Assembly (NCBI RefSeq): GCF_001306035.1
Contig: NZ_LGCM01000027.1
Coordinates: 124,001 to 188,000, forward strand
Source of the DNA: Levilinea saccharolytica
Lineage (GTDB): Bacteria; Chloroflexota; Anaerolineae; Anaerolineales; Anaerolineaceae
DNA: 64,000 nt
Direction: 5' to 3'
The stretch's first letter is position 1. Every line of letters begins with the position of its first letter. Shown in pieces: positions 1 through 64,000 of the stretch. The translations under genes were made by a program, and so were the position numbers. Below the pieces are notes generated by a model. It did not search any database, was not told where the DNA came from, and worked only from the letters and a program-made list of their open reading frames with translations.

Positions 1-1
1 A

Positions 2-3000
2 GATCCCCGCCGCATTGACCTGGAAATTATCCTGGCGCGCATGTATTACCTATCTGGCAAGAAGGTGGAAGCCACCGAGGTTTGCGGCCGCCTGATCCAG
101 CGCCTGCCCTTCTGCTATGAAGCCAACCGCATTCTGGCTGAAATCCTGCCCACCACCTCGCGCGCCGATGACGCCCGTGTCTATCAGCAAAACATCAATG
201 CGCTCGATCCTTACGCGGCCTTCCTGACCACCGCCATCCGCACCACCGATCAAGTCCCCGATAACGCCGTGATGTTGGAACGTCTGGAGTACATCCCCAC
301 CCAGGCTGCCCCAGATCAGCCCGCCTGGGCGCAGACGGTTGGCGTCCAACTGGAGGAAGAATCCGCCGATACCCCCGATTGGCTCATCGCCCCCCCCGGA
401 GAACCCTCCGCCGCCGGCTCACAGGCAGAGGAAATCTCCTTCGAACCTGCTGCCAACTCCGATGAAACCATCCCCGACTGGATGAAAACCGCGGGATGGC
501 AGCCCTCCACCGGACCCGAAGAGCCTGTCTCATTTCTGAGCGAGGAGGAGCCCTCTGAAGGCGCCTTGCCAGACACGCCGGTTGCCGCCAACATCCCGGA
601 TTGGCTCAAAGAAATGGCACCTCCCGCCCAGGATCCATCCGAAAGCGGAATCTCTTTAGACGCTGTCAATCCTGCGGAAGACGAACAACTGAAAGCCCTC
701 GAATCGCTGTTGGGTGAAGCCAATTCCGCTGGTGAAGCCCCTCTGCCTGCCACCCAGCCCGCCGAAGCTCAGCCCGACCTTCCGGACTGGTTCTCCGCAG
801 TCACCGAAGAAAACGCTGCCCCTTCGCAAGATGACCTCCCCGCCTGGTTAACCCCGCAGGAAGGCGAGCTTTCACCCGCAGACTCTGCACCCTTCGAGCT
901 TTCACAAGCCGCTGCTGAATCAGAAGTTCTTTCTGCCGAGACCAAGGCGGCGCCCGCCGCTGAATCAGAGCCGGCAGACGATCTTCCTGACTGGTTGAAA
1001 TCGGATGATTCCCCCAGCCTGATGGATGCCTTTGGCGAAACCTCCGCCGAGACGCCGCTTGCTACTCCTTTAGAATCAGGGGAAACCACGGCTGAACCCC
1101 CCGCAGGCGATTTGCCCGATTGGCTCGCACCGGTGGAGGAAGTTGCCCCGGCTCAGGAATTCCCCGTCGAGCCGCAGCAACTCCCTGAATGGCTGCGTCA
1201 GGTCGAAGCCGAAGAGCCTGCCGCCGAAATAGAAGGTGAAGCCCCCTTCATCTCCACCCATGACCTGACCCAGGAAGCCGCCGCTCCAGCCTCCGCCTTT
1301 GCCGCCGAAGATGCCCTTCCCGAATGGCTCCGCGAATCCACCTCAGCCGCAGACGAAACCGCGACCGCTGAGCCCATTCAGGATGCATTCACACCGCTTG
1401 AAGTCCCGGAGACCCCAACCTTCGAGCCGCTTCCTGAGGTCATCCCCAACTCAGCATCGTTTGCGGCTGAAGATGTTGCCGAAACCACGGGTGAAGTGGA
1501 TCATGCACAGCCTGCCCCCGCCGCAGAAGGCGATATGGACGAAGCTTTCGCCTGGCTTGAATCGCTGGCTGCCCGCCAGGGTGCCGAGGAAGGTCTGCTC
1601 CTCAACCCTGAAGATCGCCACAGTGATACGCCTGAGTGGCTCCAAGCCGCCGAATCCGAGCTGCCGTCCTCCTCAGCCGAGTCTGCGCCCGTCAGCGAGG
1701 AGAGCCTGGAGCTGCCCCAAGACCTTCAGGTTTCGGACGAAAGCCCGGTTAGCCTAGTGGAAGAAGAACCGCCCGCCCCTTCCGCAGTGGAAGCCTCTGC
1801 CCCCGCCGCCGAAATTCCCGCCCCCGCCGCCGAAAGCGACATGGACGAAGCCTTTGCCTGGCTCGAATCCTTAGCCGCCCGCCAGGGGGCCGAAGAGGGC
1901 CTCCTGACCAACCCCCAGGATCAACCGGCGGCCATGCCCGATTGGCTCCAGGCAGAGGTGGAAACCCCTGAGGCTGAAGTTCCTGTTAGCTCGGAAGCTG
2001 AACTTGTTGAAAGCGCGGAGAGTCCCGCCGAACCCGAACCCATCGAAGCGGCCTCCTCACCATTTATCGAGGTCTCCCCGGTCTCCGAACATCCCGCAGA
2101 AGAAACTCCGTCAGAAGCGGCGCCGGCCGTTTCTCCCTTACTGACATCGGATAGTTCGGCCGCCGCCCCCGATGACCTCGACTCGGCTTTTGCCTGGTTA
2201 GAAAATCTAGCCGAACGCCAGGGCGCACAAGAAGGATTGCTCCTCCAACCTGAAGATCGCCTGGAAACACCGCCCACCTGGATTGAAGAGACTGCCGCTG
2301 CTGAAGAGCCGGCAGAAGAAACCCCTGCTCCCACGTTGGAAGATACCGCCCCGGTTCGCGTCAGCCCAGAGCCTTTTACCGCGGTCGAAGAACCCGTCTC
2401 CGTGCCGCCCACTGCCGTCGAGGAAACCCCCGATGAGCTGTCTGAATCCGAAGAGGTAATTGCACAAGAATTTCCATCGGCAGTCGAAGAGGCTGCCGAT
2501 ACCCAACCCTCCATCGAATTGCCTTCCGCGGAAGAGGATCTCCCTCCTCTCCCGGACTGGCTCAAGGGTATAGAAGAAGAAACCGACAGCGTGCTCGAAG
2601 CTGCGCCGCCGTTGGACTCTGCCCTCGAAGAAACGCCCGCCGCGCCGGTGGAAGAGCCGTTCGCCGCGGCAGAAGAAAACGCCGCTCCCATCGCCGAGAC
2701 CGAAGGCGAAGCTCTCTTTGCGGAAGTCCCATCCGCGGAACTTCCCGCCCAAGAAATGCCTACCGAGGAAGTCGCTGCAGCCGAAATGCCAGCGGAACCA
2801 GTCTTCTCCGCGCCGCCTGCGGTATCTGTGCCGGTGCAAAGTACCCTGGATCCTGACACCGCCCAACAGCTTCTTGCCCAGGCTCGCGGCGCCCTGGATG
2901 AAAACCAGGTCGAGACCGCTGCTGAAACCTATGCGCAATTAATTCAATCTGGAGCCAATCTCGATGAGGTCACGCAGGATCTCAAAACCGCTCTCTTCCG

Positions 3001-3112
3001 CTACCCCATGCAGATTGAGCTGTACCAGGTATTGGGGGATGCCTACTTAAAGACCGATAGGCTTCAAGAAGCCTTAGATACCTTCACCAAAGCAGAAGAA
3101 CTGCTGCGCTAA
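2..3112 (+). CDS. TPR protein with long acidic PDWL-repeat region (5' partial)
   Basis: The reading frame is open to the left edge, so the gene starts outside the window; the first visible ATG at 41 lies inside a helical TPR-like segment and is probably not the start. The visible protein has three parts: a short TPR-like N-terminus, about 850 residues rich in Glu, Ala and Pro, and a C-terminal TPR-like region (about the last 85 residues). The middle carries 13 short motifs of the form (I/L/T/M)P(D/E)W(L/F/M) and three copies of a helical repeat beginning DMDEAFAWLESLAARQG (near 1532, 1838 and 2171). No signal peptide or enzyme motif is visible. Function is unknown; the regular PDWL motifs in a disordered acidic linker suggest multivalent docking of a partner. 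ndk follows 17 bases downstream. Confidence 0.8.
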   Translation, partial: DPRRIDLEIILARMYYLSGKKVEATEVCGRLIQRLPFCYEANRILAEILPTTSRADDARVYQQNINALDPYAAFLTTAIRTTDQVPDNAVMLERLEYIPTQAAPDQPAWAQTVGVQLEEESADTPDWLIAPPGEPSAAGSQAEEISFEPAANSDETIPDWMKTAGWQPSTGPEEPVSFLSEEEPSEGALPDTPVAANIPDWLKEMAPPAQDPSESGISLDAVNPAEDEQLKALESLLGEANSAGEAPLPATQPAEAQPDLPDWFSAVTEENAAPSQDDLPAWLTPQEGELSPADSAPFELSQAAAESEVLSAETKAAPAAESEPADDLPDWLKSDDSPSLMDAFGETSAETPLATPLESGETTAEPPAGDLPDWLAPVEEVAPAQEFPVEPQQLPEWLRQVEAEEPAAEIEGEAPFISTHDLTQEAAAPASAFAAEDALPEWLRESTSAADETATAEPIQDAFTPLEVPETPTFEPLPEVIPNSASFAAEDVAETTGEVDHAQPAPAAEGDMDEAFAWLESLAARQGAEEGLLLNPEDRHSDTPEWLQAAESELPSSSAESAPVSEESLELPQDLQVSDESPVSLVEEEPPAPSAVEASAPAAEIPAPAAESDMDEAFAWLESLAARQGAEEGLLTNPQDQPAAMPDWLQAEVETPEAEVPVSSEAELVESAESPAEPEPIEAASSPFIEVSPVSEHPAEETPSEAAPAVSPLLTSDSSAAAPDDLDSAFAWLENLAERQGAQEGLLLQPEDRLETPPTWIEETAAAEEPAEETPAPTLEDTAPVRVSPEPFTAVEEPVSVPPTAVEETPDELSESEEVIAQEFPSAVEEAADTQPSIELPSAEEDLPPLPDWLKGIEEETDSVLEAAPPLDSALEETPAAPVEEPFAAAEENAAPIAETEGEALFAEVPSAELPAQEMPTEEVAAAEMPAEPVFSAPPAVSVPVQSTLDPDTAQQLLAQARGALDENQVETAAETYAQLIQSGANLDEVTQDLKTALFRYPMQIELYQVLGDAYLKTDRLQEALDTFTKAEELLR

Positions 3113-3129
3113 TCTTTCAGGAGGTCATT

Positions 3130-3585
3130 TTGGAACGTACTTTCGTGCTGGTCAAACCAGATGGTGTCCAACGGGGCTTAATGGGTGAAATTGTCCAGCG
3201 TCTGGAACGCCGTGGATTGAAGCTGGTTGCCGCCAAATTTCTGCTCCCCTCGCTGTCTTTAGCCGAGCGCCACTACGCCGTCCACCTGGGCAAGCCCTTT
3301 TACCCCGGATTAATCCGCTACATCACCTCCGGGCCCGTCTTGGCAATGGTCTGGGAAGGCCCGCGTGCCGTCGACCTCGTACGCCAAACCATGGGCGCCA
3401 CCCGTCCCTGGGAAGCCGCCCCCGGCAGCATCCGCCATGATTTTGCCGTGGAGATGAGCCGCAACTTGACCCACGCCTCGGATGCGTTGGAAACCGCCGA
3501 ACAGGAGATCGCCCTGTGGTTCAGTCCGGATGAATTGGTGAGCTGGGAACGCCCCCACGAAAACTGGTTTACCGGCCCCAATTAA
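3130..3585 (+). CDS. ndk: nucleoside diphosphate kinase
   Basis: Transfers the gamma phosphate of ATP to nucleoside diphosphates through a phosphohistidine. The 151-residue length and the whole chain match the Ndk family: VKPDGVQRG near residue 8, then the active-site segment RNLTHASD with the catalytic His at 115. The start is a TTG at 3130, chosen because a strong AGGAGG lies six bases upstream and the methionine is followed directly by the family's ERTFVLVKPDG. It sits 17 bases after the TPR protein and is followed by a hairpin terminator. Cytosolic housekeeping enzyme. Confidence 0.95.
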   Translation: MERTFVLVKPDGVQRGLMGEIVQRLERRGLKLVAAKFLLPSLSLAERHYAVHLGKPFYPGLIRYITSGPVLAMVWEGPRAVDLVRQTMGATRPWEAAPGSIRHDFAVEMSRNLTHASDALETAEQEIALWFSPDELVSWERPHENWFTGPN

Positions 3586-3606
3586 CGATTTTGTCGAAAA
3601 AACCCT

Positions 3607-3645
3607 AGCACAGAACCGCATCTGTACCGCGGGCCTGTGCTTTTG
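3607..3645 (+). terminator. hairpin terminator after ndk
   Basis: AGCACAG (3607-3613) pairs with CTGTGCT (3635-3641); an inner CCGC/GCGG pair extends the stem and TTTTG follows. It lies between ndk and the FmdB-type gene. Confidence 0.6.
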
Positions 3646-3675
3646 ATTTGTCATGATCGGAGAATGGAGGTTACC

Positions 3676-3906
3676 ATGCCCTTATACGAATACAAATGCG
3701 CCGATTGCGGAGCTGTTTTTGATACGTTCCGCTCGTTTAAAGAAGCCGATGATCCCATCCCCTGTAAAACCTGCCGCGGAGTTCATACCCGCCGCCTTCT
3801 TTCCCGCGTCTTCGCTTCGGTGGATGGACGCGCGGTCTCGGGCAGCTCCAGCGGCGGTTGCAGCGGCTGCAGCGGCGGTTCCTGCGCTGGCTGTGGAGGG
3901 CACTAA
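3676..3906 (+). CDS. FmdB-family zinc ribbon protein
   Basis: A 76-residue protein starting MPLYEYKCADCG, the hallmark of the FmdB/CxxC_CXXC_SSSS regulatory zinc ribbon family. CADCG (residues 8-12) and a second CKTC (near 30) form the ribbon. The C-terminus is rich in Gly, Ser and Cys (five further Cys in 25 residues), which is common in this family but could add a metal site. The ATG at 3676 is chosen because GGAGG lies five bases upstream; a longer frame to 3637 lacks such a site. Function of the family is poorly known (originally tied to formamidase regulation). The SDR gene starts two bases after its stop. Confidence 0.85.
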   Translation: MPLYEYKCADCGAVFDTFRSFKEADDPIPCKTCRGVHTRRLLSRVFASVDGRAVSGSSSGGCSGCSGGSCAGCGGH

Positions 3907-3908
3907 TC

Positions 3909-4748
3909 ATGCCCGCGGCTGCGCCCCCTTTGGTTTTCATCACCGGCGGCTCCTCGGGCATCGGTCTGGAGCTTGCCCGCCAGTATGCCCGCACCGGGGC
4001 CAGCCTTTGCCTGGTGGCCCGCCGCCCCGACGTACTGGCTCACGCCGCCCAAGAGGTGCAGTCCCTCTGCCTGAATCCCGATCAGAAGGTTCACTATCTC
4101 ACGTTGGATATTTCAAAGCGCGCAGATGTACTTGAAAAGCTCACCGCTTTTCAAGAGTCTGTAGGAATCCCGGATATTCTCATCAACAACGCCGGAAATG
4201 TTCAGCCCGCCGAAGCCGTCAATGCCCAGTTAGACGACTACGAAGCCATGATCCAATCCAATTACCTGGGCGCTGTGTATGTAACCAAAGCCTTTCTGCC
4301 CGCCATGATCGCCAGAGGCACAGGCTGCATCGTCAACATTTCATCCATGGCCGGGCGCGTAGCGGTTTATGGATACACCGGCTACGGCGCGTCCAAATTT
4401 GCCCTGCGCGGGTTTGGTGAGGCCCTCCGTTCTGAGCTTAAGCCCCTGGGGATCCAGGTCTCCAACGTGTATCCAGCCGACACGGACACGCCGCAGTTGG
4501 CCTACGAAAGCCGCTACAAACCGCACGTCACCAAAGTGCTGGCCGGCACAGCCAACGTCATGTCCCCCCAGGCCGCCGTCCGTCAGATCATCGCCGGTGT
4601 CAACAAAGGCAAAAGTACCATCATTATCGGTTTCGAAAGCAAGCTCTTCGACCGGCTGCACGCCGTCGCCCCGGGCTTATTTAACTGGATCATGGACGGC
4701 ATCATCGCTCGCGCGCTCCGCGGCCTCCCCCAGGGTGATTCCAAATAA
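3909..4748 (+). CDS. short-chain dehydrogenase, 3-ketosphinganine-reductase-like
   Basis: Classical SDR of 279 residues: NAD(P)-binding TGGSSGIG (12-19), NNAG (93-96), the catalytic Ser near 145 and YxxxK at Y159/K163. After the active site the chain reads YPADTDTP, resembling the YPPDTDTPG signature of 3-ketodihydrosphingosine reductases, and the C-terminus has a hydrophobic segment that could associate with the membrane. That assignment is inference: no serine palmitoyltransferase is present in this window, so a general ketone or fatty-acyl SDR remains possible. The ATG at 3909 follows the FmdB stop by two bases; the frame extends upstream but only within fmdB. The 3' end overlaps the convergent heme A synthase gene by 72 bases. 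Confidence 0.8.
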   Translation: MPAAAPPLVFITGGSSGIGLELARQYARTGASLCLVARRPDVLAHAAQEVQSLCLNPDQKVHYLTLDISKRADVLEKLTAFQESVGIPDILINNAGNVQPAEAVNAQLDDYEAMIQSNYLGAVYVTKAFLPAMIARGTGCIVNISSMAGRVAVYGYTGYGASKFALRGFGEALRSELKPLGIQVSNVYPADTDTPQLAYESRYKPHVTKVLAGTANVMSPQAAVRQIIAGVNKGKSTIIIGFESKLFDRLHAVAPGLFNWIMDGIIARALRGLPQGDSK

Positions 4749-5624
4749 GATCACCACGCCCGCCCAAATCAAGTCTGCCACCAACAAATGCACAATCTGC
4801 ATCCACACCGGCGCCAATAGGATCACATTTAATCCGCCCAGAAATAGCTGGGCAATCACCAGGCCGCGAACCGCCAGCACCAGCTTGCTCGTGGGGCCGT
4901 GCCGTTCGCCGCGAAACTGGGCCAAAGCCACCAGCAGGATAAATCCGCTCACCACCACCGCCAGAACGGGGTGAATCACCCGCAGGCGGATCAGGAAATG
5001 CGCTGTCTCCGAAAGGTCCGCCTGAAACCCTTCCACCAGGGACGAGGACGGGAATAAGGTGTCGCCCAGTGCGGTGATCGCCCCGCTGGCCCCCAACAGC
5101 ACCATTCCCAACGCCCCCAGCAAAACGCTCAGGCTGCGCCACCCGCGCCACCGTAGCCGGTGAGGCTCACCAAACATCACCCACCAGCCGGTGAGTCCCA
5201 GGAAAGCCAACAGCATAAAGGTGTTCACCAGGTGACCCGCCATCACCGCCGCTCGCGCCGCCGAATCGTTATCAGCCACCAGGCCAAACAGAACCAGTCC
5301 CGCTCCCAGCAGCGCTTCCGTCACAGTGAATGTCAGACTTAATCCCGCCCCCCAGCGGATCAAGCTTCCTCGCGCATAGCGCCGCCGCGTCCATACCACC
5401 AAAGCCACCACCAGCACCAGGGCAGCCCCGCTGGTCAGGCGGTGCACAAATTCGATCACCGTTTCCACCGCTTCCGGCCGCGGTAGAATCTCGCCGTTAC
5501 AGGTCGGCCAATGCGCCCCACAGCCCGCCCCCGATCCTGTTGCACGCACAAACGCCCCCCATAAGATCACCAGAATATTGTAGCCAAACACCACCCAGGG
5601 AAAAATCGGCTTGCGAGTGTTCAT
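4677..5624 (-). CDS. ctaA: heme A synthase (COX15/CtaA family)
   Basis: Polytopic membrane protein of 315 residues with about eight hydrophobic segments. It oxidises the C8 methyl of heme O to the formyl group of heme A for aa3-type oxidases. Family features: the GAFVRATGSGAGCGAHWPTC loop after TM1, EFVHR, AGHLVN, a VIHP motif and a late IVH, giving His residues for two heme sites, plus Cys in the first loop. The ATG at 5624 is preferred over a GTG at 5630 because GAGGAGG lies five bases upstream of the ATG. Convergent with and overlapping the SDR gene; argF is divergent. No oxidase subunit genes are present here, so a heme A-requiring oxidase is only inferred. Confidence 0.9.
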   Translation of the reverse strand: MNTRKPIFPWVVFGYNILVILWGAFVRATGSGAGCGAHWPTCNGEILPRPEAVETVIEFVHRLTSGAALVLVVALVVWTRRRYARGSLIRWGAGLSLTFTVTEALLGAGLVLFGLVADNDSAARAAVMAGHLVNTFMLLAFLGLTGWWVMFGEPHRLRWRGWRSLSVLLGALGMVLLGASGAITALGDTLFPSSSLVEGFQADLSETAHFLIRLRVIHPVLAVVVSGFILLVALAQFRGERHGPTSKLVLAVRGLVIAQLFLGGLNVILLAPVWMQIVHLLVADLIWAGVVILFGITLGEAAERASDDAVHDPVK

Positions 5625-5774
5625 CCGCACCTCCTCATGTCTATTCTACTGATCGCTCGGGCGTTTGTCCATCTTTGCCGCGGTGAAACCCCATGCAGCG
5701 CCGTTCCAGCTTTGAGTGACATTCCTCAAACAATCTTCATCCAAAAATCGTAGCACCCCCACTTTCGGATATGT

Positions 5775-5780
5775 TATACT
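5775..5780 (+). promoter_or_regulatory. candidate -10 box for argF
   Basis: TATACT lies 43 bases before the argF start in the 198-base divergent gap between ctaA and argF. No convincing -35 hexamer is seen at the proper spacing, so this is a weak call. Confidence 0.4.
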
Positions 5781-5822
5781 TTGTTTTGAATTTATTCACC
5801 CCAAAACAAATGAGGAGCATCC

Positions 5823-6752
5823 ATGAAACAGGATTATATTGCCGTATCCGACTTTTCCCCAGCGCAAATCCAGGAAATGCTGGACATCTCGTTGAACTTG
5901 AAGAAGGAATTGAAGGCAGGCGGGAATGCGCCGATCCTCAAGAATAAAGTGATGGGGATGATTTTTCAAAAGCCCAGCCTGCGCACGCGGGTGAGTTTTG
6001 ACATGGCCATGCGGCAGTTGGGCGGCGACGCCCTCTATCTTTCTCCCAATGAAATCGGTCTGGGCCAGCGCGAATCCATCGCGGATGTTGCCCGCGTTCT
6101 CTCCGGGTACGTAGACGTCATCATGGCGCGCGTTTTCTCCCACGACCACATTCTCGAATTGGCCAAGTGGGCCAGCGTTCCGGTCATCAACGGCCTCAGC
6201 GACTACAACCACCCCTGCCAGGGCATGGCCGACGCCCTCACCATTGTGGAAGAGTTCGGCACCCTCAAAGACATCAACGTGACCTTCATTGGTGACGGTA
6301 ACAACGTGGCCGTTTCCTTGATGCACATTGTCGCCAAACTCGGCGGCCATTTCACTCTGGCCAGCCCCGAAGGTTACGATCTGTCCGAACAGGCCGTCGC
6401 CATCGCCGACAAAATCGCCGAGACCTCCGGCAGCAAGTTCCGCTATCTGCGCGATCCGCACGAAGCGGTAAAGAACGCACATGTGATCTACACCGACACC
6501 TGGACCAGCATGGGGCAAGAAGCCGAAGCCAAAAAGCGCGAAGCCGTCTTCCCGCCCTACCAGGTCAATGAAAAGCTGGTGAGTGAAGCTGACAAAAACG
6601 CCATCGTGATGCACTGCTTACCCGCTCATCGTGGGCACGAAATCACCGATGAGGTGGCCGACGGCCCCCACTCACGCTTGTTCCCCCAAGCGCATAACCG
6701 TATGCACGCCCAGAAAGGCATCCTGGCCTATATCTTCGGCGTCGGAAAATGA
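5823..6752 (+). CDS. argF: ornithine carbamoyltransferase
   Basis: Carbamoyl phosphate plus ornithine gives citrulline (arginine synthesis; reversible in catabolism). The 309 residues show the carbamoyl-phosphate site SLRTR (52-56, usually STRTR), HPCQ (130-133), the ornithine-specific DTWTSMGQE (225-233) and HCLP (264-267). The SMG loop separates it from aspartate carbamoyltransferase. ATG at 5823 has a GAGGAG site upstream. rocD overlaps its stop by four bases (ATGA), so the pair is co-transcribed and both enzymes act on ornithine. Confidence 0.95.
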
Positions 6753-7963
6753 GAGAAAGGTTGAAAGCACAAGACTTCATTCAACTCGAAGAACAATTTG
6801 GCGCTCACAACTACCACCCTTTGGATGTTGTCATATCCAAAGGGCAGGGCGTTTGGGTCGAAGACGTAGAAGGCAACCGCTACCTGGATTGTTTAAGCGC
6901 ATATTCTGCGCTCAACCAGGGCCACGTCCATCCCAAAATCCTCAAAGCTCTGGTGGAGCAAGCCAGCAAGGTCACCCTCACCTCGCGCGCCTTCCGCAAC
7001 GATCAGCTTCCTCTGCTGTATAAAGAACTTTCTGAGCTGAGCGGCTACGAGATGTCGCTGCCCATGAACAGCGGCGCTGAGGCCGTGGAGACCGCCATTA
7101 AGGTGGCCCGGAAGTGGGCATACCAGACCAAAAAAGTACCCCGCCACCAAGCCGAGATCATTGTGGCGGCTGGGAATTTCCACGGCCGCACGGTGTCCAT
7201 CATCTCCTTCTCCACAGAGCCGTCCTACCGAGATGATTTTGGCCCCTTCACGCCCGGGTTCGTCACTGTTCCTTATGGTGACGCGGCCGCCATCCAGAGC
7301 GCCATCACACCCAATACCGCCGCCGTCCTCCTGGAACCCATCCAGGGGGAAGGCGGTGTCATTATCCCCCCTGCGGGTTATCTGCAATGCGTCGCCGATA
7401 TTTGCCGCCAGAATCAAGTCCTCTTCATTGCCGATGAAATTCAAACCGGCCTGGGCCGCACAGGCAAACTCTTCGCCGCCCACCACGAAAACGTGCGCCC
7501 TGATATGGTCATCATCGGCAAAGCCCTATCCGGCGGCTTCTATCCGGTCTCCGCAGTATTGGCAGATCGCGACACCCTGGGGCTCATCCGCCCCGGCGAA
7601 CACGGCTCCACCTTTGGCGGCAATCCTTTGGCTGCCGCTGTGGCACGCGCTGCCTTGCAGGTCATTGTGGAAGAAAAGCTGATCGAAAATTCAGCCGCTC
7701 TGGGTGAATACTTCTCCGACCAATTAGCCGAGATCCCCAGCCCGCACATTAAAGAAGTCCGCGGCCGCGGTTTGCTCATCGGCGTTGAGCTGAAACCAGA
7801 AGCCAAGGGTGCCCGCCGTTTCTGCGAAGCGCTGAAATCCAAAGGAATATTGGCCAAAGAAACCCACGACCATGTCATCCGTTTCGCGCCTCCGCTGATC
7901 ATTGACAAGGAAACCATCGACTGGGCTTTGGAACGAATTCGCCCCGTTCTGATGATGCCGTAA
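6749..7963 (+). CDS. rocD: ornithine aminotransferase
   Basis: PLP-dependent class III aminotransferase, 404 residues, converting ornithine and 2-oxoglutarate to glutamate-5-semialdehyde and glutamate. Markers: [12 protein letters not shown] (108-119), [30 protein letters not shown] with the cofactor-binding Asp, and the Schiff-base Lys at 258 in IGKALSGG. The N-terminus ([11 protein letters not shown], 18-28) is typical of OAT and separates it from acetylornithine aminotransferase. Start ATG overlaps the argF stop (ATGA). Together with argF it joins arginine/ornithine and proline/glutamate metabolism. Confidence 0.9.
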
Positions 7964-7993
7964 TTTAAACAACGCAACACCTGGGGTTAACCT

Positions 7994-9307
7994 ATGGATT
8001 GGCAGCAAAAATACGCATCGAAGATCTTCACCCCCGATGCCGCAGTTCAAGCTGTGGTTCAATCGGGCAGCCGCATTTTTATGACGGGCAACTGCTCCGT
8101 TCCCCAAGAGCTGCTCGCCGCCCTTGTCCGCCACGCGCCCAATGTGCAGGATGTAGAAATCTGCCAGGCTCTGGCCATTTGCGCCGCAGATTACGTGTCT
8201 CCTGAGATGGAAGGCCACCTGCGCGTGAACACGCTCTTCATCAGCGCCAATGTCCGCAAAGCGGTGCATGAAGGCCGTGCAGATTTCACGCCCGTGCTGC
8301 TGTCAGAGCTGCCGCTCTTGTTCCAGCGCCGCATCATCCCGCTGGACGCCGCCCTCATCCACGTTTCCCCTCCGGATGCGCACGGCTTCTGCACCTACGG
8401 CATTGAATCGGGCCTCACCAAATCTGCCGCCGAGGCCGCCAAGGTGGTCATCGCCGAGGTAAACCCTCACATGCCGCGCATGCTCGGCGATACCTTCATC
8501 CACCTGGATGATATTGACTACCTCGTGCCCGTCAATTACCCCCTGGCTGAGCTGCGCATGGGCAGCGAAGGCGATCCTGAGGTGGTGGAAAAAATCGCTG
8601 GCCACATCGCCGAACGCATCCCTGACGGTGCCACCATGCAGCTCGGCATTGGTTCCATCCCCGACGCGGTGCTTAACTATCTCATGTCCAAAAAAGACCT
8701 GGGTCTGCACACCGAGCTGTTCTCCGATGGGGTCATCCGCCTGGTCAACGCCGGGGTGCTCACCGGTGCGCGTAAGAGTCTTCACCCTGGCAAAATCATC
8801 GCCGGGTTCGTCATTGGCTCCAACGAGCTGTATCAGTGGGCCAACGACAATCCCCTCATCGAGCTGCACCGCACCGAATACGTCAACAGCCCCTTCACCA
8901 TCGCCAAAAACGACCGCATGGTCGCCATCAATTCAGCCATCGAAATTGACCTGACCGGCCAGGTGTGTGCCGACAGCATCGGCCCCAAACTGTACAGCGG
9001 TGTGGGCGGTCAGCTGGATTTCATCTACGGCGCATCCCTCTCCAAAGACGGCCTGCCCATTATCGCCCTGCCCAGCACCACCACCCTGCGGGACGGCACC
9101 GTCATTAGCCGTATCACCCCCATGCTCAAGCAAGGCGCCGGCGTGGTCACCTCCCGCAACCATGTCCACTACATCGCCACCGAATACGGCATGGTGGACC
9201 TTTACGGAAAAACCATCCGTCAGCGCACCCAACTGCTCATCTCTGTCGCCCATCCCGATTTTCGCGATGAGTTAACCCATCAAGCTAGAAAATTGAATTA
9301 CCTCTAG
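7994..9307 (+). CDS. acetyl-CoA hydrolase/transferase family CoA-transferase (4-hydroxybutyrate CoA-transferase-like)
   Basis: A 437-residue family I-type CoA-transferase. The C-terminal half holds QLGIGSIPDAV (216-226), the catalytic glutamate in HTELFSDG (E241) and GVGGQLDF, all diagnostic of the acetyl-CoA hydrolase/4-hydroxybutyrate CoA-transferase group. It would move CoA between acetyl-CoA and a small carboxylate such as 4-hydroxybutyrate, butyrate or succinate; the exact acid cannot be read from sequence. It starts 30 bases after rocD and precedes pyk by 24 bases, so one transcript for argF-rocD-this-pyk is plausible. Confidence 0.85.
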   Translation: MDWQQKYASKIFTPDAAVQAVVQSGSRIFMTGNCSVPQELLAALVRHAPNVQDVEICQALAICAADYVSPEMEGHLRVNTLFISANVRKAVHEGRADFTPVLLSELPLLFQRRIIPLDAALIHVSPPDAHGFCTYGIESGLTKSAAEAAKVVIAEVNPHMPRMLGDTFIHLDDIDYLVPVNYPLAELRMGSEGDPEVVEKIAGHIAERIPDGATMQLGIGSIPDAVLNYLMSKKDLGLHTELFSDGVIRLVNAGVLTGARKSLHPGKIIAGFVIGSNELYQWANDNPLIELHRTEYVNSPFTIAKNDRMVAINSAIEIDLTGQVCADSIGPKLYSGVGGQLDFIYGASLSKDGLPIIALPSTTTLRDGTVISRITPMLKQGAGVVTSRNHVHYIATEYGMVDLYGKTIRQRTQLLISVAHPDFRDELTHQARKLNYL

Positions 9308-9331
9308 CCGCCCGGAAAAGAGGATTCTGCT

Positions 9332-10792
9332 ATGCTCGAACGTAAAGCGAAAATCGTAGCGACGATTGGTCCCACCAGTCAGGATGAAGCCGTCTTTCGC
9401 CGCCTGGTGGAGTCGGGTTTGGATATTGCGCGTTTGAATTTTTCGCATGGAACCCATGCCGAACACGCAGAACGCATTCAGACCATTCGCAAGGTCTCGG
9501 CTGAACTGTGCAAACCCGTGGCCATCCTCCAGGATCTGCAAGGCCCCAAACTGCGCGTCGGCAGCCTTCCACCCGAAGGGGTCGAGTTGGTCGCTGGCAG
9601 AACCCTCGTTTTAGCTCCCGTCGACAGTTCGCCAGCCGAAATTCAAGCGCCCGCCGGAGCCACCATCGTTCCGATGGACGTGCCCAATCTGGTCAACAGT
9701 CTGCAGCCCGGTAATCGCATCCTCCTGGATGACGGCCAGTTGGAGCTGCAAGTGGTTCGCCTGGGGAATAATTTCATCGAAGCGGAAATCGTCCTCGGCG
9801 GCATCCTCAAATCGCACAAAGGGGTCAACCTTCCCGGTGCCAATCTCGATATCCCCGCCTTGCAGCCCAAAGACCTGCAAGATCTGGCATTTGGCTTACA
9901 GCAGCAAGTAGACGCCGTCGCCATCTCCTTTGTGCGCACCGCCGAGGACATCGAAAAAGTTCGACGTGCCATCCGCGAACTGGACCCCAGCCAGGCTGAC
10001 CTGCCCATCATCGCCAAATTGGAACGCCCCGAAGCCATCGAGAATCTGGAAGGGATCCTGAAAGTGGCCTACGGGGTCATGGTAGCCCGCGGCGACCTGG
10101 GGGTCGAAACCTCCCCTGCCTCGGTGCCCATCATGCAAAAGAAAATCATCGAAGCGGCGAACCGCCACGGCCGCGTGGTCATCACCGCCACGCAGATGCT
10201 CGATTCCATGATTCATAATCCTCGCCCCACCCGCGCCGAAGCCTCAGACGTCGCCAATGCCATTTTTGACGGCACCGACGCGGTCATGCTTTCCGGTGAA
10301 ACCGCCAGCGGCAGCTACCCCATCGAAAGCGTGATGATGATGGATACCATCGTCCGCGAAGCCGAGCGCAATTTTGCCCAGTGGGGTCATTGTGACGACG
10401 TCCGCGAAGAGCCTGCCGATGACGATGCCATCTCCATCACCCGCGCAGCGCGCGAACTAGCCCACGACCGCAACGTCACAGCCATCGCCGTTTTCACAGA
10501 AACCGGCCGTACCGCATTATTAATGTCCAAAGCCCGCCCCAAAGTGCCCGTCATGGCTTTTACCCCTGATGAGCGCACGTTACGCCGACTAGTACTCTAT
10601 TGGGGAGTCACGCCCTTCCTTGTGCCGTTCTCATCCTCAGTGGAATCCATGTTGACCCACGTGGACAACGCCATTGTCGCCTCCACCTCTGTCCGCGCGG
10701 GGCAGCAGATTGTCATGATCTCGGGTTTTCCGGTTGGAGCGCGCCGCCCACCCAATTTTGCCATCTTACATACCGTCGGCGCGCGTTACTAG
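9332..10792 (+). CDS. pyk: pyruvate kinase
   Basis: Last step of glycolysis, phosphoenolpyruvate plus ADP to pyruvate plus ATP. At 486 residues it has the usual A/B/C domain layout: KIVATIGPTSQDE at the N-terminus, the substrate Arg in LNFSHG, B domain around 75-170, the catalytic Lys/Glu segment IIAKLERPEAIEN, MVARGDLGVE, ATQMLDSM and the C-terminal allosteric-type domain. No extra C-terminal PEP-utiliser domain is present. A perfect hairpin follows the stop, closing the transcription unit. Confidence 0.95.
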   Translation: MLERKAKIVATIGPTSQDEAVFRRLVESGLDIARLNFSHGTHAEHAERIQTIRKVSAELCKPVAILQDLQGPKLRVGSLPPEGVELVAGRTLVLAPVDSSPAEIQAPAGATIVPMDVPNLVNSLQPGNRILLDDGQLELQVVRLGNNFIEAEIVLGGILKSHKGVNLPGANLDIPALQPKDLQDLAFGLQQQVDAVAISFVRTAEDIEKVRRAIRELDPSQADLPIIAKLERPEAIENLEGILKVAYGVMVARGDLGVETSPASVPIMQKKIIEAANRHGRVVITATQMLDSMIHNPRPTRAEASDVANAIFDGTDAVMLSGETASGSYPIESVMMMDTIVREAERNFAQWGHCDDVREEPADDDAISITRAARELAHDRNVTAIAVFTETGRTALLMSKARPKVPVMAFTPDERTLRRLVLYWGVTPFLVPFSSSVESMLTHVDNAIVASTSVRAGQQIVMISGFPVGARRPPNFAILHTVGARY

Positions 10793-10807
10793 CCCGCCGC
10801 TTACCCG

Positions 10808-10842
10808 AAATCCAAGTGCCGTGGTCTACGGCACTTGGATTT
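10808..10842 (+). terminator. 15-bp perfect hairpin after pyk
   Basis: AAATCCAAGTGCCGT (10808-10822) pairs perfectly with 10828-10842 around a five-base loop. The T tract is short, so it may be a weak or bidirectional terminator. Confidence 0.75.
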
Positions 10843-10896
10843 TCAACGTGTAACGCTGATTCCATCTGCTTCACCGCTGAAAGCCCCGAGGGCTAA

Positions 10897-12027
10897 ATGA
10901 AAGTCAGAAAACTGGATACCGAAAACAAACGAGACCGTTCCAAATTCATCCAATTTGCTTTTGACCTTTATCATGAATCCCCTTATTGGGTGCCCCCCAT
11001 TCGTTCCGATCAAGAAGCTCAGCTCAACCGTGGTAAGCACCCTTTCTACAAGCATTCCATTGCCGACTTCTTTGTCGTAGAAAGCGGCTCCCAGGTCGTC
11101 GGACGGGCAGCCGTGCTTCACAACCGCAAATTCACCAGCCATCACCAGGACCCGGCTGGATTTTTCTATTACTTTGATTTCATCGAAGATCCCCAGGTCG
11201 TGCAGCAGCTCAGCGGAGCCTGCCTGGATTGGTGCCGCCAGCACGAGCTCACCAGTCTGCTGGGCGCGCGCGGCTTTACGCGTTCCAGCGGGGTCGGCGT
11301 TCTCGTCGAAGGCTTTGAGTTCCTGCCCGCGATGGGCATCGCATACAACTACCCTTACTACGGCCCCCTACTGGAAGCCGAAGGATTCGTCAAAGAAACG
11401 GATCACCTCTCCGGTTATCTTTCCGTCGAACACCAGCCTCCACCTCAAATTTATCAGATCGCCGAAAAAGTCAAACAGCGCGGGAACTTCTGGGTTAAAA
11501 GCTTCACTTCAAAAGCGGAAATGGCCGAATGGATCCCCCGAGTCAATCAGGTGCACCACGAAGCCTTTCTAAACAATCCCAATTTCATCCCCTCTACCGA
11601 TGAAGAATTTGTGGAAATGGCGCGCACCATGATCCAAATTGCCAACCCGCGCATGATTAAACTGATCGTCCACGGAGAAAATGAGGTTGCAGGTTTCATC
11701 ATCTCGTACCCAAACATCTCCAAAGCCCTCCAGCGCACCAAAGGACGAGTTTTCCCCTTTGGTTGGATCGACCTGCTGTTGGAGAAAAAACGCACCTCCT
11801 TGGCGGACCTCAACGGCGTAGGCCTCTTGCCCCGCTACCAGGGCCTGGGCGCCAATGCCATGCTCTATGTCGAACTCGAAAAAACCCTTCGTTCGGTTCC
11901 AGGGTTAAAACAAGTGGAAATCATCCAGGTGGACGAGCGAAACTTCAAGAGCCGCTCCGACATGGAAAATATGGGTGTGACCTGGCAAAAACGCCACCGC
12001 ACCTACCGCCGCCGGATTGAACCTTAG
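10897..12027 (+). CDS. GNAT-like acyltransferase, function unknown
   Basis: 376-residue soluble protein. The N-terminal half (FIQFAFDLY, WVPPIRSDQ, FFVVES..VVGRAAVLHN) and the segment LLGARGFTRSSGVGVLVEG look like a GNAT fold, and the C-terminal half has a second GNAT-like stretch (VAGFIISYPN, GVGLLPRYQGLGANAMLYVELEK, 303-326) with the Q/RxxGxG/A acetyl-CoA loop form. It resembles the large uncharacterised GNAT-like proteins of the YghO type, by memory only. Substrate unknown. The following symporter gene starts 31 bases downstream with its own ribosome site. Confidence 0.6.
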   Translation: MKVRKLDTENKRDRSKFIQFAFDLYHESPYWVPPIRSDQEAQLNRGKHPFYKHSIADFFVVESGSQVVGRAAVLHNRKFTSHHQDPAGFFYYFDFIEDPQVVQQLSGACLDWCRQHELTSLLGARGFTRSSGVGVLVEGFEFLPAMGIAYNYPYYGPLLEAEGFVKETDHLSGYLSVEHQPPPQIYQIAEKVKQRGNFWVKSFTSKAEMAEWIPRVNQVHHEAFLNNPNFIPSTDEEFVEMARTMIQIANPRMIKLIVHGENEVAGFIISYPNISKALQRTKGRVFPFGWIDLLLEKKRTSLADLNGVGLLPRYQGLGANAMLYVELEKTLRSVPGLKQVEIIQVDERNFKSRSDMENMGVTWQKRHRTYRRRIEP

Positions 12028-12058
12028 CACGACCATCCCTTATCCATCAGGAGTGACG

Positions 12059-13546
12059 ATGAGCCAATCCCTCGAAGTCAGCAGCGTCGATTCCCCTCGG
12101 ACCCGCCCATTAAAAAGGATCACCAAGATTTTTTACGGCTCTGGTGATTTTGGCCGCGCCAGTTTCAATACCCTACGGCAGATCTTTTATGCCATCTTTT
12201 TGACCGATGTCGTCGGCATTGACCCCCGTCTGGCGTCCATTGCCGCTCTGGCTGGCATCGTTTGGGATGCCATCAACGACCCTCTGGTGGGCGCCATCAG
12301 CGACAATGTGCGCACTCGCTGGGGCCGCCGCCGGCCTTTCCTCATCCTCTTCTCCATCCCCTTTGCCCTGGCTTTTATTCTGCTGTGGTGGGCACCACCC
12401 TGGCACAGTCAGGGTCTGCTCCTGCTGCATGTCACCCTCGCCTACATGGTCTCCGACACCATCCAAACCCTGGTCACGGTACCCTATCTGGCCCTCACTC
12501 CCGAATTGGCCGAGGATTATGACGATCGCACCTCGCTGACCAGCTTCCGCATGTTCTTTAACCTGGTGGCTTCTATGGTGGCAGCCGTCGCCGCCCCCTC
12601 CATCGTTGATGCCTCTGTCAAAGCCGGCCATACCTTACAGCAGGGGTACATCACCGTCGCCGCCATCTTTGGCGGCATCGCTGTTATCCCCTTCTTTCTG
12701 ATCTTCTTCACCGTCAAAGAACGCCCCATCTCCAACGAAGTTCAAGAAGAAACCCTCACATTCAAGCAGACCCTCCAACTGCTGTGGGCCAACACCCCCT
12801 TCCGCTCTGCCACCGGCATCTACGTCCTCAACTGGATTTCGGCGGATGTCGTTTCCCTCATGATCCCTTATTACTTGCTTTACTGGATCTCCCAAGGGGA
12901 CTTCCTGGCGAAAATCAACATCTTTGGCCAAAAGGTAGCCACAGAATCCGTCGTCTTGGGCGTGCTCATGCTGACTGCCACACTCACCGTACCTTTCTGG
13001 AACCACATCGCCCACCGATTTGGAAAGCGCAGCGCCTATATCAGCGGGATGGCCATGTGGGTCATCGTTCAAATCAGCATCTTCTTTGTCTACCCCGGCA
13101 GCTACGGTCTCATGATCGGCCTCATCGTCCTGGCCGGCATTGGCATTTCCAACGCCCATATTTTGCCCGAATCCATCTTTCCAGATGTGATTGACTGGGA
13201 CGAGCTGAGGACCAATCACCGTCGCGAGGGCATGTATTACGGTGCGATTAATTTCATTCGCAAACTTTCCTCAGCCCTCGCCATCTTTATCTCCCTTCAG
13301 GTGCTGGGTTGGTTTGGCTACCAATCCCCGCCGGAAGGGGCGGTCATCTTCACCCAGTCCCCGCAAACTCTCACGGTCATCCGCCTGCTCACCGGCCCCC
13401 TGGTGGCCGTTTTCCTGGTCGCCGCCATCCTTTTCGCCTGGAACTATCCCCTCAACCGTGAAAAGCAGGCACGCATCCGACGCCTGCTGCAAAAGCGGCA
13501 AAAACAGCCTCAGACCGCTGCCGTCTTACTCCATAAGGAGATCTAG
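12059..13546 (+). CDS. GPH-family sugar:cation symporter (MFS)
   Basis: 495-residue membrane protein with about twelve hydrophobic segments. The N-terminal FYGSGDFG (near 26), the DAINDPLVGAISD segment and the TRWGRRRPFLI loop (after TM2) identify the glycoside-pentoside-hexuronide:cation symporter family, which imports glycosides with Na+ or H+. Substrate not predictable. ATG at 12059 is chosen because CAGGAG lies five bases upstream; an upstream in-frame ATG at 12017 overlaps the preceding gene. The sulfurtransferase starts two bases after its stop. Confidence 0.85.
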   Translation: MSQSLEVSSVDSPRTRPLKRITKIFYGSGDFGRASFNTLRQIFYAIFLTDVVGIDPRLASIAALAGIVWDAINDPLVGAISDNVRTRWGRRRPFLILFSIPFALAFILLWWAPPWHSQGLLLLHVTLAYMVSDTIQTLVTVPYLALTPELAEDYDDRTSLTSFRMFFNLVASMVAAVAAPSIVDASVKAGHTLQQGYITVAAIFGGIAVIPFFLIFFTVKERPISNEVQEETLTFKQTLQLLWANTPFRSATGIYVLNWISADVVSLMIPYYLLYWISQGDFLAKINIFGQKVATESVVLGVLMLTATLTVPFWNHIAHRFGKRSAYISGMAMWVIVQISIFFVYPGSYGLMIGLIVLAGIGISNAHILPESIFPDVIDWDELRTNHRREGMYYGAINFIRKLSSALAIFISLQVLGWFGYQSPPEGAVIFTQSPQTLTVIRLLTGPLVAVFLVAAILFAWNYPLNREKQARIRRLLQKRQKQPQTAAVLLHKEI

Positions 13547-13548
13547 CA

Positions 13549-14394
13549 GTGAAACCGATCCTCTCCGCTCAAGAACTCTCCGCCCACCTTGGCGACCCCT
13601 CCTGGGCAGTTGTGGACTGCCGCTTCGACTTGATGCAGCCGGAGTGGGGACGCCAGGATTTTGAGAAAGCTCATATCCCTGGGTCGCTCTATGCTGACTT
13701 AAATCGGGACCTGGCTGGCCTCCACACAGCACAGACCGGCCGCCACCCCCTGCCTGAGATCCTCACTTTCCGCCAATTTCTCGCGGCACAGGGACTGTCG
13801 CCGGATAAAACCATCGTCATGGTAGATACGGCTTTTGGGGCTTTTGCCGCCCGCCTATGGTGGATGCTGCATCAAATTGGCTATGCGAATATCGCTCTCC
13901 TCGACGGCGGTTGGGCTCAATGGCAAAAGTCCGGTCTGCCCGTGGAATCTGGCCCCGCCGCACCTGTTTCCCTGCCCCTTTCCGCCATTCCGGAATTCAC
14001 CACCTTTGGTGCTGTCTCCCTCCAGGAAGTCGATCAAATCCGCCTTTCCCCCCACCATAAACTCATTGATGCTCGCGCTCCCATCCGTTTTCAAGGCAAA
14101 GAAGAAACCATCGACCCCGTGGCCGGTCACATTCCAGGGGCGGTCAACCGTTTTCACGGCCAGAACCTTACCAACGAAGGATTGTTTAAAACCCCTGAAG
14201 AGCTGCACGCCGAATTTTCCCAGCTTTTGGCGGGAACCCCACCGCAAAACGCGGTCGTCTATTGCGGCTCTGGCGTCACCTCCTGCTTCCATCTGGTCGC
14301 CATGAAATACGCTGGCCTGGATCTTGCCCGTTTATACTCTGGTTCCTGGAGCGAATGGATCCTTGACCCCCAACGCCCCATTGCCGTGGAATAA
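13549..14394 (+). CDS. thiosulfate/3-mercaptopyruvate sulfurtransferase (two rhodanese domains)
   Basis: 281 residues with tandem rhodanese folds. The N-terminal, inactive domain has VVDCRFDLMQPEWG and AHIPGSLYAD; the C-terminal domain has LIDARAPIRFQG, AGHIPGAVN and the active loop CGSGVTSC with the persulfide-forming Cys at 239. The CGSGVT form fits SseA-like mercaptopyruvate sulfurtransferases, although thiosulfate may be used too. GTG start with AAGGAG eight bases upstream. It is the last gene before a bidirectional terminator. Confidence 0.88.
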   Translation: MKPILSAQELSAHLGDPSWAVVDCRFDLMQPEWGRQDFEKAHIPGSLYADLNRDLAGLHTAQTGRHPLPEILTFRQFLAAQGLSPDKTIVMVDTAFGAFAARLWWMLHQIGYANIALLDGGWAQWQKSGLPVESGPAAPVSLPLSAIPEFTTFGAVSLQEVDQIRLSPHHKLIDARAPIRFQGKEETIDPVAGHIPGAVNRFHGQNLTNEGLFKTPEELHAEFSQLLAGTPPQNAVVYCGSGVTSCFHLVAMKYAGLDLARLYSGSWSEWILDPQRPIAVE

Positions 14395-14416
14395 TGGCAC
14401 AAGTAATTGAACGAAA

Positions 14417-14459
14417 AAATCACCGGCCTGGGGATCATCGCTGCCCAGGCCGGTGATTT
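14417..14459. terminator. bidirectional hairpin terminator
   Basis: AAATCACCGGCCTGGG (14417-14432) pairs perfectly with 14444-14459, flanked by A-rich sequence upstream and T-rich downstream. It separates the convergent sulfurtransferase and korB genes. Confidence 0.85.
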
Positions 14460-14476
14460 GGTTTAAAGATCTCAGT

Positions 14477-15526
14477 TTAGAACATGCTCGCGTTCAGCGC
14501 ATCAATGCTTTCGCGCGTCGGGCGCAGCCGGTCAGAACTCATCCGGTTCAAGGCTTCATCCGGCAGATTATACAGGTCGTACATCGAAGGCTGTTCAGTG
14601 TTGACGTAGATTAAACCGGTCAGCAAGATACCATTCTTTTCAGCCTCGTCCATCATCGCCAGCGCTCGCCAACGGTTGGAGGGGTCGTAATCGCTTTCCA
14701 GCTTCTTCAGCACCAGGCGTGAGCCGTCGAACAGCTCCACCTCGCGCACAGATCCCTGCTCGAAGTCTTCAATGGTGATTTCTTCGCGCGCCGGCACAAA
14801 AGTGATATCGTGCAGCGGTGTCTCGTGCGCCTTCCCATACACATACGAATGCAAGGACTCATCATGATTGTGGAAGGTCACACACGGGCTGATGATGTCA
14901 ATCACGGCGATGCCGCGGTGGCTGAAGGCCGCCTTGATCAATTCCTTCACCTGCTTGGGATCGCCCGCAAAAGAGCGCGCCACAAAGGTCGCATTCGCCA
15001 CCAAGGCTTCCATGCAGATATCCACCGGCGTATACGGGTTATGGCCTTGTTTTTTCAACTCCAAGCCTTTTTCGGCCGTGGCCGAGAACTGCCCCTTGGT
15101 CAAGCCGTAAACCCCATTGTTTTCCACAATGTACACAAACGGTAAGTTTCGCCGCACCAGATGCTTGAACTGCCCCATCCCAATGCTGGCGGTATCCCCA
15201 TCGCCGCTCACCCCAATGCCCTTCATCCGGTGGTCGCCAAACATCGCGCCCAAAGCCAGCGAAGGCATACGGCCGTGCAGACCGTTGAAGCCGAAGGATC
15301 GTCCTAAAAAGTACGTCGGGCTTTTGGAAGAACACCCAATCCCGCTGAATTTTGCCACCTGTTCCGGGACCAAATCCAGCTCGTAGCAGGCCGCCACAAT
15401 CTGGCTGGCGATGGAATTATGGCCGCAACCCTGGCAAAGCGTGCTGGGTGCGCCCTTATAGTCATTACGAGTAAGGTTCGCAGCGTTAACTGAACCGCGA
15501 CCAGCTTCGGCAATTTGTTCGCTCAT
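14477..15526 (-). CDS. korB: 2-oxoacid:ferredoxin oxidoreductase, beta subunit
   Basis: TPP-binding subunit (349 residues) of a KorAB-type enzyme that oxidatively decarboxylates a 2-oxoacid with CoA and reduces ferredoxin. CQGCGH (31-36) and further Cys residues supply the Fe-S ligands; GVSGDGDTASIGMGQF (105-120) and ENNGVYGLTKGQ (135-146) form the TPP/Mg site. The ATG at 15526 is preferred over an upstream frame extension because AGGAGG precedes it and it lies two bases after the korA stop. 2-Oxoglutarate is the usual substrate in this architecture, but branched-chain or pyruvate forms cannot be excluded. Confidence 0.88.
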   Translation of the reverse strand: MSEQIAEAGRGSVNAANLTRNDYKGAPSTLCQGCGHNSIASQIVAACYELDLVPEQVAKFSGIGCSSKSPTYFLGRSFGFNGLHGRMPSLALGAMFGDHRMKGIGVSGDGDTASIGMGQFKHLVRRNLPFVYIVENNGVYGLTKGQFSATAEKGLELKKQGHNPYTPVDICMEALVANATFVARSFAGDPKQVKELIKAAFSHRGIAVIDIISPCVTFHNHDESLHSYVYGKAHETPLHDITFVPAREEITIEDFEQGSVREVELFDGSRLVLKKLESDYDPSNRWRALAMMDEAEKNGILLTGLIYVNTEQPSMYDLYNLPDEALNRMSSDRLRPTRESIDALNASMF

Positions 15527-15528
15527 GG

Positions 15529-17370
15529 TTATTTTGCCTCCTGGGTCATAATCTGTTCCCGAATCCACCGTGCCGTCAGGGGTAAACCGTCCAAATGAGA
15601 GACCTGGATCAGGTGCGTCGCCAGTTCAGGGTTATCCAGGGTCAGCAGCTGCTTCAGCTGCCCATCGCGGTTCAGCTCCACCACATAGGTCCGCTCGTGA
15701 TTGCGGATAAATTCCTTCACTTGTTGGCTGAACGGGTAAGCCCGCACACGCAAATAATCGGTGGGCAAATCTTCGGCCAGCATTTGATCCCGTGCCTCAA
15801 TCACCGCCGCATCCGCCGACCCCATCGAGATGATCCCGATCTTGGCGTTGGGCATGGTGTGAACCTCGGGCAGCGGCAGATGTTCGCGGCTGCTTTCAAA
15901 TTTCGCCAACAGGCGGTTCATCATCCGTTCCCAAACATCCGGCTCTTCGGTGTATCGGCCGAATTCATCATGACCGGTACCGCGCGCGAACCAGGCGCTG
16001 CGCGGGTGGCGGTTGCCAGCCACCGTGCGGTACGGGATAAAATCGCCGTCCACATCCAGGTAGCGGCCCCACTGCCCGTTGCCGCGCTCAATCATCTTCT
16101 GCAAATCTTCTTCCCACAGCACTTTCCCGCGGTCCATCGGCTCGTTGGGGTACTCAAATTTCTTACACATCCACTGATTCATGCCCAAATCCAGGTCCGA
16201 CATCACGATCACTGGCGTCTGGAAATGTTCGGCAATATCCAGGGCGCGCCAACCAAATTCAAAGCATTCGGTCACCGACCCCGGAATTAAGATGATAAAG
16301 TTGGCATCCCCGTGGCTGATGAACGCCGCCTGGGTCAAGTCGCCCTGCGCCGTGCGCGTCGGCAGGCCCGTGCTCGGCCCCACCCGCTGCACATCCCACA
16401 CCACCACGGGCGTTTCGGTGTAGTACGCCAGACCCATGTATTCCGACATCAGGCTCAGACCAGGCCCAGAAGTCGAGGTCATCGAGCGCAGCCCAGCCCA
16501 GCCCGCTCCAATCGCCATGCCGATGGCAGCCAGTTCATCTTCCGACTGCACCACCACACAGGTGTCTTTCCCCGTCACCGGGTCTTTGCGCAGCATCGGT
16601 AAATATTCCTGGAAGGACTCCGCCAGCGAGGACGCCGGGGTGATCGGGTACCAGCCCACAAACTGCACCCCGCCGTAAATCGAACCCAGCGCACCCGCCG
16701 CGTTGCCGTCCGCCATGATGTAACCCTCGGTGGCGTTCATCGGCTCCACCCGGTAGTTGTCTTTCTTCTCCAGGTTAGCCTTGGCCCATTCTGCCGCCGC
16801 CACAACCACATTGTAGTTGGACATAATCGCAGATTTTTTGCCCTTAAAGTGGAAATCCAAAGCCTGGTAAATTTTTTCCAGGTCAATTCCCAGCAGGTTC
16901 GCCAGCACACCTACATACACCATATTGGCGATGTAATCGCGCAGTTTGGGGGGGACTTCCGCATCTTTAGTCAGTTTCTTTACCGGCATCGGGTACACGT
17001 GAATATCCGTGCGCGTCACTGCCAATTTGATATCATCTGGGTACAACAGCACCCCACCCGGCACCACATATTCCTGTTCTTTCGAAAAAGTAGCGGGGTT
17101 CATGGCCACCACAATATCATCTTTTTCCAACCGGGCCAGATACCCTTGTTTGCTGATCCGCAAGGTAAACCAGGTTGGCAGACCTTGAATATTGGAAGGG
17201 AAAATGTTCTTGCCGGTCACCGGAATACCCATCTTGAACAATGCCCGCAGCAAGGTGGTGTTTGCCGTAGCGCTGCCAGACCCGTTCACGGTCGAAAACG
17301 TGATGCAGAAATCGTTTACGATCGCTTGGGTCTGCTGATTTTCCGTTACGGCAGTTGGTTCTTGGGTCAT
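15529..17370 (-). CDS. korA: 2-oxoacid:ferredoxin oxidoreductase, fused gamma-alpha subunit
   Basis: 613 residues. The N-terminal ~190 residues (DFCITFSTVNGSGSATANTT, 20-39) are the gamma domain; the rest is the alpha PP/transketolase-like domain, recognisable by AEGYIMADGNAAGALGS, GWYPITPASSLAE and TSTSGPGLSLMSEYMG. This fusion is the usual KorA form. ATG at 17370 has AAGGAG five bases upstream. It is translated just before korB and sits 37 bases after a GntR/FCD regulator on the same strand, which probably controls the pair. Confidence 0.88.
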   Translation of the reverse strand: MTQEPTAVTENQQTQAIVNDFCITFSTVNGSGSATANTTLLRALFKMGIPVTGKNIFPSNIQGLPTWFTLRISKQGYLARLEKDDIVVAMNPATFSKEQEYVVPGGVLLYPDDIKLAVTRTDIHVYPMPVKKLTKDAEVPPKLRDYIANMVYVGVLANLLGIDLEKIYQALDFHFKGKKSAIMSNYNVVVAAAEWAKANLEKKDNYRVEPMNATEGYIMADGNAAGALGSIYGGVQFVGWYPITPASSLAESFQEYLPMLRKDPVTGKDTCVVVQSEDELAAIGMAIGAGWAGLRSMTSTSGPGLSLMSEYMGLAYYTETPVVVWDVQRVGPSTGLPTRTAQGDLTQAAFISHGDANFIILIPGSVTECFEFGWRALDIAEHFQTPVIVMSDLDLGMNQWMCKKFEYPNEPMDRGKVLWEEDLQKMIERGNGQWGRYLDVDGDFIPYRTVAGNRHPRSAWFARGTGHDEFGRYTEEPDVWERMMNRLLAKFESSREHLPLPEVHTMPNAKIGIISMGSADAAVIEARDQMLAEDLPTDYLRVRAYPFSQQVKEFIRNHERTYVVELNRDGQLKQLLTLDNPELATHLIQVSHLDGLPLTARWIREQIMTQEAK

Positions 17371-17407
17371 AGAGTCTCCTTGTAGGTAGATCAAAGAGGT
17401 AATAGGG

Positions 17408-18112
17408 TCATTCAAATTTTTGACGCAAAACCGGAGGCTTATTGCGCTGTGCCAACAAGCCTATATGCTCAATCATAATGTTGTAGCCGCCTTCAAAATT
17501 ACCCGCACAGATCGCTTCGACCATCTTTTCGTGATACAGCCACACCTGCTGCAAATACGCGATATCCGTGTAAACATCCAGGCCAGCAGCCTCATACAGA
17601 TTCCAATACGCCTCCAGCAGCCCAAACACAAAGGGATTCTCTAGGCGCCGGTAGATTAACAAATGCAATTCACGATGTTCCTGATGGGGAATTTGCGGAA
17701 CCGGCAGTCCTAGTTTTTCCTTGGCACTCTGCACCAAGGTCCGCATCTGCGCATAATCCGCCGCCGTCAGAAGACTGACTGCCTCAAACCAATAGGAGGT
17801 CTCAATGTGATAGCGCAAATCTGAATAATGCTGGTAATGGTTCGCATCCACCGCCAACGCATACGCCAGGCTGGTTTCCGCCGCCGGGCGAAAAGAATAC
17901 GGCAGACAGCGGATACCCGTTCGGGGCTTCACTTCCACCAACCCCAAAGCTCGCGCCACCTCCAACTGCTCCCGAAGCGCAGCAACGCCGACCCCCAATT
18001 CACGGCTGAGGTCGGCTAAAGAAGGAATCTGCTGACTGTCGCTCTGAGAACTCTGCGCCAGGTACTTTAAGAAATCAGAAAGCTGATCAGCGTAGCTGCG
18101 GTCGCGTGCCAT
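17408..18112 (-). CDS. GntR-family transcriptional regulator, FadR/FCD type
   Basis: 234-residue cytosolic repressor-like protein. Residues ~25-65 form a winged helix (IPSLADLSRELGVGVAALREQL is the HTH) and ~80-220 an all-helical ligand-binding domain resembling FCD, with conserved-type His residues (EHREL near 145, YHEKM near 195, MIEHIG near 217) that could bind a metal-carboxylate. It heads the korAB transcription unit and is preceded by a consensus promoter with palindromic AT-rich sites, which suggests autoregulation and control of korAB by an organic acid. Ligand unknown. Confidence 0.75.
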   Translation of the reverse strand: MARDRSYADQLSDFLKYLAQSSQSDSQQIPSLADLSRELGVGVAALREQLEVARALGLVEVKPRTGIRCLPYSFRPAAETSLAYALAVDANHYQHYSDLRYHIETSYWFEAVSLLTAADYAQMRTLVQSAKEKLGLPVPQIPHQEHRELHLLIYRRLENPFVFGLLEAYWNLYEAAGLDVYTDIAYLQQVWLYHEKMVEAICAGNFEGGYNIMIEHIGLLAQRNKPPVLRQKFE

Positions 18113-18124
18113 GTCGCTCTTTCG

Positions 18125-18147
18125 TCAGAATAATTTAATTAATCTGA
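18125..18147. promoter_or_regulatory. 23-bp AT-rich palindrome, probable operator
   Basis: TCAGA..TCTGA dyad spanning 23 bases with ten of eleven arm positions matching. It lies between the -10 box and the start of the GntR-type regulator. More ATCTGA half-sites occur at 18151 and near 18195, bracketing the promoter. Confidence 0.6.
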
Positions 18148-18164
18148 TGAATCTGACTAAAAAG

Positions 18165-18193
18165 AGTATAGCACGCCCTGATGGAACTGTCAA
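18165..18193 (-). promoter_or_regulatory. consensus sigma70-type promoter of regulator-korAB
   Basis: On the minus strand TTGACA (18193-18188), a 17-base spacer and TATACT (18170-18165). It points to the GntR-type regulator gene starting at 18112, giving a leader of about 45 bases that contains the palindrome. Confidence 0.8.
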
Positions 18194-18248
18194 TAATCTG
18201 ATAAATTACATAAATCACCAATACACGCGCTGAATGTATGCCGCTGGG

Positions 18249-19136
18249 TTATCCCTGATAACGTGAAAACAGGTCAGGGATTTCCGTCAGAACTTTACCC
18301 AGTTGGGTTCCAGGCCAAAACAGCAAACTGCCCTCCACCAGGACCACTCGACCTGCCTTGCAGGCGCTGGTCCCGGCAAACGCGCTGTACACATCCTCCA
18401 TCCGATCATTTCCATAGGCATACGGCTCCGTCGGCAGCAGAATCACCTCCGGGTCCGCTCGCAGCACCTCTTCCAGACTCACCCGTGGGTAACGCGTATC
18501 CCGCTCCCCAGGCTCCTCCCCGGGTTGATCCTGTAAGTCGTTTTCCAAGGGGAAATGCCGTTTTCGATCGGCAAAGATGTTCGTCCCGCCCAACCCCTTT
18601 AGCAGATCAGCCGGATACGTATCCTGATTAAAGGTCATCCACCAGCGCTGTCCCGCTTCGCTCACCCCTTCCCAAATTGGGCAAAAATAGCGCATGGGAA
18701 GCACATCCACAATAGAGAGCAGCGCCCACTCGTAGGCCTTCTCCAATAAATGCAGACGTTCTCGTGCGATCGTATCCGGAAAAAGGCTGTCCAACTGCCA
18801 TAAATCCTGGATGGCTTCGGCGACCGTTTTGGGAAACTGCACCCACACCGGCAGCCCGCTCTCCATCAGAGCTTCCACCGCCTGCCGGTCGTTTTCCTCT
18901 TGGTTGGCGATGATCAAATCCGGCTCCAGCCCCCGAATTTTCTCCTCGTCCAGGCTTTTCGGCCCTCCTACTCTTTGAATACGGTCTGCCCATTCTGCAG
19001 GGTAAGCGCAGTAATCCGTGACGCCCACCAGACTCGCCCCCAGCCCCAAATCCAGCAGACTGGCGGTGACAGACGGCACCAGAGACACAATCCGCTCCGG
19101 CGGTTTCGAAAATTGGATTGCGCGTAATTGCCCCAT
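18249..19136 (-). CDS. BtuF/FecB-like helical-backbone metal-receptor protein without signal peptide
   Basis: 295 residues of the periplasmic-binding-protein type used for cobalamin and siderophores: PERIVSLVPSVTASLLDLGL near the N-terminus, VGVTDYCAYP, VGGPKSLDEEKI, LEPDLIIANQEEN, and C-terminal GRVVLVEG. It begins MGQLRAIQFSKPPERIV, with no signal peptide or lipobox, so it may be a cytosolic cobalamin-binding relative rather than an importer receptor; no permease or ATPase gene is adjacent. Last gene of the long reverse array, 26 bases after the M20 hydrolase. Confidence 0.75.
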   Translation of the reverse strand: MGQLRAIQFSKPPERIVSLVPSVTASLLDLGLGASLVGVTDYCAYPAEWADRIQRVGGPKSLDEEKIRGLEPDLIIANQEENDRQAVEALMESGLPVWVQFPKTVAEAIQDLWQLDSLFPDTIARERLHLLEKAYEWALLSIVDVLPMRYFCPIWEGVSEAGQRWWMTFNQDTYPADLLKGLGGTNIFADRKRHFPLENDLQDQPGEEPGERDTRYPRVSLEEVLRADPEVILLPTEPYAYGNDRMEDVYSAFAGTSACKAGRVVLVEGSLLFWPGTQLGKVLTEIPDLFSRYQG

Positions 19137-19162
19137 CGTCTCCCTCCCATACCACCGTGCAG

Positions 19163-20338
19163 CTAACTCTTCTTATGGCTCAGTTCCCAAATCCCCGCGG
19201 CCATCAATCCCGCCCCATACGTCAGGGCCTGCTCGTCAAAATCAAAACGCGGGTGGTGGTGGCTGTAGGTCAACCCCCGCTCCTTGTTTGCAGATCCTAC
19301 AAAGAAGTATACGCCAGGTACGCGTTCTAAGAAAGCGGAAGCGTCTTCGGATGCCATCGTTTGGCAGTCAGCATCCACATGCAGTTCTGGAAACTCTTTC
19401 CTGAACACCATTTCCAATCGCCCCGTCACAGTTGCGTCGTTCACCACCGCTTGCGTCCATTCCTCAATTTCCACTTCCACCTCACACCCCATCGCCTGCG
19501 CCGTCCCCTGGCACACGCTGCGAATGCGCTCCCCCATCCTGGCTTGCACCCCTGGTTCAAAAAAGCGCAGCGTCCCGCCAAATTCAGCCGCCGCCGGAAT
19601 CACGTTCAAAGCCTCCCCGGCATGAAACGCACCCACGCTGATGACACCGGTCTTCAACGCGGAAATATTGCGTGAAACAATGGTCTGCAAAGCCGTGATC
19701 ATCTGCGCCCCCGCCACGATGGGATCTACCGTCTGATGAGGCACCGCTCCATGCCCGCCGACCCCGCGAATTCGCACCTTGAACACATCCGCCCCTGCCA
19801 TCACCGGCCCCTCGCGCAGCCCAACCCACCCCGCCGGGCGGTCGTTCCACAAATGCAGCGCCAGCGCAAAATCACACCCTTCAGCCGCGCCCTGCTCCAC
19901 CATCTGAAAAGCCCCGCCCTGTCCTTCTTCCGCGGGCTGAAAAACAAAGCGCACCTGACCAGCCAATTGCTCTTTCCGGCTCGCCAGCATCCGCGCCGTG
20001 GTCAGGCCAATGGCTACATGCCCGTCATGTCCGCAGGCGTGCATCACCCCCGGGCTGACGGATGCATAATCCGCTCCCGTTTCTTCCTGAATGGGCAGCG
20101 CATCCATATCAAACCGCGCCAGGATCGTTGGGCCGGGTCTTCCCCCTTTTAAGGTTCCCACCACACCCGTTTCAGCAATGCCGGTGACAACTTCCAGTCC
20201 CAATTCCTCTAACTGCCGGGCAATCAGGGCTGCCGTCCGCGTTTCCTGAAAACCCAGTTCCGGGTGTTGGTGCAAATCCCGCCGAATTGATTGATTGAAA
20301 GGGAACAGTTCATTAGCCCAATCCATCCATTCACTCAT
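19163..20338 (-). CDS. M20-family amidohydrolase (aminoacylase/IAA-amino acid hydrolase type)
   Basis: 391-residue metallopeptidase-fold enzyme. DLHQHPELGFQE, ARFDMDALPIQEETG, HACGHDGHVAIG and FQPAEEGQGGA carry the metal ligands (Cys/His/Glu/His) typical of subfamily M20D, which hydrolyses N-acyl amino acids. A dimerisation domain follows (GGHGAVPHQTVDPI), and the last His ligand lies in SHHHPRFDFDE. No signal peptide. Its ATG overlaps the end of the PIG-L gene by four bases, so the two are translated together. Substrate unknown; adjacency to a deacetylase suggests amide hydrolysis of acylated compounds. Confidence 0.85.
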   Translation of the reverse strand: MSEWMDWANELFPFNQSIRRDLHQHPELGFQETRTAALIARQLEELGLEVVTGIAETGVVGTLKGGRPGPTILARFDMDALPIQEETGADYASVSPGVMHACGHDGHVAIGLTTARMLASRKEQLAGQVRFVFQPAEEGQGGAFQMVEQGAAEGCDFALALHLWNDRPAGWVGLREGPVMAGADVFKVRIRGVGGHGAVPHQTVDPIVAGAQMITALQTIVSRNISALKTGVISVGAFHAGEALNVIPAAAEFGGTLRFFEPGVQARMGERIRSVCQGTAQAMGCEVEVEIEEWTQAVVNDATVTGRLEMVFRKEFPELHVDADCQTMASEDASAFLERVPGVYFFVGSANKERGLTYSHHHPRFDFDEQALTYGAGLMAAGIWELSHKKS

Positions 20339-21042
20339 GGTGCTGCCTCCAATTGAATCCTACGGAATCCTTCTGAATACCCCCCTTGCCCATCTCGTTC
20401 AGCCGCAATTGCGGCAATAAACCGTTCGCGGTCGCGGTATTGACTTTTGTGACACAGCAGCGCCTCCAACCGCAGATCAAACCATTCGCTCACATCCAAC
20501 CGCAGGTTGGGTGCGCCTGTGTGCGCCAGCCACAATTCCCGCACGCGGTGCGGCTCGCAGCCTTCATCGCGAAGTTCAGGGTAATACCAGGGCAGAAACG
20601 CCGCCGGATACACCGCATCCGCGCATATTTCCCCGCAGGCGCGGTGATCGCAGTGGTTAACGCTTTCCCGTTCTGGAAAAAACAAAGTCGGGTCCAGACT
20701 CACCACCACCTCAGGCCGCACCTGCCGGATAACACGCACCACTGTTTTGCGCGTTTCAGCGTCTGCACGCAGATACCCATCCTCATAATCGTAAAAAATA
20801 ACGCTTTCCACGCCCAGCAATTCTGCTGCCTGGCGCTGTTCCTCCTGCCGGGTATGCTTCAGGGCTTCCAAGTCCGCATCTGCGCGCTTCGTACCACGGT
20901 TTCCGGATGTCAGAATACAAGAAATTACCCGGTGACCCTCATGGGTCCACCGGGCAATCGTACCACCGCAATAAAATTCCGCATCGTCAGGGTGCGCCAT
21001 AACGACCAATATCGTCTGCGGACATTCCCAACTCTCAATCAT
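20335..21042 (-). CDS. PIG-L/LmbE-family N-deacetylase
   Basis: 235 residues from the chosen ATG. Zn-binding AHPDDAEFYCGG (16-27) and NHCDH (129-133) are the family signature; relatives remove acetyl groups from GlcNAc conjugates, as in bacillithiol or mycothiol synthesis and GPI biosynthesis. The ATG at 21042 directly precedes ESWECPQTILVVMAHPDD and lies four bases after the ricT stop; longer upstream frames only overlap ricT. No other low-molecular-weight thiol genes are nearby, so the substrate is open. Confidence 0.85.
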   Translation of the reverse strand: MIESWECPQTILVVMAHPDDAEFYCGGTIARWTHEGHRVISCILTSGNRGTKRADADLEALKHTRQEEQRQAAELLGVESVIFYDYEDGYLRADAETRKTVVRVIRQVRPEVVVSLDPTLFFPERESVNHCDHRACGEICADAVYPAAFLPWYYPELRDEGCEPHRVRELWLAHTGAPNLRLDVSEWFDLRLEALLCHKSQYRDRERFIAAIAAERDGQGGYSEGFRRIQLEAAP

Positions 21043-21046
21043 CAAT

Positions 21047-22075
21047 CTAACTTCGGCGCTTTTTACCCCCCCGCCGGCGGCGTTGAGGCCTGGGGACGTT
21101 GGGCGCGCCTGGGCGCGGCTCTGTGCGATTCGCTTTCGCACCCTCAGGCAGCGATGAGGATTCTTCTGCCGCGGCTTCCTCAGTATCGCTCACCTCATCC
21201 CGCACGATTTCGCGGGTGGGCTGGGGTGAATCAATTTTCTGCTGAAGCCTTTCCAATTCCTCCGCGGGCTTAATCTCTTCCCGCGGGAATTCGCGGCGGC
21301 CTTTTTCCGGAATTTCCACAATCACTGCGTCTCGCAGCGGCACCACGTCCACCACCTTGCCTTCGCCGATGGGGGTAATGACCCGCTTATTACGCTTGGG
21401 CAGCTTCTGACGGGCGGCCACATACGCGTCGTATTCATAAATCAAGCAGCAGCGCAGCCGCCCGCACATGCCGGTGATTTCCGTCGGCGTCAACGAGATG
21501 CCCTGCTCTTTGGCCATGCGAATAGAAATGGAGCTAAAATCACACAGGAATTTCGAGCAGCAGCGTGTTTCTAAACCGCAGGCGCCCATCCCGCCCAAAA
21601 TCTTGGCCACATCGCGCGGCCCGATCTGGCGGATTTCCACCTGCGAAGGGGCATATACTTTCTGCATATCCTGCCGCAAACTCTTCAGTTCAACCCGTTC
21701 TTCGGCTTCGGTATTGAACATAATCGCCAGGCGCGAGCCGTCAAAACTGTACTCCGCCGCCACGATCTTTACACCTGAGAGGTTCAGCGCCACCACCCGC
21801 GCCCGGCAGGTGGAAACCACCTCTTGTTCCCGCTGCTGCCACACCTGCCGCAGCATGAGGTCGCGCGGGGTCGCCTTGCGCTCAATGGCTTTCAGTTCCA
21901 ATTCAGCCGGAATGTCCCCTTCTTCCAGGCGCTGCGCCACCTGCCCAAGCTGCCAGCCGCGGCTGGTTTCCACCACCACTGCATCCCCCAACCGCAGATC
22001 CGGAAACGCAGAAGCGTCAAAGTGATACACTTTTCCAATGCGGGTGAATCGCACGCCAACAACAATATGGGCCAT
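21047..22075 (-). CDS. ricT: PSP1-domain protein, RicT/YaaT-like
   Basis: 342 residues. The PSP1 core has GMGACGLETRCC (163-173), C178 and MCGRLRCC (203-210), the cysteine set that in Bacillus RicT helps hold Fe-S clusters of the RicAFT complex, which acts with RNase Y in RNA maturation. The C-terminal ~70 residues are acidic then strongly basic (RRRRGGKKRRS at the end) and probably bind nucleic acid. Start MAHIVVGVRF at 22075, three bases after mrp. RicA and RicF partners are not visible here. Confidence 0.85.
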   Translation of the reverse strand: MAHIVVGVRFTRIGKVYHFDASAFPDLRLGDAVVVETSRGWQLGQVAQRLEEGDIPAELELKAIERKATPRDLMLRQVWQQREQEVVSTCRARVVALNLSGVKIVAAEYSFDGSRLAIMFNTEAEERVELKSLRQDMQKVYAPSQVEIRQIGPRDVAKILGGMGACGLETRCCSKFLCDFSSISIRMAKEQGISLTPTEITGMCGRLRCCLIYEYDAYVAARQKLPKRNKRVITPIGEGKVVDVVPLRDAVIVEIPEKGRREFPREEIKPAEELERLQQKIDSPQPTREIVRDEVSDTEEAAAEESSSLPEGAKANRTEPRPGAPNVPRPQRRRRGGKKRRS

Positions 22076-22078
22076 AAT

Positions 22079-23161
22079 TTACTCAATCACTTCAATCGTC
22101 GGGGCGCTCACTTTGGTGAGTGCTTCAACGCTCAGTCTGGCTGCCGTCTTTTCCGCCACATCCTGCAGCGCCTTCGCAGAGGGAGACTCCGGCGCCGAAA
22201 CCATAATCGGAACCCCATTATCTCCACCCTTGCGAACGGAGGGATCCATCGGGATCCCACCAAAATACGGCACGCCGAACATCTTGGCCAATTGCTCCCC
22301 GCCGCCTTGTCCAAACACGTCCATGCGCGTTCCGTCGGGCAGTTCCAGGTAGCTCATATTCTCCACCACGCCCAACACCGGCACATTCAGCTGTTTGAAC
22401 ATCTCCAATCCGCGGCTGGCATCTTCCAGCGAAACTTGCTGCGGCAGGGTCACAATCACGCCGCCGCTCAACGGAACCGACTGCGCCAGGCTCAACTGCG
22501 CGTCGCCCGTTCCTGGTGGCAGGTCGATCACCAAATAATCTAGTTCGCCCCAGGCCACGTCCGCCAAAAACTGGCGGATCGCAGAATGCAGCATTGGGCC
22601 GCGCCAGATGAGGGCTTGTCCTGGCTTCACCAGAAATCCAATGGACATCACTTTCACGCCGTAAGCTTCCGCAGGAACCAGTTTACCGTCCTTGGGGGGA
22701 GGAAGCCGCTGCACGCCCATCATCGTGGGGACATTGGGGCCGTAGATATCTGCATCCAAAAGCCCTACCGCAGCGCCGCTTTTCGCCAACGCCACGGCCA
22801 GGTTCACAGCCACCGTACTCTTGCCCACGCCCCCTTTGCCAGAGGCCACCGCCACCACGTTGCGCACCGGTAAATCCAAAATTCCACGCGGACGGCCGTC
22901 TGCGGGAACTTGCGCGTCCAGGGTCACTTTCACCTCAGTCACCCCTTCCACAGCCATCGCTGCCTGGCGTGCCTCGTTCTCAATTCGGCCCCGCAGCGGG
23001 CAGGCAGGCGTGGTCAACACAATGCGAAAACTTACTTTACCGTCCTCCACGATCAGATCCTGAATCATGTTCAAAGACACCAGGTCTTTATGCAGTTCAG
23101 GCTCTTGGACGGTCGCAAGTTGTTTCAAAACCGCTTCTCTCAAGTTGGATGGATCCGTCAT
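22079..23161 (-). CDS. mrp: Mrp/NBP35-type Fe-S cluster carrier ATPase
   Basis: 360 residues: an N-terminal MIP18/DUF59 domain (~5-85, with TTPACPLRG) and a P-loop ATPase with the deviant Walker [10 protein letters not shown] (108-116), DADIYGPN and DLPPGTGDA. These proteins bind and transfer Fe-S clusters. The CxxC usually found after ENMSY is absent here ([11 protein letters not shown]), a variation I recall in other Mrp branches; Cys54 in the DUF59 domain remains. ATG at 23161 lies 22 bases after the Cys-rich protein. Placed next to nuoI/nuoB it may serve their clusters. Confidence 0.88.
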
Positions 23162-23183
23162 CGATGATTTCTGCCTTTCATTT

Positions 23184-23522
23184 TTAGTCAGCAATCAAGC
23201 CGCCTGACTTCCGAATAAATAACTCAACATCTTGCCGCGCCTGTTGAAATTGATCCGCCAATTCCTGATCACTTCCCCGATAGCGCCGGATGGTTTGCCG
23301 GGCACACAGCGTACATCCTTTCATCGCCCGGAACGAATCTGCGTTGCAGGTGACGCACCCCCCCAGCCGCACCATCATATACACAAAAGCCATCCGCTCT
23401 TCCAGCGGTGCGCCTTCATCACCCACCTGCTGGATCAACTTTTGCCAGCTCCCCCCGCGCACATCCTCCAGACTTTGGATCAGGCGCAGTGGAAATAACA
23501 ATTCTGTGTCCGAATTATACAT
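23184..23522 (-). CDS. small cysteine-motif protein in the nuo array, unknown
   Basis: 112 residues from the ATG at 23522, chosen because a GGAG site lies six bases upstream and the longer frame runs back into nuoI with a basic low-complexity N-terminus. Two pairs, C56-xx-C59 and C70-xx-C73, could bind zinc or a small Fe-S cluster; around them the protein is mainly helical ([31 protein letters not shown] and a C-terminal EL-rich helix). I do not recognise the family. It sits between nuoI and mrp with gaps of 16 and 22 bases, so a link to Fe-S assembly or complex I is inferred from position only. Confidence 0.65.
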
Positions 23523-23538
23523 CCTGGCTCCGAATCCC

Positions 23539-24159
23539 TCAAGCAGCCGTTCCCGCCGGGGGCCGCGCCGCGGCTTTTGCCGCCTCTTTGGCCGCCTTCT
23601 CAGCTTCTTCGCGCCGGTAGCTTGTCGGGCGAATTTCAGCATAATATGAGGCGGGTTTTAACAGCCGCTCTTTGTTGAGAATATGGTGCTTATGGCGGTC
23701 GTAGGATGCCATCTCATAATCGTGATCCATACGGATGGCATCAAACGGACAAAATTCTGCGCACATCCCGCAGTTCATGCAAACGTCCACATCAATAAAG
23801 AACTCCGCAGGCGTCGGTATCGGCTTTCCCGTGGCCGCATCAACGGACCGCTCAATCCAGATGCACTGCGGGGGACACACCTTCGCGCAGATACCGCAGG
23901 ACGTGCAGCGCACCGCCTTTTCGCCGTCCTCCTTGACATCATACACCAAAAACGGCACAAATCGAAATTCTTCTGGCACCGGCAGTTTTTCTTCGGGATA
24001 CTGAATGGTAAAAATCCCGCGCGTATCACTGCTGCGCCGCATTTCAATCCCTTCGGCAGTACCGTATCGTTTCCGGCCCACCTTGAGATCTTCCAGGTAG
24101 GTATCCACAAAGTGCCTGAGGGTGATCAGCAAACCGCTTAAGATTCCTTTTCCGTTCAT
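23539..24159 (-). CDS. nuoI: NADH-quinone oxidoreductase subunit I
   Basis: 206-residue peripheral subunit with two [4Fe-4S] motifs: C85/C88/C91/C95 and C127/C130/C133/C137, passing electrons to the N2 cluster in NuoB. The N-terminal amphipathic helix (MNGKGILSGLLITLRHFVDTY) is typical of membrane-facing NuoI. A C-terminal Ala/Glu-rich tail of about 25 residues is an addition to the usual length. It follows nuoCD by 15 bases. Confidence 0.9.
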   Translation of the reverse strand: MNGKGILSGLLITLRHFVDTYLEDLKVGRKRYGTAEGIEMRRSSDTRGIFTIQYPEEKLPVPEEFRFVPFLVYDVKEDGEKAVRCTSCGICAKVCPPQCIWIERSVDAATGKPIPTPAEFFIDVDVCMNCGMCAEFCPFDAIRMDHDYEMASYDRHKHHILNKERLLKPASYYAEIRPTSYRREEAEKAAKEAAKAAARPPAGTAA

Positions 24160-24174
24160 GTTCGTATTCCTCCT

Positions 24175-25917
24175 TTAGCGGTCCACTTCACCCAGCACAA
24201 TATCAATGGAGCCAAGAATGGCGACCACATCCGCCACCTTCCCGCCGCGCGACATGGGCGCCAGGCTGGTCAAATTGATGAAGGTTGGAGCACGGACATG
24301 ATACCGCCAGGGGTTAGGTTTGCCGTTCGACACCAGATAAAATCCGAGTTCACCTTTGGGTCCCTCCACACGTCCATACGATTCTCCAGCCGGAACACGC
24401 ACCTGATAGGCTGGTTTTCCAGTCATGATTGGCCCTTCAGGAAGGTCGCGCAGCGCCTGTTTTAAAATACGCACGCTCTGCCGCATCTCTTCCATCCGCA
24501 CCAAATAGCGGTCGTATATATCCCCATGCAGTCCATACGCCACATCAAATTCAAAGCGGTCGTAGATCGAATACGGCTCCGCCCGCCGCACATCATAGGG
24601 AACCCCCGACGCGCGCAAGACCGGGCCCGTCGCCGAAAGTGCAATCGCATCTTCCGGGGTTAAAACGCCCACCCCTTCACAGCGCTGCCGCACAATCTCA
24701 TTTTCGGTCAAATAGCGGTCAAATTCATCAATTTTCCGCGGCAGCCGATCGTTCACCAATTCTTTAGTCTTCTGCACCGCCTCAGGGCTCATATCGCGCG
24801 CCAGGCCGCCGAATCGGAAGTAGTTGCACATCATGCGCGAGCCGCTGACCATCTCAAAAATATCCACGATCAGTTCCCGCTCTTTAATCCCATACAGCGA
24901 GGGCGTAAAGAAGGCCCCCAGGTCATTCAGTAAAAAGCCCACTGCGATGAAGTGGCTGACAATGCGGGTCAACTCCGCCATGATCACGCGAATGTACTCC
25001 GCCCGCTCCGGCGGCTGAACCCCCATCAACTTCTCCACCGCCAGGGCATAGGCGAAGTTGTTGCTCATCGAAGCAATGTAATCCAGACGATCCGTGAAGG
25101 GCATATTCTGCAAAAACGTGTTCCGCTCCGCGATCTTCTCGTGGTTGCGGTGCAGGTATCCCATCACCGGCTTCAAGTCCAGAATCTTTTCCCCTTCCAG
25201 CAGCGCCACCATACGGAACACCCCATGTGTTGATGGGTGCTGAGGGCCCAAATTGACCACAATCGCATCCGTCTTGATTTCAGGATGCTGTGCCTGCTGC
25301 ACCCGGAATAAGGTCTTATACAGGGTATCGTCCGCGTCTGGAACCAACGATTCTGGGTCAAACCCAGCCGGGTAATCCACGTTATCCGCAAAGGGGTTCA
25401 GGTCTTCTGCCCGCCGCACCTGTCCTTCCGGCCAGCGGCTCTTATACGGCTTAGCTTCTTCTTCAAAATAGGGCTCGTGCCAATCCTTGCGCAAAGGGTG
25501 TCCAGCAAACCCTTCCCAGGTCAAGATTCTGCGCAGGTCGGGATGCCCCTCAAAACGAATGCCCAATAAATCGTACGCCTCCCGCTCCTGTAATTCGGCC
25601 CCTGGGTATAAGGGCACCAGTGAAGGTACTACCGGGTTGTCGCGCGGCACCTGCACTTTATAAACAAAGATCGGCCCTCCGGTCGTGCGGAAGACGTGGT
25701 AAACCACCTCCAGCTTGCCCTCTGGCAGATAATCTACACCCGTGACTGAAGACAGCAAATCATATCCATAGGTATCGCGCAGGGCCTTGGCCACGGCCAA
25801 TAAATGCTCCGTCTCCACGATGTAACCCTGATAACCAGCGCGGTCATCCGGCCGCACCCAATCCGGAAAGATCGTATCAAGCTGCGGGACCAGCGTCTGC
25901 GTCTGAAGATCACTCAT
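24175..25917 (-). CDS. nuoCD: fused NADH-quinone oxidoreductase subunits C/D
   Basis: 580 residues from MSDLQTQT. Residues ~10-150 are NuoC ([27 protein letters not shown] is its signature), then a ~40-residue linker, then NuoD from ~195 ([21 protein letters not shown] and the C-terminal [13 protein letters not shown]). NuoD holds the quinone site (GPQHPSTHG His) with NuoB. The ATG at 25917 overlaps the nuoB stop by eight bases. C/D fusion is known in several bacteria. Confidence 0.93.
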
Positions 25918-26566
25918 TCTCCACCTCCCCATCCGCGGTCTGTGCCGCCTTTTTTGCTGCGCTCTGCTGCCGGATCAGGTCAAACTTGCGCGGGTCCATC
26001 AAATCGGGGCCGAGTACCGGAATAGGAATGGGCTGGCTAGGCGCTTTGCTGTACCAGCGCGAGGTCGCGATGGACTCCTGTTCCATTTTCTTTTGCAGCG
26101 TGATCAGTCCATTCAAAAGGGATTGCGGGGTGGGCGGGCAGCCCACAATATACACATCCACCGGGATGAAGCGGTCCACCCCTGAAACCACCGTGTACCC
26201 CTCTTTGAAAGGCCCACCACCGCAGGCGCAAGCCCCCATCGCGATCACATACTTCGGTTCCGGCATCTGGTTATACAGCCGCACAATGGTCGGGATCATT
26301 TTCTTCGTCACCGTGCCCGAAACGATCATCACATCCGCCTGGCGCGGGCTGGGGCGCATGACTTCCATCCCGAACCGAGAGAAGTCATACCGGCTTGCCG
26401 CCGTCGCAATCATTTCAATCGCGCAGCACGCCAGGCCGAACATCATCGGCCACACCGAATTGGATCGTCCCCAATTGTAAATTTTATCCAGCGTGGTCAC
26501 CGCCACCTGCGATTTCATTTCCTCAGGGATTTCGTATGGTTCGGTTCTTCGCTCCTGTTCACTCAT
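25910..26566 (-). CDS. nuoB: NADH-quinone oxidoreductase subunit B
   Basis: 218 residues, cluster N2 subunit. LACCAIEM (C47, C48), GACACGGG (C113 and C115) and VGCPPTP (C143) supply the ligands. A C-terminal extension of ~45 residues ending in a charged tail goes beyond the conserved core. First gene of the reverse array; a sigma70-like promoter lies 67 bases upstream. No nuoA precedes it and no membrane subunit genes are in the window, so the rest of complex I must lie elsewhere. Confidence 0.93.
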
Positions 26567-26593
26567 CCCGCCACCTTCCTTTGGATTCCATAT

Positions 26594-26617
26594 TCAATTC
26601 GTGTTGGATCAATTCGT
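26594..26617. repeat. tandem TCAATTCGT repeats in nuoB leader
   Basis: TCAATTCGT occurs at 26594-26602 and again at 26609-26617, 15 bases apart, just downstream of the predicted nuoB transcription start; the second overlaps an AATTC/GAATT dyad (26611-26626). Candidate regulator site. Confidence 0.45.
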
Positions 26618-26632
26618 TTGTGAATTTTTTCT

Positions 26633-26660
26633 ATTGTAACATGGATACCCCCTCAGTCAA
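26633..26660 (-). promoter_or_regulatory. promoter of nuoB array
   Basis: Minus strand TTGACT (26660-26655), 16-base spacer, TACAAT (26638-26633), reading toward nuoB. Confidence 0.65.
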
Positions 26661-26695
26661 GCAAAGATTAAAGTAAAATTTTCTTTATTTTATTG

Positions 26696-26701
26696 TATAA
26701 T
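26696..26701 (+). promoter_or_regulatory. -10 TATAAT directly before SufR-like gene
   Basis: A perfect TATAAT ends six bases before the ATG at 26708, so transcription would begin at or within a base or two of the start codon. No -35 match is evident. Confidence 0.5.
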
Positions 26702-26707
26702 CACCGT

Positions 26708-27346
26708 ATGGATCAACCCACGTCTGACCGTATCCTGGCTTACCTGCTCAAACACCGCACCGCCTCGGTGGCGGATCTCAGCCGCGCCCTGGGCCAAACC
26801 CGCCCCAATCTTCAATATCACATCGCCAACCTGCTGCGCGCCGGGAAAATTTCGCCAATTACGGTAGACACCTCCTCTCATCGAAAAGGTCGTCCCGAAA
26901 AATTCTATGCGCTCGCCGCGGATCAAAAACCGGAAAACTTGGCAGCCCTGGCTTCTGCCCTCCTTCGCCTTATTGCCGAAAATCCCGGCCCATCCACGGT
27001 GGATTTGCCAGTAGAATTAGCGCAAGTGATGATGCCCAGTCCGGCCGTCCCTCCCAGTCTCACCTTGCGCATGCAAAATTGCGTCCGTCATTTCAACCAA
27101 CACGGCTATGACTCCCGATGGGAAGCGCATCAATCCGGCCCCCGCCTCATCTTCCGCGCCTGCCCCTACTGGCGTATCATCCATAATCATCCTGAGTTAT
27201 GTCAAATGGATCAACACATCGTCCGCCGCCTCACAGGCGCTGCCGTCCAACAGCACAGCCGCATTCACCCCGCAGATCCGACCTCCTCATGCCTGTTCAC
27301 CCTGGAAACCGAAGCGGCCAATTCTTCAAATACTGCTCCATGCTGA
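26708..27346 (+). CDS. SufR-like winged-helix Fe-S sensing regulator
   Basis: 212 residues. The N-terminus (7-70) is a DeoR/ArsR-like winged helix (ASVADLSRALGQTRPNLQYHIANLLRAG), with the KGRPEKFYAL wing typical of SufR relatives. The C-terminal part has C152-x12-C165 in the context ACPYWRIIHNHPELC, very like SufR's cluster-binding segment, and C195; the third SufR Cys is missing, with His residues (QQHSRIH, 181-187) in the gap. It probably binds an Fe-S cluster and senses redox or Fe-S status. It is divergent from nuoB, whose array is rich in Fe-S proteins, making that array the likely target. Confidence 0.65.
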   Translation: MDQPTSDRILAYLLKHRTASVADLSRALGQTRPNLQYHIANLLRAGKISPITVDTSSHRKGRPEKFYALAADQKPENLAALASALLRLIAENPGPSTVDLPVELAQVMMPSPAVPPSLTLRMQNCVRHFNQHGYDSRWEAHQSGPRLIFRACPYWRIIHNHPELCQMDQHIVRRLTGAAVQQHSRIHPADPTSSCLFTLETEAANSSNTAPC

Positions 27347-27368
27347 CTTAGATTAAGGCAGGTGAAAA

Positions 27369-28709
27369 ATGTCCTCTATTGAAAAGGTTGTCAAACGCTC
27401 CGGCGCAATTGTCCCCTTCACCCCTGACCGCATCACCAACGCCATCTACCGCGCAGCCGTCGCCGTGGGCGGGCGCGATCGTACCATCGCCGAAGGCCTC
27501 AGCCAGCAAGTGGTCGCCCTGCTCGAACGCAGCACCCCGCCCGGCCATATTCCCACCATCGAAGAAATTCAAGATCTGGTGGAAAAAGTCCTCATTGAAA
27601 ACGGCCACGCCAAGGTGGCCAAGGCCTACATCCTGTACCGCGATGAACGCGCCCGCCGCCGCAAAGAGCGCGCCGAACGCGCCCAAAGCCCCTCCGGCAA
27701 CATCCCCTGGGCCAAAATCTGGCATGTCCTCGATTGGGCCGTCACTCACCATGTCCACACCGTCGAGGCCTACAACCAGCGTGTCCGCCAGGGTGAAATG
27801 GCGCAGATTATTCAGGAATCTGAAGCCGCCTATAACGAAGACATCGAAAACGCCGTGGAACTCATTGCCCCTCGCCGCGGCGAAATCAAGGTGGTCATCA
27901 TCACCGGTCCTTCTTCCTCCGGCAAGACGACCACCACCATCAAAATCGGCCAGCATCTCCGCCACCTGGGCGTCAAGCTGGTCACTCTCAACGTGGACCA
28001 TTACTTCTTTGATCTGGAGCTGCACCCCAAAGATGAATTCGGCGATTATGATTTTGAAACCCCGCAGGCGCTGGACATCTCTTTGATTAACCAGCATCTG
28101 GCACGTCTCATTGCTGGTGAAGAGGTGCGTATCCCCTTCTACGATTTCAAAACCGGCCACCGCACCAACGACCACACCCCCATGAAACTGGCCGCTGGTG
28201 AGGTGATTCTCATCGACAGTCTGCACGGTCTCTACCCCGCCATGACCGAGAGCATCCCCGATGAGCAAAAATTCAAGGTGTATCTGGAGCCGCTGCTGCA
28301 AATGAAGAACGCCGAAGGCGAGTATGTGCGCTGGACCGACCTGCGCCTCATCCGCCGTATGCTGCGCGACGCCTCTCACCGTGCCTACGACCCCACCCGC
28401 ACCTTGGAGCATTGGCATTATGTGCGTTCCAGCGAATTGCGCAACATCATCCCGCAAATCGGCACCACCGATTACATCGTCAACAGCGCCATGCCCTATG
28501 AGTTGTCCATCTACCGCGCCCGCTTGCTGGAAAGCTTCCAGAAATGGGTCGACAGTTACCGCAGCGACCCGCTGCGCCAAGACGCCTTCACCCGCGCCGA
28601 GCGCATCCTGAAGCTCTTGCAAACCATTGAGCCGCTGGAAGGCGATCAGCTCATCCCCAAAGACTCCGTGCTGCGCGAATTCATTGGCGGCAGCGTCTAT
28701 TCATACTAA
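27369..28709 (+). CDS. ATP-cone domain fused to uridine-kinase/phosphoribulokinase-like kinase
   Basis: 446 residues. Residues 3-95 match an ATP-cone (VVKRSGAIVPFTPDRITNAI..), the allosteric nucleotide-binding domain best known from ribonucleotide reductase and NrdR. Residues ~170-380 form a P-loop kinase with Walker A GPSSSGKT (180-187), NVDHYF and a DFETPQALD segment, as in uridine kinases. The C-terminal ~70 residues are helical. It probably phosphorylates a nucleoside or related sugar under ATP/dATP control; the exact substrate is unknown. It follows the SufR-like gene by 22 bases and precedes menA by 25. Confidence 0.75.
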   Translation: MSSIEKVVKRSGAIVPFTPDRITNAIYRAAVAVGGRDRTIAEGLSQQVVALLERSTPPGHIPTIEEIQDLVEKVLIENGHAKVAKAYILYRDERARRRKERAERAQSPSGNIPWAKIWHVLDWAVTHHVHTVEAYNQRVRQGEMAQIIQESEAAYNEDIENAVELIAPRRGEIKVVIITGPSSSGKTTTTIKIGQHLRHLGVKLVTLNVDHYFFDLELHPKDEFGDYDFETPQALDISLINQHLARLIAGEEVRIPFYDFKTGHRTNDHTPMKLAAGEVILIDSLHGLYPAMTESIPDEQKFKVYLEPLLQMKNAEGEYVRWTDLRLIRRMLRDASHRAYDPTRTLEHWHYVRSSELRNIIPQIGTTDYIVNSAMPYELSIYRARLLESFQKWVDSYRSDPLRQDAFTRAERILKLLQTIEPLEGDQLIPKDSVLREFIGGSVYSY

Positions 28710-28734
28710 ACCCCCACAAAGGCCGTCCTCCGTC

Positions 28735-29685
28735 ATGAACGCCCCCACATCCTCCTCGCTGACCCTCTTCCAACGTTGGTGGCTGGCCGTCCGCCCAAAA
28801 ACACTTTTTGCCTCTATGGCCCCCGTGCTGGTCGGCTGCGGCGTCGCCATTTTCCACCGCGGCCCCTTCCGCCTGGGCGCTGCCCTGGCCGCCCTTCTGG
28901 TGGCCGTTCTGTTTCAAATCGCCGCCAATCTCATAAACGATGTGGCCGATTACTCCAAAGGCACCGACACCCACGATCGGCTGGGACCCACCCGCGTCAC
29001 CCAGGCCGGCATCCTCACCCCCGCCCAGGTGTGGCAAGGTGTGGGGGTCATCGCTCTGCTTGCCGCCGCCTGCGGGCTGTATCTCACCTCTCTGGCGGGC
29101 TGGGGCGTTATCGGGATTGGCTTGAGCGCCGCTCTAGGAGCTGTGCTCTATTCATTGGGACCGTATCCCCTCTCTGATTACGGCCTGGGCGACCTTTTCG
29201 CCATGATCTTCTTTGGGTTTGTGGCTGTGTGCGGCACTACCTGGGTGGTCAGCGGCACGCTCCCCTGGGCAGCCTGGCCTGCCGCCGCCGGGGTAGGCGC
29301 TCTGGTCACCGCTATTTTGGTGGTCAACAATATCCGCGACATCGAAACCGACCGCCGTGCCGGGCGCATTAACCTCCCCATCCGTTTTGGCCGCCAGGCG
29401 GGTGAAACCGAATACGCCAGCATGCTCATTCTGGCCTTTGCGGTCCCCCTGCTGCTGTTTATCCTCTTACAGGGGCAGGTGTGGCTGCTCCTGGTGTACG
29501 CCGCGGTCCCCAATGCGCTTCGGGTCTTTCGCCAGCTCCGCGCCGCCCAAACCGGCCCCAGCTTCAACCAGCTGCTGGCCAAAACCTCGCGCCTGACCTT
29601 TCTCTACGGCGCACTTCTGGCAGCCGCTCTGGCCCTCAGCGGCCTGATCCCTGTTCAGCTTTTCGGGTTTTTCACCGCAAAGTGA
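28735..29685 (+). CDS. menA: 1,4-dihydroxy-2-naphthoate polyprenyltransferase
   Basis: 316-residue UbiA-family membrane enzyme that prenylates DHNA in menaquinone synthesis. The two Asp-rich motifs are NLINDVADYSKGTDTHDR (66-83) and NNIRDIETDRRAGR, with about eight hydrophobic segments. MenA is preferred over UbiA because of this DxxD pattern and the convergent menG. ATG at 28735 follows the kinase stop by 25 bases; the longer frame to 28627 lies within the kinase gene. Its last 31 bases overlap menG. Confidence 0.88.
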   Translation: MNAPTSSSLTLFQRWWLAVRPKTLFASMAPVLVGCGVAIFHRGPFRLGAALAALLVAVLFQIAANLINDVADYSKGTDTHDRLGPTRVTQAGILTPAQVWQGVGVIALLAAACGLYLTSLAGWGVIGIGLSAALGAVLYSLGPYPLSDYGLGDLFAMIFFGFVAVCGTTWVVSGTLPWAAWPAAAGVGALVTAILVVNNIRDIETDRRAGRINLPIRFGRQAGETEYASMLILAFAVPLLLFILLQGQVWLLLVYAAVPNALRVFRQLRAAQTGPSFNQLLAKTSRLTFLYGALLAAALALSGLIPVQLFGFFTAK

Positions 29686-30371
29686 ATCGCCATGGTCCCA
29701 AACATGCGCTTACAGAACTGCACCGGCCAAAAGCCCACCGCTTCCATACGCGCCGCCAGTTTATCCGCCGGCAGAAAATGCTCGGTGGTGTCCGGCAGGT
29801 AGGTATACGCCTCGGCATGGCCGGTGAGGATTTTCCCCATGAAAGGGATCACGCGGTGTAAAAAGAAGCCGATGAACGGCTTGAGTAAGTTTTCGGCAGG
29901 CGGGGTCGTATCCAGCGAAACCACCGCCTTCAGCGGCTTCACAACCCGGCACTGTTCGCGCAGCGCACCGTTCACGTCCGGCACATTCCGCAGCAAATAA
30001 CCTGAGATCACCCCATCAAAGGACTCCGTGGCGAAGGGCAAATCCATTGCATCCGCGATCACCCAATGGATTTTCTCGGCGCCAGGGCGTTTTTTGCCAA
30101 CCTGAATCATCTCCGGCGTAAGGTCGCTGGCCACCACAACCGCCTGTGGGAACTGTTTTTGAATCTCCAGGGCAATATCCCCCGTGCCTGTGCCTGCGTC
30201 CAACACCCATTGAGGCCCACTTTTCAGCTCCAGCTTCCGAATGGCCTCTTTGCGCCAGCGGATATCTTGCCCAAAGGTCATTACCCGGTTCAGCAGGTCG
30301 TAGCGTTGGGCAATTTGCCCAAACATGGTGCGCACTTTGCGCGTATGTTGCGTATCTTCGGGTTTTGCCAT
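29655..30371 (-). CDS. menG: demethylmenaquinone methyltransferase
   Basis: 238-residue class I SAM methyltransferase of the UbiE/MenG family: VRTMFGQIAQRYDLLNRVMTFG at the N-terminus, the SAM loop VLDAGTGTGDIAL, and SGYLLRNVPDV. It C-methylates demethylmenaquinone, the final step after MenA. ATG at 30371 follows an AGGAG site; it is 14 bases after the ABC permease, so it appears to be the last gene of that operon, and it meets menA tail to tail with a 31-base overlap. Confidence 0.88.
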   Translation of the reverse strand: MAKPEDTQHTRKVRTMFGQIAQRYDLLNRVMTFGQDIRWRKEAIRKLELKSGPQWVLDAGTGTGDIALEIQKQFPQAVVVASDLTPEMIQVGKKRPGAEKIHWVIADAMDLPFATESFDGVISGYLLRNVPDVNGALREQCRVVKPLKAVVSLDTTPPAENLLKPFIGFFLHRVIPFMGKILTGHAEAYTYLPDTTEHFLPADKLAARMEAVGFWPVQFCKRMFGTMAIHFAVKNPKS

Positions 30372-30385
30372 GAAGTCAAACTCTC

Positions 30386-31126
30386 CTACCGGATAAACTG
30401 CCAGGGGCATAACCGCCGGTGCAGCACATCCGCCAAAAAATACAGCCCCAACCCTAACAGGCTCATCGCCAACACCCCCGCGTACATCTTGGAGTAATCC
30501 ATAAAGGTGCTGCCGTGGATGTAAATATAATACCCTAGCCCGCGGCTGGTCGCCACCAATTCCACCACGTACAACACCGCCACCGCCGTGCCGATGGACT
30601 GCCGCACTGCCGTCAGCACCGCCGGCAGGCTCGCCGGCCAGTACACAAAACGGAACAACGCCCGCCGCCCCGCTCCCAGGCTGCGCACCGAATACACCAA
30701 TTCCGGGCGAATCCCCTCCGCCTGATCGCGCACCAGCACCAGAATTTGGAAAAACAGGATCAGGAAGATCATCACAATCTTCGATAGATCGTTAATCCCC
30801 AAGAATAAAGCCACAATCGGCACAAACACCACCTTGGGGATCGGGTAGAGCAAGTAAATCACCGGCGCAAAAATCTGATTCAAGCGCTGCGACTGCCCCA
30901 AGGCCAACCCCGCGGGAGCAGCTAACAGAATACTGATGACCATCGAAGCTGTCACCCGCCACAAACTGGCCAGGAAATGTCCCCCCAACTCTCCGAAAAT
31001 TTCAGCAAAAAACACTCCCAAAACCACTACGGGAGAGGGCAAAATCGGCCGCTGAATCACCATCGCCAGCGCCTGCCACGCACCCATCAACGCCAGCAGC
31101 GCCCAAAACGTGTGCGACCTTTTCAT
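30386..31126 (-). CDS. ABC transporter permease (SsuC/TauC type)
   Basis: 246-residue inner-membrane protein with about six hydrophobic segments and an EAA-like cytoplasmic loop (SVRSLGAGRRALFRFVYWPASLPAVL). Belongs to the nitrate/sulfonate/taurine/pyrimidine-precursor importer group. Its ATG overlaps the ATPase stop (ATGA), and the binding protein lies upstream, so the three form one importer; substrate undetermined. Confidence 0.88.
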   Translation of the reverse strand: MKRSHTFWALLALMGAWQALAMVIQRPILPSPVVVLGVFFAEIFGELGGHFLASLWRVTASMVISILLAAPAGLALGQSQRLNQIFAPVIYLLYPIPKVVFVPIVALFLGINDLSKIVMIFLILFFQILVLVRDQAEGIRPELVYSVRSLGAGRRALFRFVYWPASLPAVLTAVRQSIGTAVAVLYVVELVATSRGLGYYIYIHGSTFMDYSKMYAGVLAMSLLGLGLYFLADVLHRRLCPWQFIR

Positions 31127-31896
31127 GCCGTCTCCCCCAACATCTCGCGCAGTTGCGAGCAGATGCGCCGATACCCTTCGCTGTCTGCATACCCCTGTCC
31201 CCCCGCCTCCGGGTTATCCACCACCTCCGCACTGCGGTTGGTGCGGTTGCGTAGAATCAAGATCTTCTGTCCCAAAACTGCCGCCTCTTCGATGGAGTGG
31301 GTCACAATCACGCTGGTTAACGGGCTTTCTTGCCGCAGCTGCAGCACAATCTTCTGCAAATTTTCTCGTGTCGGCGCATCCAGCGATGCAAAAGGTTCAT
31401 CCATCAGCAGAAGATCCGGGTTCAGCACCAAAGTGCGCGCAATCGCCGTACGCTGGCGCTGCCCGCCGGAAAGCTGCCCAGGGTATTGTCCCCGCACAGG
31501 CTCTAGCCCCAACCGCTCAATCCAAAACCGCACCCGTTCATCCATCACCGCGGGCGGTGTCGTTTCCGGCGCATGTTTCCCGTCTGGGCCGTAAAAATCA
31601 CGAATCTTAAACCCCAGGCGCACGTTTTCTTCCACGGTGGCCCAGGGCAATAAACCAAAATCCTGCAAAATCAAACCCGTGCTGGGGCGCGGCCGTTCCA
31701 GAATCGCCCCATTCACCCAAACCCGTCCGGCTGTCGGCGCTCGCAGCCCCGCGGCTAAATACAGCAGCGTGCTCTTGCCGCAGCCCGAAGGCCCCAAAAC
31801 CGCCCAGGCTTCCCCGCCGCCGATCTCCAGCGAAAAGCGCTCAAAAATAAGCGGCTTGGATGGGTAATGGTAAGAAAGCTCCTCCAAACGGATCAT
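31123..31896 (-). CDS. ABC transporter ATPase (SsuB/TauB type)
   Basis: 257 residues with Walker A GPSGCGKS (35-42), Q-loop ILQDFGLLPW, signature LSGGQRQR (142-149) and Walker B LLLMDEPFASLD (162-173). Energises the permease encoded directly downstream. It starts 17 bases after the binding protein gene. Confidence 0.9.
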   Translation of the reverse strand: MIRLEELSYHYPSKPLIFERFSLEIGGGEAWAVLGPSGCGKSTLLYLAAGLRAPTAGRVWVNGAILERPRPSTGLILQDFGLLPWATVEENVRLGFKIRDFYGPDGKHAPETTPPAVMDERVRFWIERLGLEPVRGQYPGQLSGGQRQRTAIARTLVLNPDLLLMDEPFASLDAPTRENLQKIVLQLRQESPLTSVIVTHSIEEAAVLGQKILILRNRTNRSAEVVDNPEAGGQGYADSEGYRRICSQLREMLGETA

Positions 31897-31913
31897 CTAG
31901 CGTCTCTGATCGC

Positions 31914-32858
31914 TCACGGTAAAAAGCTGGCGTCCACGCAGTCAGCATACTGCAAATCTTTTTGAATCAAACCTTTCTCCCGCGCCCACTGCATCGCGTC
32001 GGCGAATTGCTCTTCAGAGGGCACCGAAGCCAGCGGGTAATCGGGCAGCACATAGTCTTTCAGCAGCGGCTCGGGAACCAGCTTCAATTCGGCCAGCAGC
32101 CCGTTCCAGCGGGTTTTATCGCCGTTGATGGCCGTCACCGCCTGTTCAACCCCAGCCAGCACCTTACGCACAGCCTCTCCCTGCTGATTCAGGGTTTCAA
32201 TCCGAAAGGCCAATACCGAATGGCTGACTTCCGGATAACTGGTATCGTCTATGATCACCCTGGCTCCATTTTTAATGGACAGCGAAGCCAGCGGGTCAGG
32301 CATCACCGCCGCCTGTACCTGCCCCGAATCCAAAAAAGCCATGCGGTCAGAAATCTTCGGCACTGCCACCTTGGCAATATCGGTTGGGGCCATCCCCGCC
32401 TTTTCCAACACCCGGTCGGTCATATATTCGATCACCGTCCCTTCCGAGATAGCAATCGGTACCCCCGCCAAATCTGCCACGGTGTTGATCCCGCTGTCCT
32501 TTGACGCCAGAATTCGGAACATGGGCGTCGTCACAGTTGTGGTGCGTAAAAAGCGCACAGTCTTGATCTGCGGTGTCTCTTTGTTGTAGATCATATTGAC
32601 CACTACTTCGGTCAAAATGCTGTCCACCTGCCCGCTTTGCATCAATTGGTCGCGCTCTGGGGCTGAGAGCACCGGAACGATCTCCACCTCAACCCCCTGT
32701 TCTTTAAAGTATCCCTCTTGCTGCGCCACGTAGATTGGCAGCGCGTCAATCACCGGCAGCACAGCAATTCTTACCTTCTGCTGTTGGCTTGCTTTGGGCG
32801 TACAAGCTGTCAACAGCACTCCAAAAACCAGAACAATCTGCCAGAATCGCCGCATCAT
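31914..32858 (-). CDS. ABC transporter substrate-binding lipoprotein (NMT1/SsuA-like)
   Basis: 314 residues beginning with a lipoprotein signal (hydrophobic WQIVLVFGVLLTAC, lipobox Cys near 19). The mature part follows the SsuA/THI5/NMT1 pattern: VRIAVLPVIDALPIYVAQQEGYFKEQG, then DSILTEVVV, and VADLAGVPIAISEGTVIEYM. Such proteins bind sulfonates, nitrate, pyrimidine precursors or aromatic acids. No TPP riboswitch or sulfur genes are adjacent, so the ligand stays open. First gene of the importer-menG operon. Confidence 0.85.
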   Translation of the reverse strand: MMRRFWQIVLVFGVLLTACTPKASQQQKVRIAVLPVIDALPIYVAQQEGYFKEQGVEVEIVPVLSAPERDQLMQSGQVDSILTEVVVNMIYNKETPQIKTVRFLRTTTVTTPMFRILASKDSGINTVADLAGVPIAISEGTVIEYMTDRVLEKAGMAPTDIAKVAVPKISDRMAFLDSGQVQAAVMPDPLASLSIKNGARVIIDDTSYPEVSHSVLAFRIETLNQQGEAVRKVLAGVEQAVTAINGDKTRWNGLLAELKLVPEPLLKDYVLPDYPLASVPSEEQFADAMQWAREKGLIQKDLQYADCVDASFLP

Positions 32859-33047
32859 TGGTTTCCTCCATCTTCCTCTTCGTGAAGTAATGGTTCAATT
32901 TTCACACAAAAACCACCAACGATGGTTATTCTACCAGACTCTCCCTCCCCTCGCCGGGGTGAGATTCACGCTCACCACGCTTGCCGAATCATTGGTAAAA
33001 TGGGTTGAATTGCCCCCTCACCCACAGCGAAAAAGGAACCCATCATC

Positions 33048-33887
33048 GTGATTGCAATCTTCTTAGGATTAATGGCCGCCCTGGCTTGGGGTGGTGGTGA
33101 TTTCGCGGGCGGCCTGGCCAGCCGCCGTATCGGCGCCTATTTGGCGGTTTTTTATGCCGAACTGGTCGGCTTTGTGGGGTTAATGCTGGCGGTGCCCTTC
33201 ATCCGCGAGAGCCTGCCGCCCTTCTCCCATCTGCTCATCAGTGCCGCCGTAGGGGCCATTGGCTCCTTCGCCCTGATGATCCTCTACCACGCCATGACCA
33301 CCGGTCTGATGAGCATCGCCACCCCCATCTCTGCCCTGTTGGCCGCTGCCCTGCCCATCATCATCGGCCTGTTCACCGACGGCGCGCCGGGAATGCCGCA
33401 GTGGCTCGGTTTTGCCTTTGCTCTGGCGGCTGTCTGGCTCATCTCGCAGAATGCCAACGATGAGCGCGCCCATATTCACCAGTTGGCTGACCTCAAATGG
33501 CCTTTTCTGGCCGGCCTGGGTTTTGGCCTTTACTTTGTCCTCATCAACCGCGTCACCCAGGAAGCCGTCTTCTGGCCCATGTTGGCCTCGCGCATCGGCG
33601 GCACGGTGGTGCTGACCGCCTATATCCTTCTGCGCCGCCCTTCTTTAAAAATCAGCAAAACTGCCTGGCCCTTCATCCTCACCAATGCCGCCCTGGATAT
33701 CGGCGGCAACCTGCTCTACATTCTGGCCGGTCAATCCGGCCGCATGGACGTCGCCGCAGTCATCGCCTCTCTTTACCCCGGCGGCACGGTCATCCTCGCC
33801 TGGATCTTTCTCAAAGAACGCCTCAGCCGCACGCAGGCCTTCGGCATCGTCTCAGCCCTGGCTGCTATTGCCTTGATGACCCTCTGA
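33048..33887 (+). CDS. EamA/DMT-family transporter
   Basis: 279 residues, about ten hydrophobic segments in two EamA repeats, starting with GLMAALAWGGGDFAGGLASRR and with the second repeat containing LYPGGTVILAWIFLKERLSR. Drug/metabolite transporter superfamily, probably an exporter of a metabolite or an uptake permease; substrate unknown. GTG start at 33048. It converges on glmS across a terminator. The 189-base gap upstream holds only a short GC-rich hairpin and AT-rich sequence. Confidence 0.82.
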   Translation: MIAIFLGLMAALAWGGGDFAGGLASRRIGAYLAVFYAELVGFVGLMLAVPFIRESLPPFSHLLISAAVGAIGSFALMILYHAMTTGLMSIATPISALLAAALPIIIGLFTDGAPGMPQWLGFAFALAAVWLISQNANDERAHIHQLADLKWPFLAGLGFGLYFVLINRVTQEAVFWPMLASRIGGTVVLTAYILLRRPSLKISKTAWPFILTNAALDIGGNLLYILAGQSGRMDVAAVIASLYPGGTVILAWIFLKERLSRTQAFGIVSALAAIALMTL

Positions 33888-33892
33888 TAAAA

Positions 33893-33926
33893 AAACCGGC
33901 CTCTCCAAAAATAGGGAAGCCGGTTT
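33893..33926. terminator. bidirectional hairpin between EamA gene and glmS
   Basis: AAACCGGC (33893-33900) pairs with GCCGGTTT (33919-33926), with A- and T-rich flanks on either side. Confidence 0.7.
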
Positions 33927-33944
33927 GCTGGTCTGTCGAGATTC

Positions 33945-35786
33945 TTATTCCACCGTCACCGACTTGGCCAGATTGCGCGGCTGATCCACATCCAGCCCGC
34001 GCTGCGCCGCGATGTGATAAGCAAACATTTGCAGCGGAATCACGGTCACAATCGGGCTCAGCAGCCACGGGCATTTCGGCACCCAGAAAATGTGATCGGC
34101 CAGGTCCGGCACGCGCGTGTCGCCCTCGGTTGCCACCACCAGGGTGCTGCCGCCCCGCGCTTTTGCCTGTTCAATCTGAGAAATCATCTTCTCGTACCAC
34201 GGGTCCAGCGGCGCAATCGCCAGCACAGGCATATCCTTATCCACTAGCGCAATCGGCCCGTGCTTCATTTCACCAGCCGGGTAGGCTTCTGCATGGATAT
34301 ACGAAATTTCCTTGAGCTTAAGCGCACCTTCGTATGCAATCGGCATATTCACCCCGCGCCCCAGGTAGAGCATATGCGCCGCGTCCTTCATTTTCCGAGC
34401 AATGGGGATAATCTCGTCTTCCCGATCCAAGCAGCGTCCCACCAAATCCGGCACCAGCCGCAAATCCGCCACCAAATCAAAGCGCTCTTTCTCGCTCAGC
34501 GTCCCGCGCAGATCACCCAGCAGCACCGCCAGCATGAACAAATCCACCAGCGGCGCGGTGAACGCCTTGGTCGAAGCTACGCCGATTTCCGGCCCAGACT
34601 GCATGGAAATAAACCCATCCGCCACCCGCATGGCCTGCGAGCCGATGGCATTCACGATGGACCACAGTTTGGCCCCGCGCTGCCGTCCCTCTTCCATCGC
34701 CGCCAGGGTATCCGCGGTTTCGCCCGATTGGCTGATGGCCAGCACCACCGTATCCGCGTCCACAATCGGGTCGCGGTAACGAAATTCTGAAGCGATATCC
34801 ACTTCAGTGGGGATGCGCGCGATCCGCTCTAAATAAATCTTCCCCACCATGCCCGCGTGCGCGGCCGTGCCGCAGGCGGTGATGATGATCTTCTTGATCT
34901 TTTTAGCGCCTTCAGCGTCCAGATTCAGCTGCGGCAAGCGGATTTTGCCGTTATCAAAATCCACCCGCCCCGCCAGGGTATCCGTCAGGGCGCGCACCTG
35001 TTCGTGAATTTCCTTCTGCATGAAATGACGAAATTCACCTTTTTCCGCTGCCACCGGATCCCAGGCCACCGTATGCACCGTGGGGCGAATTTCCTGTCCT
35101 TCCAGGGTGGTCACCTGCAGCGATTCACGCGTCACCACCGCCATCTGCCGCGATTCCAAAAAAACCACCCGGCGGGTATGTTCCAAAATGGCTGGAATAT
35201 CCGAAGCCACAAAGTTTTCCCCTTCGCCCAGGCCCAAAACCACACCGCCCGCGTTTCCAATCCGCGCCGCCACAATTTTGTCTGGCTCGCGTGAGGACAT
35301 CACCACCACGCCGTGCGCCCCCTTCAGGTTGTTCAGCGCCATGCGCACCGCGGTCACCAGATCGTGATGCAGGGCATAGTAACGTTCCACCAAATGCACA
35401 ATCGTCTCGGTGTCCGTGTCCGAATTAAACGTCACCCCTTCTGCACCCAGTTCCTCGCGCAGCTCTAGGAAGTTTTCCACAATCCCGTTGTGCACCACCA
35501 CAAATTCCCCCGTGCTGCCCAAATGCGGGTGCGCATTGCGCGCGTTGGGCACGCCGTGCGTGGCCCAGCGCGTGTGGCCAATGCCCACGTTGCCCGAAAC
35601 GGGCTTTGCCTGCACCAGCGCTTCCAGTTGATTCAGCTTACCCGCATCGCGCCGTACCTCAATATGGCTGTTTTCCAACACGGCCAGCCCTGCCGAATCA
35701 TACCCACGGTATTCCAGGCGTTTCAAACCCGCCAGGATGATGGGGGTCGCATTTTTGGGGCCGATATAACCCACGATTCCACACAT
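33945..35786 (-). CDS. glmS: glutamine-fructose-6-phosphate aminotransferase (isomerising)
   Basis: 613 residues. N-terminal glutamine amidotransferase type 2 domain with Cys nucleophile directly after Met (MCGIVGYIG), HTRWATHG, and HNGIVEN; then two SIS sugar-isomerase domains (ITACGTAAHAG, AISQSGETADT, SGPEIGVASTKAFT, YLGRGVNMPIAYEGALKLKEISY). Ends LAKSVTVE as expected. Makes glucosamine-6-phosphate for peptidoglycan and other amino sugars. A GGAGG site precedes ATG 35786. Its ~340-base leader contains a glmS-ribozyme-like structure, implying feedback by the product. Confidence 0.96.
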   Translation of the reverse strand: MCGIVGYIGPKNATPIILAGLKRLEYRGYDSAGLAVLENSHIEVRRDAGKLNQLEALVQAKPVSGNVGIGHTRWATHGVPNARNAHPHLGSTGEFVVVHNGIVENFLELREELGAEGVTFNSDTDTETIVHLVERYYALHHDLVTAVRMALNNLKGAHGVVVMSSREPDKIVAARIGNAGGVVLGLGEGENFVASDIPAILEHTRRVVFLESRQMAVVTRESLQVTTLEGQEIRPTVHTVAWDPVAAEKGEFRHFMQKEIHEQVRALTDTLAGRVDFDNGKIRLPQLNLDAEGAKKIKKIIITACGTAAHAGMVGKIYLERIARIPTEVDIASEFRYRDPIVDADTVVLAISQSGETADTLAAMEEGRQRGAKLWSIVNAIGSQAMRVADGFISMQSGPEIGVASTKAFTAPLVDLFMLAVLLGDLRGTLSEKERFDLVADLRLVPDLVGRCLDREDEIIPIARKMKDAAHMLYLGRGVNMPIAYEGALKLKEISYIHAEAYPAGEMKHGPIALVDKDMPVLAIAPLDPWYEKMISQIEQAKARGGSTLVVATEGDTRVPDLADHIFWVPKCPWLLSPIVTVIPLQMFAYHIAAQRGLDVDQPRNLAKSVTVE

Positions 35787-35854
35787 AGAATTTCCTCCAT
35801 GTCAGTACATCATTTTCGAAGCGCACGCCGCACCAGTCTGGCACGGGCGCATAA

Positions 35855-36056
35855 CCGGCCTGCTTTACCGAACAAAGCAGGGATCGAAATCCACTCGTTT
35901 TTTGGTTTTGGATGGAGGGAAAGTTCGGACAAAATCCGGAGGGCTTCCGCTGATCTTTCGATTTTCCCGGCGATTGCCGGTTAGCCCTGCCCCGCGGCAG
36001 GGAACCCTCTTCCTCGTCACCTGTTCCTTGCCCCACCCCAGAACAGGTCATGCGCT
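35855..36056 (-). ncRNA. glmS-type self-cleaving ribozyme, variant with two extra hairpins
   Basis: Read on the minus strand. AGCGC (36056-36052) matches the cleavage-site segment; scission would fall between 36056 and 36055. A perfect 8-bp hairpin (36048-36041 with 36026-36019) stands where P1 is expected. GACGAGG (36018-36012) is identical to the consensus. GAGGG (36009-36005) pairs with CCCUC (35943-35939) as P2.1. The core AUCGAAAGAUCAGCGG and then CCCUCCGG (35962-35936) fits the known AUCGA...GCGG...CCGG string. A CGGA/UCCG hairpin and a 7-8-bp hairpin (35859-35882) could be P3 and P4. A 40-base insertion (36002-35963) forms two stable hairpins. From memory of the Thermoanaerobacter sequence; no alignment was run. 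Confidence 0.75.
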
Positions 36057-36128
36057 ATTTTTTTCTTTTCCATCCGCCGATCGTTGATGATCGCTCTCGC
36101 TCCACCTCCGTGTTTACAGGTTATCGGC

Positions 36129-36160
36129 ATTATACCCGATATTTTCAGGGTGGGTATAAT
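36129..36160. promoter_or_regulatory. divergent promoter pair, glmS and 68-residue gene
   Basis: CATTATACCC and GGGTATAATG form an inverted repeat. The minus-strand TATAAT (36134-36129) serves glmS and the plus-strand TATAAT (36155-36160) the small gene. Neither has a clear TTGACA. Confidence 0.6.
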
Positions 36161-36208
36161 GGATGTATGCCCTTGTGTGGCTGTCTTCATCTCAGGAGGT
36201 CATCCATC

Positions 36209-36415
36209 ATGTTAATTATCGCCGAACTTAAAGACCAAAACGGCCAGCCCATCGCCATTCTCACTGTCCCGCCGAAGGAATTTAAAACGGGGTCCAAAGG
36301 CTATTACGCCAACGCCAAAACCGTCATCGAGGGCAAGAGCTATCAGGTGCAAATCCAGCTGGTGGAAATCGGCTCCAAAAAAACCGCTTCAGATGAAGGC
36401 ACCCCCAGCGCGTGA
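36209..36415 (+). CDS. 68-residue protein of unknown function
   Basis: ATG at 36209 with AGGAGG nine bases upstream; the same frame extends upstream without a better start. The product is small, basic in the middle and without Cys, signal or membrane segment. Its sequence (AELKDQNGQPIAILTVPPKEF, then KGYYANAKTVIEGKSYQVQIQLV) suggests alternating beta strands. I do not recognise a family. It is divergent from glmS, sharing the promoter region, and converges on an aldehyde oxidoreductase across a terminator. Confidence 0.7.
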   Translation: MLIIAELKDQNGQPIAILTVPPKEFKTGSKGYYANAKTVIEGKSYQVQIQLVEIGSKKTASDEGTPSA

Positions 36416-36430
36416 TCAACTGAGGGTGCC
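36398..36430. terminator. hairpin between small gene and aldehyde oxidoreductase
   Basis: GGCACCCCCAG (36398-36408) pairs with CTGAGGGTGCC (36420-36430) with one C-A mismatch; the left arm overlaps the small gene's 3' end. Confidence 0.6.
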
Positions 36431-36454
36431 CATCTTGCCAAAATCCAGACTTGC

Positions 36455-38623
36455 CTAGCTCTTGTGGTGCTTCTGGATCACTTCCAGTACCTCTGGGAAG
36501 TCAATCCCCAGCCGTTTCACCGTTTCCAGCGTCGGAACACCGTTCATATCCCACCCGCGGCGTTTGTACACGGCATCCACCAGCATCTCATAGCGGTCTT
36601 CTCGGTATTTGCGCAGCGCAGCCACCTTCTCTGCCGTGCTCATACCATCAATATTGATTCCAGCATCGTTAATCAAGGACTGATCGTAGCGTTCCTGCCT
36701 TGATTCATATTCCAGCTCGGTCACCGGTCCCATCGCCCGGTACGGTGGGTAATCATAGGCGCGCGTGCCGTACCCGCAGCGCGCATTGAAGATGCGCTGG
36801 AAGGTATACACACGCTCCGATTGCAGCATCAAATCTTCAATCCCCACCTTGACGCCGGTCACGCCCTCATACAGCCAGGTGTAGTTTTCCACATGCTCCG
36901 GCACTTTAGCAGGTTCTTTGGCGGTTTTGTTGCTCTCCGGGATAATATCATTCCACGGCAGTTTGCACAATCCGTGCAGACTGAACCACGTCCGCCAGAT
37001 GGGGAAGTAATGCAGCGCCTCAGCCTTCGCCTCAAAAGTCGGCAGCTGCTTGTGCACCAGTTCCATGAAAATCAACCAGGCTTCGTCGTGCTGCGCGCCC
37101 TTCGAGGCCAGCGCGTACCCGCCTTGCTGAGTCAGCGACTCTTTGGTCATGTATTCGGAAATCTCAAGACCCTTCACTTCCATACCGATGTCCTGCAGGA
37201 AAGCCGCATCCGCGCCAAAATGCTCCACAAAGTATGCCTTCATATGGCGAATGCCCTGACCCACAATCAGACCAAAGCCCTCGCCCCGCGCCATCTGATG
37301 CAGCAGTTCCAACGCCGCATCCGTGTTCCCCCAGGTAAAATCCAACCCGCCGGTGTGTTCTTTGGTCAAAATGCCGTTTTCCCAGCATTCCATCACAAAA
37401 GCGATCGAGTTCCCCGCCGAGATCGTATCAATCCCGTAGGTATCGCAGTAGAAGTTCAGTTCCAGAATATCGTTCGGGCAGAAAATATTCAAATTCGAAC
37501 CTAAGCCGCCCAGGGTTTCATACTCTGGCCCATCCACAAACACCTTTTGGCCCTTGTAAGGCCCAGAGCGCAGTTCGTATTCATTCACCGCGTGAGCGCA
37601 GGCCATCGTGCAGCCGTACCAACAGCCGTCCGGTCCACGCCGGTCAAATTGCGGCTTCCACACGTCTCCGGCGATCTTATGGGCCTCGTCATGCGCCCCA
37701 AAGCGGTAATTCTGCGTGGGCAGCAGGTCGAAGCGGTTCATGATTTCCACGAGATACGGGGTTCCCGTCCCGCGCATATCGTTTTGCGATTCGTCAAACT
37801 GCGTGATTTCCCGATTGATGCGCTGTCCTGCCTTTTGCAGCAGCGCCATATCCGCCACACCGTTGCTGTTGGCGTTCATATTGCTGTAGCGCACCACAAT
37901 CGCCTTAATGTGTTTATCGCGCAGTACCCGGCCGGCCCCACCGCGCGCCGCTTGTTTATAGCGGATTTCATCCCGCCGTGGATCATAATAACTCACGTTC
38001 AAACCGCACATGGCCACATGGTCGGCCGCCTGCCCGGCGGACACCACCGAGATGCCTCGTTTTTCCTTGGGGGTATCCCCGTACATATCCGTCAGCAGCC
38101 GCGCAATCAAATGCGTGTCCACCGGCTCCAACGGAGCCGTCTCCACCCGCACCTCACCCAGATCACCGTCTACGATGATAATGACGTCCTGTTCGGCCTT
38201 GCCCTGAATTTCAATCGCATCCCAGCCAGCAAACTTGAGATACGGGCCAAAATAACCGCCGCTGTTGCTGTCAATCGGTACACCCGTCTGCGGCGAAATG
38301 GTCACAGCTGTGCATTTCCCGCTGCCCGGGTAATTGGATATCCCCCCAATCACACCCCCCGTAATCACCAGCTCATTCTCCGGGTCGTTCCAGCGCGTTT
38401 CGGGGCGCGTTCCATTCCACAGCAGCCACAGCCCAAACCCTCTTCCGCCTGTGAAAACCCGTTTCATCTCTTCTGTGACCGGTTTGCTCTGGATCGTTAA
38501 ATCTCCAAGATTCACATACAGCGTACGGTTTGCATAGCCGCGCTCCACAGGCCGCAGATCATAGGAAAACTCAGCTAGAAGTTGATGCGCTTCACGCGCT
38601 GCAGCAGGCGAAAGAACGGTCAT
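36455..38623 (-). CDS. aldehyde ferredoxin oxidoreductase family protein (tungsten/molybdenum pterin)
   Basis: 722 residues. N-terminal AOR domain binds the metal-pterin (VFTGGRGFGLWLLW, 56-69; SGKCTAVTISPQTG). The Fe-S ligands are C334-x3-C338-x3-C342 (GCWYGCTMACAH) and a later Cys in GLCKLPW, a spacing slightly different from the CxxCxxxC of Pyrococcus AOR. Expected to oxidise an aldehyde (or reduce an acid) with ferredoxin; longer than archaeal AOR (~605). Start ATG 38623 has GGAGGAG seven bases upstream. Stands alone, divergent from the chaperone operon. Confidence 0.85.
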   Translation of the reverse strand: MTVLSPAAAREAHQLLAEFSYDLRPVERGYANRTLYVNLGDLTIQSKPVTEEMKRVFTGGRGFGLWLLWNGTRPETRWNDPENELVITGGVIGGISNYPGSGKCTAVTISPQTGVPIDSNSGGYFGPYLKFAGWDAIEIQGKAEQDVIIIVDGDLGEVRVETAPLEPVDTHLIARLLTDMYGDTPKEKRGISVVSAGQAADHVAMCGLNVSYYDPRRDEIRYKQAARGGAGRVLRDKHIKAIVVRYSNMNANSNGVADMALLQKAGQRINREITQFDESQNDMRGTGTPYLVEIMNRFDLLPTQNYRFGAHDEAHKIAGDVWKPQFDRRGPDGCWYGCTMACAHAVNEYELRSGPYKGQKVFVDGPEYETLGGLGSNLNIFCPNDILELNFYCDTYGIDTISAGNSIAFVMECWENGILTKEHTGGLDFTWGNTDAALELLHQMARGEGFGLIVGQGIRHMKAYFVEHFGADAAFLQDIGMEVKGLEISEYMTKESLTQQGGYALASKGAQHDEAWLIFMELVHKQLPTFEAKAEALHYFPIWRTWFSLHGLCKLPWNDIIPESNKTAKEPAKVPEHVENYTWLYEGVTGVKVGIEDLMLQSERVYTFQRIFNARCGYGTRAYDYPPYRAMGPVTELEYESRQERYDQSLINDAGINIDGMSTAEKVAALRKYREDRYEMLVDAVYKRRGWDMNGVPTLETVKRLGIDFPEVLEVIQKHHKS

Positions 38624-38676
38624 GAAAAGTCTCCTCCGGAATATGAGTGGGGCCGAATCCAAAATGCCCTCATTTT

Positions 38677-38682
38677 ATTATA
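38677..38682 (-). promoter_or_regulatory. -10 TATAAT for aldehyde oxidoreductase
   Basis: Minus-strand TATAAT 53 bases before the ATG; TTCGCA (four of six matches) lies 17 bases further upstream. Confidence 0.5.
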
Positions 38683-38783
38683 GCCATTCGCCTTCCGTCT
38701 GCGAAAAACACATTTCCTCAACCGGGGCGACAAATGTCACCAGTCCACCCTCACGGTGTCAGGCGCGCGCTGGCAAGGCAAGG

Positions 38784-38789
38784 TATAAT
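38784..38789 (+). promoter_or_regulatory. -10 TATAAT for AAA+/Hsp70 operon
   Basis: TATAAT inside the small dyad AGGTATAATACCT, 35 bases before the AAA+ ATPase start. No good -35. The only strong promoter-like element seen for the whole eight-gene run. Confidence 0.5.
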
Positions 38790-38824
38790 ACCTTCGCATT
38801 CCCGAATCACACCTGGAGCTTCAC

Positions 38825-40348
38825 ATGTCCTTTGAGGAACAACTCGACCTATCTCTGCGTTCACGCTTCACTTTGCTGCTCATCACCACCCTGGAAGAAG
38901 AGCGCGTTCTGGAAACCATCCGCGCCCTCTGCGACCGCTTGCAGCGCACCGGCCTCACCTGGGATCTTGCAGACGGTTTCCAATGGTTGACCAAACCTAA
39001 CGGTGTTCTTCCCCAGGCGCGCGATCCGCAAACCGCCCTCGACCAAATTGAAAAATTCACCTCCCCCACGGCGCTGTTTATCCTCAAAGATTTTCATGAA
39101 TCCTGGACAAACCCGCAAATTAAAAGGAAGCTGCGCTCCCTCGGACAAAAGCTCAAACAAACCCAAAAATCCCTGCTCATCACCGCGCCGGTTTCTCGCG
39201 TTCCCGATGAACTCCGCGATGAATTTGTGATTATCGAACACCCTCTCCCCGATGCCAGGGATATGGAACAGGTGCTGAAAAACCTCACCGGCCAGCCCGG
39301 TGTGCGCGTCAATCTCACCCCGCTGGGGCGCGAAAAAATCGTTCAGGCAGCCCTCGGCCTCACCTTTGCCCAGGCGCGGCGCGTGTTCTCCAAAGCCCTG
39401 GTCACCGACGGCATATTAGATGACCGCGACATCCAGTTGATCACCGACGAGAAAAAACAGATCATCCGCGAAAGCGAAGCCCTGGAATTCTACGCCGTCA
39501 GCGAAACGCCCGAAGATGTCGGCGGTCTCGAAGTGCTCAAAGCCTGGCTGCGCCTGCGTGAAACCGCCTTCTCACAGGAAGCTCGCGATTACGGCCTGCC
39601 TGCGCCCAAAGGCATCGCCCTCATCGGTATCCCCGGCACAGGCAAAAGCCTGACCGCCAAGATGATCGGCGGTCTTTGGCGCCTCCCCCTGCTGCGCCTG
39701 GATGTCGGCGCACTCTTCGGCTCGCTGGTGGGTGAATCCGAAGAACGCAGCCGCCGCGCCCTGCACCTGGTCGAAACCGTGGCCCCCTGCATCCTCTGGA
39801 TTGACGAGATGGAAAAAGCCCTGGCCCACGGCGGCCTGGATTCCGGCACCAGCACCCGCGTGTTTGCCAGCATCCTCACCTGGATGCAGGAAAAAACTTC
39901 TCCCGTCTTTGTCGTGGCCACCGCCAACGATATCGCCGCCATCCCCCCCGAGCTCCTGCGCAAAGGCCGTTTCGACGAAATATTCTTCCTGGATCTCCCC
40001 ACCGAGGATGAGCGCCGCGAAATTTTCACCGTCCATCTGCGCAAACGCCGCCGCCTGCCTGAAGATTACGATCTCGACCGCCTGGCAGCCGAATCCTATG
40101 GATACGTCGGCTCTGAAATCGAACAAGCCATCATTGACGCCATGTACATTGGCTTCAACGATTCGCAGCGCGAATTTACCACCCAGGACATCTCCACCGC
40201 CCTCAAACGTCAGGTTCCCCTCTCCATCTCTCATCGGGAACGCATCATGGCGCTGCGTGCCTGGCTGGCCGAAGGCCGTGCCCAATCCGCTTCCTTCTAC
40301 GAATCCGGTGAAGCCGCCACGCGGTTCGTCGATATAGACCCATCCTAA
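38825..40348 (+). CDS. AAA+ ATPase, Ycf46-like
   Basis: 507 residues. Residues 1-200 form the N-terminal region characteristic of plastid/cyanobacterial Ycf46 proteins (a degenerate ATPase-like fold that uses no P-loop: LEEERVLETI, TALFILKDFHESW, SLLITAPVSRVPDELRDEFVIIEHPLP). Residues ~230-480 are a classical AAA domain: Walker A GIPGTGKS (268-275), Walker B CILWIDEMEK (322-331), sensor-1 ATAND (365-369), Arg finger region RKGRFD (379-384). No protease or membrane segment. Likely a hexameric remodeller. First gene of an eight-gene operon; the WD40 gene starts four bases after its stop. Confidence 0.85.
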   Translation: MSFEEQLDLSLRSRFTLLLITTLEEERVLETIRALCDRLQRTGLTWDLADGFQWLTKPNGVLPQARDPQTALDQIEKFTSPTALFILKDFHESWTNPQIKRKLRSLGQKLKQTQKSLLITAPVSRVPDELRDEFVIIEHPLPDARDMEQVLKNLTGQPGVRVNLTPLGREKIVQAALGLTFAQARRVFSKALVTDGILDDRDIQLITDEKKQIIRESEALEFYAVSETPEDVGGLEVLKAWLRLRETAFSQEARDYGLPAPKGIALIGIPGTGKSLTAKMIGGLWRLPLLRLDVGALFGSLVGESEERSRRALHLVETVAPCILWIDEMEKALAHGGLDSGTSTRVFASILTWMQEKTSPVFVVATANDIAAIPPELLRKGRFDEIFFLDLPTEDERREIFTVHLRKRRRLPEDYDLDRLAAESYGYVGSEIEQAIIDAMYIGFNDSQREFTTQDISTALKRQVPLSISHRERIMALRAWLAEGRAQSASFYESGEAATRFVDIDPS

Positions 40349-40352
40349 TCTC

Positions 40353-43034
40353 ATGCCGCCTGCATCGACCCAGAATTTCTCGCTGCTGCGCGCCCTGCTG
40401 CTCAATTCGCTGCCTGCCGCCCTGGGGGGCAGCTTTTTGCGCGCCCTGGCCCTGCAATTCCTCATTCACAAAATCTCGCGTCCCTCCCATCCTCAGGCGC
40501 TCATCGTTCTCGCCCAGGGCGTCTCCGCTCCGCTGGATAGTGAAGCCCGGCGGCAAATTGCCGCCTGGGTCGATAAGATCAAACCGTCCTCCGGTTACGA
40601 TTCGCTTTGGGAAAGCTGGAAACAATCGCGCAGCGCCGATCTAGGGCAGGCCCTGCGCGTGCTCAACCGCACCGCCCAGCCAGCCTCCCCCGCCTATGCC
40701 CTCAGCCAAATCACCCTGGGCTATGATCAGCGCCTGGCATCTTCCTCCTCCAGCCGCACCGTGCGGCAGGTGATTGACCTTTTCCTCTCCGATCCCCAAG
40801 AAAACGTCCGCGGCGCCGCCGAACAAATCCTCCTGCACTTGAAAAAAACCGAGGCGGTGGAAGCCCTCTTCGCCGAATGTCGCCAGCGTAAAGAGCCTCG
40901 TCTGGCCGAATTAATCCTGCGCGCAGCCTATCCGGTCTCCCCATCCTTTTCAGCCGAGGTGTTGGTGTTCAGCGCCTTGCTCACCAATCACCCTGAAACC
41001 CTTTTCAACCTCTCACCCGAAGGTCTGCCCTTTCTCTGGGAATATGCCCAGGGCAGCGACGCCGTCCTGGCGGAGCGCGCCCAATTCTGCCTGCACAACC
41101 TCCAGCACCCCGAAACCATCTCTCGCTTCGCCGCGCAGTGGGCCGAATCTCGCACCCCAGAAATGGAAGCCGTGCTGCTGCATGCCGCCTATGTCCCCGC
41201 CGCCTCCGAAGGGCTGCGCCTGCTGTGCGCCCTTAAAGTTGGCCGCCAGGATATCGCCCGACGCACTTCGCCCGCTCAGCTTCAAGATCTGTTTACCTTT
41301 ACCCAGGATCCAGACCCTGAGATCGCCGCAGCAGCCCGCGCCGCGCTGCTCTCCCTGGAAGATCAATCCGCCCTGGATGCCCTTTGCCAGCAGTTCCTGG
41401 ACACACAGGACACCGCCCTGCTAGAGCTGATCAAAACCGCCGGTTATTTGCCCACGAATCCCGAAGACCAGGCCGCGGTCTTATTCCTCACCGGCCAGTA
41501 TGACCGCTATGACGCTCTGGACTTCGACCAGCGCCTGCTGCGGACCTTCTTCGCGGCTACCACCCAACGGGGCTTGCGCCAAAAGATCGTCCGCCGTGTG
41601 CAGGAGGCCGGCCGCGTACAGTACCTCACCATCCTGACCGGTTCCGATTTTCGCTCCACCGCCGCTGTCACCAGCCGCGATGAAGCCTCGGTGATGATTC
41701 GCGTCCTGGCTGCCAACCAGGAATGGGAAAAGCTCTGGCGGCTCATTTTTGAGTTCAACCTCAGCAGCGGCCTGGAAGCATTGCAGCGCCTGCAGAGGCA
41801 GCATTGGCTGCCCGCCGCCCCTGAGGATCAGCTCTGCTTTCAGCAGCTGCTCGAGTTGTCTCAGCAGCCCATGCAAAAGGACGCCCAGGCGGCCGCCCAG
41901 GAAATCCCCTGGGTTTTGGAACGTGAGCGCCTGCGCGTTTCCGGTCGGGTAAATGACATTGCCTTTTCGCCCACCGATCCCCATCTCATCCTGGCCACCG
42001 ATCGGCGCCAGGCGGTCATCTGGGACTATCAGCGCGCGCAAGTCGCCCAAAAAATCGGCAAATTTGACCATTCTCTGGGTTCTGTGGAGTATTCCTCCAC
42101 CGGTGAGGTCTATCTGGCGGAGCGCACCAACTCCCTCACCGCATCTTGCGGGCTGTACGGCTGGAAAGAAGGCCAACTACGCAAAATTGGTGCTCACAAC
42201 GGTTCCATCACCGCCCTGCGCCCATTGAAAGATCAGCGCGTGCTCACCTCTGGCCGTGACTTCCGTGCTTATATTTGGGATGCCCGCCAGTCCAATTCCG
42301 CCGTCGCCGTGCCTCTCAACGACAACTGGCCCCGCTCCGTGGCCGTTTCTGACGATGAAGTCTGGATGCTGGTATTGCATGAAAGCCTGGACCTCATTCG
42401 CCTGGATGATCTCACCTATCATTTCTTCACCTTTCTGCGCACCAGAGCCGCCCGCAGTATCTATCAATTCGCCCTCTTCACGCCGGAACCCTCCCAATTC
42501 CTGGCTGCCCAGCGCAACGGGGAGCTGCTGCTTTTCACGCCCAGCAAAGACCACGAAGCCTATTATGTCGGCCGTAAACGGCACAAGTTTTCCTCCTCTC
42601 TGGCGGGCCTGGAATTTTTGGATGACCGCAGCGGCATCGTGGCTGCCACCACAGCCGGAGAGATCCAATTGCTCTCCTGGCCGCAGCTCAAAGTCAACCA
42701 TTCCTATTCGTCTGGCACACCCCTCACCTCGCTGTGCCTTTCCCCCGACAGCAGCTTTCTGGCCGTGGGCACCACTGCTTCCAATCTCACCCTCTATGAT
42801 CTGCGCCAGTTAAAGATTCCAGACCTCCTATCGATGCCCTTAGGCCAGGCCACCCAGGCGCATTTCGCCGCCCTGCAAACCCTCCTGCAGAGCAGTGCCC
42901 CCCTCAGTGGCCCGCTGCGCAGCGCCCTCCAATGGGTGTACCTGTGCCTCTCGCAGCGTTTTCGCTTCGATGTGGAAATCGGCGCCATACCCACCCTGAC
43001 CGTCGGTGAATTTGATATTCTTCTTGAGGAGTGA
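40353..43034 (+). CDS. HEAT-like/WD40 repeat protein A
   Basis: 893 residues. The first ~510 are helical with HEAT-like periodicity (VRQVIDLFLSDPQENVRGAAEQILL, VLAERAQFCLHNLQHPETI, PDPEIAAAARAALLSLEDQ), and ~530-830 contain WD40-like beta repeats (VNDIAFSPTDPHLILATDRRQ, ALRPLKDQRVLTSGRDFRAYIWD, LTSLCLSPDSSFLAVGTTASN). The tail RFDVEIGAIPTLTVGEFDILL resembles the tail of protein B at 46361-48610, and the helical middle parts are also similar, so the two are paralogues. No catalytic motif, signal or membrane segment. Probably a scaffold or client-recognition subunit of the operon's machinery. Last codons overlap the upstream possible GTG start of the grpE-like gene. Confidence 0.8.
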   Translation: MPPASTQNFSLLRALLLNSLPAALGGSFLRALALQFLIHKISRPSHPQALIVLAQGVSAPLDSEARRQIAAWVDKIKPSSGYDSLWESWKQSRSADLGQALRVLNRTAQPASPAYALSQITLGYDQRLASSSSSRTVRQVIDLFLSDPQENVRGAAEQILLHLKKTEAVEALFAECRQRKEPRLAELILRAAYPVSPSFSAEVLVFSALLTNHPETLFNLSPEGLPFLWEYAQGSDAVLAERAQFCLHNLQHPETISRFAAQWAESRTPEMEAVLLHAAYVPAASEGLRLLCALKVGRQDIARRTSPAQLQDLFTFTQDPDPEIAAAARAALLSLEDQSALDALCQQFLDTQDTALLELIKTAGYLPTNPEDQAAVLFLTGQYDRYDALDFDQRLLRTFFAATTQRGLRQKIVRRVQEAGRVQYLTILTGSDFRSTAAVTSRDEASVMIRVLAANQEWEKLWRLIFEFNLSSGLEALQRLQRQHWLPAAPEDQLCFQQLLELSQQPMQKDAQAAAQEIPWVLERERLRVSGRVNDIAFSPTDPHLILATDRRQAVIWDYQRAQVAQKIGKFDHSLGSVEYSSTGEVYLAERTNSLTASCGLYGWKEGQLRKIGAHNGSITALRPLKDQRVLTSGRDFRAYIWDARQSNSAVAVPLNDNWPRSVAVSDDEVWMLVLHESLDLIRLDDLTYHFFTFLRTRAARSIYQFALFTPEPSQFLAAQRNGELLLFTPSKDHEAYYVGRKRHKFSSSLAGLEFLDDRSGIVAATTAGEIQLLSWPQLKVNHSYSSGTPLTSLCLSPDSSFLAVGTTASNLTLYDLRQLKIPDLLSMPLGQATQAHFAALQTLLQSSAPLSGPLRSALQWVYLCLSQRFRFDVEIGAIPTLTVGEFDILLEE

Positions 43035-43039
43035 AGTCC

Positions 43040-43546
43040 ATGTCCCCCTGGTTTTCGTCCAACCAAGAACCGCAGCGCGAAGAAATTCACGAATTTCAAA
43101 ATAAGATCCAATCCCTGCAAATGGAACTCACCGAGCGTGATAAAATCATCGCTGCCCTTCAGGCCGACCTGACCCGTTTGCGGCTTCAGCAAGATGAGCT
43201 GCAAAGTGCCGCCGTCGGTCAGGCCCTTGAGCAATATATCAAAGACATCGCGCCCACCGCCGTTCAGATCTACACGCAAGCGTATTTGCTGGAATCCCAG
43301 ACTCGACCGGTGGCCGCAGAAAGCATCGCCCTGGCTGCTGTCCGATTGCTGCACGGTCTGGAGCCGCTGGGATTCCAGACCATCGGTGAAATCGGGGCAA
43401 ACGTCAGTTTTGACCCCACCCTGCACATGCCCCTCAGTCCCGATTCTGAGCCCGGGTCAGGAGAAGCTGCGGTGATCCGTCTGGTAGGGATTGCCTTCCG
43501 CGGTCAGGTGCTGCGCAAGGCAGGTGTGGAACGTAGAAAGGATTGA
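43040..43546 (+). CDS. GrpE-like nucleotide exchange factor
   Basis: 168 residues. A coiled coil at ~10-60 (EIHEFQNKIQSLQMELTERD) is followed by a helical bundle and a C-terminal beta domain with the GrpE pattern (SFDPTLHMPLSPDSEPGSGE, then VGIAFRGQVLRKAGVER; compare FDP..H.A....D...G.V....+.GY...GRVLR.A.V in GrpE). The ATG at 43040 has GAGGAG eight bases upstream; a GTG at 43031 overlapping the WD40 stop is an alternative. It should release ADP from the Hsp70 encoded two bases downstream. It differs strongly from housekeeping GrpE in its N-terminal part. Confidence 0.8.
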   Translation: MSPWFSSNQEPQREEIHEFQNKIQSLQMELTERDKIIAALQADLTRLRLQQDELQSAAVGQALEQYIKDIAPTAVQIYTQAYLLESQTRPVAAESIALAAVRLLHGLEPLGFQTIGEIGANVSFDPTLHMPLSPDSEPGSGEAAVIRLVGIAFRGQVLRKAGVERRKD

Positions 43547-43548
43547 GC

Positions 43549-45138
43549 ATGGCCGGCCGTTTAGCTGTTGATTTTGGCACCTCCAACACCGTTCTGGCAC
43601 TCTGGGATCCCACCCATCAGGAAGGGCTCCCGCTGCGTCTGTCAGAGTATTCACGCTCTTATCAGCAGGACGGCTCACCCGTCTATGTCATCCCCTCACT
43701 CATCCACTACGCCGAAGACGACCGGCGTTGGATCGGCAGTCAGGTCATCCAGCGCGGCCTCTACCAATCCCAACGCACCTTTCGTTGGATGAAGCGCTAC
43801 ATCAGCAGCCGCAGCCCCATTCGCGTGCGTCTCAACGGCCGCGAGATCACTCCCTATCAGGCAGGTGAAGATTTTCTTTCCACCCTGCTGCTCTTCGCCG
43901 GGGAAGAAACCGGCGCCAACCAGGAAGAAGTCGCCTTTTCCGTGCCGGTGGAGGCCTACGAGCATTACGAAAACTGGCTGGTCAAGGTGGCCGAAAATGC
44001 CGCCATGCCGCGCTTTCGCCTGATTGATGAGCCTTCAGCCGCCGCCCTGGGGTACGGTGCCCACATCCAGCCCGGCAACGCTTATCTGATCTTTGATTTT
44101 GGCGGCGGCACCCTGCATGCTGCCGTCGTCCTCATGGAAGCCGAAGCCTCTCAAGACGGCGGGCGCCGCTGCCGGGTGTTGGGCAAAGCCGGGCGCACCA
44201 TCGGCGGGACCAGTATTGATCAATGGTTGTACATGGATTTTCTTAAGCGCAATCAGCGCCTGGAATCCGATGAAGAAATCCGCCGCCTTTCCAATCTGCT
44301 TCTGGTCGAATGTGAGCGCGTCAAGGAGACTCTCTCCTTCCAGGAATCTGCCGACCTGAATCTAATCAACCCCGATTCGGGCGAGATGCTTTCCGCCGCC
44401 TACACTCGTTCCAACTTCGAAGAAATCTTGGATCAGCACGAACTGTACGCCGGCATCAACCACACTGTCCGCGGGGCCATCAACGCCGCCCGCGAACGTG
44501 GGTATAACGAAGAATCCATCCAGGCCGTTCTCATGGTCGGCGGCTCCAGCCAAATTCCCTCCGTGCAGCGCACCTTGCGGCAGTACTTTGGCAAAGAGCG
44601 CGTCTTTTTCAACCGCCCCCTGGACGCCATCGCCCGCGGGGCCGCCGCCTTCGTGGCCGGGGTGGATTTCTTCGACCATATCCAGCACACCTACGCCATC
44701 CGCTACATCAACCCCCAAAAAGGCACCTACGATTACCATCCCATTGTGCCCAGCGGTACGCGCTACCCCACCACCCAACCCGTCTCCCGCCTCACCATCA
44801 AAGCCTCCTATGACGGCCAGAATCAGCTCGGTCTGGCCATCTACGAAATGAGTCACAACACCGCGCCCAGCAAGCCGGAGATGGAGCTGGTCTTTGACCC
44901 CACCGGAGCCGCCCGCGTCATCCAGTTGTCTCCGCACGAACAGGAACAAAGAACCCTGTATTGGATGAACGAATCCAGCCCCACCTTCCTCAGCGCCGAT
45001 CCACCTGCCCGTCAGGGTGAAGCCCGCTTTGAGGTAGAATTCAATATTGACGCCAATAAGCGTCTCACCATCACCAGCCGCGATCTGTCCACCGGAACGC
45101 TGACCCATAAGGACTTCCCGGTGGTTCGCTTAGTATAA
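43549..45138 (+). CDS. Hsp70-family chaperone lacking the lid
   Basis: 529 residues versus ~610-640 for DnaK. The nucleotide-binding domain is intact: phosphate-1 DFGTSNT (8-14), K82 at the DnaK K70 position (WMKRYIS), phosphate-2 DFGGGT (183-188), adenosine motif VGGSSQIP (330-337), and IDEPSAAALGYG. About 140 residues of beta-rich substrate-binding domain follow (from ~385), then the chain ends at DFPVVRLV without the helical lid or an EEVD-type tail. Such lidless Hsp70s usually serve a dedicated partner. No DnaJ gene is present. ATG 43549 lies two bases after the GrpE-like stop. Confidence 0.9.
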   Translation: MAGRLAVDFGTSNTVLALWDPTHQEGLPLRLSEYSRSYQQDGSPVYVIPSLIHYAEDDRRWIGSQVIQRGLYQSQRTFRWMKRYISSRSPIRVRLNGREITPYQAGEDFLSTLLLFAGEETGANQEEVAFSVPVEAYEHYENWLVKVAENAAMPRFRLIDEPSAAALGYGAHIQPGNAYLIFDFGGGTLHAAVVLMEAEASQDGGRRCRVLGKAGRTIGGTSIDQWLYMDFLKRNQRLESDEEIRRLSNLLLVECERVKETLSFQESADLNLINPDSGEMLSAAYTRSNFEEILDQHELYAGINHTVRGAINAARERGYNEESIQAVLMVGGSSQIPSVQRTLRQYFGKERVFFNRPLDAIARGAAAFVAGVDFFDHIQHTYAIRYINPQKGTYDYHPIVPSGTRYPTTQPVSRLTIKASYDGQNQLGLAIYEMSHNTAPSKPEMELVFDPTGAARVIQLSPHEQEQRTLYWMNESSPTFLSADPPARQGEARFEVEFNIDANKRLTITSRDLSTGTLTHKDFPVVRLV

Positions 45139-45170
45139 TTGCTGGAACCCATAGGTTTTTGGAGGTCAAA

Positions 45171-45551
45171 ATGTCGCATTTCTCTCGCATCAAGACCAAA
45201 CTAGTTGAACGTGTGTATCTCCTGGCGGCCCTGAAAGACCTGGGCTACCAAGTTGAAGAAGGTGATTTAAAGGTGGGCGGCTTTGCGGGCGCAAGTCAAA
45301 AAGTGAACATCAAAGTCAAGTTAAACCTCAGCTACGATATTGGTTTCCGCGAGACTCCTACTGGCTACGAACTGGTGGCCGATTGGTGGGGCGTTCGCGG
45401 TCTGGAAAAAGATGTCTTTCTTGATAAACTCAGCCAACGCTATGCGTACCATGCCACCCGGTCGCGCCTGGAAGAACAAGGCTTCACCCTGGTAGAAGAA
45501 ACCACCGAAAAAAACGGCGAAGTCCGTTTGGTTCTGCGCAAGCTGGCCTGA
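45171..45551 (+). CDS. DUF1257/Ycf35-family protein
   Basis: 126 residues starting MSHFSRIKTKLVERVYLLAALKDLGYQV, the diagnostic opening of DUF1257 (plastid Ycf35). YDIGF (near 58) and VADWWG (near 71) are other conserved segments; Cys is absent. Function of the family is unknown. ATG at 45171 has GGAGG five bases upstream; the 32-base gap after the Hsp70 gene is the largest inside the operon. Paired with the DUF2997 gene 24 bases downstream, an association I recall from cyanobacteria. Confidence 0.9.
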   Translation: MSHFSRIKTKLVERVYLLAALKDLGYQVEEGDLKVGGFAGASQKVNIKVKLNLSYDIGFRETPTGYELVADWWGVRGLEKDVFLDKLSQRYAYHATRSRLEEQGFTLVEETTEKNGEVRLVLRKLA

Positions 45552-45575
45552 CCCTCAGGCAAAGGAGATCGGAAC

Positions 45576-45785
45576 ATGGATCTGCAAGAGATTGAGATCA
45601 CCATCAACAAAAAGGGGCAGGTAGAGATCCACGTGCGCGGCGTCAAAGGCAAAGCCTGCCTGGATCTGACCCAAAGCCTCGAAGCCGCCCTGGGGGGCGA
45701 AGTCCTCCTGCGCGAAATGACCCCCGAAGCGCTGGACGAAGACAACCCCCTGGGAAATTCACAGCAGTTGACCACCAAAAGCTAA
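45576..45785 (+). CDS. DUF2997-family small protein
   Basis: 69 residues with the DUF2997 layout: strand IEITINKKGQVEIHVRGVKGKACLDLT, then helix LEAALGGEVLLREMTPEAL. The single Cys (C28) in GKxC followed by Asp-Leu-Thr sits at the position where family members usually carry GxxC..T. No known activity; it could be a peptide-sized adaptor or a modified substrate for the radical-SAM protein encoded 15 bases downstream. AAAGGAG site before the ATG. Confidence 0.8.
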   Translation: MDLQEIEITINKKGQVEIHVRGVKGKACLDLTQSLEAALGGEVLLREMTPEALDEDNPLGNSQQLTTKS

Positions 45786-45800
45786 GGCCAGTACCCTGCC

Positions 45801-46364
45801 GTGACCTCTGCGCTTCAAGTGCACCATCTGGAACCGTCCAGCAAGGTGAACGGCCCCGGCCAGCGCGCCGTAGTGTGGCTGCAAGGCTGCACCCTGGCCT
45901 GCCCGGGCTGCTTCAACCCGCTGACTCACGCCCCCAAGGGCGGAGCCTCCTACGCAGTGGATTCCGTCTATCAGTGGGTTCAATCCCTGCCGCCAGAAAG
46001 CACTGGTCTCACCATCTCCGGCGGCGAACCGCTCCAGCAGCTGAGCCCCCTCATTCAACTGCTCCAGCAGGTTCGCGCCAACACCACCCTCTCGGTCATC
46101 CTGTTCACCGGGTACACCTGGGAGGAAATTCACAAAATGCCGGGGGCGTCCGCTCTCATGGGTCTGTTGGATGTGTGCATCGCTGGCCGCTTCCAGCAAG
46201 CCAGCCGCCTCGCTCATCATTTGGCCGGATCTGCCAACAAAACCTTCCATTTTCTCACCAGCCGTTACAGCCCAGCCAATTTCGAGCAAGTGGAGCAGGC
46301 TGAAATCATCCTGGCCCCCGACGGCGAAATTCGCATCAGCGGCATTAATCCGCCCGCCCTATGA
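45801..46364 (+). CDS. radical-SAM activase-like protein (NrdG/PflA-like, 4Fe-4S single-cluster)
   Basis: 187 residues. The cluster motif C30-xxx-C34-xx-C37 (QGCTLACPGCFNP) and TISGGEPLQQ (71-80) identify the small radical-SAM group containing the anaerobic ribonucleotide reductase activase NrdG. No glycyl-radical enzyme or class III reductase gene is adjacent; instead it is embedded in a chaperone/WD40 operon, so its target is probably encoded in that operon. GTG start at 45801. Its TGA overlaps the ATG of WD40 protein B (ATGA). Confidence 0.82.
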   Translation: MTSALQVHHLEPSSKVNGPGQRAVVWLQGCTLACPGCFNPLTHAPKGGASYAVDSVYQWVQSLPPESTGLTISGGEPLQQLSPLIQLLQQVRANTTLSVILFTGYTWEEIHKMPGASALMGLLDVCIAGRFQQASRLAHHLAGSANKTFHFLTSRYSPANFEQVEQAEIILAPDGEIRISGINPPAL

Positions 46365-48610
46365 CCCCCGAAGATCTGCACGCCCTGGCCAAGTTTCTCA
46401 GCAGCGCCAACCCCCAGACGTTGGAGTCCAGCGCCCTGCAGCAATTCTTATTGCTGCGCGGGGCCGTGGCCGCTCTGCAGGACGACGGCTCTCACCAGGC
46501 GGCAGCCTTTTTAGCCCAGGCCGCCGCGGATTGCCCCATCCCAGAAACCCGCGCACTGGCCCTTCAGGCCCTGGGGCTAATGGCCTCCCAGGGTTCTCCC
46601 GATGCCCTTCGCCAGCTTTTTGACCTGTACTTCACCTGGGGCAGCCCAGACACTGCCCAGCAAATTATCACCCGCGGGCTTATCCATCCGGACCCCCAGG
46701 CGCAAAATGCCTTCGCCTTCCTCACCCAGCCGCCCGACCAATGGGCCAGTCAACCGCAGGCCTACACCGCTCTCACCGCCTTCTATCGCCAGGCCGAGCC
46801 GGCCGTTCAGAAGCATCTCCTTCAGGCAGCCAAAAATTACCACCTGTCCCCCTGGATCTGGATCGTCACCATCGCAGCATCCCCCGATCAACCCGAAGCC
46901 TACGCGGACATCCTGAATCACGGCTACCCCACCCTCAATGGCGAGCTGCGCGCCCTCTTCCTCGCTGTTCTGTCCGAACACATACAGAAGGGCAGTCAGC
47001 CAGCTGCGGATGCACTGGCGGCTTTATTCTTACGTTTCGACGATCCCCAGGCCCTGCAAACAGCCGTAACCCTCAAAGCCGCCCCATCCGACTCGCTGCA
47101 GCGCGCCTTGTTCTTCTTCCTCTCCGGCCAATGGGCGGAATACGAGCGCGTAGATTTTAACCACACGCTGCTCACATCGCTTTACGAAAGTGCCTCACCC
47201 GCTCTTCGCCGCCGCATCCTAGCCCAAAGCCGCACCTCCGGCCACATCGAATGGCTGAACCCGGCTGGCGCGGTCCGGCCGCGCTGGCTTTCGGAGCTTT
47301 CTCCCGCCGATTGGCAGGCAGCCGTCCAATCCCTGGCCCAATCCGACCGCACCGCGGATCTGTGGAAGCTGATCCTGGTTTCCCCGCCCACCGAATCGGT
47401 GCGCATCCTCGACGTCCTGCGTTCGCTCCAATGGCAGCCGCCCAACGCAGAAGACCGCGGCTTTTATTCCCAATTGTTAACCCTGGCGGGCGATTGTCTC
47501 AAGACCCCTTTCACCCTGCCTCAGCCGCGCCGCCTGAAGGGGCTGGAAGCTGTGGTATCGTCCCTGCTCTTCGAACCCTCCGGAAAACATCTCATCGTCG
47601 GAACTGCTGCCTCGGCCATCCACTTCTTTGATATTCCTCATTGGGACTTGCAGGGTCAGGTCATCCTGGCTCCCACCCGCCCCATTCGCACCCTGGCGGT
47701 CAACACCCAGGGCTCCTATCTGGCTGCCGCGGGCGGTGATAACGCCGTCCATATTTTCCGCCTGGATAATTTTCAGCTGGCCAAATCGATCACCGGCCAC
47801 ACCAATTTGATCCGCGGCCTGGCCATCGCCGCCGATGAACGCACCCTTTACAGCGCCGGGTTTGACGGAACCGTGCGCGCCTGGCGCTTTCCCGTCGGCG
47901 GGGAACTCTGGCAGGCTGCCCCTGGGGATCAGGAAATCACCGCGCTGCACTGCTCTGCCCAGGGCGACCTGCTCATCACCACCGGCAGCCTCGGCAAATT
48001 GCACGTTTGGGGCGCAGCCGACGGGCAAATGCTCTGGGAGCTGTCCGCGCATGACGGCCCCATCACCGCTTTAGCCCTCTCACCCTCCTCCGCCGCTGCG
48101 GTCACCGCCGGGCGCGACAGCCGTCTGTGCATCTGGAATTACGCCAGCGGACGCAGCCTGAACCAGTTCAGCCTCTCTTCCGAAACAGGCCGCGCCACCT
48201 GCCTCGTCCATCACCCCACCGCCTCAGCCGTTTTCATGGGGGATGACCGCGGTCAAATCACCTGCTGGAATCCGACCAACGGACAGGCTCTGCTGCCTGC
48301 GCTCACCAGCCATTCCAAAACGGTCCTCGCTGCCGCCATCTCACCCGACGGGCGCTTTTTGGTCACATCGGGCATGGAGGGCGCTTTGCTTGCCTGGGAT
48401 TTAGAGCTCTTCCTTTTAACCCATCAGAATCTAGAACAGCTCACCCCAGCCGCTTTGCCGCGCGTGCAAAGCCTGCTGACCGCTGCTGCCCGCCCAACAG
48501 AGCGCGTCTGGCTGTCCTATGTGCTAGAAATTCTCCGCCGCCGTCAAAAATACGAAATCGAACTGGGTTCCGCTGTCATCCAGGCCGGAGAATTTGATAT
48601 TCAGCTATAA
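46361..48610 (+). CDS. HEAT-like/WD40 repeat protein B
   Basis: 749 residues. Helical N-terminal ~380 residues, then about seven WD40-like repeats (VVSSLLFEPSGKHLIVGTA, IRTLAVNTQGSYLAAAGGD, IRGLAIAADERTLYSAGFDG, ITALALSPSSAAAVTAGRDS, VLAAAISPDGRFLVTSG) ending with EIELGSAVIQAGEFDIQL. The helical part shares a pattern with protein A (F/L-L-S/T-GQ-Y/W..Y....DF..LL, then LR..I......G...YL). Translationally coupled to the radical-SAM gene. No enzyme motif. Last member of the eight-gene set; the MFS gene follows after 28 bases. Confidence 0.8.
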   Translation: MTPEDLHALAKFLSSANPQTLESSALQQFLLLRGAVAALQDDGSHQAAAFLAQAAADCPIPETRALALQALGLMASQGSPDALRQLFDLYFTWGSPDTAQQIITRGLIHPDPQAQNAFAFLTQPPDQWASQPQAYTALTAFYRQAEPAVQKHLLQAAKNYHLSPWIWIVTIAASPDQPEAYADILNHGYPTLNGELRALFLAVLSEHIQKGSQPAADALAALFLRFDDPQALQTAVTLKAAPSDSLQRALFFFLSGQWAEYERVDFNHTLLTSLYESASPALRRRILAQSRTSGHIEWLNPAGAVRPRWLSELSPADWQAAVQSLAQSDRTADLWKLILVSPPTESVRILDVLRSLQWQPPNAEDRGFYSQLLTLAGDCLKTPFTLPQPRRLKGLEAVVSSLLFEPSGKHLIVGTAASAIHFFDIPHWDLQGQVILAPTRPIRTLAVNTQGSYLAAAGGDNAVHIFRLDNFQLAKSITGHTNLIRGLAIAADERTLYSAGFDGTVRAWRFPVGGELWQAAPGDQEITALHCSAQGDLLITTGSLGKLHVWGAADGQMLWELSAHDGPITALALSPSSAAAVTAGRDSRLCIWNYASGRSLNQFSLSSETGRATCLVHHPTASAVFMGDDRGQITCWNPTNGQALLPALTSHSKTVLAAAISPDGRFLVTSGMEGALLAWDLELFLLTHQNLEQLTPAALPRVQSLLTAAARPTERVWLSYVLEILRRRQKYEIELGSAVIQAGEFDIQL

Positions 48611-48638
48611 TGAATAAAACCAACTGAAAGAAGGTTCC

Positions 48639-49913
48639 ATGATTCAGCTGTTTCAACGCTTGATTCGTTGGTTTTCTACGCCCCAAAGCAGCCCAACGAT
48701 ACACAAGCGCAATTTTGTAAATGTTCAAATTGACGCCATCGGTGTTGGCCTGGCCAACGCCGCCGCGCCCTTCTTACCGGTTTTCCTCGCCCGCGAAGGG
48801 GCCTCCAATCTGGAGGTCAGCCTGCTCACCACCATGCCGGCCGTCACCGGCCTGCTGCTGTCTATCCCCATTGGCCGCCTGCTCCAGCGCCAGCGCGACA
48901 TCGTCCCCTGGTTTTCCGGCTCCCGCCTGCTCTATCTCACCTCCTACGCTCTTACCGGTCTGGCCATCTGGCTGGTTCCCAAAGATTCTCTGATCTTCAC
49001 CATCCTGCTCGTCTGGGCTTTAGTCACCATCCCCCAGACCGCCCTATCCATCTCCTTTTCCGTTGTCATGAACGCGGTGGCTGGTCCGGTCGGCCGCTTT
49101 GAGTTGATGAGCCGCCGCTGGAGTATTCTCGGACTCACCACTTCCATCACCGTCATGGCTGTGGGCTGGACCTTAGATCGGCTGGCTTACCCCCTCAATT
49201 ACCAGATCGTGTTCCTAGGCCTGTCCATCGGCGGGCTGATCAGTTACTATTTTTCCAGCCACCTCACCCTGGAAAAAGTCACCCCGCCGGCCGAAATCCG
49301 CGCTCGTTCCATTCGCGAAAGCGTCCAAAACTACCTGTCCCTCATCTCCTCCCAGAAAGCCTTTGTCAGCTTTGTGGCCAAACGGTTGGTTTACAACACC
49401 GGGGCCATCCTCTCCGTCCCCCTGCTGCCTCTCTACTTCGTGCGCGAGGTAAAAGCCAGCGATTCCTGGATCGCCACCATCACCACCGCCCAGACCGCCA
49501 TCCTCATCCTCGGCTATTTCTTCTGGACCCGTCAATCCCGTTCCAAAGGCGCGCGCAAAGTCCTGCTGTGGACCACGTTCGGCCTCTCGCTCTACCCCCT
49601 GGCCGTGGCTCTCACCCATCAGGTGGGACTCATCGCCATCTTCGCCGGCGTCGCCGGTATCTTTCAGGCTGGGCTGAACCTGGTATTCTTCGATGAGCTG
49701 ATGAAAACCGTGCCGCCCGAGTACAGCGCCACGTTTATCTCCTTTTCTCAAAGCCTGGAATACATCCCCTCCATTCTTGCCCCCCTCCTGGCCTCATTCT
49801 TGGCCAGTTGGATTGGCCTGGGCGCCGGCTTGCTCATCAGCGCCGCCTTCCGCCTGATTGGCTTTCTCCTGTTTTTCTTTGAAAAGCAATCCCCAGCTTC
49901 CGCTCGCGCTTAA
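48639..49913 (+). CDS. MFS transporter
   Basis: 424 residues with about eleven or twelve hydrophobic segments. N-terminal NFVNVQIDAIGVGLANAAAPFLPVFLAREGAS precedes an MFS fold with a loop GRLLQRQRDIVPW after TM2. No family-specific motif that names a substrate. It follows the WD40 gene by 28 bases and may be read through from the chaperone operon, though it shares no obvious function with it. Confidence 0.8.
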   Translation: MIQLFQRLIRWFSTPQSSPTIHKRNFVNVQIDAIGVGLANAAAPFLPVFLAREGASNLEVSLLTTMPAVTGLLLSIPIGRLLQRQRDIVPWFSGSRLLYLTSYALTGLAIWLVPKDSLIFTILLVWALVTIPQTALSISFSVVMNAVAGPVGRFELMSRRWSILGLTTSITVMAVGWTLDRLAYPLNYQIVFLGLSIGGLISYYFSSHLTLEKVTPPAEIRARSIRESVQNYLSLISSQKAFVSFVAKRLVYNTGAILSVPLLPLYFVREVKASDSWIATITTAQTAILILGYFFWTRQSRSKGARKVLLWTTFGLSLYPLAVALTHQVGLIAIFAGVAGIFQAGLNLVFFDELMKTVPPEYSATFISFSQSLEYIPSILAPLLASFLASWIGLGAGLLISAAFRLIGFLLFFFEKQSPASARA

Positions 49914-49962
49914 ATGTTGGATGAGAGTTTGGATTTTTGCGCCAATTTCTGCTAAGATTGGC

Positions 49963-49968
49963 TATAAT
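49963..49968 (+). promoter_or_regulatory. -10 TATAAT for rhodanese gene
   Basis: TATAAT 51 bases before the start at 50019 in the 105-base gap after the MFS gene. A TTGCGC at 49937 is too far (20-base spacer) to be convincing. Confidence 0.45.
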
Positions 49969-50018
49969 ATTGATGATATTTACGATCAGCATTATCTGTA
50001 TAGAAGACTGAGGCCGCT

Positions 50019-50498
50019 ATGAAGAGAAGCAAAGCCAAACTAAAACAATCCAATTCTGCCCCTTTATTGATGATCCTGGCTGGCACCGTGCTGATCGTCT
50101 CTATCCTGATCTGGCAGGTTGTCACCAGTGCCCAAAGCGCAGCCAGCACCGCCACCCCGGTGGGTGAAATCCCGGTAGACCGCATATCCCGCGTCGCCCT
50201 TGAACAGGCCAAAACCGCTTTTGACACCAAGGCTGCCGTGTTTGTGGACGTGCGCAGCAGCGGCTCCTTCCTCAACCAGCATATCACCGGCTCCGTGAGC
50301 ATCCCCCTGAACGAACTCCCCAGCCGGCTGGGCGAGCTGGGCAAGCAGGATTGGATCATCCCCTATTGCACTTGACCGAACGAAGAGAGCAGCGCCCGTG
50401 CGGCGCAAATCATGCTGGCCAACGGATTTACCAACGTTACCCCACTCCTGGGTGGTTTTGAAGCCTGGATCAATCAGGGCTATCCGGTTCAACCATAA
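50019..50498 (+). CDS. membrane-anchored rhodanese with in-frame UGA (candidate selenoprotein)
   Basis: Read through the TGA at 50373-50375, the frame gives 159 residues: a cytosolic basic N-terminus, one membrane anchor (~15-36), then a single rhodanese domain (VFVDVRSSGSFLNQHITGSVSIPLNEL; after the TGA, SSARAAQIMLANGFTNV and LLGGFEAWINQGYP). The TGA falls in the active-site loop: Y116-C117-T118-U119-P-N-E, where relatives have YCxCPNE, so it replaces the second Cys. The remainder after the TGA is an undisturbed rhodanese end with no other stop. A SECIS-like hairpin follows. A nonsense mutation is the alternative; no frameshift is needed. Confidence 0.7.
50373..50406 (+). promoter_or_regulatory. 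UGA codon with bacterial-SECIS-like hairpin
   Basis: After the UGA (50373-50375), GCGCC (50392-50396) pairs with GGCGC (50402-50406) around loop CGTGC, with G in the second loop position and the loop 21 bases from the UGA, within the usual 16-37-base range for bacterial SECIS. The stem is short (5 bp). Confidence 0.55.
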
Positions 50499-50503
50499 TC
50501 ACA

Positions 50504-50532
50504 CGCCGGCGGGCAAAAAATTTCCGTCGGCG
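50504..50532 (+). terminator. hairpin after rhodanese gene
   Basis: CGCCGGCGG (50504-50512) pairs with CCGTCGGCG (50524-50532) with one G-T wobble, starting five bases after the stop codon. Confidence 0.5.
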
Positions 50533-50597
50533 CGCATATCCAAAACCCAATCCGATTAACTTGACTCAAAAAATTTCCGCTTTCTAAATATTGCGGA

Positions 50598-50603
50598 TAT
50601 AAT
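50598..50603 (+). promoter_or_regulatory. -10 TATAAT of glycine riboswitch-gcv operon
   Basis: TATAAT about 35 bases before the riboswitch core. A TTGACT at 50561 is too distant to be its -35. Confidence 0.5.
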
Positions 50604-50639
50604 AGAATGGATCCCTCAGTGGATCAAAAAATATACCCA

Positions 50640-50830
50640 TGAAAGTTGGGAAGAGACCCGTCAAAAGGATCTGACGGGCACCGAAGGGGCAAATTTGCTC
50701 CCCCGCAAGGCGCAAATGAAACTCTCAGGTACCAGGGACCCTGCTTTCTACCCCTCTGAAAAGTCGCAAGACACCCACGGGGCAAGCCTCTCCGCAGGCG
50801 AATCTCTCAGGTTGATGACAGAGGCAATCC
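50640..50830 (+). promoter_or_regulatory. tandem glycine riboswitch
   Basis: Two aptamer cores are visible. The first has GAAGGGGCAAATT (near 50683) and GCGCAAATGAAACTCTCAGG (50710-50729); the second has CACGGGGCAAGCC (near 50776) and GGCGAATCTCTCAGG (50797-50811) followed by GATGACAGAGG. These paired GGGGCAA ... CTCTCAGG strings define the gcvT-type tandem glycine riboswitch. It directly precedes gcvH-gcvPA-gcvPB and should turn them on in glycine. Confidence 0.93.
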
Positions 50831-50885
50831 AGTTCCGTTCGCGCAATCGAATACCCGCACCCTAATTTTCTTCAGGAGGAATGTC

Positions 50886-51278
50886 GTGAATATTCCAGCT
50901 AATTTAAAGTATGCCGAAACCGATGAGTGGGTCCTGGTCGAAGGCAATGTCGCTACCATTGGTATTTCCGATCACGCTCAGGATCAACTGTCGGACATCG
51001 TCTTCGTCGAAATCGTGGTTTCTGAAGGCGATACCGTGAAGAAAGGGGCTACCTGCGCCACCCTCGAATCTGTGAAAGCCGCTGCGGATGTCAACCTGCC
51101 CGTCTCTGGCAAAGTTGTCGCCATCAACGAAGATCTCGCCCAGACTCCCGAAGTGGTCAACAGCGATCCCTACGGGAAAGCCTGGATGGTCAAAGTTGAA
51201 CTCGCCAACCCTGGCGAACTGACCGGTATGATGGACGCCGCTGCATACGAGAAATACTGCGCGGAACGGAGTCACTAA
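50886..51278 (+). CDS. gcvH: glycine cleavage system H protein
   Basis: 130-residue lipoyl carrier. The lipoyl Lys is K64 in LESVKAAAD; YAETDEWV near the N-terminus and NSDPYGKAWMVKV near 92 are family landmarks. It shuttles the aminomethyl group between P, T and L proteins. GTG start at 50886, preceded by AGGAGGA; the stop overlaps the gcvPA start (TAATG). Controlled by the riboswitch upstream. Confidence 0.97.
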   Translation: MNIPANLKYAETDEWVLVEGNVATIGISDHAQDQLSDIVFVEIVVSEGDTVKKGATCATLESVKAAADVNLPVSGKVVAINEDLAQTPEVVNSDPYGKAWMVKVELANPGELTGMMDAAAYEKYCAERSH

Positions 51279-52630
51279 TGTATATTCCCCATACCGATGC
51301 GGAACGGGAGGCGATGCTCCGAACCATCGGCGTTAAGAGCCTGGATGAACTTTTCCAGGACGTGCCCGCGGAATTCCGCTTTCCGAAATTAGATCTGCCC
51401 CCGGCGCTCACCGAAATGGAAGCCGTGGCGCAGCTTCAGGAACTGGCTGGGGCCAACGAAAACACCCGCGATCTGGTGTGTTTTCTCGGCGCAGGCGCCT
51501 ACAACCATTTCATCCCCGCCGCTGTCGACAGCTTGCTGCGCCGCGGCGAATTCTTCACCGCCTACACCCCTTACCAGCCCGAAGTTGCCCAGGGAACCTT
51601 ACAGGCCATCTTTGAATACCAATCCCTGGTCGCCAACCTGACCGGCATGGATGTCAGCAACGCCTCGCATTACGATGGGGCCACCGCCGCAGCCGAAGCC
51701 GCCGTCCTGGCCTACCACCATTTCCGCGGGAAGCGCGGCAAAATTGTGCTGTCGCCCTCCCTCAACCCCATGTTCCGTGCCACCGTGCGCACCTACATGG
51801 ACGGATATGAAGGCCTAGTACTCACCGGCGATGAAGCCAGCGTGGATCCCTTCCTCACACCTGAGGATTTGATCCCCATGGTAGATCAGAACACTTCCAT
51901 GGTCGCGGTGCAGTATCCCGATTTCTTCGGGCGCGTCTTTGATTACACCGCCCTGGCCAAGGCCGTCCACGAAGCCGGCGCGCTCCTCGTCGTCGCCGTC
52001 AATCCCACTGCTCTGGGCATGCTCAAAGCCCCGGGTGAGTTTGGCGCAGACATCGTGGTGGGCGAAGGCCAGCCTCTGGGTATCCCCATGTCCTTTGGCG
52101 GCCCCTATCTGGGCCTCTTTGCCACCAAGAACGACTTCATCCGCAAAATTGCCGGCCGTCTGGTCGGCGAAACCGTCGATGCCCAAGGCCGCCGTGGTTA
52201 CGTCCTCACCCTCACCGCTCGCGAGCAGCACATTCGCCGCGAAAAAGCCACCTCCAACATCTGCACCAACCAGGGCCTCATCGCGCTGGCCTCCGCCGTG
52301 TACATGAGCCTGCTGGGCAAGCACGGCCTGCGCAAAGTAGCCGAGCTCTGCTATCACAAAGCTCACTACGCCGCCAGCCGCATTAATCAAATTGAGGGCT
52401 ACAGCCTGTGCGCCAACGCCCCCTTCTTCCATGAGTTCGTCGTCTGCTGCCCCAAACCCGTGTCCGAAATCAACGCACACTTGCTGGATCACGGCATCCT
52501 GGGCGGCTACGATCTGAGCAAGGATTATCCCGAATTGAGCAATCACATGCTCCTGGCCGTCACCGAAATGAACTCGAAGGAAGAAATTGACATGCTGTGT
52601 GATGTGCTTGCGGAGGTGAACCATGAGTGA
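51278..52630 (+). CDS. gcvPA: glycine dehydrogenase (decarboxylating) subunit 1
   Basis: 450-residue N-terminal half of the split P protein: YIPHTDAEREAML at the start, FLGAGAYNHFIPA, FTAYTPYQPEVAQGTLQAIFEYQS and GEGQPLGIPMSFGGPYLG. It forms a heterotetramer with GcvPB and carries no PLP Lys itself. Start overlaps the gcvH stop by one base; its end overlaps gcvPB by eight bases. Confidence 0.96.
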   Translation: MYIPHTDAEREAMLRTIGVKSLDELFQDVPAEFRFPKLDLPPALTEMEAVAQLQELAGANENTRDLVCFLGAGAYNHFIPAAVDSLLRRGEFFTAYTPYQPEVAQGTLQAIFEYQSLVANLTGMDVSNASHYDGATAAAEAAVLAYHHFRGKRGKIVLSPSLNPMFRATVRTYMDGYEGLVLTGDEASVDPFLTPEDLIPMVDQNTSMVAVQYPDFFGRVFDYTALAKAVHEAGALLVVAVNPTALGMLKAPGEFGADIVVGEGQPLGIPMSFGGPYLGLFATKNDFIRKIAGRLVGETVDAQGRRGYVLTLTAREQHIRREKATSNICTNQGLIALASAVYMSLLGKHGLRKVAELCYHKAHYAASRINQIEGYSLCANAPFFHEFVVCCPKPVSEINAHLLDHGILGGYDLSKDYPELSNHMLLAVTEMNSKEEIDMLCDVLAEVNHE

Positions 52631-54086
52631 CCCCACCATCTTTGAAATGTCCTCCCCAGGCCGCATCGGTGCTCGCTTCCCCGAGCCGGATGTCCCATTG
52701 GCGGAACTCCCCCAGGAATTCCTGCGCGAAAACCTGCCCATGCCCGAACTGTCCGAAATTGACGTGATCCGGCATTTCACCAATCTCTCGCGCAAAAACT
52801 ACGCCATTGACGTCGGCTTCTACCCTCTCGGCTCCTGCACCATGAAGTACAACCCGCGGGTCAACGAGGAAATGGCGCGCCTGCCCGGTTTTGCCCACAC
52901 CCACCCCCTCCAGCCCATCGAAACCGTCCAGGGCAACCTGGCCATGATGTATGAGCTGCAGGAATGGCTGAAGGAGATCAGCGGCTTCAAAGCCGTCACC
53001 CTCCAGCCCGCTGCCGGTGCCCAGGGTGAATTCACCGGCGTGATGATCATCCGCGCCTACCACCGCTCCCGCGGCGACCTGCAGCGCACCAAAATCATCA
53101 TCCCCGACTCCGCCCACGGAACGAACCCCGCCACCTCCGCCATGAGCGGCTTCGAAGTCGTCCCCGTCCCCACGGATGCCGACGGCAACGTGGATATGGC
53201 CGCCCTGCGCGCGGTGTGCGATGAGCACGTGGCTGGTCTGATGCTCACCAACCCCAACACCCTGGGCCTCTTTGACTGCAATGTCAAAGAGGTTGTGGAC
53301 CTCATCCACAACTGCGGCGGTCTGGTTTACGGCGACGGCGCCAATTTGAACGCCCTGCTGGGCATCGTCCGCCCGGGCGATCTCGGCTTCGACGTCATGC
53401 ATTACAACCTGCACAAAACCTTCTCCACCCCGCACGGCGGCGGCGGCCCTGGTTCTGGCCCTGTGGGCGTCACGGAAGCCCTGGCCGAGTTCCTCCCCGG
53501 CCCCATTGCCGGCATTGTTGAAGAGGGTGACGAAGAAATGGCCCCGCTCTACGGTTGGGTCATGCCGGCCAAATCCATTGGCCGCGTAAAATCCTTCTTC
53601 GGCCAATTCGGCATGATGGTTCGCGCCTACACCTACATCAGCATGTACGGCCCTGACGGCATGCGCAGCATTGCCGAACACGCTGTGCTCAACGCCAACT
53701 ATCTGCTCGCCCGCCTGCGCGATACCTACAAAGTGGCTTACGACCGGGTGTGTATGCATGAATTTGTCCTCGAAGGTCACTTCGCCGACGCCCCAGAGAT
53801 TCACGCTCTGGACATCGCCAAGCGCCTCATTGATTACAACATCCATCCGCCGACCAATTACTTCCCCCTGATCGTCAAAGAAGCTCTGATGATCGAGCCG
53901 ACCGAAACCGAGAGCAAGCAGGTGCTCGATCAGTTTGCCGAAGTGATGGTCAAGATTGCGGAAGAAGCCCGCACCTCGCCCGAGCTGCTCAAATCCGCCC
54001 CCCACAATACCCCCGTGGGCCGTCTGGATGAAGTCAAGGCCGCCCGCGATCTGGTGTTGTGTTGCTGGGTTCCCGATAAAGCCTGA
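52623..54086 (+). CDS. gcvPB: glycine dehydrogenase (decarboxylating) subunit 2
   Basis: 487-residue PLP-bearing half of glycine decarboxylase. Schiff-base Lys is K265 in NLHKTFSTPHGGGGPG; FYPLGSCTMKYNPR and DSAHGTNPATSAM are further landmarks. It decarboxylates glycine and loads the aminomethyl on GcvH. gcvT (aminomethyltransferase) is not in this operon or window. A canonical intrinsic terminator follows. Confidence 0.97.
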   Translation: MSDPTIFEMSSPGRIGARFPEPDVPLAELPQEFLRENLPMPELSEIDVIRHFTNLSRKNYAIDVGFYPLGSCTMKYNPRVNEEMARLPGFAHTHPLQPIETVQGNLAMMYELQEWLKEISGFKAVTLQPAAGAQGEFTGVMIIRAYHRSRGDLQRTKIIIPDSAHGTNPATSAMSGFEVVPVPTDADGNVDMAALRAVCDEHVAGLMLTNPNTLGLFDCNVKEVVDLIHNCGGLVYGDGANLNALLGIVRPGDLGFDVMHYNLHKTFSTPHGGGGPGSGPVGVTEALAEFLPGPIAGIVEEGDEEMAPLYGWVMPAKSIGRVKSFFGQFGMMVRAYTYISMYGPDGMRSIAEHAVLNANYLLARLRDTYKVAYDRVCMHEFVLEGHFADAPEIHALDIAKRLIDYNIHPPTNYFPLIVKEALMIEPTETESKQVLDQFAEVMVKIAEEARTSPELLKSAPHNTPVGRLDEVKAARDLVLCCWVPDKA

Positions 54087-54115
54087 TCCTTCTCAGGTAT
54101 CACCAATGCAGTCCG

Positions 54116-54150
54116 CAGCCGCCGCAGGTTTCTCTGCGGCGGCTGTTTTT
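54116..54150 (+). terminator. intrinsic terminator of gcv operon
   Basis: CAGCCGCCGCAG (54116-54127) pairs perfectly with CTGCGGCGGCTG (54134-54145) and is followed by TTTTT. Confidence 0.92.
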
Positions 54151-54243
54151 AGTCTCACCTTACAATTTTGTTAGTTGCAGGGTTTCATCATTCTTACGAT
54201 AATAAAACTGAATCCATATCCACAGAGAAGGGAGGTGATGGAG

Positions 54244-54390
54244 ATGCTGTTTGCACCGTTCAGCAAAGGCCAGGGGCTGATGGAATATGCTTTGATTCTT
54301 GTTTTGGTCGCTGTTATTGTAATTGTAATTCTTGCCCTGCTCGGCCCCGGCATCGGCAAAATGTTCAGCGATGTCGTTCGAAATGTTTGA
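54244..54390 (+). CDS. Flp/Fap-type IVb pilin-like peptide
   Basis: 48 residues from the ATG at 54244, chosen because GGAGGT lies seven bases upstream; ATG 54238 would be too close. After a short leader (MLFAPFSKG) comes QGLMEYALILVLVAVIVIVILALLG: a Gly-processing site with Glu at +5 and one hydrophobic helix, the Flp pilin pattern. Prepilin cleavage is expected after Gly9. No tad/cpa assembly genes are near, so it is either served from elsewhere or used in another way. Own hairpin terminator downstream. Confidence 0.8.
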   Translation: MLFAPFSKGQGLMEYALILVLVAVIVIVILALLGPGIGKMFSDVVRNV

Positions 54391-54417
54391 AAAGGTCAGA
54401 TCTTTTCACTTCACCTC

Positions 54418-54448
54418 AAAGCGCCCCTCTTTACCGAGTGGGCGCTTT
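54418..54448 (+). terminator. hairpin after pilin gene
   Basis: AAAGCGCCC (54418-54426) pairs with GGGCGCTTT (54440-54448). The following 200 bases before the next gene hold a possible -10 TATACT at 54508 and nothing else I can support. Confidence 0.65.
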
Positions 54449-54650
54449 GTGCATTGTGAACAGCCAACACTGTGCTAAGCCGACTCGTTTCGTACCGCTC
54501 AAATCCCTATACTGAAAAAGGACAGGTTGCGCGTGCAGTCTGCGGCCCATTAATAATGCATGGATGCCCTCCCGCTCGCCAGCTTTCTGTGCCGTTCCTC
54601 ATCAATCACACCCAACCGCGCAATGAAAATCAAAAAGGAGTGAATATCTC

Positions 54651-55856
54651 ATGAAGGTTCTACTCGTCGGCGTAGGTGGTGTCGGTGAAGCCATTGCCGT
54701 CATCGCGTCAAAACATGCATGGCTCGAAAAAATGGTTCTGGCAGACTATAACAAGAACCGCTGCCTGGAAGTTCAGCAAAAACTAGGCGACCCCGACCGC
54801 TTCCCGGTGGAATGGGTGGACGCCAGCAAGCAAGATCTGATCGAAGAGTTGGCGCGCAAATACGGTGTGGATCTCATCATGAACGCCTGCGATCCCATCT
54901 ATAACGAGCCGATCTTTGACGCGGCCTATGCAGTCGGCTGCAACTACATGGATATGGCCATGACCCTCTCCTGGCCGCATCCTGAAAACCCCTTTGAAAA
55001 ACCCGGCGTCAAATTGGGCGATTACCAGTTTGAACGTGCTGAACTGTGGCAAAAAAAAGGCCTCCTGGCCCTCGTCGGCCTGGGGGTCGAGCCGGGCATG
55101 GCGGATGTGTTTGCCCGCTACGCCCAGGATTACCTCTTCGATGAAATTGAGGAAATTGGCATTCGCGACGGCGCCAACCTGGAAGTGCGCGGGTACGAAT
55201 TTGCCCCCAACTTCTCCATCTGGACCACCATCGAGGAATGCTTGAATCCCCCGGTGATTTGGGAAAAAGACAAGGGTTGGTTCACCACTGCGCCCTTCTC
55301 GGAACCGGAGGTGTTTGAATTCCCCGAAGGCATCGGGCCGGTGGAATGTGTCAATGTGGAACACGAAGAGGTGCTCCTCGTCCCCCGTTGGGTGAAAACC
55401 AAACGCGTCACCTTCAAATACGGTCTAGGCGATCAGTTCATCTCCGTCCTCAAGACCCTCAAAATGCTCGGTCTTGACAATAAAGAGCCGATCAATGTCA
55501 AAGGTGTTATGGTGGCTCCTCGCGATGTTGTTGCCGCTTGCCTCCCGGATCCTGCCCACCTCGGCGACCACATGTTCGGCAAAACCTGCGCCGGAACCTG
55601 GGTCAAGGGTGTCAAAGACGGCAAACCCCGCCAGGTGTATCTGTATCAAGTCGCCGATAATGAGACCTGCATGCGCGAATTCAAATGCCAGGCCGTGGTA
55701 GCCCAAACCGCTTTTAACGCCGTCATTGGCATGGAGCTGCTCGATTCTGGCCTGTGGAAGGGAACCGGCGTCTTGGGCCCCGAAGCTTTTGACCCCATCC
55801 CCTTCATGGAACGCATGGCCGGCTACGGTTTCCCCTACGGCATCAAAGAAATGTGA
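54651..55856 (+). CDS. saccharopine dehydrogenase-family oxidoreductase
   Basis: 401 residues with an N-terminal Rossmann fold (VGVGGVGEAIA, 6-16) and the C-terminal domain of the saccharopine/carboxynorspermidine dehydrogenase group (LPDPAHLGDHMFGKT, KGVKDGKPRQVYLYQV, FDPIPFMERMAGYG). Members reductively couple or split an amino acid and an oxoacid/semialdehyde, or oxidise lysine. Which reaction applies here is not determinable; no carboxynorspermidine decarboxylase is adjacent. AAAAGGAG upstream of ATG. First gene of a set with aminotransferase, aldehyde oxidoreductase and MoaD-like protein, which favours a catabolic amino-acid role. A strong hairpin lies right after its stop. Confidence 0.78.
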   Translation: MKVLLVGVGGVGEAIAVIASKHAWLEKMVLADYNKNRCLEVQQKLGDPDRFPVEWVDASKQDLIEELARKYGVDLIMNACDPIYNEPIFDAAYAVGCNYMDMAMTLSWPHPENPFEKPGVKLGDYQFERAELWQKKGLLALVGLGVEPGMADVFARYAQDYLFDEIEEIGIRDGANLEVRGYEFAPNFSIWTTIEECLNPPVIWEKDKGWFTTAPFSEPEVFEFPEGIGPVECVNVEHEEVLLVPRWVKTKRVTFKYGLGDQFISVLKTLKMLGLDNKEPINVKGVMVAPRDVVAACLPDPAHLGDHMFGKTCAGTWVKGVKDGKPRQVYLYQVADNETCMREFKCQAVVAQTAFNAVIGMELLDSGLWKGTGVLGPEAFDPIPFMERMAGYGFPYGIKEM

Positions 55857-55872
55857 TTTGCCGCGTTTGAAC

Positions 55873-55911
55873 AACCTGGTTTGGGGCGGTGGCCGCCTCA
55901 AACCAGGTTTT
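55873..55911 (+). terminator. strong hairpin between dehydrogenase and aminotransferase genes
   Basis: AACCTGGTTTG (55873-55883) pairs with CAAACCAGGTT (55899-55909), with an inner GGCGG/CCGCC, then TTT. May terminate or attenuate transcription into the aminotransferase. Confidence 0.7.
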
Positions 55912-55945
55912 AATGACACTGATCTTCAGTGAAAGGAGAAAAAAC

Positions 55946-57229
55946 GTGTCGGATCTTCACCAATATGAAGCCCAAAAAGCCAAACTTTCGCCGGTTTGGA
56001 CCCACTCCACACAAATTATCGTTGACCACGGTAAAGGCAGCTGGCTGTACGACATCGACGGAAAAGCCTATCTCGATTTCACCTGCGGCATCGGCGTTAC
56101 CAACACCGGCCATTGTCACCCCACCGTGGTCGCGGCCATTCAAAAACAGGCCGGGCTTTTGCTGCACGGCCAGGCCAATATTATCTTCCACAAGCCCATG
56201 CTGGAGCTGGTCAGCGAGCTGCAAACCATCGTCCCGCCCCACCTGGACGGCTTTTTCTTCAGCAATTCCGGTGCCGAGGCCGTCGAGGGCGCGGTCAAAT
56301 TAGCTCGCCATGCCACAGGGCGCACCAATGTGATCGTCTTTCAGGGCAGCTTCCACGGCCGTACCGTCGGCACCATGACCCTCACCACCTCCAAAACCAT
56401 CTACCGCGCCGGCTACCAACCCCTCATGCCGGGCGTTTTTGTGGCCCCCTACCCTTACGCCTACCGCTACGGATGGTCCCCAGAACAAACCAGCGAGTGG
56501 TGCTTGCAGGAGCTGAAACTCCTGTTGCTTTCACAAACCGCCCCCCAGGAGACCGCCGCCATCCTCATCGAACCCGTCCTCGGCGAAGGCGGCTATGTGG
56601 TTCCCCCCACCAGTTTCATGCAGGAACTGCGCAAACTGTGCAGCGAACACGGCATCATGCTCATTGCCGATGAAATCCAATCCGGCTTTGGGCGTACCGG
56701 CCGCTGGTTCGCCCATGAATATTTCAACATCCAGCCCGACATCATCACCATCGCCAAAGGCCTGGGGTCAGGGTTGCCCATCTCCGGCGTCATCTCCACC
56801 CAGGAGATCATGAAAAAATGGATCCCCGGCTCGCACGGCGGCACCTTTGGTGGGAATGCCGTGGCCGCCGCGGGTGCAGCCGCCACCATCCGCGCCATGC
56901 GCGGCGAGAATATGCTTCAAAATGCCCTAGATCGCGGCGAGCAGCTGGTCACCGGCCTCAAAGCGCTCCAGGCCCAATACCCCAACATCGGCGATATTCG
57001 CGGCTTGGGCCTGATGATCGGCACAGAATTCCGCACCGTCGATCACCAACCCGACAAGAACACCGCCAAAGCCGTGGTGCAGGCCTGCCAGGAACGAGGT
57101 ATGCTCCTCCTCACCTGCTCCACCTGGGACAACACCATCCGTTGGATTCCACCGTTGGTGGTCACGGCCGAAGAAATTGACAAGGGCCTGTCCATCTTCG
57201 CGGAGGCTCTGGCGGAAGTGATAAAATAG
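55946..57229 (+). CDS. class III aminotransferase (4-aminobutyrate aminotransferase-like)
   Basis: 427 residues. Class III signature IADEIQSGFGRTGRWFAHEYFNIQPDIITIAK with Schiff-base K271; [17 protein letters not shown] and GSFHGRT precede it. The overall sequence is GabT-like rather than ArgD/RocD-like, so the donor is probably an omega-amino acid (GABA, lysine, 5-aminovalerate or similar), producing a semialdehyde. GTG start at 55946 has AAAGGAG seven bases upstream. The adjacent aldehyde oxidoreductase could oxidise that semialdehyde. Confidence 0.83.
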   Translation: MSDLHQYEAQKAKLSPVWTHSTQIIVDHGKGSWLYDIDGKAYLDFTCGIGVTNTGHCHPTVVAAIQKQAGLLLHGQANIIFHKPMLELVSELQTIVPPHLDGFFFSNSGAEAVEGAVKLARHATGRTNVIVFQGSFHGRTVGTMTLTTSKTIYRAGYQPLMPGVFVAPYPYAYRYGWSPEQTSEWCLQELKLLLLSQTAPQETAAILIEPVLGEGGYVVPPTSFMQELRKLCSEHGIMLIADEIQSGFGRTGRWFAHEYFNIQPDIITIAKGLGSGLPISGVISTQEIMKKWIPGSHGGTFGGNAVAAAGAAATIRAMRGENMLQNALDRGEQLVTGLKALQAQYPNIGDIRGLGLMIGTEFRTVDHQPDKNTAKAVVQACQERGMLLLTCSTWDNTIRWIPPLVVTAEEIDKGLSIFAEALAEVIK

Positions 57230-57249
57230 GCCTCAAGAGGAACATGGCC

Positions 57250-58950
57250 ATGAAAATTTGTCGTGTGAACGTCGAGCAGCAAACCAGCTCCTGCGAAGAT
57301 GTCCCCGAACCTTGGGTTCGCCTGGGGGGGCGCGGGTTGATTGCCCGCATCCTTTTGGATGAAGTCCCCCCCGCCTGCGAACCGCTGGGACCGAATAATA
57401 AGCTCATCTTCACCCCAGGTTTGTTAGTCGGCCACATGCTCTCCAGCTGCGACCGTCTTTCGATCGGCGGCAAAAGCCCGCTGACTGGCGGAGTCAAAGA
57501 AAGCAACGCAGGCGGTTCCACCGGCATGGCCCTGGCTCTCTTGGGCTTCCACGCCCTCATTTTTGAAGGCTGGCCCACGGACTCAAGCTGGTGGGTGGTG
57601 GTCATTTCTCAGGACGGCGTTCGCTTTGACCCCGCTGAGGATTTGATCGGCCTGGGCGTCTACGCCAGTGCCGCCCGTCTGATCGAGCGGTACGGGGAGA
57701 AAGTCGCCCTGTCCCTCATCGGCCCCGGCGGCGAAATGCAGCTGCTGGCGGCCGGCATTCAGAACCTCGACAAAGACCGCGTTCCCTCGCGCATCAACGC
57801 CCGCGGTGGGCTGGGTGCCGTCATGGGTTCCAAACACATCAAAGCTGTGGTCTTTGACACCGCCGGAACCAGCAAACCGCCCATTGCCGATCCTGCAGCC
57901 TTTAAAGCAGCCCAAAAAACCTTCACCCAGGCCCTCATGGCCCATCCCCAAACAGCCGCCTACCGCGACTACGGCACGGCCGGCATGGCCCGTATGTGCA
58001 ATAGCCTGGGCGCCCTCCCCACCCGCAATTTCTCCTCCGGCCAGTTTGAATCCGTCGAGACCATCTCCGGCGAGCACATGCGCGAGGCCTTGCAGCAGCG
58101 CGGCGGAGCCAGCGAAACCACCCATGCCTGCATGGCTGGCTGCACCATCCGCTGTTCCAATGTGTACGCTGATCCCCAGGGAAAAGAAATCGTCTCCCCC
58201 CTGGAATACGAAACCATCGGCCTGATGGGCTCCAACCTCGGCCTCACCGACCTGGATGACGTCGCCCGCCTCAACTGGCAGGCCAACGATCTGGGGTTGG
58301 ATACCATTGACCTGGGCGCTGCGCTGGGCGTGGCCGCCGATGCGGGCGTACTGGCGTTTGGGGATGCCCAGCGCGCCCTGGAATTGATGGATGAAATCCG
58401 CGCCGGAACACCCCTCGGCCGTCTGCTGGGCGGCGGTGCAGCCCTCACCGGCAAAGCCCTGGGTGTGCGCCGCGTGCCCGTGGTCAAAAATCAGGCCATC
58501 TCCGCCTATGATCCTCGCGCTATCAAAGGCACCGGCGTCACCTATGCCACCACCCCCCAGGGCGCCGATCACACCTGCGGCCTGACCATTCGTGCCAAAG
58601 TGGACCACACCAATCCCGAAGGCCAGGCAGCCCTGTCGCGCACCGCTCAAATTAACATGGCCGGATACGACACCCTCGGTGCCTGCATCTTCGCTGGGTT
58701 TGGCTTTGCCGTCGTCCCCGAGACCATCCCCGCACTCATCAACGCCCGCTACGGCTGGGGCGTGCCGCCGGACTTTCTGCAAGTCTTGGGCCGCCAAACC
58801 ATTGAGCTAGAAAAAGAGTTCAACCGCCGCGCCGGCTTTACCCCCGCGGACGACCGTCTGCCCGAATGGATGACACAGGAACCTCTCACCCCCACTGGAG
58901 CCGTTTTTGATGTGCCGGCTGAGGACCTGGATCAGGTGCATAACTGGTAA
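57250..58950 (+). CDS. aldehyde ferredoxin oxidoreductase family protein, short form
   Basis: 566 residues from ATG 57250 (GAGG nine bases upstream; ATG 57244 is an alternative). N-terminal AOR domain (VRLGGRGLIARILL, 23-36; SIGGKSPLTGGVKESNAGG), Fe-S ligands C294-x3-C298-x3-C302 (HACMAGCTIRCSN) and a late Cys in LGACIFAGF. Clearly diverged from the 722-residue AOR at 36455-38623. Probably oxidises an aldehyde with ferredoxin using tungsto- or molybdopterin. The MoaD-like gene begins four bases after its stop, as is common for AOR operons. Confidence 0.83.
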   Translation: MKICRVNVEQQTSSCEDVPEPWVRLGGRGLIARILLDEVPPACEPLGPNNKLIFTPGLLVGHMLSSCDRLSIGGKSPLTGGVKESNAGGSTGMALALLGFHALIFEGWPTDSSWWVVVISQDGVRFDPAEDLIGLGVYASAARLIERYGEKVALSLIGPGGEMQLLAAGIQNLDKDRVPSRINARGGLGAVMGSKHIKAVVFDTAGTSKPPIADPAAFKAAQKTFTQALMAHPQTAAYRDYGTAGMARMCNSLGALPTRNFSSGQFESVETISGEHMREALQQRGGASETTHACMAGCTIRCSNVYADPQGKEIVSPLEYETIGLMGSNLGLTDLDDVARLNWQANDLGLDTIDLGAALGVAADAGVLAFGDAQRALELMDEIRAGTPLGRLLGGGAALTGKALGVRRVPVVKNQAISAYDPRAIKGTGVTYATTPQGADHTCGLTIRAKVDHTNPEGQAALSRTAQINMAGYDTLGACIFAGFGFAVVPETIPALINARYGWGVPPDFLQVLGRQTIELEKEFNRRAGFTPADDRLPEWMTQEPLTPTGAVFDVPAEDLDQVHNW

Positions 58951-58954
58951 ACCC

Positions 58955-59224
58955 GTGCAGATCCTCGTTCGTCTGCATACCACCCTTCAAATTCACACGC
59001 CTTCCGGTCTCCAGCGTCAGGTCACTGCCGAGGTCCCGGAAGGCGCATGTGTATCAGACCTTGTCACAATGTTGCCCCTTCCCCACATCCCTTTGGATGA
59101 GATCATCCTCGTCTGCAATCATAAAGTCTGCCCGCCCGATCATCCTTTGCAGCCAGGCGACATCGTAGATCTCATCCCTGCCCTGTCCGGCGGCTCGCAG
59201 CAGCAGACCCCGAACAATATTTGA
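58955..59224 (+). CDS. MoaD/ThiS-family sulfur carrier-like protein
   Basis: 89 residues from the GTG at 58955. Beta-grasp features: ILVRLHTTLQIHTPSG, EVPEGACVSDLVTML, EIILVCNHKVCPPDHPLQPGDIVDLIPALSGG. The double Gly that should be C-terminal for adenylation and thiocarboxylation is followed by nine more residues (SQQQTPNNI), so the carrier would need trimming or does not use this chemistry. Linked to the AOR upstream; similar proteins accompany tungsten enzymes. The stop overlaps a promoter for the next gene. Confidence 0.8.
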   Translation: MQILVRLHTTLQIHTPSGLQRQVTAEVPEGACVSDLVTMLPLPHIPLDEIILVCNHKVCPPDHPLQPGDIVDLIPALSGGSQQQTPNNI

Positions 59225-59249
59225 CAATCCTCTAAGAATTGAGTATATA
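59221..59249 (+). promoter_or_regulatory. sigma70-like promoter of DJ-1/PfpI gene
   Basis: TTGACA (59221-59226), 17-base spacer, TATATA (59244-59249). It overlaps the MoaD-like stop codon and starts the next transcription unit near 59256. Confidence 0.75.
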
Positions 59250-59295
59250 TACCTTAGATCAGTTGTTTCCGGCCTTTTTAAAAAGGATGGACACC

Positions 59296-59823
59296 ATGCG
59301 CCTGATCGGAACTCGTGTTGTGTTTCATGTCGCGCCGGAATTCGAAGATCTGGAATTCTGGGTGCCGCTGATGCGCCTGCAAGAAGAAGGCGCGGAAACT
59401 GTGGTGGCGGGGATGGCCGCGGGTGATGTGTATCAGGGAAAACACGGCCTCACGGTTCGCACTCATGTCGGCTTTGACGATGTTCATCCAGCCGATTTCC
59501 GCGGGATGGTGATCCCCGGCGGCTGGGCGCCCGACAAGCTGCGCCGTTTTGAAAGCGTCCGCTCCCTGGTGCGCGAATTTGACCGGCAGCACAAAACCAT
59601 CGCCATGATCTGTCACGCCGGTCTGGTGGGCATCAGCGCCGGCATTGTCAAAGGGCACTTCGCCACCGGCAGCGAAGGCATCAAAGATGATCTGATCAAC
59701 GCCGGAGCGGTGTGGCGTGATGAACCCGCTTTTCGCAGCAGTCATCTGGTGTGGGGACGGGTGGTCGCCGATATTCCTGCATTCTGCCGTGAATTGGTCG
59801 CCGCCCTGCGCGAACACAATTAA
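59296..59823 (+). CDS. DJ-1/PfpI-family protein
   Basis: 175 residues. The nucleophile elbow AMICHAGLVG holds Cys106, with Glu15/Glu17 in VAPEFEDLEFWVP as expected for the family; GMVIPGGWAPDKLR is the conserved glycine-rich loop. Relatives act as deglycases, chaperone-like proteins or glutamine-amidotransferase-like hydrolases; activity is not predictable. ATG at 59296 has AAAAGG nine bases upstream; an upstream TTG frame overlaps the promoter. Followed by the metallophosphoesterase after 15 bases. Confidence 0.85.
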   Translation: MRLIGTRVVFHVAPEFEDLEFWVPLMRLQEEGAETVVAGMAAGDVYQGKHGLTVRTHVGFDDVHPADFRGMVIPGGWAPDKLRRFESVRSLVREFDRQHKTIAMICHAGLVGISAGIVKGHFATGSEGIKDDLINAGAVWRDEPAFRSSHLVWGRVVADIPAFCRELVAALREHN

Positions 59824-59838
59824 AAGCACCTGCTCAGG

Positions 59839-61050
59839 GTGTCTGCAACGGAGCTTTCATTGAAGAACGCCCAGGATTTCAAACAATACCAGAGCTTCCC
59901 CGGTGTACACGGCAACCCCTTTGACGTAATTCTCCACACGGCCAACCGCATCCAATCCATTCCGGCAGTGGGCTTTGCTGGGATTCTTGGGCTGATCGCC
60001 TTCCTGCCGCCTTTCCAGGGTTGGCCGTACCATCTGGCGCTGTTGGGTTTCTTCCTGCTCGATTGGCTCCTCGTCGGTCTGCTGCCCCTCACCCGCCGCT
60101 CCTTCGGTCCACCTCAACCTGCCGTATTGGCCCTATCAGTCCTGCGTCGTGTGGTGGGGTTTCTGCCCGTGCAAATTTCTGTGCCGCTGCAAGTGATCGG
60201 CGTTTTCCTGGTCATCTACGCTTTTTGGATAGAGCCGCACACCCTCAAAGTCACCCGGCAGTCCCTGGTCTCGGATAAGCTTCCCGCCAGAACCCGCCTC
60301 AAAGTTTTGCATCTCGGCGATCTGCACATCGAACGCATCACTCGCCGCGAACGTCTGCTCCTGCAAAAAATCCAGGCGCTCAAGCCGGATGTGATCCTCT
60401 TTTCGGGGGACATCCTCAACCTCTCCAATTTGCGCGATCCCGTCTCCTGGCAGGCCGCCCGCGAAGTGCTCTCCGCCTGGCGCGCTCCCGGCGGGGTTTT
60501 TCTGGTCAGCGGCAGTCCCGCCGTGGACCTTGAAGACGTGCTGCCGGAACTGCTCAAAGGCCTGCCGCTCACCTGGCTCCAAAACGAAACCGTCGAGCTT
60601 TCTGTGCAAGGGTCGCCAGTCTCCCTGATTGGCATCTCCTGCACCCACCGCCCGTTTGCAGACGCTGAAACCCTTCAGACGCTGCTTGCGGCCCGCTCCG
60701 CGCAGGAGCCCTTCACCATCCTGCTCTACCACACCCCCGATCTGGCCCCCGAATCCGCCGCCGCTGGGGTAGATTTGCAGCTTTCCGGCCACACCCACGG
60801 CGGGCAGGTGCGCCTACCGCTGTGGGGCGCGCTGGTCACTGGTTCACTCTATGGCAAGCGTTTCGAAGCTGGGCGCTACAGCCTCCCGCCCCTGACCCTG
60901 TATGTCACCCGCGGTCTCGGTATGGAAGGCCTGGGCGCGCCGCGTGTGCGCTTCCTCTGCCCTCCCGAAATCATCCTTTGGGAGCTGTCTGGCAATTCTC
61001 AACTCCCTGGGTCTATCCCAGGAAATCTCAACCTTATGGAGAAAAAATGA
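59839..61050 (+). CDS. membrane-anchored calcineurin-like phosphoesterase with degenerate motif
   Basis: 403 residues: two or three hydrophobic segments (~45-80 and 110-130), then a phosphoesterase domain with GDLHIE (160-165), SGDILN (189-194) and GHTHGGQ near 320. The third metal motif GNH(D/E) is replaced by GSPAVD (225-230), which removes the usual Asn and His, so catalysis may be altered. Start is uncertain: GTG 59839 or TTG 59860, which has GGAG six bases before it. Related to YkuE/PPA-type outer-leaflet enzymes. Its stop overlaps the leucyl aminopeptidase ATG. Confidence 0.72.
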   Translation: MSATELSLKNAQDFKQYQSFPGVHGNPFDVILHTANRIQSIPAVGFAGILGLIAFLPPFQGWPYHLALLGFFLLDWLLVGLLPLTRRSFGPPQPAVLALSVLRRVVGFLPVQISVPLQVIGVFLVIYAFWIEPHTLKVTRQSLVSDKLPARTRLKVLHLGDLHIERITRRERLLLQKIQALKPDVILFSGDILNLSNLRDPVSWQAAREVLSAWRAPGGVFLVSGSPAVDLEDVLPELLKGLPLTWLQNETVELSVQGSPVSLIGISCTHRPFADAETLQTLLAARSAQEPFTILLYHTPDLAPESAAAGVDLQLSGHTHGGQVRLPLWGALVTGSLYGKRFEAGRYSLPPLTLYVTRGLGMEGLGAPRVRFLCPPEIILWELSGNSQLPGSIPGNLNLMEKK

Positions 61051-62456
61051 AACCCACCCTGCTTGATCGTAATCCCATTTCCATCCAAGTCGTCCAAAAA
61101 GCGACCGCCCCCCTCACCATCCGGCTGACCCCCGCCGCCGAAAAGACTGCCCCGGGTTTGCCCGGCAAACAGGTCGGCGAAATTCTCGTCTTTCCCACTG
61201 CCGGAGGCCAGGAAGTCCTGGTTTCCCTGGGTGACGCCGCCAAAATCACCGCGGATGTCTACCGCCAGGCAGGCGGCGCCTTGGCCGTCTGGTTCCGCAA
61301 GCTAAAAGTCGAGCGCGCTGCCTTCGCTGCTGCCGATCTGACCGAAGCGCAATTCTCGGCCTTTTGCGAAGGGCTCTTCCTGGGCGCATTCACCTTCGAC
61401 CGCTACAAAAGCGACGCCGAACCCGTGGTGAAAACGGAGGTCGAATGCATCGGCGGTTCTGCCGCGGTGATCGAACATGCCCAGGCGCTCTGCGCGGCCG
61501 TGAATCTGGCGCGTGATTGGGCTCATGAACCAGCCAATGTGATCAACCCCGTTACCCTCTCTGGGCGCGTTCAGGAGCTGGCCAAAGAATTCGGCCTGCA
61601 GTACCGCGAAGTGGACGAGAAAGCCCTGGAAAGCATGGGTGCTGGTGGCCTGTTCTCGGTGGGCAAAGGCAGCCAGGCCAAACCGCGCCTGATCATCCTG
61701 GAGTACCCCGGAAACGGCGCCCCTGCGGGCACCAAACCCGTCGTCCTGGTGGGCAAAGCCATCACCTTCGATACCGGCGGCTATTCGCTCAAGGGCACCG
61801 AAAACATTCAGGGGATGAAAGGCGACAAATGCGGTGGGGTCACCGTTGCCGCCACCCTCATGGCCGCCGCCGCCCTCAAGCTCAAGCAGCCCTTGGTGGG
61901 TCTCATTCCCGCCGCCGAGAACATGATCTCTGGTGACGCCTACCGCCCGGATGATATCCTGCGTATGTTGTCCGGTAAAACCGTTGAGATCATCTCCACC
62001 GATGCCGAAGGCCGCCTGATTCTGGCCGACGCGCTGACCTACGCCCAGAAAGAATTCACCCCCCATGCGGTCATTGATCTGGCCACCCTCACCGGCGGGG
62101 TGGTTGTGGCCCTGGGTCGCGTGCGCGCGGGTCTCATGTGCAACCACGACGAGCTGGCCGAGCGTCTGGCCGCTGCGGGTGAGGCCACCCACGAACGTAT
62201 GTGGCGCCTGCCCCTGGATGATGATTACGCGAAAGCCATCAAATCCGACGACGCCGACATCAAAAACTCCGGCGGCCGCGAAGCCCAACCGGTCATCGGC
62301 GGCATCTTCCTCAAGCAGTTCGTCTCCAATGACGTTCCCTGGGCGCATGTAGACATCGCCGGTGTGGCGGACTCCCCCAAAGATGACACCTATCGACCGA
62401 AAGGCGCCACCGGTTTTGGCGTGCGTATGTTGGTGAACTACCTCGAATCGCTCTAA
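61047..62456 (+). CDS. pepA: leucyl aminopeptidase (M17 family)
   Basis: 469 residues. Catalytic half has GKAITFDTGGYSLKG (Lys and Asp metal ligands), MKGDKCGG, and STDAEGRLILADAL, the M17 signature (usually NTDAEGRL). Removes N-terminal residues from peptides, cytosolic, two Zn or Mn. The N-terminal macro-like domain is shorter and less conserved. ATG overlaps the phosphoesterase stop (ATGA); a frame extending to 60822 lies inside that gene. Ends at a hairpin shared with alaS. Confidence 0.93.
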   Translation: MKPTLLDRNPISIQVVQKATAPLTIRLTPAAEKTAPGLPGKQVGEILVFPTAGGQEVLVSLGDAAKITADVYRQAGGALAVWFRKLKVERAAFAAADLTEAQFSAFCEGLFLGAFTFDRYKSDAEPVVKTEVECIGGSAAVIEHAQALCAAVNLARDWAHEPANVINPVTLSGRVQELAKEFGLQYREVDEKALESMGAGGLFSVGKGSQAKPRLIILEYPGNGAPAGTKPVVLVGKAITFDTGGYSLKGTENIQGMKGDKCGGVTVAATLMAAAALKLKQPLVGLIPAAENMISGDAYRPDDILRMLSGKTVEIISTDAEGRLILADALTYAQKEFTPHAVIDLATLTGGVVVALGRVRAGLMCNHDELAERLAAAGEATHERMWRLPLDDDYAKAIKSDDADIKNSGGREAQPVIGGIFLKQFVSNDVPWAHVDIAGVADSPKDDTYRPKGATGFGVRMLVNYLESL

Positions 62457-62474
62457 AGCGAATATTCAACAATA

Positions 62475-62506
62475 AAGACACCCCCGGTTTGAAATGGGGG
62501 TGTCTT
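62475..62506. terminator. bidirectional hairpin between pepA and alaS
   Basis: AAGACACCCCC (62475-62485) pairs perfectly with GGGGGTGTCTT (62496-62506); T-rich on both sides. Confidence 0.85.
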
Positions 62507-62552
62507 CGTTTAATGTTAGCCCTAGGAATAAATTGGCTATACGCAGTTAATC

Positions 62553-64000
62553 TCAGCTCAGCCGTTCTTCCACATATCCCGCCACGGCCGCAATCGCCTC
62601 CGGCAGCCGCGCGGCGTCTTTTCCGCCCGCCTGCGCCAGGTTCGGCCGCCCGCCGCCGCTGCCGTCAATCTTCTTCGCAATCGTCTTCAGCAAGTCGCCT
62701 GCGTGCAGCCCGCGCTTAATCAGATCGTCCGTCACCGCCGCAATCAGCACCGGCCGGCCCTCCACCGCGCTGCCCACCACCACCACCCCGCTGGCATAGC
62801 GCTGGCGGAAGCGGTCGGTCATCTGCCGCAAAGTATCTGCATCCGCATTGGCCAGAGTCACCGCCAGCACCGGCACACCTTTCACCTCAGACACGCCGTC
62901 CAGCAGGCGCACAAATTCCAAAGCCGCCGCCTCTTGCCGCAGGTGCATCATGCGTTTGTGCTGTTCGGCCAGCTCATCTTGCAGCAGTTCAACCTTCACC
63001 GGCACATCTTCCGGCGTCCCGTTCAACAAGTTGGCCGCCCGCTTCAGCGCCCGGAAGCGGCGCTGCACCAGTTCATAGGCCGCCCGCCCCGTCACCGCCT
63101 CAATGCGCCGCACGCCTGCCGCCGCCGAGCTTTCGCTCACGATCAAGAACAGGCCAATGTCGCCCGTCTCTTCTACGTGCGTACCGCCGCACAGCTCATA
63201 CGAGAACGGGTCTCCGCCGCCGATGGCAATGGTGCGCACCATATCCCCGTACTTCTCACCAAACAGAGCCATCGCGCCTTCTTCAATCGCCTTGGCCTGC
63301 GGTTTGATTTCGATCTTCAGCCGGTAATTCTCCAGTATCGCGCGGTTCACCCCAGCTTCAATCTTCTCCAATTGTTCCGGTGTCACCGCTTCAGCATGGG
63401 TGAAGTCAAAACGCAGCTTGTCCGGCGCCACCAGCGAACCGGCCTGGCGCGCATGCCCGCCCAAAACGGCGTGCAGTTCTGCATGCAGCAGGTGCGTGGC
63501 GGTATGGTTGCGGATCGTGTCCCGCCGCCGGGCTTCGTCCACCCGCGCAACAGCAATTTCACCCACCCGCGGCTCCCCCTGCACCACCCGGCCCATGTGC
63601 ACCAAAATGCCCGCCGCGGGCCGGCGAATATCTTCCACCTGAATTTCCCAGCGCGGCGATCCCGCGGAAACAATCGTGCCCATATCCGACACCTGACCGC
63701 CCGATTCAACATAGAAACACGTCTTGGGCAGCACCACTTCCACGCTGTCGCCCACCGCTGCCGCCGCCACAGGTTCCCCTTCGCGCACCAACGCCAGGAC
63801 TTCTCCCTCAACCTCCAGGGTGGAATACGGGTCGTAGGCCACCCCCTCCTTGCCCAGCTTGCCTTTGGCAGTCAGGTCTTCAAACACGGCGCGGTAAATA
63901 TCCACATCGTCGCCGCCCATCGCCCCAAAGGCCTTCCCCGCCCCAGAAGCAATCTTATGATCTTCCATCGCCTGGCGGAAGCCGGGTTCATCTACATCCA
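62553..64000 (-). CDS. alaS: alanine-tRNA ligase, C-terminal part (5' partial)
   Basis: The frame stays open to the right edge (upstream codons read DVDEPGFRQA before MEDHK), so the catalytic N-terminal part lies outside. Visible: the C-terminal end of the aminoacylation/tRNA-recognition region, the editing domain with HTATHLLHAEL (HxxxH) and CGGTHVEETGDIG (Cys and His ligands), and the C-Ala/oligomerisation domain ending with SGGGRPNLAQAGG. Editing removes Ser and Gly from tRNA-Ala. All editing ligands are intact. Convergent with pepA. Confidence 0.95.
   Translation of the reverse strand, partial: DVDEPGFRQAMEDHKIASGAGKAFGAMGGDDVDIYRAVFEDLTAKGKLGKEGVAYDPYSTLEVEGEVLALVREGEPVAAAAVGDSVEVVLPKTCFYVESGGQVSDMGTIVSAGSPRWEIQVEDIRRPAAGILVHMGRVVQGEPRVGEIAVARVDEARRRDTIRNHTATHLLHAELHAVLGGHARQAGSLVAPDKLRFDFTHAEAVTPEQLEKIEAGVNRAILENYRLKIEIKPQAKAIEEGAMALFGEKYGDMVRTIAIGGGDPFSYELCGGTHVEETGDIGLFLIVSESSAAAGVRRIEAVTGRAAYELVQRRFRALKRAANLLNGTPEDVPVKVELLQDELAEQHKRMMHLRQEAAALEFVRLLDGVSEVKGVPVLAVTLANADADTLRQMTDRFRQRYASGVVVVGSAVEGRPVLIAAVTDDLIKRGLHAGDLLKTIAKKIDGSGGGRPNLAQAGGKDAARLPEAIAAVAGYVEERLS

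Follow-up and report, generated by a model that had tools for sequence, protein, structure and literature searches.

The window, a 64,000-nucleotide stretch of a Levilinea saccharolytica contig, carries at 38825-48610 eight frames on the plus strand, all present and separated by gaps of -4 to 32 bases. The features considered here are as follows.

38784-38789, plus strand: TATAAT, a candidate -10 box with no recognisable -35 partner, read from the sequence and absent from the promoter scan
38825-40348, plus strand: AAA+ ATPase, 507 aa (PF00004, 92.7 bits)
40353-43034, plus strand: WDa, 893 aa, a weakly HEAT-like N-terminal half and a WD40 propeller (Pfam, BLASTP)
42957-43031, plus strand: C-terminal tail of WDa, RFRFDVEIGAIPTLTVGEFDILLEE (tail pattern and profile)
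43031-43546, plus strand: GrpE-like nucleotide exchange factor, 171 aa (PF01025)
43543-45138, plus strand: Hsp70 lacking the helical lid, with 531 aa from a TTG start, with an ATG at 43549 (Pfam, DnaK alignment)
45171-45551, plus strand: DUF1257 (Ycf35 family), 126 aa, starting Met-Ser-His (PF06868)
45576-45785, plus strand: DUF2997, 69 aa, with conserved Gly25 and Cys28 (PF11211)
45801-46364, plus strand: radical-SAM protein, Fer4_12/NrdG-like, 187 aa from a GTG start (Fer4_12, 109.2 bits)
46361-48610, plus strand: WDb, a second WD40 protein, 749 aa (Pfam, BLASTP)
48542-48607, plus strand: C-terminal tail of WDb, RQKYEIELGSAVIQAGEFDIQL (tail pattern and profile)
48639-49913, plus strand: MFS transporter, a possible ninth gene of the operon (PF07690, 70.6 bits)

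The gaps between the eight genes are, in order, +4, -4, -4, +32, +24, +15 and -4, taking the conserved MSHF methionine at 45171 as the start of DUF1257. The sequence-only reading had described an eight-gene operon behind one promoter-like element. The eight plus-strand frames were confirmed, with their translations checked, and Pfam matches bore out the domain labels AAA, WD40, GrpE, Hsp70, DUF1257 and DUF2997. Gene order is kept between genera, so the arrangement goes beyond chance. The front promoter was not confirmed, because the scan gave no sigma-70-type promoter on the plus strand in 38500-50000 and only the lone TATAAT could be read there. The operon may even have nine genes, since the MFS gene starts 28 bases after the eighth gene on the same strand, and a same-strand MFS gene lies downstream in 8 loci, counting the window and its near copy.

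DUF1257 and DUF2997 are present in many phyla, and the system is unevenly spread, with DUF1257 in 18 of 61 relatives and the system in 5 of 350 genomes across the phylum. Rare co-occurrence of the genes had been named in advance as the result that would speak against a common system; the search was run around DUF1257, and co-occurrence held, though patchily: among 64 loci, AAA was found in 56, DUF2997 in 60, WD40 proteins in 21, Hsp70 and radical-SAM in 20 each, and GrpE in 8. The order AAA-(WDa)-(GrpE)-Hsp70-DUF1257-DUF2997-radical-SAM-WDb recurs in one Chloroflexota family, WDa, GrpE and the radical-SAM protein each being absent from some systems, and AAA, DUF1257 and DUF2997 also stand together in Myxococcota, Planctomycetota and plasmid loci. 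The operon is an elaboration of a wider AAA-DUF1257-DUF2997 module. In all 41 viral loci found, DUF2997-DUF1257 stands without AAA within the stretch examined, as a minimal pair on phages. The first reading had noticed neither this module nor the phage pair nor the common tail of the WD40 proteins described below.

The AAA+ protein has intact Walker motifs (GIPGTGKS, ILWIDE); its Ycf46-like label is that of the sequence-only reading, and no Ycf46 model is among its Pfam and NCBIfam matches. All 15 Hsp70-coupled AAA proteins fall in one group of 19 rows with support of 100/99 under midpoint rooting, a branch that also takes in two cyanobacterial plasmid copies. A single origin of the radical-SAM link was rejected on a second AAA tree, of which 47 rows were kept after removal of eighteen as long branches or near copies: the radical-SAM label needs 5 changes, and well-supported branches force at least 4 of them, which therefore indicates repeated gain or loss of the radical-SAM gene.

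The Hsp70 retains a nucleotide-binding domain with aligned motifs (PF00012, 113.2 bits), and the absence of a lid was upheld, in that the end of its beta substrate-binding domain aligns with DnaK and no sequence follows. It fails both DnaK equivalogs (105.1 and 104.9 bits against cut-offs of 648 and 822.55), and two full-length ordinary DnaKs are encoded elsewhere in its own genome. Its partner exceeds the PF01025 cut-off (33.1 against 25.8 bits) and falls short of the thresholds set for the NCBIfam GrpE models. Like the canonical DnaK-GrpE pair, the operon thus combines Hsp70 ATPase motifs with a GrpE partner; unlike it, the operon encodes no J-domain protein, and its Hsp70 has no lid and a QHDYA-like linker instead of LLLDV.

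Both small proteins are secure family members (DUF1257, PF06868, 95.9 bits against a cut-off of 22.2; DUF2997, PF11211, 67 against 24.1). The DUF2997 cysteine is present in all 111 copies checked, and the G..C pair in 109. An invariant Met-Ser-His start of DUF1257 was rejected, the motif being found in 58/65, 6/6, 41/41 and 1/3 frames across four sets; one DUF1257 alignment consisted of 48 rows picked by a start pattern, with some divergent copies left out. Some of the misses are broken or partial frames, while the copies at L116, L026, L123 and L244 differ. The AlphaFold2 model of DUF1257 is good (pLDDT 91.1) and that of DUF2997 poor (66.4). No Foldseek match to the DUF1257 model was obtained at E <= 0.001, and its best VIA match (Z 6.6, rmsd 3.4, 81 aligned residues) lies in a range that the tool itself calls common; a KA1/AMPK-like fold, suggested by VIA rows with Z up to 6.6, was not trusted. 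With sequence profiles of both families giving nothing credible against the PDB, and Foldseek and VIA matches at noise level, no known fold was recovered for either. Nor was a published function for DUF1257 (Ycf35) or DUF2997 found in the literature searched, in which 3 papers mention DUF1257 and 2 mention DUF2997.

The radical-SAM protein carries the CxxxCxxC and NGPG motifs. Its proposed likeness to NrdG held insofar as NrdG is its best named radical-SAM model, and failed at the level of the equivalog (106.4 bits against a cut-off of 126.1). It could in principle simply activate a glycyl-radical enzyme as an ordinary NrdG-type protein, with the chaperone genes of the operon unrelated to this role, and a Gly_radical domain does occur in 11 of the 15 genomes with the operon radical-SAM gene. 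NrdD, however, is absent from 14 of these 15 genomes and from the window's own genome, where no PF13597 match was found at 97.65% completeness, and both NrdD and a Gly_radical domain are missing from four of the 15, of which two are 99% complete. Furthermore, in the 10 annotated plasmid contexts read, a relative of the protein is at most four genes away from an AAA+ gene, with no annotated glycyl-radical enzyme. We therefore rejected the activase, which we regard as highly improbable, on the NrdD absence and on the four genomes without a Gly_radical domain. While sharing its radical-SAM core and motifs with the class III ribonucleotide reductase activase NrdG, the operon protein differs in its AAA neighbours, a conserved C-terminal stretch and a genome without NrdD.

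The presence of a radical-SAM gene in the same unit as DUF2997, with its ever-present cysteine, also raises the question whether the operon serves to mature a redox or Fe-S enzyme, in which case these two proteins would do the chemistry and Hsp70 and AAA+ would insert the product. The best NCBIfam match of the Hsp70 is HscA, far under its cut-off (113.4 against 708.55 bits), and in cyanobacteria DUF2997 and ycf35 adjoin the ferredoxin gene fed7 in cluster g, DUF2997-ycf35-fed7 (PMC4284462). Cluster g shares with the operon the adjacency of these two small families; as given in the part of that source concerned with the cluster, it differs in including no Hsp70, radical-SAM or WD40 gene, and no function is named. 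A cyanophage and plasmids of Nostoc and Halotia carry the DUF2997/ycf35 pair as well. Against such a machine, Pfam gave no cofactor-assembly domain among the eight proteins, and no radical-SAM gene was found near DUF1257 in L027 and L164. In 9 of the 18 system genomes a divergent aldehyde ferredoxin oxidoreductase (AOR) gene is found close to the operon. It is not an obligate client, because 5 of the 18 DUF1257-bearing genomes have no AFOR_C (PF01314) match and because, in genomes that lack DUF1257, 10 of 10 loci with this AOR type are free of AAA, DUF1257, DUF2997 and radical-SAM; near two of the ten there is a weak Hsp70-like frame or a WD40 frame lacking the tail. AOR maturation was rejected on these grounds, and we consider redox or Fe-S maturation in general an unlikely rival.

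WDa and WDb were confirmed as paralogues (BLASTP, 24% identity over 564 columns, E 5e-16). Of the HEAT-like/WD40 label given to both, the WD40 part stood and the HEAT part is weak: HEAT_2 in WDa scores 23 bits, under the cut-off of 27.7, and no HEAT is among the Pfam matches listed for WDb. Both proteins end in a common tail, ...FDIEI...GEFDIEL, whose pattern is present in 28 of 33 WD rows scored. A profile of this tail gave 26 matches in 17 of 61 genomes; 25 fall in 16 of the 18 DUF1257-bearing genomes, and the one outside is weak (E 0.009). Many of the 25 are rows from which the profile was built, those of G015, G024 and G035 not being among them. In the window's own genome the profile matches only WDa and WDb. 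The tail, a new observation of this analysis, is specific to the WD40 proteins of the system. WDa itself occurs in part of the loci only, and at L028 the WDb-like protein is tail-less. On a Pseudanabaena plasmid, a single GrpE-Hsp70-DUF1257-DUF2997-AAA set is accompanied by three WD40-type genes with full tails; a fourth tail is carried by a gene fragment that follows a transposase, and in a fifth WD40 protein the tail breaks off half-way.

Mean family identity to the window proteins is 71.9% for AAA (10 loci), 60.3% for DUF2997 (14), 58.5% for Hsp70 (14), 53.5% for DUF1257 (14), 51.3% for the radical-SAM protein (13), 35.4% for GrpE (4), 32.7% for WDb (12) and 32.0% for WDa (7 true WDa). The propellers are thus less conserved than AAA, Hsp70, DUF1257, DUF2997 and the radical-SAM protein, and together with GrpE are the most diverged; for the two nearest genomes, WDa (91.8%) ranks above the radical-SAM protein (88.9%) and GrpE (83.6%). 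WD40 scaffolds generally diverge fast. Because of this, and because GrpE is nearly as diverged, propeller divergence is weak evidence of recognition.

We predict that the eight genes specify a machine dedicated to the ATP-driven remodelling of proteins, with propellers as its plug-in receptors, a reading in which we place about even confidence. That the genes form one dedicated machine, as had been proposed, is well supported by the gene order, the separate Hsp70, the single AAA branch and the private tail. The core would consist of the AAA+ ATPase, DUF1257 and DUF2997, the latter two being small partners that may form an adaptor pair of the AAA ring; to this core the Hsp70 branch would add the lidless Hsp70 (sometimes with GrpE), usually the radical-SAM protein, and one or more WD40 proteins. 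Interchangeable propellers may plug into the common machine through the tail, each propeller catching one client, which Hsp70 and the AAA+ ring would then refold, assemble or dismantle. The WD40 proteins may, as had been proposed, select the clients, which would agree with the tail and with the propeller divergence. Alternatively, the tail may serve to cap the WD40 protein structurally. The radical-SAM protein might perform an optional modification on the client, as had been suggested, or on DUF2997; no radical-SAM gene was found near DUF1257 in L027, L028 and L117 or in the Pseudanabaena cluster. Speaking against the machine are the viral pairs without AAA, the systems from which WDa, GrpE or the radical-SAM protein is absent, the tail-less protein at L028 and the failure to recover a known fold for DUF1257 or DUF2997. 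Should the tail act as a plug, several receptors would share one machine, and we know of no modular bacterial chaperone of this kind. A search by title and passage that covered few subscription papers found none describing the operon. DUF1257 and DUF2997 thereby gain recurrent partners, AAA+ generally and, in one branch, Hsp70, radical-SAM and WD40 proteins. The short tail marks the propellers of the system and offers a handle for experiments, and if the tail is indeed such a plug, the function of both families would be directly testable.

Alternatively, the operon may be an anti-phage or inter-bacterial conflict system, in which the propellers would sense an invader and the chaperone/AAA machine would switch an effector. 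The propellers are diverged, and copies are borne on plasmids, some of them conjugative. Toxin-antitoxin, restriction and transposase genes surround the Pseudanabaena cluster, DUF1257 has an AAA_21 ATPase with a small partner as its neighbour on two cyanobacterial plasmids, the core in other phyla has FHA, vWA and FGE-sulfatase genes nearby, and contractile-injection genes lie around DUF1257 and, on a Treponema plasmid, around AAA-radical-SAM. In contrast, Pfam gave no effector domain in any of the eight proteins, and the Chloroflexota operon sits in a syntenic chromosomal setting at many loci. Phages carry the DUF2997-DUF1257 pair, although a counter-defence use would still be compatible with this. 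A plain defence system was rejected, PADLOC giving only partial matches, mainly to IetA-like AAA, and is kept as a rival. The AAA domain resembles IetA of IetAS (68.5 bits), but is far under the cut-off of 510, and none of the eight proteins has a protease domain. The passages of Kaur et al. 2020 (PMC7159879) that deal with such NTP-dependent conflict systems, which have a VMAP subgroup in Chloroflexi, Planctomycetes and Cyanobacteria, describe a similar combination of AAA+ chaperones, beta-propellers and variable parts, with Hsp70-GrpE in one subgroup. In those systems, as described there, effectors are combined either with a MoxR-clade AAA and its vWA partner or with a GTPase, whereas Pfam gave no vWA, GTPase or effector domain among the eight operon proteins and the operon AAA is PF00004. 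Taken together, we regard a conflict system as a serious if unlikely possibility.

Apart from the remodelling machine proposed above, the same genes can be read as a mobile AAA+/radical-SAM module, which seems to us quite improbable. DUF2997 would carry the chemistry, the NrdG-like enzyme making a radical or modified cysteine at its Gly25/Cys28; DUF1257 would present DUF2997 to the AAA+ ring, tailed propellers would pick the client, and the phage pair would feed or hijack the host ring. Against chemistry on DUF2997, the DUF2997-DUF1257 pair is common without a nearby radical-SAM gene.

The operon lies on contig C23 of the 4.23 Mb genome of L. saccharolytica (97.65% complete). All eight frames are present in the same orientation and are spaced by -4 to 32 bases, the DUF1257 start being taken at the conserved MSHF, and Pfam confirmed the families of the encoded proteins, so that the eight-gene operon proposed by the sequence-only reading is borne out. 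The promoter-like element which it had placed at the front was not confirmed, since a promoter scan of 38500-50000 gave no plus-strand site and three minus-strand sites, versus 2.8 expected. The features concerned are as follows.

33945-35786 and 36455-38662, minus strand, glmS-like gene and divergent aldehyde ferredoxin oxidoreductase (AOR) gene
38784, TATAAT
38825-48610, plus strand, operon encoding an AAA+ ATPase, the WD40 propeller WDa, GrpE, Hsp70, DUF1257, DUF2997, a radical-SAM protein (rSAM) and the propeller WDb, a paralogue of WDa
48639-49913, plus strand, MFS gene, a possible ninth gene starting 28 bases after WDb
50886-54086, plus strand, gcv-type stretch

The MFS gene is found on the same strand downstream of the operon in 8 loci. 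In several loci the glmS-like and AOR genes lie upstream, and MFS and gcvH/gcvP-like genes downstream (AOR and MFS named by Pfam, glmS and gcv assigned by eye), and this shared flanking synteny argues for vertical inheritance of the operon in these loci.

DUF1257 was found in 18 of the 61 relatives, own genome counted, and in 5 of 350 genomes sampled across the phylum. In the phyla of a Planctomycetota, a Myxococcota and an Acidobacteria record, it was found in 29/343 (about half weak or partial), 71/282 and 9/247 (eight weak) genomes, respectively. Using profiles grown from the window proteins, we searched 64 loci, namely the window, a set of 18, 5 others (seven minus the repeats L038 and L040), 20 from a first survey (19 Planctomycetota survey loci and 1 from Chloroflexota) and 20 from a second (20 of the 71 Myxococcota genomes); near copies such as L020 and L109/L110 were retained, and one compared locus is a near copy of the window locus. 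Same-strand genes no more than 7.5 kb from DUF1257 included AAA in 56, DUF2997 in 60, WD40 in 21, Hsp70 in 20, rSAM in 20 and GrpE in 8 loci, and six of the eight loci missing AAA end at an upstream contig edge. The gene order in the Chloroflexota family is AAA-(WDa)-(GrpE)-Hsp70-DUF1257-DUF2997-rSAM-WDb, the parentheses marking the two optional genes. The 23 Myxococcota loci gave profile matches to the trio AAA-DUF1257-DUF2997 but none to Hsp70, rSAM or WD40, and 5 of the 19 Planctomycetota survey loci add Hsp70 or rSAM (L106, L113 at 9 kb, L115, L116 and L117).

Several other genes accompany these loci. FHA-domain genes precede the trio in two Myxococcota loci (L137:3338-8239 and L128:6213-8213; one has vWA+FHA and the other FHA plus a coiled coil), and 23 of the 64 loci share a family that includes an FHA representative. 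The Hsp70/AAA/DUF1257 operon contains an FGE-sulfatase (SUMF1-like) gene in L041:6135-6911 (Acidobacteria) and L117:4369-5208 (Planctomycetota survey). Contractile sheath and tube genes are located near the trio in L043:12922-16051 and L110:16676-18976, with a sheath homologue in L109.

The Hsp70 had been read as lidless, and alignment with DnaK agrees: the protein stops where the DnaK beta substrate-binding domain stops, so the lid is missing. It carries a QHDYA-like motif in place of the DnaK interdomain linker, and two full-length DnaKs are encoded elsewhere in the genome. In a midpoint-rooted tree of 60 AAA proteins, all 15 AAA proteins adjoining a lidless Hsp70 fall within one 19-row group (support 100/99), whose other four rows come from two Planctomycetota survey loci with rSAM and without Hsp70, the reduced system L028 and a Geminocystis plasmid. 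The Hsp70 label needs three changes on this tree, so gains or losses occurred.

The two propellers share a C-terminal tail of alternating hydrophobic and acidic residues, which may form two strands: WDa ends in ..RFDVEIG..LTVGEFDILLEE and WDb, similarly, in ..KYEIELG..IQAGEFDIQL. The pattern is present in 28 of 33 WD rows (profile score >200, or from L164, a Pseudanabaena plasmid cluster), a count confined to these stronger rows, with weaker ones such as L036, L117 and one of L041 set aside. The five rows without the full pattern are a contig-cut row of L022, L164 13814, which ends mid-tail, a piece beside a transposase, and the differing rows of L028 and L041. Run over the 61 genomes, a 19-row profile covering the ~62 C-terminal residues gave 26 matches. 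Of these, 25 are in DUF1257-bearing genomes (16 of the 18); most of the 25 are profile rows or near copies, and those in G015, G024 and G035 are independent. Two matches lie off the operon contig (C426 of G024 and C310 of G035); in both genomes the operon contig is cut. What counts most is that no further matches turned up in the genome of the window or, bar one weak match (E 0.009), in the searched genomes without the system. The propellers are also the least conserved parts in the family, with mean identities to the window proteins of 32.0% for WDa (seven loci) and 32.7% for WDb (twelve), as compared to 35.4% for GrpE, 51.3% for rSAM, 53.5% for DUF1257, 58.5% for Hsp70, 60.3% for DUF2997 and 71.9% for AAA. 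The contrast is small when only the two nearest genomes are compared, and there the lowest value belongs to GrpE (WDa 91.8%, WDb 87.0%, rSAM 88.9%, GrpE 83.6%, Hsp70 98.1%).

The analysis shows that the genes occur together, that the tail is private to the system, that the lidless Hsp70 is separate from the ordinary DnaKs and that the ATPase motifs are intact. The proposal that the operon encodes one dedicated machine is supported. In such a machine, the propellers would dock via their C-terminal tail, capture clients and hand them to the Hsp70 and the AAA+ ring, with DUF1257 and DUF2997 as a putative adaptor pair. Among published accounts, a 2014 review gives DUF2997-ycf35-fed7 as a cyanobacterial cluster (PMC4284462), and loss of Ycf46 (slr0374) lowers EcaB activity according to a blue-light paper citing Jiang et al. 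2015 (PMC7496141). The genes that two freshwater plastids of red algae lack and a marine one retains include ycf35 and ycf46 (PMC5940233). The conflict systems of Kaur et al. 2020, which contain MoxR/vWA, propellers and Hsp70-GrpE, have the propellers and Hsp70-GrpE in common with the operon, whereas the core parts differ (PMC7159879). No described system of this composition was found in the literature covered, which is partial. Because no compared known kind of system has its core in common, we regard the operon as a new kind of system, a designation based on undescribed families and this partial coverage, not on tested function.

DUF1257 and DUF2997 look like a unit by themselves, judging from viral loci, where the pair occurs without the other operon parts. 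They lie side by side in all 41 viral loci (37 located via DUF2997, 4 via DUF1257), as in Prochlorococcus phage P-SSM2, where DUF2997 immediately precedes DUF1257, and no AAA, Hsp70, rSAM, GrpE or WD40 match was found within these stretches of 2.6 to 11.9 kb. Met-Ser-His, Gly58, Asp71, Trp72 and Tyr91 are invariant across a chosen set of 48 DUF1257 sequences. Met-Ser-His (45171-45179 in the window) is broken in divergent copies beyond this set and kept in most copies, phage ones included, which suggests that the very N-terminus may be functional. All 111 DUF2997 copies, taken from four sets, have the cysteine, and 109 have the G..C spacing. The predicted structure of DUF1257 is confident (pLDDT 91.1), and sequence-profile and structure searches found no clear relative among solved structures.

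The NrdG-like character assigned to the rSAM holds for its motifs but not for its score, which at 106.4 bits is below the NrdG cut-off of 126.1. The operon rSAM was seen in 15 of the 18 DUF1257-bearing relatives (not in G015 and G018; a contig end cuts G024). NrdD was found in one of these 15 genomes and a Gly_radical domain in 11, with neither in G004, G020, G021 and G036, of which G004 and G021 are 99% complete. Relatives at E <= 1e-12 occur on 27 plasmids; 12 contexts were picked for differing genus or host, and in all 10 that are annotated and were scored (two are unannotated) a same-strand AAA+ gene is no more than four genes away. The arrangements are AAA-DUF1257-DUF2997-rSAM in Paenibacillus polymyxa, Hsp70-TPR-rSAM-X-AAA in Calothrix, and AAA-(141 aa)-DUF2997-X-rSAM on three actinobacterial plasmids, the 141 aa protein weakly matching the DUF1257 profile in one of three (E 3e-4). 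Four proteobacterial plasmids (L245, L248, L250 and L253) have PIN/hypothetical/AAA/rSAM, preceded in three by a large AAA-domain gene, whose position in L253 falls outside the stretch read; in the single plasmid scanned, this AAA is ClpB-like (AAA_2). Two of these four are typed conjugative, and a Moellerella copy of the PIN/AAA/rSAM set gave partial PADLOC matches only. The AAA tree requires a minimum of four changes of the rSAM label, implying that the AAA-rSAM link was gained or lost repeatedly.

DUF1257 itself is present in 18 plasmid records, five of which were inspected. On the tree of 60 AAA proteins, the two cyanobacterial plasmid copies are nested among rows of the Chloroflexota family (fork 86/90), a placement that favours horizontal transfer. 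The Pseudanabaena galeata plasmid pPg_01 cluster reads GrpE-Hsp70-DUF1257-(AAA_21 ATPase, 167 aa protein)-DUF2997-AAA-WD40, with more WD40 genes on both sides, an Hsp70 58% identical to that of the window and no rSAM found in the 20 kb stretch. Nostoc and Halotia plasmids have DUF1257-DUF2997-AAA followed by a WGR gene. In one cyanobacterial plasmid (L164:10430-12000), the AAA_21 ATPase and its small partner separate DUF1257 from DUF2997; in another (L165:6168-8095), an AAA_21 ATPase scoring 262 bits to AbiLi and a RloB-family small partner lie just before DUF1257. On a Treponema succinifaciens plasmid, rSAM-AAA (743 bits to the AAA profile) adjoins a baseplate gene, and DUF1257 is in a tail cluster of the same plasmid. 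In Treponema plasmid pTRESU01 (L166 and L256), DUF1257 and AAA-rSAM lie inside contractile-injection clusters.
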